DNA of 23,597 nucleotides from a virus, in IMG/VR virus record IMGVR_UViG_3300042294_002244, positions 1 to 23,597 of that record; one strand, 5' to 3'. Shown one piece after another: positions 1 through 23,597 of this stretch. The notes beneath the pieces were generated by a model that saw only the letters and a program-made list of their open reading frames with translations, ran no database searches and was not told the origin of the DNA. Each line of letters opens with the position of its first letter. The first letter of the stretch is position 1. The position numbers and the translations under genes were made by a program.

Positions 1-2
1 CC

Positions 3-302
3 CCACCCCTCGAAAAGGAGATCGAGAAAAAAATCTGCGACTACGCCAAGTTGAAAGGCTGCTACGTCCGCAAGTTCGTCTCACCCAACAACCGTTCGGT
101 GCCTGACCGTCTGATCATTGCGCCGGGTGGCGCGGTCGGCTTTCTGGAGATCAAGCGCGGTGGGTGCAAGCCGACCAAGGCACAGGAAGCAGAAATGGAA
201 CTGCTGGCGAAGGTGGGTGCCAACACAGGCTGGTGCGACAACGTGTCGGACGGCAAAGACTTCGTGGATGGCTTGATAAGCCCTAGGGGGTTCTGGGGAT
301 GA
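3..302 (+). CDS. VRR-NUC domain nuclease (5' partial)
   Basis: The frame is open to the left edge, so the true start lies outside the window; the first in-window start candidate (TTG at 51) would cut into the domain. The visible part matches the VRR-NUC fold of the PD-(D/E)xK superfamily: a leading amphipathic helix (EKEIEKKICDYAK), then VPDR with the metal-binding Asp at 105-107, then FLEIKRG giving the E-x-K pair (Glu at 147-149, Lys at 153-155), then KAQE. Small stand-alone VRR-NUC proteins are common in phages, usually beside SNF2-type helicases as here, and are thought to act as structure-specific DNA nucleases; that role is family knowledge, not shown by this sequence. The protein ends in GFWG, a tail shared with the helicase at 1061-2494. 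Its TGA overlaps the next ATG (ATGA at 299-302), so the two genes are coupled. Confidence 0.88.
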   Translation, partial: PPLEKEIEKKICDYAKLKGCYVRKFVSPNNRSVPDRLIIAPGGAVGFLEIKRGGCKPTKAQEAEMELLAKVGANTGWCDNVSDGKDFVDGLISPRGFWG

Positions 303-745
303 AACTGCGCAAAATCAAAATCCCTGGTCGCTGCCCCGTCAGCCGGTGCAAAGGTGTGCCGCGCAACCTGTCCGACCATCCTACCTCCACGCAGCTCTGC
401 GGTTCCCACGCCAAGCAGCAATGGCGTTTGAACAACCCCGTTCACTGTGCCTTCGACAACCTCCGGGCATCCGCTCGCAAGCGCAAGATCGCCTTCACCT
501 TGACCTTCGATCAGTTCAAAGCCGCCATCCTGCCGACCTGCTACATGGACGAGAAGGGTAAGGAGCGATTCTGTCTGCACATCGACCGCAAGGACAGCAC
601 CCGTGGCTACGAGGAGGACAACATCCAGGTGCTCACATGCACGGAGAACGTGGAGAAAGAGCACGCGGAACGTCGGCAACGGTTCGTTGATGCGAAGATC
701 GGCGCACGACAGCACGCAGCAGATAATGAAGGAGACCCTTTCTGA
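299..745 (+). CDS. HNH-like zinc-binding phage protein
   Basis: This 148-residue protein starts at an ATG inside ATGA, with an AGGGGG Shine-Dalgarno at 285-290. The N-terminal part has C12-x4-C17 and C34-x2-H37, a probable zinc site. The C-terminal part has LHIDRKD (H94, D96), GYEEDNIQVLT (N108) and TENVEK (N117), the pattern of phage HNH-related proteins in which a His-Ile-Asp-Arg strand is followed by a GY..NI..L and a conserved Asn. It may be a DNA endonuclease or a nuclease-derived DNA-binding protein; I cannot confirm a complete catalytic set. The C-terminus (NEGDPF) is acidic with a terminal Pro-Phe, resembling the tip that single-stranded DNA-binding proteins use to recruit partners. 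It sits between a VRR-NUC nuclease and a DUF7768 gene in a DNA-metabolism operon. Confidence 0.75.
   Translation: MKLRKIKIPGRCPVSRCKGVPRNLSDHPTSTQLCGSHAKQQWRLNNPVHCAFDNLRASARKRKIAFTLTFDQFKAAILPTCYMDEKGKERFCLHIDRKDSTRGYEEDNIQVLTCTENVEKEHAERRQRFVDAKIGARQHAADNEGDPF
730..734 (+). promoter_or_regulatory. Ribosome binding site deciding the start at 747
   Basis: AGGAG lies 12 nt before the ATG at 747 and downstream of the alternative in-frame ATG at 726, which has no such element. This favours 747, which also starts one base after the previous stop codon. Confidence 0.55.
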
Positions 746-746
746 C

Positions 747-1064
747 ATGACCACCGTAATCCTCGAATCGCCCTACGCAGGCAACCTGCAACGCAATATC
801 CGCTACGCCCGTGCCGCCATGCGCGACTCGCTGTTGCGCGGCGAAGCGCCGATGGTGAGCCACCTGCTCTACACCCAAGTCCTTGACGACGAAGACCCGA
901 CCGACCGTGCCATGGGCATCGCGGCAGGACTGGCGTGGAAAGCGGACAAGACCGTCGTGTACACCGACTGCGGCATCAGTCGCGGCATGGAGTTTGGTGT
1001 TCGTGCAGCGCAGCTTGCCGGTCGTCCTATTGAGTATCGCACGGTGGAGGGGTGGAGGGCGTGA
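747..1064 (+). CDS. DUF7768-type protein (deoxyribosyltransferase-like fold)
   Basis: A 105-residue protein with the hallmarks of the small phage family now called DUF7768, related in pattern to DUF4406 and nucleoside 2-deoxyribosyltransferases. It has ILESPYAGN near the N-terminus, then APMVSHLLYTQVLDD, then DRAMGIAAGLAW, and VYTDCGISRGM near the C-terminus. The SPY...N and GIS.GM segments correspond to the Rossmann-like substrate pocket of the wider fold. No biochemical function is established for the phage family, and a nucleotide-handling role is only an inference from the fold and from the DNA-metabolism neighbours. The frame extends upstream to 603 inside the preceding gene, but that extension is a shadow. 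The stop overlaps the helicase start as GTGA at 1061-1064. Confidence 0.82.
   Translation: MTTVILESPYAGNLQRNIRYARAAMRDSLLRGEAPMVSHLLYTQVLDDEDPTDRAMGIAAGLAWKADKTVVYTDCGISRGMEFGVRAAQLAGRPIEYRTVEGWRA
1046..1052 (+). promoter_or_regulatory. Ribosome binding site for the helicase start at 1061
   Basis: GGAGGGG at 1046-1052 lies 8 nt before GTG 1061. It is too close to the alternative in-frame GTG at 1052, so it favours the start that overlaps the preceding stop. Confidence 0.6.
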
Positions 1065-2494
1065 GCAAGTTCTCCCCACGCCCAGCGCAGAAGGCTTTCA
1101 TCGACCACATGCTGTCGCATGACGTGGTTTATGGCAGCATTTCTATGGGTCTCGGGAAGACGGCGGCGGTGCTTAGTGCTTTCAAAGAGTGGCACTCGTC
1201 GCTCGACACCATTGGAATGTTGGTGATAGCGCCTCTCCGTGTGGCGAATTTGGTCTGGCCTCTTGAAATTTCACAGTGGTCGGATTTCAAGAATTTCAAA
1301 GTTGCCAACCTGCGCACACCTCTTGGTCGTCAAGCCTTCATCGCCGGTAGGGCAGACATATATTTAATCAACTTCGACAGCATCCCCCTGTTGGTGAAGT
1401 TGATCGAGAAGCGAGGAGGCACCGTGCCCTACGATACCGTGGTGTACGATGAAGTTGATTCCGCGAAATCCCCTGACTCGAAGCGCATAGCCCTGCTACG
1501 CCGAGAAGCCCCCCAAGTGAGACGACGCATCGGAATGACTGGTACTCCTATGGACAAGCTGGTGGACTTGTTCGCACAGTTCCGTCTGCTAGATGGTGGA
1601 GAACGACTGGGCCGCAGCTTCCAGCACTTCAAGTCCACCTACTTCCACAAAGCCGATTACATGGGATACAAGTGGGACGCCAACGACGGGGCGAAGGAAC
1701 TGATTGAGAAACGCATCTGTGACATCACCATCACGTTGCGAGCTTCTGAGTGGATGCCTGACATGCCGGACGCGGTGGTGCAGGATGTGGATGTCCACAT
1801 GACACCGGATCAACTTTCCAAGTATCAGGAGTTTGAACGGGAGTTGGTGTTGGAACTGAAAAGCTCGGTAACGATCACAGCCCCCAGCGCGGCAGCCCTT
1901 GTGACCAAGCTACTGCAATACACCAGCGGCGCAGTGTACGACGAAAACGGCACCTACCACTGCATCCACGATCTCAAGATTGACGCTCTCAGGAAGATCA
2001 TCAAGAAGACCAAAGGGCCGGTTCTGGTGGCCGCGATCTTCAAGCACGAGCAGGCCCGGTTGCGAGAAGCGTTCCCCAACGCCACGTTCTTTGCCGACGC
2101 CACCACCCTTGCAGCGCAAACGAAGATGCTGGCTGAGTGGAACCGCAAAGAGATACCCATCTTGGTTGTGTCCCCCTTCTCCGCCAGCCACGGGCTGAAC
2201 ATGCAGTGGGGTGGCAGCACCATGGTCTGGATGTCTCTCATCTATTCCCACCGCCGATACACCCAGATGCTCGCTCGTCTGGCACGTCCCGGTCAGGTGT
2301 GTAACGTGGACGTGTACCGCCTGATGTGCCCCGGCACCGTGGACGACGCTATCGCTACCGTGTTGGAGGACAAACGCGACACTGAGGACAGGCTTTTGTC
2401 CGCGCTCATGATGCTAGAAAGCTCCCGCGATGTCGGTTTGAGCGTCAAGCCAGCCGAAGAACCGGATTTCAACGAAGAAGATTTTTGGGGATGA
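1061..2494 (+). CDS. SNF2-family (SF2) DNA helicase/translocase
   Basis: A 477-residue protein with the full set of superfamily 2 helicase motifs: Walker A G30-L-G-K-T34, the Walker B/DExx box D130-E-V-D133, motif III-like GMTGTP at 158-163, and in the second RecA-like lobe FSASHGLNMQ (motif V) followed by motif VI with Q402, R406, R409 and PGQ ending at 412. The Q...R..RPGQ form is typical of SNF2-type phage proteins, which translocate on double-stranded DNA; the exact role in the phage (recombination, replication restart or remodelling) is not known. The start is a GTG overlapping the preceding stop. The C-terminal tail is acidic and aromatic (DFNEEDFWG) and its last three residues match those of the VRR-NUC protein at 3-302. 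Pairing with VRR-NUC is a common phage arrangement. Confidence 0.92.
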   Translation: MSKFSPRPAQKAFIDHMLSHDVVYGSISMGLGKTAAVLSAFKEWHSSLDTIGMLVIAPLRVANLVWPLEISQWSDFKNFKVANLRTPLGRQAFIAGRADIYLINFDSIPLLVKLIEKRGGTVPYDTVVYDEVDSAKSPDSKRIALLRREAPQVRRRIGMTGTPMDKLVDLFAQFRLLDGGERLGRSFQHFKSTYFHKADYMGYKWDANDGAKELIEKRICDITITLRASEWMPDMPDAVVQDVDVHMTPDQLSKYQEFERELVLELKSSVTITAPSAAALVTKLLQYTSGAVYDENGTYHCIHDLKIDALRKIIKKTKGPVLVAAIFKHEQARLREAFPNATFFADATTLAAQTKMLAEWNRKEIPILVVSPFSASHGLNMQWGGSTMVWMSLIYSHRRYTQMLARLARPGQVCNVDVYRLMCPGTVDDAIATVLEDKRDTEDRLLSALMMLESSRDVGLSVKPAEEPDFNEEDFWG

Positions 2495-2515
2495 ACATTT
2501 AACCATACAAACACC

Positions 2516-3061
2516 ATGAAAGACGACGACCAAAGACCAAAAGCGCCGGAAGGTTACACAGTGATGCTCGGGAAAGACGTGCCAGACCCAGTGCCACAGG
2601 ACACGTTGGTCTGGGATGCGAAAAACGATCTCGAAGGGTGCCCCCACGAGTGGCGACCCAGTCTGCTGATTGGGGCACACCTACATGCAGAGCAGTTCAA
2701 CTCTTGGTACGCCGTGCCGAACGTCGAAACCGACGACGAAACCCTGCACCTGCGCGGGCCTTACCGTGTAGTATCCCCCGACACAGACCCCAAAGCCCCT
2801 CAATCCCTCGCCGAAGAGGCCGCAGCCATTGTGGCTGGAGACCGTGCAGCCGACTACGGCGACGTGAACGACTCTTTCGCTCGCATCGCGAAACTGTGGA
2901 GCGCCTACACAGGGTCGCACATCTCCCCGTGGGACGTGGCGCAGATGATGATTCTGTTGAAAGTCAGCCGAGCCAAGACGAGTACGAAGCGAGACACCCT
3001 GGTTGACATCATCGGGTATGCCGAATGCGCAGGCCAACTGAAGAAACCACGAACAGACTGA
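2516..3061 (+). CDS. DUF6378 domain protein with N-terminal extension
   Basis: A 181-residue protein. The C-terminal ~85 residues carry the DUF6378 pattern: a Glu-rich first helix (LAEEAAAIVAGDR), ADYGD, then ISPWDVAQMMILLKVSR and DTLVDIIGYAE. This all-helical layout with paired acidic residues resembles MazG/dUTPase-like nucleotide pyrophosphohydrolases, so nucleotide-pool control is plausible but unproven for the family. The N-terminal ~95 residues (with VWDAKND and RGPYRVV segments) look beta-rich and I do not recognise them. The ATG at 2516 follows a 21-nt AT-rich gap and has no Shine-Dalgarno; the bases just before it are CACC. The stop shares a base with the terminase start (TGATG at 3059-3063). 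Confidence 0.8.
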   Translation: MKDDDQRPKAPEGYTVMLGKDVPDPVPQDTLVWDAKNDLEGCPHEWRPSLLIGAHLHAEQFNSWYAVPNVETDDETLHLRGPYRVVSPDTDPKAPQSLAEEAAAIVAGDRAADYGDVNDSFARIAKLWSAYTGSHISPWDVAQMMILLKVSRAKTSTKRDTLVDIIGYAECAGQLKKPRTD

Positions 3062-5025
3062 TGCCCCAACCCTCTCCCCAGCAGATGGAACGCACCCACA
3101 TCGCTCGCTATGGGCGGTGGTGGAAACGTCTCCCCGGCGTGCCCAAGACGAGCGCCGGGTATGAGCTGTTGCAGGAGGTGGATCTCGAAAAGTTTATCTT
3201 GGGCAACTACGAGCATTTCGTTAATCTGCCGGGCAGCCAGCTCAACCCGTGGACGTGGCACTTCCGCAGGTTCATCTCGTTGATGCTGGATCGTCCCGAG
3301 ACCAACCCCCGCTACCGCTTCGAGTGGAACCCGTACGCCATGCGGATGTTGGAAGAAGCCTACTCCAACAACTTCCTCGCCGTCGCGGGGCACGCCAGTT
3401 GCTCCAAGTCTGAATTTTTCGCCCTCTACGCCATTGGGCGCTTCCTCATCGGCGCACGTTTTCCCGACTGCCCTGTGGCATCTCCTGAGTATGTGAAGGT
3501 GTTCATTACCTCGACATCGTTGGACGAGTCTCGCGGTCGTATCTGGGGCGTCGTCGAGGGCTACTGGGCGGAGATTTGCCGGTTCTTCGGCGGCGAGCAG
3601 TACATGCAGGCCAAGCTGGTGTCCTCCCTCGGCAAGATCGTGCGCGTCAATTCTGATGGCAAGCAGAACCAGCTCGCAGGCATCACTCTCGTTGCTGGCG
3701 GCAAGGGACAGGACAAGGACGCCTCGACCAAGATCGGTTTCAAGAACCGTTGTGTGATCTTCATCGCGGACGAACTGCCGTTGCTCACCCACAGTCTTTA
3801 CAACACCGCCATCACCAACTTGCAGTCCAATGAGTACTTGCAGTTCATCGGCATTGGCAACCCCACTTCGCCGTTTGACCCGCTCGGCGTGTTCATGGAG
3901 CCGGAGGAAGGGTGGAACTCCATCGACGAAACCTTCGACGGGTGGAAGACCAAACGTGGCTACTGCATTCGATTTGACGGGGAGAAGTCTCCCAACGTGC
4001 TCGCCGGTCGGGAGGTGTGGAAGGGCATTCTCAGCCTGCGCACCGTCACGGATCTGCGTCGAGACCTTGGCCCGAAGTCGCCGGAGTACTACCGCATGGT
4101 GCGCGGCTTCCTCTCCCCCGATGGAGACGCCAATGCCATCTACACGGAAGTCGAGATCACCAGCAGCGGCAGCCAGCACAGAGTCAGCACATGGCTCACC
4201 CCGCCCACCCCAATTGCTTTCCTCGACCCGGCCTTCAGCCATGGTGGAGACGAAGCGGACGCCTGTTTTTGTCGGGTGGGCGACTACTACTCAGCCATCC
4301 ACCAGCGCACCGTCAAAGGTATTGAACTGGTTGAGACGATCAACCTCATGGCCTTGGTCGATGCCAGTAACAAGACGGTGGACCGCAATCAGCAGTTGGT
4401 GAATCTCTACGATGCCGAGTGCGCCAAGCGCGGCGTCAAAGTGGAAGACCGAGGCTCCGACTCCACAGGGGCCGGTGATCCGTTCGCCTCGCTCATGGCG
4501 ATCAAGATGGGCCGGGGCTTCCAGATGGTGAGCTTCGCGGGAGCGCCGTCAGACAAGACCGTGGGCACCACCAACTCGCGCACCGGCAAGGACAGGTTCG
4601 CCAACCGGGTGTCCGAGCTGTGGTACGTCGGCAAAGACTTCATCAAGGCCGGACAGATTCGTGGCCTCGACCCAGAGACGTGCATCCAGATGTGTGCGAG
4701 AATGTACAAGCTCGTGGACCGGGAGAAAGTTGAGGTGGAGTCCAAGAAGGTGATGAAGCAGCGGACCAACGGCAGAAGCCCCGACCGCGCCGACGCCTTC
4801 TTCGGCTGCATCGAGATCGCCCGTCGCCGTCATGGGCTGACTTCGCTGGTCAAGGCTGCCCGCCGAACCGCGTTGCCGTCGAACGCGCCCAAGAACCCCA
4901 TGTCCGTCCGTCACGCTCATCTGGTGGCAGCCGTGACCGACACGAAGGGACGGGGCAAATACTCGGACCTGATCACCGCCTCACTCAGCGCCAATCAGGG
5001 CTGGGCTGATCAAAGTTTCCATTGA
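3061..5025 (+). CDS. terL: Terminase large subunit (ATPase-nuclease)
   Basis: This 654-residue DNA-packaging motor has both expected domains. In the ATPase domain the P-loop is G110-H-A-S-C-S-K-S117 and Walker B is VIFIADEL with D237-E238; GIGNP follows as the coupling region. In the RNase H-like nuclease domain, D389 (FLDPAFS), D467 (SDSTGAGD) and D578 (SPDRADAF) are the likely metal-binding acids. The P-loop has Ser115 where most terminases have the Gly before Lys. I chose ATG 3061, which shares its A with the preceding TGA, over the in-frame ATG at 3025 inside the upstream gene. In the cell it would assemble on the portal and cut and pump DNA into the prohead. No small terminase subunit or portal gene is recognised in the window, and the next genes are accessory enzymes rather than the head genes often found here. 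Confidence 0.95.
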   Translation: MPQPSPQQMERTHIARYGRWWKRLPGVPKTSAGYELLQEVDLEKFILGNYEHFVNLPGSQLNPWTWHFRRFISLMLDRPETNPRYRFEWNPYAMRMLEEAYSNNFLAVAGHASCSKSEFFALYAIGRFLIGARFPDCPVASPEYVKVFITSTSLDESRGRIWGVVEGYWAEICRFFGGEQYMQAKLVSSLGKIVRVNSDGKQNQLAGITLVAGGKGQDKDASTKIGFKNRCVIFIADELPLLTHSLYNTAITNLQSNEYLQFIGIGNPTSPFDPLGVFMEPEEGWNSIDETFDGWKTKRGYCIRFDGEKSPNVLAGREVWKGILSLRTVTDLRRDLGPKSPEYYRMVRGFLSPDGDANAIYTEVEITSSGSQHRVSTWLTPPTPIAFLDPAFSHGGDEADACFCRVGDYYSAIHQRTVKGIELVETINLMALVDASNKTVDRNQQLVNLYDAECAKRGVKVEDRGSDSTGAGDPFASLMAIKMGRGFQMVSFAGAPSDKTVGTTNSRTGKDRFANRVSELWYVGKDFIKAGQIRGLDPETCIQMCARMYKLVDREKVEVESKKVMKQRTNGRSPDRADAFFGCIEIARRRHGLTSLVKAARRTALPSNAPKNPMSVRHAHLVAAVTDTKGRGKYSDLITASLSANQGWADQSFH

Positions 5026-5060
5026 CATTCACCCTATCAAACACGAAGAACGCCGCACCC

Positions 5061-5696
5061 ATGGAATCTGAATTTTACGACGCCGAGTACTACCTGACCG
5101 GCCCGACATCCGGCAAATCAAACTACGTCGATTACAGTTGGAAGCCCGATCTCACGCTCCCCATGGCGGACTGGCTCAAGCGCGTCCTGCACATTAAGGA
5201 CGGCGACACGGTTCTCGATTTTGGGTGCGCCCGAGGCTACCTCGTCAAGGCGTTACGCATGCGCGGGGTGAACGCTTTCGGATACGACAGCAGCGAGTGG
5301 GCCATCCAGAACTGCGACGAAGGGGTGAAGGGTTATGTGTCCAACGTGATGCCCGATGAACGGTTTGATCACATCATCCTGAAGGATGTGGCAGAGCACA
5401 TCCTGCTCGATCAACTTCGTCCTCTGCTCAAACAACTGCTCGCCTCCACCCGGAAGCACCTACTCGCCATCGTCCCGCTGACTCACCATCCCGACGGTCC
5501 CTACCTCCGCGACGAGGACAACTCCGACCCGTCACACTGCAACGCATGGCCGCTGGACATGTGGATGGATTTGTTCAGGGAGAGTGTCTCCTTAGACGAA
5601 GGGTGCATCACTGGTTCATGGCACTACCCCGGACTCAAACCTGCCTCCTCTGAGGTGCCGAAGTCCTGCGGGTTTATCCAATTTACGCGAGTATGA
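5061..5696 (+). CDS. Class I SAM-dependent methyltransferase A
   Basis: A 211-residue Rossmann-fold methyltransferase. Motif I is V51-L-D-F-G-C-A-R-G59, followed by GYDSSEWAI (acidic residue at the end of beta 2) and FDHIILKDVAEHI (motif IV/post-IV). This is the pattern of Methyltransf_11/23-like enzymes, which act on small molecules, sugars or lipids more often than on DNA. No DNA-methyltransferase (N/D)PP(Y/F) motif is present, so base methylation of the usual N6A/N4C type is unlikely. The frame extends to a TTG at 5022 overlapping the terminase stop (TTGA). I prefer ATG 5061 because the protein then begins FYDAEYY, close to where such domains start, but 5022 remains possible. Neither start has a Shine-Dalgarno. 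It overlaps the next gene by ATGA. Confidence 0.85.
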   Translation: MESEFYDAEYYLTGPTSGKSNYVDYSWKPDLTLPMADWLKRVLHIKDGDTVLDFGCARGYLVKALRMRGVNAFGYDSSEWAIQNCDEGVKGYVSNVMPDERFDHIILKDVAEHILLDQLRPLLKQLLASTRKHLLAIVPLTHHPDGPYLRDEDNSDPSHCNAWPLDMWMDLFRESVSLDEGCITGSWHYPGLKPASSEVPKSCGFIQFTRV

Positions 5697-6472
5697 GAAT
5701 CTCCGCAGTCTGTCATTTCCACAACGAGCGCCATGCTCTGCCCGGCTTTATCGAAACCGCCGAGCGAATGTTCGACGAGATCGTGCTCGTATCCTCTCCC
5801 ATGGACGGCACCCCGGCTGACCCTGAGACGATTGCCATTGCAGAGGCGTCCGGTCACAAGCTCATCCACGATACCCTGAGCCAGGGCTTCGGAGCATTAC
5901 GAACCCGCTGCATCGGGTATTCGTCCTGCGAATGGGTGATGATCTTGGACGCGGATGAACGGGTGTGGCCGCTTGCCCCCATCCTCGGCGTCACTGGCAC
6001 CGGCAAGTTCCCCGAGACACTCACCCCCGATCTGCACGTCTCCAACCAAACGGGTGCTGGCGGCAACGTCAACCAGCGTGAGAAGCTGCGGCATTTAATC
6101 GGGCATGCCGAGGCAGAGCAAGCTCTCGCCATCTGCGTGTCCCGCCGTCACTGGTTCGGTGCTCCCGGTGAGTGGGACCGCCCCTGCCAGAACTGGCACG
6201 CGGAGCACGACTGGCAACTCAGGCTATTGAAGAACACCCCCTTCCTGTGCTACGACCCGGAGGTGAAGATGCACGAGCGCCTGATATGGACGCCAACATG
6301 GGCCGAGCCAAAGTTTATCCGGGTGACTGACGGGTCGCTCTACATCGACCACTACTCGCACCACTATCGAGCCATGGAGCCTGAACAGAACACCGAGGAC
6401 ATCGCCACCTACGAGGCGTTGATGCCGGGATGCACCAAAGACATGTGGATTTCACACCAACCAAAAGCATGA
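5693..6472 (+). CDS. GT2-like (GT-A fold) glycosyltransferase
   Basis: This 259-residue protein begins with a typical GT-A nucleotide-sugar strand (AVCHFHNER), followed by FDEIVLVSSPMDGT, which corresponds to the D.SxDGT loop of family 2 glycosyltransferases with Ser where Asp is usual. It then has VMILDADERVW with the metal-binding D86-A-D88. The tail is His/Trp-rich (including IDHYSHHYRAM) and contains a WHAEHDWQLRLLKN segment, as in GT2-like enzymes annotated as SunS/WaaE-type. It would transfer a sugar from a nucleotide donor; the acceptor is unknown. No membrane segment is visible, so a cytoplasmic protein is likely. Start and stop both lie in ATGA overlaps with methyltransferase genes, so it is probably made together with them. 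Confidence 0.82.
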   Translation: MRISAVCHFHNERHALPGFIETAERMFDEIVLVSSPMDGTPADPETIAIAEASGHKLIHDTLSQGFGALRTRCIGYSSCEWVMILDADERVWPLAPILGVTGTGKFPETLTPDLHVSNQTGAGGNVNQREKLRHLIGHAEAEQALAICVSRRHWFGAPGEWDRPCQNWHAEHDWQLRLLKNTPFLCYDPEVKMHERLIWTPTWAEPKFIRVTDGSLYIDHYSHHYRAMEPEQNTEDIATYEALMPGCTKDMWISHQPKA

Positions 6473-7206
6473 GTTTTTACGAAGAAATCAACAAGGTTTA
6501 CGCCTCTTGGAATTACGACAGCCCGCGCCTGCTGCACGGATTCACCCGCTGTCTGAAGCCGCAGCATATCGTCGATTGTGGCACTTACCGGGCCTTGTCT
6601 GCCGCATGGATGGCGAAAGCCTGCCAAGAGAACAACCTAGGCCGCGTCCACTGCCTCGACAACTGGTCGTTATTGGAGCACGTACACATCCTTGAAGGTA
6701 AGACGCCGAAGCAACACGCCGAGGAGAACCTGACTCATCTCGGTGTCCGCGATTGGGTGGAGTTCCATGACGGTGACACCAAGAACTTGAGCATCTGGCC
6801 GGAGCGTGTGGATTTTATCTACATCGACGCTTGGCACAGCCACGAGGCCGCGCTGTTCGAGATGAAGACGGCGATCAACCGAGGCGCTTCCTTTATAGCC
6901 TTCGATGACGTGGAGAACTGCGTTGGTCCCCGCATGTTGGTGGACGGACTGACCGACAGGTTGGGAGGGCTTACAGATTGGCAGCAACTCGACCTCCACT
7001 CCGACAACGGGCTGACCCTCTTCGTCAAGAAACAGTCGCGCCGGTTGATCACGTTCTCCCAAGAACTGCCCTACCCCAACCCCGGCGTTGACCTGCGCCC
7101 GCTCACCCTGGAGCAGCAGAAGGCCCACTTTGACGAGGCCAGCGCCATCACCGGACTGGACTATTCCAGCATCCTCGACCAAACTGAACACGACTTGAAA
7201 GTATGA
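6469..7206 (+). CDS. Class I methyltransferase B (Methyltransf_24-like)
   Basis: A 245-residue protein starting at an ATG in the ATGA overlap; the longer frame from 6430 begins inside the previous gene and was not used. The fold markers are IVDCGTYRALSAAWMA (motif I, atypical in having CGTY rather than GxGxG), VHCLDNW (end of beta 2), VDFIYIDAWHSHEAALFEM and FIAFDDVENC. The 'IDA.HS.E...E....A...G..I..DDV' layout is that of the Methyltransf_24 family, often found among glycan-biosynthesis genes and in some cases metal-dependent. After the domain comes a ~55-residue extension starting near SRRLITFSQELPYPNPGVD that I cannot place. Substrate unknown. Two methyltransferases and a glycosyltransferase in immediate succession suggest a shared product. 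Confidence 0.8.
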   Translation: MSFYEEINKVYASWNYDSPRLLHGFTRCLKPQHIVDCGTYRALSAAWMAKACQENNLGRVHCLDNWSLLEHVHILEGKTPKQHAEENLTHLGVRDWVEFHDGDTKNLSIWPERVDFIYIDAWHSHEAALFEMKTAINRGASFIAFDDVENCVGPRMLVDGLTDRLGGLTDWQQLDLHSDNGLTLFVKKQSRRLITFSQELPYPNPGVDLRPLTLEQQKAHFDEASAITGLDYSSILDQTEHDLKV

Positions 7207-7784
7207 AAATTCTCAACCTCGGAGCCGGGTCAACAAGACCCATCGACAACATCTGGGTCAACCTCGACAACTGGGAGGGCGGTGGTCATGAGATCAACGA
7301 GCCGAACTTCGTCCGGCACGATCTGCGCCAGCCACTCCCTTTTCCCGACAACTCGTTTGACGGCTGTTTGTGCAGCCATGTTCTGGAGCACATGGACTGC
7401 CGTGAAGCGGTCAAGGTGATGAAGGAAGTGCTGCGAGTGCTCAACCCTGGTGGCGTGATACTGGTGAGCGTGCCAGACGCCACCTACTTCCGTTCTGTCC
7501 ACGACGAGGACCGCAACGAGAACTGGCCTCGTTTGTTCGAGGTGACAGATCCACCGAACCCTATCCCAACGTGGTTCGAGGCAGCTTTGTGGTTTGACCA
7601 GCACGCTCAAATCTTCACAGAGGATTCCATGTGGGCACATTTTGTCCGCGCAGGTTTCCCCTCACACCACGTCCATCTCCTTGTCAACTCAGACGAGAAC
7701 CACTCGCCCACGGTTGCCGAGATCGTGCCAAAACTTAACCGCCGTATCTTCTCGTTGGAGATGTGGGCACGGAAACCTCTATGA
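7203..7784 (+). CDS. Class I methyltransferase C (Methyltransf_11-like)
   Basis: A compact 193-residue methyltransferase starting directly with beta 1: MKILNLGAGSTRPIDN (motif I LGAGS), VNLDNW (acidic residue after beta 2), a PLPFPDNSFDGCLCSHVLEHM segment (motif IV plus the 'HVLEH' signature) and RVLNPGGVILVSVPD (motif VI). This is the arrangement of small-molecule or sugar methyltransferases frequently encoded in polysaccharide loci. It appears complete and no catalytic motif is missing. It overlaps both neighbours by ATGA, placing it between methyltransferase B and the radical SAM enzyme. Confidence 0.88.
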   Translation: MKILNLGAGSTRPIDNIWVNLDNWEGGGHEINEPNFVRHDLRQPLPFPDNSFDGCLCSHVLEHMDCREAVKVMKEVLRVLNPGGVILVSVPDATYFRSVHDEDRNENWPRLFEVTDPPNPIPTWFEAALWFDQHAQIFTEDSMWAHFVRAGFPSHHVHLLVNSDENHSPTVAEIVPKLNRRIFSLEMWARKPL

Positions 7785-9007
7785 ACACCCTCCCTTCCGC
7801 CATCGCCGACAAGCCCGAACTGGACACCATCCCCGGCGACTCAGAGACGTGTAATCACGAGACTCCTGAGTCCATGAAGGATTTGCTCAACGAGTTCACC
7901 AGCACCTCATCCAAAATCCCTTGGCACCGCGACATCATCGAGGGGCTGCATCAAGGCAAAGGAGTGCCCAAGGTGAGCGGGATTTTTGTGGGAGACGCCT
8001 GCCAGCACAAGTGTTCTTTCTGTTCTACTGCCAACCGAGGCAACGCCGCCCTGACATTGCATCAGGTGGAAACATATGTGGATCAGCTCATTCCATTGGG
8101 TTTGAAAGCCGTTATTCTGAGCGGGGGAGGGAACCCCATATTGTGGAAGGACCGCGAAAAGGGCTACGATTTCGACGACTTGGTGGACACGCTGCATGGC
8201 AAAGGTCTGCAAATCGGGCTGATCAGCAACGGCCTCAAGAACATGGTGCAGTATCCCGATGGCCGGACCTCTTGGAGAACCGTTCGGCCTGAAACCTTGG
8301 ATAAGTTGACATGGATTCGCATCTCTCTCAGCGCGTGGGACCATGGTGAGGAAGTGGAAGTGCCTGACATCAATCCAGAACTGACTGCTCTTGGCGGAAG
8401 CTGGGTGTATCACGACTCCTACAAAGATCCGCTCGACCGGCACGGAAAAGTCAGTCGTCCCGAAGACCTTCAAACTCCTTTGCTCGCAGGCGATGAAGCG
8501 GAGCGCGTGACCTATGGCAAGGACCGCCTCCCGTTCATAAAGCAGAAATTGAAGGAGTTGCTTTCCACCAAACCGTTCACCTACATCCGTGCGCTGCCGA
8601 ACTGCTACGAGATTCAGAAGATCCCGGAACGGTGCATCGAGTTGGAACAACTGGCGTTGGAAGTGGACCCTCGCATCATGGTGCAGTACAAGCCGCCAGC
8701 CCCCCACACCTGTTGTCTGCTTGGTTATTCACATCCCGTGTTATGGCCTTCCGGCGACGTGACACCCTGCGATAGCGTAACCCTTTTGGATCAAGCCAAC
8801 CGTTCACAGGGCGGCAGCGCCTACGTCATCGGACGCTGGGACACCATTCATGAACTCTACGAGCAGCCTGTGCGTTCGCTGATCGACCCGATGGTGCATT
8901 GCCAGAAATGCGTGTTCGGCACGCAGAACCGCGCCTTGGACGCTATCTGGAAAGGGGCTGACCCGCAGCCAGTGGGGCCGGAGCCACGGCATAAGAACTT
9001 CATTTGA
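7781..9007 (+). CDS. Radical SAM enzyme with C-terminal auxiliary-cluster cysteines
   Basis: A 408-residue radical SAM protein. The catalytic [4Fe-4S] site is C74-x3-C78-x2-C81, followed by the SAM-binding GGGNP at 115-119 (position of the usual GGE) and LISNGL in the next strand. A second cysteine group, C311/C312, C330 (in WPSGDVTPC) and C374-x2-C377, resembles a SPASM/Twitch-type auxiliary cluster region. Such enzymes use radical chemistry to modify peptides, sugars or nucleotides. It does not show the short length of the phage QueE-like proteins in deazaguanine pathways, and no queuosine partner genes are visible. About 70 residues precede the core and may bind the substrate. I chose ATG 7781 within the ATGA overlap rather than the upstream start at 7763. 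Confidence 0.9.
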   Translation: MNTLPSAIADKPELDTIPGDSETCNHETPESMKDLLNEFTSTSSKIPWHRDIIEGLHQGKGVPKVSGIFVGDACQHKCSFCSTANRGNAALTLHQVETYVDQLIPLGLKAVILSGGGNPILWKDREKGYDFDDLVDTLHGKGLQIGLISNGLKNMVQYPDGRTSWRTVRPETLDKLTWIRISLSAWDHGEEVEVPDINPELTALGGSWVYHDSYKDPLDRHGKVSRPEDLQTPLLAGDEAERVTYGKDRLPFIKQKLKELLSTKPFTYIRALPNCYEIQKIPERCIELEQLALEVDPRIMVQYKPPAPHTCCLLGYSHPVLWPSGDVTPCDSVTLLDQANRSQGGSAYVIGRWDTIHELYEQPVRSLIDPMVHCQKCVFGTQNRALDAIWKGADPQPVGPEPRHKNFI

Positions 9008-9051
9008 CCGTGGGGAGATTTTATGACGAAATAAGAAATATCCCCCAACAC

Positions 9052-10050
9052 ATGAAAATTTCTTCTACAGGTGACATTGGCGATGTGGTGTTTGCGCTGT
9101 GTCTGCTCAAACAGATCCCCGACGGCCCACACACCCTGTGCCTGCGTTCATCGTCTTCGACCAAGGCCAAAGGACCGGAAGGCGTGCAACGCATGTATGA
9201 TCTGCTGGCACCACTGGTGAAGCTGCAACCCTACATCGCGGACATCCAGATCATCCAGCCGGGCGACCCGGTGGACTGGAAGAGCGAGGGCTTCCGCGAA
9301 CGTCACTACACCAAAGGCGAGACGCTCATGCGGGCGCACCTCAACCACCTCATCAAGACGCACAGCATCGGGCAGAACTTCACCGCCGACGAGCCGTGGC
9401 TGTACGGCGTCGAACCGTCGCCGCGCTCCAAAGGGCGTGTGGTGATCAACCGCACCGGGCGCTATCGCAACGAGCGGTTCCCGTGGAAAGAGATCGTGGC
9501 TCATCTCCGCAACCGTCTGCTCTTCGTCGGACTGCATCACGAGTGGCGCGAGTTCATCGGCCACCACGGCTACGTCGAGTTCCAGCCCACCACAGACATG
9601 TTGGAGGTGGCGCGGCTGATCAAAGGGTCTGACCTGTTCATCGGCAACCAGTCCTGTGCCAACGCCATCGCCGAAGGGCTGAAACACAACCTCATTCAAG
9701 AGACTCATCTGGGCTTCCCCGACTGCATCTACGTCCGCCCCAACGCCTCCCATGTCGCTGACGGCGTGGTCACGCTGCCAGACGGCACCGTGCTGCGCGG
9801 AGTCCGCCCCAAGACGGAGAAGAAAATCCACACCACGCCACCGGGGAACTGGCGCTACAACGGTGGAGCTTCACCCTGCTTTGAACTTTTGGTGAGAGAA
9901 GTTGCGAAGAGGGAGAATCTCACTATTGATGATGCCGAGGACGCCGTGTACGACGCCAATGTCGAACGATGCCCCGCCTTCTTTGCGGATCACGGGGGGC
10001 AGGCCCAGTTTCTCCGCGTACAACAAGCTCTTGAAAATTACAGCCTATGA
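9052..10050 (+). CDS. GT9-like (GT-B fold) glycosyltransferase
   Basis: A 332-residue protein resembling family 9 glycosyltransferases (ADP-heptose:LPS heptosyltransferase type). The N-terminus MKISSTGDIGDVVFAL matches the 'GDvvl' loop that opens the first Rossmann domain. In the second half RLLFVGLHHEW is followed by TTDMLEVARLIKGSDLFIGNQS (D194 to S201), corresponding to the 'l...l..adl.ig.dSg..H' donor site, then ANAIAEG. A His usual in heptosyltransferases is replaced by Asn here. I chose ATG 9052 because the GT9 fold begins right there; the frame extends to a TTG at 9004 overlapping the previous stop. About 70 C-terminal residues after the GT domain are unassigned. The start has no Shine-Dalgarno and follows CAACAC. 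Confidence 0.7.
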   Translation: MKISSTGDIGDVVFALCLLKQIPDGPHTLCLRSSSSTKAKGPEGVQRMYDLLAPLVKLQPYIADIQIIQPGDPVDWKSEGFRERHYTKGETLMRAHLNHLIKTHSIGQNFTADEPWLYGVEPSPRSKGRVVINRTGRYRNERFPWKEIVAHLRNRLLFVGLHHEWREFIGHHGYVEFQPTTDMLEVARLIKGSDLFIGNQSCANAIAEGLKHNLIQETHLGFPDCIYVRPNASHVADGVVTLPDGTVLRGVRPKTEKKIHTTPPGNWRYNGGASPCFELLVREVAKRENLTIDDAEDAVYDANVERCPAFFADHGGQAQFLRVQQALENYSL

Positions 10051-10412
10051 ACCGTCGCTCCATCTTCAAACTCCTTGCCGGGGCAGCGTGTGCCGCAGCC
10101 ATGGAGATCACCGGCTTGGTGCCTGCTCTGCCGAAAGCGGCAAAGTATGTGGTCAACCCTGAGTATCTGACAGCGGCTTATGAGGACGTGGTGATCTTTA
10201 GCAGTGCTCTCTCTGTTGAGATGCGCCAAACGGTGGAAGAGAAAGGGTCGGCGAGATTGTTGCTGAGATTTCGGAGGAAGGGGCAAGACGAGCCTTTATC
10301 TATTGGCATGTCCAAGTCGCGCCCCGGAGTGTTGGCCGACGCGAACCCGAACCGATACAACTTCGCCAACGGAGAATATCTACGAATCCCCCAACACGTT
10401 CTCGCACCATGA
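10047..10412 (+). CDS. Small protein with Tat-like N-terminal leader
   Basis: This 121-residue protein starts at an ATGA overlap. The N-terminus reads MNRRSIFKLLAGAACAAAM: twin arginines (R3, R4) in an RRxIFK context followed by a hydrophobic, Ala-rich stretch, the form of a twin-arginine (Tat) signal peptide. Candidate cleavage lies somewhere around residues 25-32 (PALPKAAK). The mature part contains VVNPEYLTAAYED, then a predicted beta segment ARLLLRFRRK. I do not recognise the family. Short Tat-leader-like proteins do occur in phage genomes, but whether they are exported, virion components or misread hydrophobic starts is unclear. Its position between two glycosyltransferase-like genes suggests it could be a target or partner of the cassette; this is inference. 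Confidence 0.65.
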   Translation: MNRRSIFKLLAGAACAAAMEITGLVPALPKAAKYVVNPEYLTAAYEDVVIFSSALSVEMRQTVEEKGSARLLLRFRRKGQDEPLSIGMSKSRPGVLADANPNRYNFANGEYLRIPQHVLAP

Positions 10413-10900
10413 GTACTTCCAAAGAGCCTATGAAATTCACCCGATCCGGTCTATCAGACTGGAAATGGGTGCAGACTGGTGGTCCTGATCTGTCTGAGGA
10501 GACTGAGAAAGATCGCGAGGAGTATGCCCTCGTGGCGGAAAAAGTGTTTGCGGATTCTGTCAGCGAAGACACTCCTCTCAACCGCTTCTTGCACAACCTG
10601 TGCATAAAAAACAGGACTCTGCGTTTGCCTCAGAGCGTGGGTAGGCGTGAAGCCGTTGAGGTCGGGAGGACATATCTGGATCTTACCTATCTGTGCAAAG
10701 ACGAGAACCCGAAAAAAACTACTCTCGACGCTTTTGCTCAAGCCCTATCCACTCCCGAAAACTTGATGCCGGAAGACATCCTGGAAGTAAGGTGGGTCAA
10801 CCGAATAGACAAACAAGACAACCCTTTTTGCTCTTTGGGTTATTTCTTAACTACTTTGTACCCAGCCAAACTCTTTAACGCCTCAACGCCTGAACCATGA
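10409..10900 (+). CDS. Hypothetical protein (orphan, lower GC)
   Basis: A 163-residue protein that I do not recognise. It is hydrophilic and mostly helical in appearance (EETEKDREEYALVAEKVFAD; RREAVEVGRTYLDLTYL), with no signal peptide, membrane span or metal motif. One interval (10681-10740) has 26 G/C of 60, clearly below the surrounding genes, which suggests a different origin. It starts at an ATG in an ATGA overlap, preceded by GCACC, and overlaps the next gene the same way (10897-10900). The unbroken frame and the coupling to both neighbours support it as a real gene. Confidence 0.7.
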   Translation: MSTSKEPMKFTRSGLSDWKWVQTGGPDLSEETEKDREEYALVAEKVFADSVSEDTPLNRFLHNLCIKNRTLRLPQSVGRREAVEVGRTYLDLTYLCKDENPKKTTLDAFAQALSTPENLMPEDILEVRWVNRIDKQDNPFCSLGYFLTTLYPAKLFNASTPEP

Positions 10901-12120
10901 AAATCGCCATCCCCGTATCCGCCCACGACAAGCACCTGCTGCCCGACCTCACCGAATGCCTGCTCAAGCTCGGCGGGTTGGAAGAGCATCCCGTCATCTT
11001 CTTCCCCACATCTGCCGCCAAGGACACCGCCTATGAGCATGCCGAGCGTCTGGGCGCGGAAACCTACCCGCTGACTCAGGACTTCGAGGGTGGAGCGCCT
11101 GTCGCCTGCAACCGACACTTCGCCAGCGTGGTCTTCGCACTCGCCAAGATGGGCAATACCGATCCCTTCTTGTGGATGGAGTTAGACATGCTGCCGGTGA
11201 AGCCGCGCTGGGCGGTCGCCCTGTTCGAGGACTACCGCTACGGCGGCACCCCGTTCCGTGGCGTCCTCGTCAACACGCCGTTCAACGTGAACGGACAGAT
11301 CGCCTACAAGGACGGCGATCAGATGATGATGGGCACCGGCATCTACCCCGCCAACATGGAGAAGGACGAACGGATCAAGCCGCTGCTGCTCGATCTCGCC
11401 AAACCTTACACGATGAACCCGCGTGAACCGTTCGACGTGTACCTTCGCTGGCCTATCCGCAACATCGGCGTGTCGCACACCGAACTCATCAGCGACATGT
11501 GGTCCACGCAGAACTACCACATGGAAGGAACCAACCTCGTCTGTGAGTCCGTGGATCACGGCAGCCGTGTGGTGCGTCCTCGCGGTGGTGTCGTCAGCCC
11601 CAAGGCCGTGCTGGTGCATGGCTGCAAAGACGGGTCGCTGGCTGACATCGTGTTGGGACGTGGGGAAAAAGCGCGGACGTTGGGAAGCGGTTGGAGCGTG
11701 GAGACGACTACTGTTGAGGTGGATGTCGAGTCCTTTCGGCAGGCGGCAGAAAACGTGGTCGAGGCTGCCACGAACCCGGCCCAAGATGACGCCTTCTGGG
11801 GCGACGATGAGAAGCCTACCGAGGTCATCCCAGTGAAGGCTCCCGAGCCTCCGGCTCACACCGTCACGAAGGCACCCGTCGTCACTGTTACCGAGTTGCC
11901 CGAGGAGGTGAAGATCAAAACCCCCGAGGTCAAACCCGTCAAGAAAATCACCCGCGCCGACATCGAAGCCGCCCTCGGTGGCAAGAAGATGCGCGTCAAC
12001 GACTTGGCGGAGAAGCTGGAAGTTGATGTGGCCTACCTCATCGGCACGTTCTCGATCAACGGATATGCCGTAGCCAAAGCTGGCTGGGTGCAGAACACCA
12101 TCCCGATCACGGAGGCTTGA
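10897..12120 (+). CDS. Glycosyltransferase-like protein with winged-helix-like C-terminus
   Basis: A 407-residue, apparently three-part protein. Residues 1-270 look like a GT-A glycosyltransferase: MKIAIPVSAHDKHLL opens the fold, PFLWMELDMLP supplies an E95-L-D97 DxD-like metal site, and MMMGTGIYPA and VLVHGCKDG match acceptor-side and late His segments. Residues ~270-345 are an acidic, Pro/Val/Thr-rich linker that includes DDAFWGDDE. Residues ~348-407 (ITRADIEAAL, RVNDLAEKLEV, YLIGTFSINGYAVAKAGWV) look like a small winged-helix domain. A glycosyltransferase joined to a DNA-binding-type domain is unusual; the tail might instead be a protein-interaction module. The start is in an ATGA overlap and there is no Shine-Dalgarno. 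It is the last large gene of the cassette. Confidence 0.72.
   Translation: MKIAIPVSAHDKHLLPDLTECLLKLGGLEEHPVIFFPTSAAKDTAYEHAERLGAETYPLTQDFEGGAPVACNRHFASVVFALAKMGNTDPFLWMELDMLPVKPRWAVALFEDYRYGGTPFRGVLVNTPFNVNGQIAYKDGDQMMMGTGIYPANMEKDERIKPLLLDLAKPYTMNPREPFDVYLRWPIRNIGVSHTELISDMWSTQNYHMEGTNLVCESVDHGSRVVRPRGGVVSPKAVLVHGCKDGSLADIVLGRGEKARTLGSGWSVETTTVEVDVESFRQAAENVVEAATNPAQDDAFWGDDEKPTEVIPVKAPEPPAHTVTKAPVVTVTELPEEVKIKTPEVKPVKKITRADIEAALGGKKMRVNDLAEKLEVDVAYLIGTFSINGYAVAKAGWVQNTIPITEA
12111..12115 (+). promoter_or_regulatory. Ribosome binding site for small ORF at 12125
   Basis: GGAGG lies inside the last codons of the glycosyltransferase-like gene, 9 nt before ATG 12125. This consensus site is a main reason to accept the 49-residue ORF downstream. 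Confidence 0.6.
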
Positions 12121-12124
12121 TTTT

Positions 12125-12274
12125 ATGCACTTCCCCATCACCAGACCAATGCGCAGGCTCCTTGCTATGTGGGCGGCTACTCTGGTGTGGCTGTTCTGCC
12201 CTGAGATAAAAACCGTTCAAAGGCAACTATTTATACGGGTATGGTATCGCTGGGTTTGGCTGCACCTTCCATGA
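12125..12274 (+). CDS. Small putative membrane protein (49 aa)
   Basis: A short frame begins 4 nt after the preceding stop and has one of the clearest Shine-Dalgarno sites in the window (GGAGG, 9-nt spacing). The product has one hydrophobic segment, LLAMWAATLVWLFC at residues 12-25, preceded by RR (10-11) and followed by a basic, Trp-rich tail (RVWYRWVWLHLP). The charge pattern would suit a single-span inner-membrane protein. Phage lysis and superinfection-exclusion genes include small proteins of this kind, but nothing here identifies the function. Without the ribosome binding site I would have treated it as chance. Confidence 0.5.
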   Translation: MHFPITRPMRRLLAMWAATLVWLFCPEIKTVQRQLFIRVWYRWVWLHLP

Positions 12275-12287
12275 CACTTGCAAAGGG

Positions 12288-12316
12288 TTGACCCATCACC
12301 CCGGCTCCACTACAAT
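12288..12316 (+). promoter_or_regulatory. Near-consensus sigma70 promoter before the Dps-like gene
   Basis: TTGACC (-35, 12288-12293) and TACAAT (-10, 12311-12316) are separated by exactly 17 nt. Each hexamer matches consensus at five of six positions. Transcription would start near 12323, one or two bases before ATG 12325, so the transcript would have almost no leader. No Shine-Dalgarno precedes that ATG. Confidence 0.6.
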
Positions 12317-12324
12317 CCGCCACC

Positions 12325-12786
12325 ATGGACCTCGCCGCCCTCCAACTGCTCACCCTGCGTCTGTTTGCCCAACGCGCCCATCACGACACGCAAGGGCCGA
12401 CGTTCTTCGCCGACCACAAGACGTTCGGGAAGTTTTACGAAGCCTACGACGCGGCCTACGATTCGGTGGTTGAACGGGCTGTTGGTCTCGGCAGCAAGAT
12501 GGACCTCGCCAAGCTGGGGATGGACGCTGCCACGAAAGCCGCGTTCCACCCGAACGAGCACTCCCCGGAAAAGCTGTTTGCTGATCTCCTGTCAGGTGAG
12601 AAGAACCTGTGCGCCGTCCTCGTGTCGGAGATGCCGAAAGCCACCGAAGGCACCAAGAACCTGCTGGCCCAGCTATGTGACGACTCGGAGCAACGGCAGT
12701 TCTTGATCCAGAAGAGGATCACTCCCGCATCCAGCAATTCTCCCAGTAGTCCGGCTGCTTCCCCAGCTTCACGTCCACAGATTTGA
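12325..12786 (+). CDS. Dps/ferritin-like protein
   Basis: This 153-residue helical protein aligns by eye with the Dps family. H19 and H31 have the same 12-residue spacing as the E. coli Dps pair H51/H63 with the intervening GP.F. D46, E50 and R51 fall where Dps has D78, E82 and R83. The residue matching D67 is Gly35, so the iron site may be altered. TEGTKNLLAQL later matches the start of the last Dps helix. Dps proteins bind iron at subunit interfaces and can shield DNA. From about residue 132 the sequence becomes a Ser/Pro-rich tail, and this part is antisense to the convergent gene at 12719-13306. It appears to have its own promoter. A non-iron-binding structural derivative is the alternative. 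Confidence 0.68.
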   Translation: MDLAALQLLTLRLFAQRAHHDTQGPTFFADHKTFGKFYEAYDAAYDSVVERAVGLGSKMDLAKLGMDAATKAAFHPNEHSPEKLFADLLSGEKNLCAVLVSEMPKATEGTKNLLAQLCDDSEQRQFLIQKRITPASSNSPSSPAASPASRPQI

Positions 12787-13306
12787 GCACGTCGAGGGGG
12801 TAGTATGTTTTGCTCGACACGTCGCAGCCGCAAGCACTGCACCCCTTTTTATATAGCTCCGCAGGCCGGTGAATCTTCCGACCACCGAGCATCTCGGTCA
12901 ACTTCTTGCTCACCCAACCGCACGGGAACGTGCAGGCAACGTCAGCCATCTTGGGGCATGACAGGCAGATGTCGGCGCGGCGGCGATGCTCTTCGTCACT
13001 GACCAACTCATTGCCGTACAGCTCTTGAAGTGTGAGCAGGAACCGCTTCACGTCGTCCCCCGTCATGTGGATCTCGGGCGCTCCAGCCTCGATGCACCGG
13101 AAGCCGGGGTTCTGCTCGCACATCTCGTCGAGCACCACATGCTCCCAGCCACTCCCGACCTCGACACCATTGGCAACGCGCTGCGCCTTCACCTGCTGGA
13201 GCATGACGGTCAGGGAGTTGGACGACACGGGAACTCCGGTGACGGGGTCGGTGTATTTCCAGCCACCTCCAGGCGGGACCACAGTTTCGTTGAAGGGGCG
13301 TTTCAT
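12719..13306 (-). CDS. Cys-rich zinc-ribbon-like phage protein
   Basis: A 195-residue protein whose ATG overlaps the stop of the giant gene upstream (ATGA on the minus strand, 13306-13303). The N-terminal half contains PPGGGWKYTDPVTG and VMLQQVKAQRVANG, features I associate with phage proteins encoded near large virion genes. The C-terminal half has several cysteines: CLSC, CTFPC and CSACGC, plus a late Cys in NCWMRE. These would suit one or two zinc ribbons or an iron-sulfur site. Function unknown; a structural or assembly partner of the giant protein is a reasonable inference from the translational coupling. Its last 68 bp overlap the 3' end of the convergent Dps-like gene. Confidence 0.78.
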   Translation of the reverse strand: MKRPFNETVVPPGGGWKYTDPVTGVPVSSNSLTVMLQQVKAQRVANGVEVGSGWEHVVLDEMCEQNPGFRCIEAGAPEIHMTGDDVKRFLLTLQELYGNELVSDEEHRRRADICLSCPKMADVACTFPCGWVSKKLTEMLGGRKIHRPAELYKKGCSACGCDVSSKTYYPLDVLKSVDVKLGKQPDYWENCWMRE

Positions 13307-16300
13307 GGGTTGTTGACTTTCGCTTGAACCTTGCGGGTCTCGATGTCGAGGATGCGCGTGGCCCGATCACGAATCAGTTTGTCGAGCGCCTTGGTGGACA
13401 TTCCTGTGATCCGCTCGCCGTTCTCCTGCAAGAACTTGCCATAGCTGAGAGCGACCGCTTTCTCGAAGTCGTAAGTAACTCCTTTGCCGAGGGTGTCCAT
13501 AGGCACCTTCTTGCCGTCCTTGATGATCTGACGTTTGGTGCTCGGTGTAGGAAAGTCGATACCCCTCGCGAGTAACTGCCCGTAGGCCACAGTCGCCTTG
13601 TCTGCTTCGTCAGTTGTGTAGAGACGGCTGTAAGGCTCGCGGTGGAGTCGGACATCTTGACCGATGCGGTTGAACTGCGGACGCCCATCGTTGACAAATC
13701 GACGTGCGACAGGCATCTCGCGGACGAGCTTTTCCCAGACGCCGTCTGCCCGGAAATTGCGTGGGTCTTGCCACTTGTCCAAATCTTTGACGGATGTGGG
13801 TACCAGACCCCCAAGGTAGTTCGTACCCATTTTAATGACTTTCTCCGGCATCCCTTGTGCCGCCCCGTACGAGGACGAGGTGCTGAAAAGTTCGGCAACC
13901 TGCTGCATGGCGGCAGCATCTTGGACTTGAAACAGCCCAGTGACAGCGCCTTGAAGAATGTGTCCCGCTACTCCGCGCTGATTCCAGTCTTCAGGCTTGT
14001 AGCGTTTCTCGTCGAGCATGCTTCCCACAGCGGCTAGAAGTCCGGCAGTCGGCCATTGTGCATAGCTGATGCGCTCAATCTTGCCGTCTTTCCTGCGCCA
14101 AAAGGAGTTCTTCGCCAATCCCGCGCTCAGGCGGGAAGACTGCTCACCGAGACTGAGATCGTTCCACGGACCTTCCATGTGCCACTTGCCGTCCTCGGAT
14201 TCGTCGTCGTCTCCAAACAGAGAATAGAGAGTGGCAAGCAGAATGCCCCCGACCACGTTCTTACCAATCAGCATATCCTGCTGCATCGGGCTGAGTTTGC
14301 TGCCGAGGATGTTGGTGCCTTTGTTCAGCAGCCACGAGCCGGGCATGTAGCGCATGAACTCGTTGCCGAGGTTGAAGCCGAAGCGCATGAACCTCGTGCC
14401 GGTGAGGGCGTGGACGCTGCCTGCCGTCACTGCGGCGAACGCTCGCGTGATCTTGGCAGCTTCCTCATCTTGTGCAACTTGGTCCAGACTGCGGACTGCG
14501 GAAGACAAGCCTGACTTAACCGCATGGTAGAGTCCGCCAAACAACCCCGTCGGATCGTTCTGGAATGCGGCGATGTCTCCTACTTCAGAAGCAGCCATCT
14601 GGTCTGCCTCGGTCAGCCCGGCGTTAAGAATTTCGCGAGTGCGCTTGGCGACCAGCATGCGTTCAAATTTGGTCGCGGGTTCCGCTCCTGCCGTGGCCTC
14701 GGCAATCGCCTGCTTGCGAGCGTCGGCGATCTCCTTCTGAGTCCAAGATGTCTTGCCTTCATAAAGCTCAGGATTCATCGCCCGAGCCACGGCCATCGCT
14801 CCCTGCGTGGTGGCGGTGTTGTTCACGTGGTCGGCGGCGACCATGCTACGACCGACCACCATCATCAGAGCGCCGGGAATCTTCTGGAGCAGGCTGCCGC
14901 TTTTCCACATCTTCTCGCCGATGGCAATGGGGTGCGCGGTCTTCTCGCCATTCAGAGCGTCGATAAGATCGGCCTCAAAACGCTTGGTGAATGAGGGGTC
15001 TCCGGTGCGCAGGAGATACAGGGCTTCATTGAGTCCGGTGAACAATCCTTTCCACCATTGAGCCTGGATGTCGAAAGCGGCAACCCCTCTGCCCTTCGAC
15101 AGTTGGACTCCTGCTTGAATGAGGTTGGTGCCGAGACCATTCACGACACCTCCCCAGGTGTCGAAGTGAGTGCGCAAACCGCTAAGAACACTGGCGATCC
15201 AGTAGGAGTTCATCACGTCTGCCCAGTTCGCACCAGTGGCGTGCTGGATGCCTTCAACCAATTGGCCGAGTTTCTGATTGCGCAGGACGCCTTGGGGACT
15301 GCCCCACGCTTCGGCTGCCAGCTTGCGCAAAGCATCGGCCTGAACGCCGGTCAGGAGCTTCAAGCCGAACCGTTTGGAGATCGCTTCGCGGAAAGTGCTG
15401 GAGTTGAACACTCCCAGGTTCATGAGTCGGAGAAGCTCGGGAGCAGCAGACGCCACGTTCGCAACAGCCTTGGTGGTCTTGGCTTTCAGGACGCCAGCTT
15501 TGAAGAGTTCGTCTTGGAACGCTTTGAGTCTTTCGCGCTGCCACAGTTTGTCGATGCTCTCCGCCAACTTTTTCGACTCATCCGGGGTGAGGTTCTTCAG
15601 TGCCTCATGTTTGGCGACACGGTCCTTGATGGCGGCAAGACGTTCCGCCTGTGTGCGCGGCAGGTCGTAGAGAATGTCAGACCAATCTGAGTCGGGGAGG
15701 ATTCTATTGCGGATGGAGTTAACCAGCTTCTCAAGAGCTTTGGAGTCCTCGCTGAGAAGACTCTGCTTGGCGGCTTCTAGCTTCGCCACTTTGTCGGCGT
15801 CTGTCTGCGCCTGCCACGAGTCGAGAGTCTCGTTGACCGCCTTGAGTGCAAGGGCGCGGGCTTGCGGCCAATCGTTTTGAGTCGCGGCGTCCGGGACTTG
15901 CATCTCCGCGTCGAACACTTTTATCACGGCGTCAGCGGCGCGTTGACGGTTGAGCAGCGCGTCTTTGATGCTGAGAGTGCGTTTGCCGGACTTGTCCAGA
16001 CCCGTTGCCAAGTCGGCGGTGTAACCTGCCTTCTCAAATGCACGGCCAATCGCTTCACGGGAAGACACGGGGTCAAACGCCACCGTTGGAGCGGCGGGCA
16101 TCAACGCATCGCGCTGCGCTTCGAGTTGAGGCGTCATTGCCTTGACCGCATCCATAGCGGCTTTCGTTTCCACCTTGGCAACCTTGATCTGGTCGGCGAG
16201 TTGAGCGCGTTCTGCGGCACTGGCTTCCTGCTGTTCGGCACTTCCAGCCTCCAAATAGGTGAGTTTGGCACGAAGATCGGCCAGACGCTTTTGGGCTGGA

Positions 16301-19300
16301 TGGAAAGTTTTGTCCAACTCCATATCAATCAGCATGTCGAGCACTTTTTGACGACCCTCTTTCCACGCTGATTCAAACGCCGGACCCTCAGACACCTGAT
16401 TGACGAATGCGCTGGTCAGCAGGTCTTGCAGCGTGCGCTCGGGCGCGGGCTTCTTCTCACCCTTCACACTGGCTGCGAGAGTGCTTTTAAGGCTGCTCAC
16501 CAAATTGGCAAGCGCGGTCTTCCGTTCGGGAGCGACCACGTTGCCACGGGCTTTGAGCATCAAGGCTTTGGCTACTTCGTCGATGATCTGGTCACGCTGT
16601 CCCATACCACGGAACATGCGGGCGAGCGCACCAACAGAGGTTTGCTTTGGACGCAGGCTGCCCATCAATCGACGGATGATGTTCTCCAATCGTTCGTCGG
16701 CTTCGGCAGTGGCCGTCTCGGCAGCACCGGCTACTCGCGGAGCCGCACCTTCCGATCCTCCCTCGAACTGATCCTCCAGAATCTTCTCTCCGTGATCTGC
16801 GAGCACCTCTTCCACTGCAAGAATAGGGGCGATGAGTTGAAGCACTGCACCGTTCTGCACTCCAATCTGACGCATGCCACGGGCGGCGTCTTGGTTCATC
16901 CGTACTCGATACTTCCCAAGCCGTTGATTGGTGGCGCGTGCGACCGTTTTCTCGTCCTCACTGGCGTTGGGGTCTATCGAAATCTCTGTGAAACCTTTGA
17001 GCAGACCACCCATGACGATGTTCTTCACGTTGAGGTCCATGTCGCTCGGCGCACGGTCTGCCATCAACAGGTCGGCAGCCCGGAGTGGGCCAACGGCGTT
17101 GATCCAGGCAAAGGCTTTCTTGGTAGCTTCCTCGTCCGAATGGACTTGATACATTTGGTCCTCCGGTTTTGGCGGAGCAAAGCGAGCGCGAGTGAAGGCA
17201 AACTCAGGACCGTCCGCAGGTTCTGCTTCGCCGCCGATGTCGATGATAGGTGGTTCGCCGTCGTCAGCCTTGCTGTAAAGCGTGCTGTTGCTCTTCGGAT
17301 TGAACCGCTGTGGGGGCGGGATCACGTTGCCTTGCTTGTCGCGGGTGACGGGGTCGGCGGCTGCCAACGGGTCTGGAGCCGGAGAAATTGTCTCCCATTC
17401 TTTCGCCTCTGAAATATTGTTGGTAATCGGCTGATCAATATATGAAGGGTCATCCACCACGACCCGATTGTTCATCACCAACTCGGTAAGCACTACGTTT
17501 TTCAAAAGAGGCTCTCCGTCTGATCCAACTTCTCCCGTATCTTCGCCGTACGCGATGTAGATAGAACGTCCCTCCATCCCGGCCACCATATCTGATGCGC
17601 CCGTCTCGGCTCCGACACTGGAGATGACATAAACCCCATCAGGTGAACGCCATGCCTTCAACACGCTGACTCCTTTTTCATAAAGCCCTGGTTCGTGGCC
17701 TTTGACAGATTTGCCCCCTTTGGGCAGATCGCCGAATCGCAGATAGAAGCCAGGAAGTGTTATTGTCGTGTCCTTTCTCCAGTCCCTGAAAAGCACTTCG
17801 GTAGAAGGCTGTGCGCCTCCAGACTCTTCTTCCAGCCTCTCGATAGCAGCTTTGATGGCAGCCTGCTTGCCCATTGCAATGACATCCCCCAACCCACCTT
17901 TATCCGCAAAATACCAGTACCCATTTTCAGGATCGCGGAAAACAGATACCTCCCTGCTTCCGAGTCTCACTTTGGTGTGGTTGGTAAACCCGGTGCGCTT
18001 GGTCTCTGTGGAGAAAGGCTGAACTGCCGCCTTCGCCGCCGCGTTCACCATCGCCTGCTGCTTGGCAACGTCGCCAGACTCCACGGCTGCCATGTACTCG
18101 GCGTCCATGTCGTCGGCCTTGCTCTTCAACGTCCCCTGCGGTGCTGGCATCATACGCACAGCCGTGCCCACGGGAGTTCCTGGCAGCGATAGGCTGGACT
18201 GTGCGGCTTCTTGCTGGCTGCCCGCGCCTTCGAGCAACAGCGTGCCATTGTCGTAGCCTTCCTGCACCTGCGCCAAGAACGCCTCGGGCGTGAGTCCGGG
18301 CTGGAGCAGCCGGGCCTGCGCATAGACGCTGGAGAGCGGAGCCATCTGCGTGCTGGTGCCGCGCACGGCCTCGCGGTAGGCGTTGGCAATGGTGTTGCGG
18401 ACGACGTAGCCGTATTGCACCTTGCGGGGCTTCCAAGCCGCATAGTGACCTACGGACTGCGGGTTGAGAGGTTTGGCAGCCGCAACCCCAAATTGACGCT
18501 GCACCTCGGCAACAGCCGCTTTGAAGACGGCATCAAAAGGCTTGGGCATGTCGTATGAGGACAGTTCATTCGCGTCCCCTTTTTCATCCTTCAGCATCTC
18601 TGCCAAATTACCAACCAACTGATCGACTTGTTGCTGGCGGAGAGAGAAACCGGACAACGCTTTCTTCAAAGCATCCACATCGGGAATGAAATCTGCTGCT
18701 TCGTAAGACACGGCTACAGGCATTTCGGTCGCCCCCAGTTCGCGCATGGCTGCAAGCCGGTGCTGGCCTTCGATCACCTCCCCGTTGGCAGAGACAATGA
18801 TCGGAGAGATGAAACCCTCCTCCGACAGTATTTTAGCTTTCAAAGCGTCCACCCTGCGCCTTTCTTCCGGCTGATTCAGCCGTAGCACCCCGGTGAGATC
18901 GGATATGTCCACCGTGCCCAGAACTGATCCAGCGTCTTTCCCGTTTGCAGCGTTCGTGTCCGTGAGGCTGTCAGAAAATTTACCGACAGTAACCGGACCA
19001 TTTTTGGTCTCTATCGTTTTCTTGGTCCTGCGAACATTGAGGCGGACTGGTTCGGGCTTCTTTGGCATGTCCAGCAACTTGCGCTCCCCGGTGGCCGGGC
19101 GTTTGGCCTGCGGGTTGAACATGCTGGCGAGTCCCTGCGGCTTGGTTCCCACGGTTTCACCCCTGGCCTTCTGCGCTGCCTCCGCGAGCATGTCGGTGGG
19201 GGAGCGGTATCCGCGAGACTCTTGTGGTCCGTTGCCGCCGAACATCACAATTGCATCTTCCTTAACGATGTTCTCGCTGGAATAGGGGGCGACGGCTTTG

Positions 19301-22300
19301 CGCTGTTCGGGTGTGAAGTTTCGGCGGGCTTGCACGTCGCGGGCTTCGATTTCGCCAGCAGTGCGTCGGTACAGTTCATACCCGATGTTGCCCCGCATAC
19401 CGCGTTCAATGCCCCCACGCTCTTGAATCAGACTTGAGAACTCATCATCCAGTGCGGCAGCTTCTTTCGCCTCCGGGGATTTATACCTTTCCTCCCCAAG
19501 CTCCTTCAGCCGCTCTGCCAAAACAGAGCGACGGACTTTGATTGCAGCCTGCCGCTCTGCAATAGCCTTCAATCGGGGGTCTTGTTTCAAAAACGCTTCC
19601 TGTGCTTGGGCAGAAAACCCTGCTTCATCTGGATTGCTGCCTCTGGCAAAACCTTCCTTGTCTTGAACCCAGTGTTGGATTTCGTGGATCAGGGAAGTCA
19701 TGGCTTCTGCCGGAGAAGCTTCATAGTCAATAGTGATACCTGCTGGCCCCCACGCCGCCTTTGCGGGTTTGATGTTCATGGTCTGGACCTCGACATCCTT
19801 CAGGTCAGGGTATGCCTCGTAGAGTGCCGGATGATTTAATATGTCTGATAGAGGCAACGTCCTGCGCGAAAAGTCGTCTCCGCGAAGATTCGAGAACGCT
19901 CCGTAGAAGGAAGGTTTGGCGGATGCCTTTCCGGCCTCTTTCCAATCAAGCCCTCTGACCCATGCGGCACCATTGTCAGGAATCTCCCACCGCATCTTCC
20001 CATCATACCTGCCGGGGAACCATCCAGTAACGGCACGAATCTCTTCACTCGTCTTACCGGCAGCAGCCATTGCTTTAGCCGTGTCCAGTGAGTCACGCAT
20101 GAACTGCGGCATCTCGGCACGCTCACCCGCCATACTCTGCACCGCGTTCAACGCTTCCAACTTGCCCGTGTCCCAGGCGCGGTGCGGAGTCTCGAAGGTC
20201 GCGAGCACGGTCGTAAAGTATTGCTCCATCGTGCTGCCCCTGGCAACCGGCTCGCCTTTGATCCACTCGGCAATGAGGCGGAACACTTCGGAGAGCACCG
20301 AGCGGAACTTGCCCACAGACACACCAGTCGAGAAACTGTCGGGGATCGAGGCGAGGAAGTTCTGGAAGTTGGGGTTGGTGAGGGCAGAGATGAACTCCTC
20401 CACAGTGTCAAGCTCGTAGTCCAGCCTATCGTATAGACCTTTTTCCTTGGCATACTCCAACACCTTCTCGCGGATGGTGTCGAGCTTGTTAAAGACTTCG
20501 TTCTCCCAAGCCCCCTGCGGATCGCGCACCTTCGCCAGTGTGACGTGGTGAAGCGCCTCATGCAGGATGGTGCCGAGGGCATCGACCATGCCACGTCCGA
20601 CCTGCCGCAGGTTGACCGCGATGGCTGACTTGCCGTTGCTGTGGGAATACTCGCCTGCGTAGCGCGTGTTCTCGTCGGCGACGACGTGAAGATCCACGTT
20701 CGCGAACGCGGACATCTTCGACAGCTCCTTGGCGATCTGCCGGTAGATGCGCGACAACGACGCGTCCTTTGCCATGGAGGCGAAGGACTTGCGGAAGTCG
20801 TGATTGGCGTGAACACCGGGAGCCGATGGGAAGTGTTTCGCCATCTTCCGCGTGTTCTGCTCCTGCGTGTATTGGTATCTCGGCGGCTCGACGAGCGAGG
20901 CGACCGGACTGGAGAGGCGATCAGGGCGAACGGTCGCCTTCTGAGTCTGGCCGTTCCACGAGAAGCTCACGACGGCTTTACCGCCCTCAATCGACTGCAC
21001 GGTGCCTACGAGTTTCTGTCCGTTATTGGCGGTGAAAGCGGCAGGAGCATTGACGGTTGGCGTCCACTCGGTGGCTACCGTGGTGGTTTGGGGGGATTTT
21101 CCAGCCTCCGGTGTTGTTACTTTCAATGGCTCCTTTGAAGGAGTTGTAGCGGCACCTGCGCCCAAGTCAGATTTCTCTGACGAAGGCTGAAAGACGTAAA
21201 GATCGCCTTGTTTGACGTAGCCTTCGGGAAGCTGCAATTGATTGGATTCGAGACTTGCTAATTTTTCCTCGGCTCTTTCCAATCTAGTTGCTTTTCTACT
21301 TCCAGGTGTATCTGGCTCTTGTTGAATTTTTTCGACATTAGACCTAGCATCTTCGATTCTCTCTTGGTGTCGCGCTGTTTCTGCGTCAAACAGGGCTACC
21401 GATACAGGATTAGTGGCCGACAGAGCGTTCGACAAAACATCCCTCGTCCCTGCTCGCATTGCCGCATTTTTTCCGGTCCTATTATACTCTTCTTGACCAG
21501 ACTCAAATACAAATTGGTCAAATTCCTCCGGCGTCATCTGCTCCGGCTTCGACGGGTCACGCTGCACAGCCGGAGGGGTGCCCACGTCTCCCGACGTTGG
21601 CTGGTCGGCAGGTAGCGAGTCTGTCGGCGCTTCCCCGGTGGGGGTGATTGGTTGTGGGGCGGTAGCTTTCGCACGGTTTATCTCATCGACTGCCTCCTGC
21701 GACCGCCCTTTGGCTGCTGCCGAGCGAATCTTCTCCATCTCTTCGTCAGTGAGTCTTTGGGGCTGCTCGCGGGGAGTCTCTGCCGTTTCGCCCTTCGACG
21801 TGGTTCCCCATGTGGGGCGATAAACGCGGTCCACATATTCTTGGTACTCCCTCTTGGCTTTCTCCTGCTCAGTCTCAGCGGGCGTCTGTTGAATTTCTTC
21901 CTTCATCCCGGCACCCGTGGCACCGCTCTCGTCAGGAGTCAAATTCAACTTTACACTTGGTTGTGGAATCAGGCCAACTCGTGGCCCCTGCTCGGTGCCT
22001 GCCATGCGGGCACGGGCTTGGCGGATGATGTCGGCGTTGCGTGCCGCGCCTTCGGAGGCTTCCAAGGTGGGAGCGGGCGGCGGCGTGACACCGAGAGTTT
22101 CGGCAGGCTTGACTTCCTCGACAGGCTCGACAACAGGGGTCTCGGCTGCCTCTGCCCCCACAGTCTCGATTGGTTCTGCGGTCTCTGCTTGAGCCTCTGG
22201 GGCTGGGGCAGTCTTCAACGCTTCCACGGTCTGCGGGGCAAGCGCGGCAGACGCGGCAACGCGCTCGTTCATCTCCTCGGTGATCGCAAGGTCAACGCCC

Positions 22301-23597
22301 TCGATTGGAGCGACCACCTCGGGCAGTGTAATCTTACCATTGCGGGCGAGCATTGCCATGTCCTCGGGACTGTTGGCAAAGTCGAGCACGTCTTCCGGCG
22401 TCATGTCCGACTCCGGGGGGATGGTGGCGATGGTGACGCCTTCCACTTCGACGGGGATGCCCTTCTTGACCTCCTCCTCGGCAGCGGCACGCATGTCCGC
22501 ACGGGCAGCCGCTTCTTCGGGAGCACGGTATTCCGTGGCACCCTCCATGGCGGCACGCTGGGCGAAGTCGTCGGCGGGGGTAGGTTGCCCTGCTTTGGTT
22601 GGGTCGGTGGTCGTCTCCTTGAACCTGCTTACTCCAGAGCCAGCGCCACCGAGGGCGGCGATTTGCAGGATCAGGTCTGGCGCGTTGGCGGCGAACTCGT
22701 CAGTGACTTGGCTCGGCGAAGCGTTCGGGTCTTTAGCGAAGGCAGACACCAACTGGCTGACATACTCGTCGGGGAGTTCTTCAGCAATTTCAGCAGCCGC
22801 CCCACCCGGCACCGCTTTCATCGCGGCCACGAGTCGGCTCTTGACCAAGTCTTTGCCGCCCTGCCGCAGCAGAGATTCAACACCTGTGGCACCACCCAAA
22901 GCGGTAAGCGCGGTCGTCACGGCACCGGAAAGCACCGCCGCATTGCGTGACACGCCGAACGCCTGCTCATGCGTCTTGCCCTGCTGCCTGAGATGGTCAT
23001 ATACTTCGCCAAACTGCGAGCCTGCGGTCTGTGCTCCAGCGGTAAGTGCGGAGGCACCCACGGCTGCGGCGGTAGCTGCTCCGGCACCTGCACCGGCCAT
23101 CCGGGCAATCCCTCCGACAGCGCCACCAGGAAGCAGCATGGGAGCCATGTTGGTGCCGAGGCGTGCGAGTCCTCCGGCGAACGTGCCACCCGTGGCTTGC
23201 ATGTCGCCTTCGAGTCCTTGCGCCGCGCCAATGTCGCCGCTGGCGCGAGAGAGTTCTGCGGCAACTTTCGAGGTTTCCTCGTCGCCGGTCGCCATCGCTG
23301 CCATACCGACTGCCTGAGTGCCGATGTCGAGCATGCCGGTCGCAACACCTGTGCTGATGGCGCTGCCGATCTTGCGGAACCAACCACGGTCCTGCATCTT
23401 GGTCAGGTACTCCTGCGCAAGTTCGCGCTGCTTTTGGATGGGAGAGTAGTCCAGTTTTCCTTCGGACTGCTTCGCCATCTCCTGATCAAGATTGAACCCT
23501 TTGGATTCGAGGAACTTGGGGAACGACTCTGCGAGAGGAATCTGCGGATCGCCTTTGGTGAGCGTGTTGATCGCTTCGTCCAAGTACCGTTTCTTCT
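13303..23597 (-). CDS. Giant phage polyvalent protein (5' partial, at least 3,430 aa)
   Basis: The frame is open at the right edge, so the N-terminus is missing. Residues are numbered from the TTG codon at 23583. Order seen: ~60-330 Gly/Ala-rich and hydrophobic (strongest 140-190); ~450-510 Pro/Glu/Ala-rich linker; ~850-890 small beta-barrel-like unit; ~925-1090 zincin-like domain with HEALH 1008-1012 and E1062/E1063; ~1170-1450 LPD23-like domain with TGWF 1186-1189, HEIQH 1300-1304 and GEIEAR near 1411; ~1545-1650 ParB-like domain with EGQHR 1605-1609; ~1748-1785 winged-helix-like; SKADD linkers at 1821 and 2104 flanking unassigned sequence; ~2110-2700 helical with a coiled coil near 2430-2485; from ~2794 a YW..SVLSG..TH segment as in DarB-like C-termini; hydrophobic stretch ~3106-3122. 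Proteins of this class are carried in virions and injected with the DNA, where their peptidase, ParB and other domains are thought to counter host defence. The frame is uninterrupted, so it looks functional. Confidence 0.85.
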   Translation of the reverse strand, partial: KKRYLDEAINTLTKGDPQIPLAESFPKFLESKGFNLDQEMAKQSEGKLDYSPIQKQRELAQEYLTKMQDRGWFRKIGSAISTGVATGMLDIGTQAVGMAAMATGDEETSKVAAELSRASGDIGAAQGLEGDMQATGGTFAGGLARLGTNMAPMLLPGGAVGGIARMAGAGAGAATAAAVGASALTAGAQTAGSQFGEVYDHLRQQGKTHEQAFGVSRNAAVLSGAVTTALTALGGATGVESLLRQGGKDLVKSRLVAAMKAVPGGAAAEIAEELPDEYVSQLVSAFAKDPNASPSQVTDEFAANAPDLILQIAALGGAGSGVSRFKETTTDPTKAGQPTPADDFAQRAAMEGATEYRAPEEAAARADMRAAAEEEVKKGIPVEVEGVTIATIPPESDMTPEDVLDFANSPEDMAMLARNGKITLPEVVAPIEGVDLAITEEMNERVAASAALAPQTVEALKTAPAPEAQAETAEPIETVGAEAAETPVVEPVEEVKPAETLGVTPPPAPTLEASEGAARNADIIRQARARMAGTEQGPRVGLIPQPSVKLNLTPDESGATGAGMKEEIQQTPAETEQEKAKREYQEYVDRVYRPTWGTTSKGETAETPREQPQRLTDEEMEKIRSAAAKGRSQEAVDEINRAKATAPQPITPTGEAPTDSLPADQPTSGDVGTPPAVQRDPSKPEQMTPEEFDQFVFESGQEEYNRTGKNAAMRAGTRDVLSNALSATNPVSVALFDAETARHQERIEDARSNVEKIQQEPDTPGSRKATRLERAEEKLASLESNQLQLPEGYVKQGDLYVFQPSSEKSDLGAGAATTPSKEPLKVTTPEAGKSPQTTTVATEWTPTVNAPAAFTANNGQKLVGTVQSIEGGKAVVSFSWNGQTQKATVRPDRLSSPVASLVEPPRYQYTQEQNTRKMAKHFPSAPGVHANHDFRKSFASMAKDASLSRIYRQIAKELSKMSAFANVDLHVVADENTRYAGEYSHSNGKSAIAVNLRQVGRGMVDALGTILHEALHHVTLAKVRDPQGAWENEVFNKLDTIREKVLEYAKEKGLYDRLDYELDTVEEFISALTNPNFQNFLASIPDSFSTGVSVGKFRSVLSEVFRLIAEWIKGEPVARGSTMEQYFTTVLATFETPHRAWDTGKLEALNAVQSMAGERAEMPQFMRDSLDTAKAMAAAGKTSEEIRAVTGWFPGRYDGKMRWEIPDNGAAWVRGLDWKEAGKASAKPSFYGAFSNLRGDDFSRRTLPLSDILNHPALYEAYPDLKDVEVQTMNIKPAKAAWGPAGITIDYEASPAEAMTSLIHEIQHWVQDKEGFARGSNPDEAGFSAQAQEAFLKQDPRLKAIAERQAAIKVRRSVLAERLKELGEERYKSPEAKEAAALDDEFSSLIQERGGIERGMRGNIGYELYRRTAGEIEARDVQARRNFTPEQRKAVAPYSSENIVKEDAIVMFGGNGPQESRGYRSPTDMLAEAAQKARGETVGTKPQGLASMFNPQAKRPATGERKLLDMPKKPEPVRLNVRRTKKTIETKNGPVTVGKFSDSLTDTNAANGKDAGSVLGTVDISDLTGVLRLNQPEERRRVDALKAKILSEEGFISPIIVSANGEVIEGQHRLAAMRELGATEMPVAVSYEAADFIPDVDALKKALSGFSLRQQQVDQLVGNLAEMLKDEKGDANELSSYDMPKPFDAVFKAAVAEVQRQFGVAAAKPLNPQSVGHYAAWKPRKVQYGYVVRNTIANAYREAVRGTSTQMAPLSSVYAQARLLQPGLTPEAFLAQVQEGYDNGTLLLEGAGSQQEAAQSSLSLPGTPVGTAVRMMPAPQGTLKSKADDMDAEYMAAVESGDVAKQQAMVNAAAKAAVQPFSTETKRTGFTNHTKVRLGSREVSVFRDPENGYWYFADKGGLGDVIAMGKQAAIKAAIERLEEESGGAQPSTEVLFRDWRKDTTITLPGFYLRFGDLPKGGKSVKGHEPGLYEKGVSVLKAWRSPDGVYVISSVGAETGASDMVAGMEGRSIYIAYGEDTGEVGSDGEPLLKNVVLTELVMNNRVVVDDPSYIDQPITNNISEAKEWETISPAPDPLAAADPVTRDKQGNVIPPPQRFNPKSNSTLYSKADDGEPPIIDIGGEAEPADGPEFAFTRARFAPPKPEDQMYQVHSDEEATKKAFAWINAVGPLRAADLLMADRAPSDMDLNVKNIVMGGLLKGFTEISIDPNASEDEKTVARATNQRLGKYRVRMNQDAARGMRQIGVQNGAVLQLIAPILAVEEVLADHGEKILEDQFEGGSEGAAPRVAGAAETATAEADERLENIIRRLMGSLRPKQTSVGALARMFRGMGQRDQIIDEVAKALMLKARGNVVAPERKTALANLVSSLKSTLAASVKGEKKPAPERTLQDLLTSAFVNQVSEGPAFESAWKEGRQKVLDMLIDMELDKTFHPAQKRLADLRAKLTYLEAGSAEQQEASAAERAQLADQIKVAKVETKAAMDAVKAMTPQLEAQRDALMPAAPTVAFDPVSSREAIGRAFEKAGYTADLATGLDKSGKRTLSIKDALLNRQRAADAVIKVFDAEMQVPDAATQNDWPQARALALKAVNETLDSWQAQTDADKVAKLEAAKQSLLSEDSKALEKLVNSIRNRILPDSDWSDILYDLPRTQAERLAAIKDRVAKHEALKNLTPDESKKLAESIDKLWQRERLKAFQDELFKAGVLKAKTTKAVANVASAAPELLRLMNLGVFNSSTFREAISKRFGLKLLTGVQADALRKLAAEAWGSPQGVLRNQKLGQLVEGIQHATGANWADVMNSYWIASVLSGLRTHFDTWGGVVNGLGTNLIQAGVQLSKGRGVAAFDIQAQWWKGLFTGLNEALYLLRTGDPSFTKRFEADLIDALNGEKTAHPIAIGEKMWKSGSLLQKIPGALMMVVGRSMVAADHVNNTATTQGAMAVARAMNPELYEGKTSWTQKEIADARKQAIAEATAGAEPATKFERMLVAKRTREILNAGLTEADQMAASEVGDIAAFQNDPTGLFGGLYHAVKSGLSSAVRSLDQVAQDEEAAKITRAFAAVTAGSVHALTGTRFMRFGFNLGNEFMRYMPGSWLLNKGTNILGSKLSPMQQDMLIGKNVVGGILLATLYSLFGDDDESEDGKWHMEGPWNDLSLGEQSSRLSAGLAKNSFWRRKDGKIERISYAQWPTAGLLAAVGSMLDEKRYKPEDWNQRGVAGHILQGAVTGLFQVQDAAAMQQVAELFSTSSSYGAAQGMPEKVIKMGTNYLGGLVPTSVKDLDKWQDPRNFRADGVWEKLVREMPVARRFVNDGRPQFNRIGQDVRLHREPYSRLYTTDEADKATVAYGQLLARGIDFPTPSTKRQIIKDGKKVPMDTLGKGVTYDFEKAVALSYGKFLQENGERITGMSTKALDKLIRDRATRILDIETRKVQAKVNNP

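Follow-up and report, generated by a model that had tools for sequence, protein, structure and literature searches.

In Chlorovirus PBCV-1, virus-encoded glycosyltransferases and methyltransferases (A064R, A061L) give rise to an O-methylated glycan, and a GT-A domain is joined to a second glycosyltransferase, as described in the relevant sections of PMC9614988. PBCV-1 is a eukaryotic virus with a proven capsid N-glycan, and in it two glycosyltransferases and a methyltransferase form one protein. Mycobacteriophages (Che8, Freeman 2023) are tailed phages with their own glycosyltransferases and carry glycans on capsid and tail tube; the system, as presented in the pertinent parts of PMC12619734 and PMC11256854, includes neither a terminase-GT9-GT-A locus nor a radical SAM partner. 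In pelagimyophages, variable regions hold glycosyltransferases together with radical SAM cassettes, and the glycosyltransferases have been proposed to change the host O-chain (PMC7029224, in the passages on these regions). Finally, TibC and other autotransporter heptosyltransferases combine a GT9 fold with an activity on protein (PMC4358343, in the part concerned).

The locus described here lies in a window (i.e. the whole 23,597-nt stretch of viral DNA that was analysed) in which nine plus-strand ORFs occupy positions 5061-12120, bounded by the terminase gene (3025-5025) and a strand switch. This confirmed the sequence-only reading, which had placed nine consecutive genes there. The block is made up of three class I methyltransferases, a GT2, a radical SAM enzyme, a protein of predicted GT9 fold, two small ORFs and a predicted GT-A enzyme:

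3025..5025, plus strand: large terminase, upstream anchor of the locus (15-sequence profile against the solved large terminase 8dkr, E 7e-4)
5061..5696, plus strand: MT1, class I methyltransferase (PF13489, Methyltransf_23, E 2.1e-11); alternative TTG start at 5022; relatives in L021, L046 and L049
5693..6472, plus strand: GT2 glycosyltransferase (PF00535, E 9.3e-8)
6469..7206, plus strand: MT24 methyltransferase (PF13578, E 8e-14); ATGA start at 6469, ORF open from 6430
7203..7784, plus strand: MT11 methyltransferase (PF08241, E 1.2e-12)
7781..9007, plus strand: radical SAM enzyme, rSAM (PF04055, E 2.7e-7)
9052..10050, plus strand: GT9-fold (GT-B) glycosyltransferase, core gene (predicted structure); alternative TTG start at 9004
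10047..10412, plus strand: small ORF with a twin-arginine-like N-terminus; relatives in L018, L039, L060, L140 and L165
10409..10900, plus strand: small ORF without assigned function (ORF and ATGA junctions)
10897..12120, plus strand: core GT-A enzyme with C-terminal mini-domain (predicted structure and invariant residues)
12325..12786, plus strand: flanking ORF located after the core and before the strand switch, also retained in L017 and L025
12719..13306, minus strand: flanking conserved 195-aa ORF, 69-75% identical in L017, L018, L019, L024 and L025
13303..23583, minus strand: giant 3426-aa polyvalent protein, downstream anchor (PF18838 LPD23, E 3.4e-12)

Unlike in PBCV-1, the methyltransferases of the window are encoded by genes of their own, and they are accompanied by a radical SAM enzyme. 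Neither the terminase nor GT9 nor GT-A had a tblastn match in INPHARED (50,697 phage records, expected to include mycobacteriophages), and the same was true of the 195-aa flanking protein, a 760-aa ORF and two distant GT-A members. The rSAM protein matched three INPHARED records. Its homologues in pelagimyophage HTVC008M (29% identical, in a sugar-gene region) and cyanophage SynMITS9220M01 (21%, in a heptose gene region) adjoin a methyltransferase and sugar genes, as here; these phages differ, however, in being myophages of 147-190 kb, with no terminase in the regions examined and no tblastn match to the GT9 and GT-A core. None of the open-licence PMC text consulted describes the locus.

Seven of the eight junctions within the block consist of ATGA in the correct frame, all but one as had been claimed from the sequence alone, and the exception is the rSAM-GT9 junction; the junction between terminase and MT1 has no ATGA. 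For comparison, 53 of 143 junctions across 37 non-redundant loci have this motif, with a rough gene call. All nine genes are kept intact in six near-identical contigs (99-100%), and three more contigs end inside the block, which argues against a chance arrangement. The terminase matched no Pfam or PHROG model, and its label is supported by the profile match to 8dkr.

The enzyme types named by the sequence-only reading were borne out, by Pfam for the methyltransferases, GT2 and rSAM and by predicted fold for the GT9-like protein and the glycosyltransferase fusion. As to its statement that no methyltransferase carries a DNA N6A/N4C signature, MT11 reaches only 15.3 bits against PF01555 (cut-off 26.7). 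Other results speak against the sequence-only reading: MT24 matches phrog_2675, named 'DNA methyltransferase' (E 2.8e-6), MT1 and MT11 both match phrog_4752, named 'tRNA methyltransferase' (E about 5e-5), and MT1 reaches 22 bits, with a cut-off of 150, for a DNA-phosphorothioation-associated methyltransferase model.

The two core glycosyltransferases had no match to Pfam glycosyltransferase families by sequence, and sequence searches of the PDB for their relatives yielded nothing usable, so that structure comparison was needed. The AlphaFold model of GT9 (pLDDT 90) adopts a predicted GT-B fold of the WaaC/WaaF/TibC kind (VIA Z 13.8-15.5), with WaaC at Z 15.5 (225 aligned residues, rmsd 3.6), 3tov at 15.1, WaaF at 14.3 and TibC at 14.0; plant NDH-PSI chains, of a kind not stated, scored 13.1-14.4, followed by epimerases at about 8.9. 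The likeness to TibC is one of predicted fold, and a profile built from the phage GT9 proteins recovered no GT9 structure by sequence. Since the PF01075 (GT9) cut-off was not reached by the window protein, and one of eight relatives matched only at E 0.014, GT9 is best regarded as a divergent GT9-like branch rather than a member of the Pfam family. The GT-A model (pLDDT 85) comprises a GT-A domain (aa 1-255), a disordered linker and a C-terminal mini-domain (aa ~351-400). The first of these matches CHSY3, LARGE1, LgtC and glycogenin at Z about 13-15.2, and residues E95, D97 and H241-D245 are invariant in 40 of 40 aligned proteins, consistent with a GT-A fold and a putative metal-binding motif of the DxD type (E95-x-D97, H241). 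The mini-domain, which could be a nucleic-acid binder, is IF2_N-like in five of seven members at E values up to 1, the window protein being below the cut-off. Foldseek TM-scores were modest for both models (0.2-0.5), and the fold assignments therefore rest mainly on the second aligner and the motifs.

The rSAM protein belongs to the Radical SAM enzymes by its Pfam score (31.4 bits for PF04055, cut-off 29.5) and its CxxxCxxC cluster motif, which is invariant in six of six aligned sequences together with C312, C330, C374 and C377; these four further cysteines likely bind an auxiliary cluster. None of the 18 named NCBIfam subfamilies compared came near its cut-off (best 19.3 versus 131 bits). From the bacterial rSAM loci, 13 with near full-length matches were chosen out of 80, and one of these, L214 (8 of the 102 ORFs), was dropped. 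Among the 94 neighbouring ORFs of the remaining 12 loci, the commonest Pfam families were glycosyltransferases, methyltransferases and sugar dehydratases (Glycos_transf_2 8, Methyltransf_23 7, GDP_Man_Dehyd 5, Glycos_transf_1 4). A 4.2-kb Hyphomicrobiales contig carries Methyltransf_24, rSAM, a PfkB kinase and a GT9-like ORF (20.6 bits, cut-off 22).

Comparison of gene order across related contigs shows the GT9 and GT-A genes, as recognised by sequence and predicted fold, to be the lasting core of the locus, with exchange of the genes lying between the terminase and GT9. In 53 of the 58 non-redundant loci with 3 kb of upstream sequence, GT9 is found upstream of GT-A at a distance of no more than 2 kb; many of these loci were retrieved through GT9 or GT-A itself. 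Fusions also occur, of GT9 to a domain aligning with GT-A (L016, L017, L025) and to GT2 and GNT-I-like domains (L019), the domains being named partly by inspection. The interval from terminase to GT9, on the other hand, varies in gene content. The MT1, GT2 and rSAM clusters each count four intact members, which share four of the 37 non-redundant loci and follow one order there; the terminases of these four loci are 47-100% identical to that of the window. Among six non-redundant close relatives (terminase 71-87% identical) five have other methyltransferase and glycosyltransferase genes in place of the intact set, and L019 retains a truncated MT1 remnant. On a terminase tree of 36 loci (L062, with too short a terminase, was left out), presence of the module is scattered, with four changes for four carriers, at least three of them forced by strong branches, and the carriers do not cluster relative to shuffled labels. 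Moreover, the rSAM allele has been transferred between lineages independently of the rest of the block. The module genes do regroup elsewhere: rSAM and MT1 are adjacent again, with MT11 nearby, in viral contigs L190 and L191, the latter having in addition GT2-like (33%) and GT9-like (29%) genes on the opposite strand. The dedicated pathway proposed from the sequence alone is thus supported in that its genes co-occur and reassemble, and is not upheld as a single pathway conserved as a block.

The genes occupying this interval were surveyed in 129 of the 143 ORFs between terminase and GT-A in the 37 loci, the 14 ORFs under 75 aa being omitted. Gene chains sometimes lost a GT9 or methyltransferase gene to overlapping spurious ORFs (e.g. 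in L017, L046 and L024), and the references L017 and L046 were replaced by hand beforehand. Among the matches listed, which cover 25 of 29 families, Methyltransf_11 (18) and Glycos_transf_2 (15) were followed by Methyltransf_24 (4), Radical_SAM (4), GNT-I (3), GT9 (2), Hexapep (1) and FkbM (1); PDDEXK_5 nuclease models matched six ORFs, and many ORFs matched nothing.

An ORF of ~760 aa, perhaps the portal gene judging by size and order, starts at most 1 kb downstream of GT-A in 70 of 153 GT-A loci (29 of 61 non-redundant). These loci include several from one contig and span 10 kb on each side, so that more distant head genes would be missed. A terminase also lies upstream in 21 of the 70 (12 non-redundant); 44 show no terminase of this family, four have it downstream and one on the opposite strand. 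In L079 and L053 the ORFs after the ~760-aa ORF correspond in size to N4 gp58, gp57 and the capsid protein. The candidate portal and capsid ORFs matched no PHROG, PDB or N4-like profile, and membership in the Schitoviridae (N4-like phages) is not supported, since every pair tried had an hhalign probability below 2, hmmsearch gave nothing and only gene sizes agree. In a 62.5-kb relative (G001), the locus is encoded on the same strand as the replication genes, and the presumed head genes are distant from it and on the other strand; the late-gene link is therefore not direct in the lineage of the window. In the same contig, a hexapeptide-repeat protein and a 2OG oxygenase are encoded after a Gly-X-Y protein. 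Collagen-like candidate acceptors (8 of 50 contigs) and the oxygenase (3 of 44) are too rare for a collagen-like protein to be the general acceptor.

Taken together, the enzymes of the block probably assemble a sugar chain and add methyl groups to it, perhaps on the virus particle. We give about an even chance to the reading that the locus is phage-encoded and polymorphic and serves to make an O-methylated glycan, edited by rSAM, with a virion protein as its most likely acceptor. As glycan target, a virion protein appears more likely than DNA or the host surface. That the locus instead remodels a glycan of the host surface, either LPS core or O-chain, and so blocks superinfection or changes a receptor, seems unlikely to us. 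The GT9 fold is closest to LPS heptosyltransferases, the rSAM homologues of HTVC008M and SynMITS9220M01 lie in sugar and heptose gene regions, and PMC7029224, in its pelagimyophage passages, makes such a proposal for similar glycosyltransferases. However, no flippase or polysaccharide polymerase was found among the window ORFs scanned, a set in which few of the tail-end ORFs were screened for membrane proteins, and the core pair stays together in diverse phages, often beside the terminase or a presumed head gene; this constant company and neighbourhood are unlike those of a free accessory gene.

Hypermodification of phage DNA bases by the glycosyltransferases and methyltransferases, for which viral glycosyltransferases have a precedent (Pyle 2024, as cited in the portion of PMC12619734 concerned), would fit the replication strand of the G001 locus, the mini-domain of GT-A as a possible nucleic-acid binder, the phrog_2675 match of MT24 and the C5-methylase, which exceeds its cut-off in 10 of 44 contigs and is matched in 11 at E 0.001. 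We consider it improbable, because the thymidylate synthase/hydroxymethylase family had matches in 0 of 44 contigs (9 of 14 in the control), an absence that is soft because the contigs are probably fragments. Furthermore, with the same cassette the C5-methylase is present in G004, G007, G009 (where the cassette is cut within rSAM) and G010 but absent from G003 and G005. A search for TET/JBP dioxygenases gave 0 of 44, the positive control likewise having no match. Among the three products put forward by the sequence-only reading, a hypermodified base is the weakest, and the strongest support, if indirect, is for a decorated virion protein. Strong variation in gene content, the scattered module, the nuclease models and the many unmatched intervening ORFs could also indicate that unrelated accessory genes have gathered as a cargo island at a recombination-prone site; we hold this to be improbable, given that recognisable replacement genes most often match methyltransferase or glycosyltransferase models and that genes of the module come together again in further viral contigs.

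Under the glycan-building reading, GT-A and GT9 would attach the first sugars to an acceptor, which is most likely a protein of the virion; GT2 would lengthen the chain, the methyltransferases would cap hydroxyls and the radical SAM enzyme would edit a sugar. Swapping of cassettes, or of the rSAM allele alone, would then give a different exposed glycan with unchanged attachment machinery. A further-reaching version, possible although rather doubtful, is that of a virion 'serotype' locus present lineage-wide in uncultured phages. That is, a fixed pair of GT9 and GT-A, the latter with a docking mini-domain, located between terminase and portal, would glycosylate a head protein during assembly, and exchangeable glycosyltransferase, methyltransferase and radical SAM cassettes would diversify the exposed glycan, in the manner of bacterial O-antigen loci.

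Only a few cases of glycosylated phage particles are known. If the reading is correct, variation of the particle glycan would be a standing trait of a wide group of phages without named members, and the conserved glycosyltransferase pair, often found beside the terminase, together with the swapped cassettes, would provide testable enzymes, among them a radical SAM family that occurs among the glycan genes of phages and bacteria.

The nine-gene block downstream of the terminase agrees with the description given by the sequence-only reading: five genes have clear Pfam families, two further glycosyltransferases are recognized by predicted structure only, and the ATGA overlaps claimed for all junctions but one were found (7 of 8). 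The 23.6-kb virus record, in which ARAGORN detected no tRNA gene, is organized as follows.

Plus strand, first in order: ORF148
603-1064, plus strand: DUF7768 protein, upstream of the helicase (retained in several relatives)
1052-2494, plus strand: SNF2 helicase
Plus strand, after the helicase: DUF6378 protein
3025-5025, plus strand: large terminase
5061-12120, plus strand: nine-gene block, comprising methyltransferases MT1, MT24 and MT11, glycosyltransferases GT2, GT9 and GT-A, the radical SAM gene (rSAM) and two small ORFs
Minus strand: 195-aa protein
13303-23583, minus strand: 3426-aa polyvalent protein

The terminase has no match in Pfam or PHROG; a 15-sequence profile matched a solved large terminase (E 7e-4) and, weakly, phage gene 2 proteins. 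The GT9 model (pLDDT 90, from a 38-sequence alignment) matched WaaC, WaaF and TibC with Z scores of 13.8-15.5, far above the epimerases next in the ranking (about 8.9), and three plant NDH-PSI chains matched likewise (Z 13.1-14.4). In the GT-A fusion (pLDDT 85, from 40 sequences), the predicted GT-A domain spans residues 1-255 (Z up to 15.2), followed by a disordered linker and a confidently modelled small domain that is IF2_N-like by Pfam in five of seven members, at E-values up to 1 and with the window protein below the cut-off. Residues E95, D97 and H241-D245 of GT-A are invariant in 40/40 sequences. The small ORF at 10047-10412 has a twin-arginine-like N-terminus (MNRRSIFK), and its relatives lie near the terminase or GT9 in five other loci (L018, L039, L060, L140, L165).

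The nine genes occur at 99-100% identity in six contigs, and three more near-identical contigs end inside the block; its surroundings vary among them. The helicase allele (window 1052-2494; related locus L001, 2488-3930) is only 58% identical in some contigs that have a 100% identical terminase. Some of these contigs encode a C5-methylase, which in that of L001 sits between the helicase and DUF6378 genes. The giant polyvalent protein is mosaic, its C-terminal part being 99-100% identical and its middle parts absent or 48-97% identical.

Profile scans of IMG/VR gave 250 relatives of GT-A and 138 of GT9. Using the best 80 of each, and after removal of near-copies, short proteins and loci with <3 kb upstream, 53 of 58 loci had GT9 ≤2 kb upstream of GT-A, a count inflated by about half of the loci having been fetched via GT9. 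The exceptions are L056, L067, L074, L105 and L169, the last because its GT-A match lies within a GT9 fusion. A terminase of the window family was found ≤9 kb upstream in 42/58. The order terminase, GT9, GT-A occurred in 98 loci (37 non-redundant), and among the 129 of 143 intervening ORFs that were scanned, methyltransferase and glycosyltransferase models were the most frequent recognized families; PDDEXK nuclease models matched six, and many had no family match.

What accompanies the core pair (GT9 and GT-A) changes among loci whose terminases are 71-87% identical to that of the window (L016-L019, L021, L022, L024, L025). MT1, GT2, MT11 and rSAM are retained in L021 and L022, the latter contig being cut in rSAM. 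Domain naming for the fusions in the others was partly by inspection: L016 and L017 carry a different methyltransferase-like ORF and a GT9 fused to a GT-A-like domain; L019 a 783-aa fusion of GT2, GNT-I-like and GT9 domains plus a truncated MT1; L018 and L024 a 438-aa ORF similar to the two N-terminal glycosyltransferase domains of the L019 protein; and L025 a methyltransferase-like ORF with a GT-A-like-GT9 fusion. Yet L046 (terminase 47% identical) has MT1, GT2, MT24, MT11, rSAM and GT9 ordered as in the window with one ORF added, and L049 (52%) has MT1, GT2, rSAM and GT9. The proposed coupled cassette thus holds as an ordered set in some relatives, near and distant, and is replaced in L016-L019, L024 and L025. 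With several close relatives lacking the set and some distant ones having it, it is either old or mobile, and is swapped out as a cassette. In a terminase phylogeny covering 36 loci, the carriers with MT1, GT2 and rSAM intact and in order are four (the window, L021, L046, L049). Their placement takes four changes to explain, of which strong branches force three or more, and their clustering is not above chance.

Divergence among these carriers runs about in step with the terminase, except for rSAM. Between L021 and L046, identities are 47% for the terminase, 50% for MT1, 43% for GT2, 48% for MT11 and 52% for GT9, against 79% for rSAM, whereas the window rSAM is 37-38% identical to each of the other three, with its N-terminal peptide unchanged. 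From these comparisons, rSAM seems to have been exchanged independently of the rest. Its profile matches in the PDB (viperin-like, SkfB, cytosylglucuronate decarboxylase and others) are limited to the core domain, so its reaction cannot be named. Relatives lie among sugar genes in HTVC008M and SynMITS9220M01, alongside methyltransferase, GT9-like and PfkB kinase ORFs in a Hyphomicrobiales contig, and next to MT1 in two further viral contigs (L190, L191); in 12 bacterial loci the most frequent neighbours are glycosyltransferases, methyltransferases and sugar dehydratases.

An ORF family of ~760 aa was found in 70/153 loci (29/61 non-redundant), in all 70 starting <1 kb past GT-A on the same strand; the terminase is upstream in 21, downstream in four and on the other strand in one, and in the remaining 44 no terminase was seen. 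Past the ~760-aa ORF, both L079 and L053 have ORFs of ~110, ~390 and ~400 aa, the sizes of N4 gp58, gp57 and the capsid protein that follow the portal, with an endonuclease VII-like ORF interposed in L079.

L079, 11050-17943: head-like gene row with N4 portal-to-capsid sizes

The L079 row has no detectable sequence similarity to N4. From sizes and order we infer a putative portal (~760 aa) and capsid protein (~400 aa), an assignment that no profile comparison supported. The family member in G001, a 62.5-kb relative, is 26% identical to that of L079 and lies far from the locus on the opposite strand. Also in G001 (L173, about 14766-17931), the gene for a collagen-like Gly-X-Y protein precedes hexapeptide-repeat protein and 2OG-Fe(II) oxygenase genes; the oxygenase occurs in three contigs (G001, G002, G048), all with collagen.

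The locus enzymes may modify DNA, but thymidylate synthase was found in none of 44 contigs, and a C5-methylase exceeded the cut-off in 10 of them with no tie to the cassette; TET/JBP matches were likewise 0/44, in a search that had no working control. Alternatively, the locus may alter the host surface, GT9 having the fold of LPS enzymes. We prefer, with moderate confidence, glycosylation of a virion protein as the candidate acceptor, because the core stays with the terminase or the presumed head genes across phages that differ in their other glycan genes, and because precedents exist for virus-made methylated capsid glycans and for phage virion glycans.
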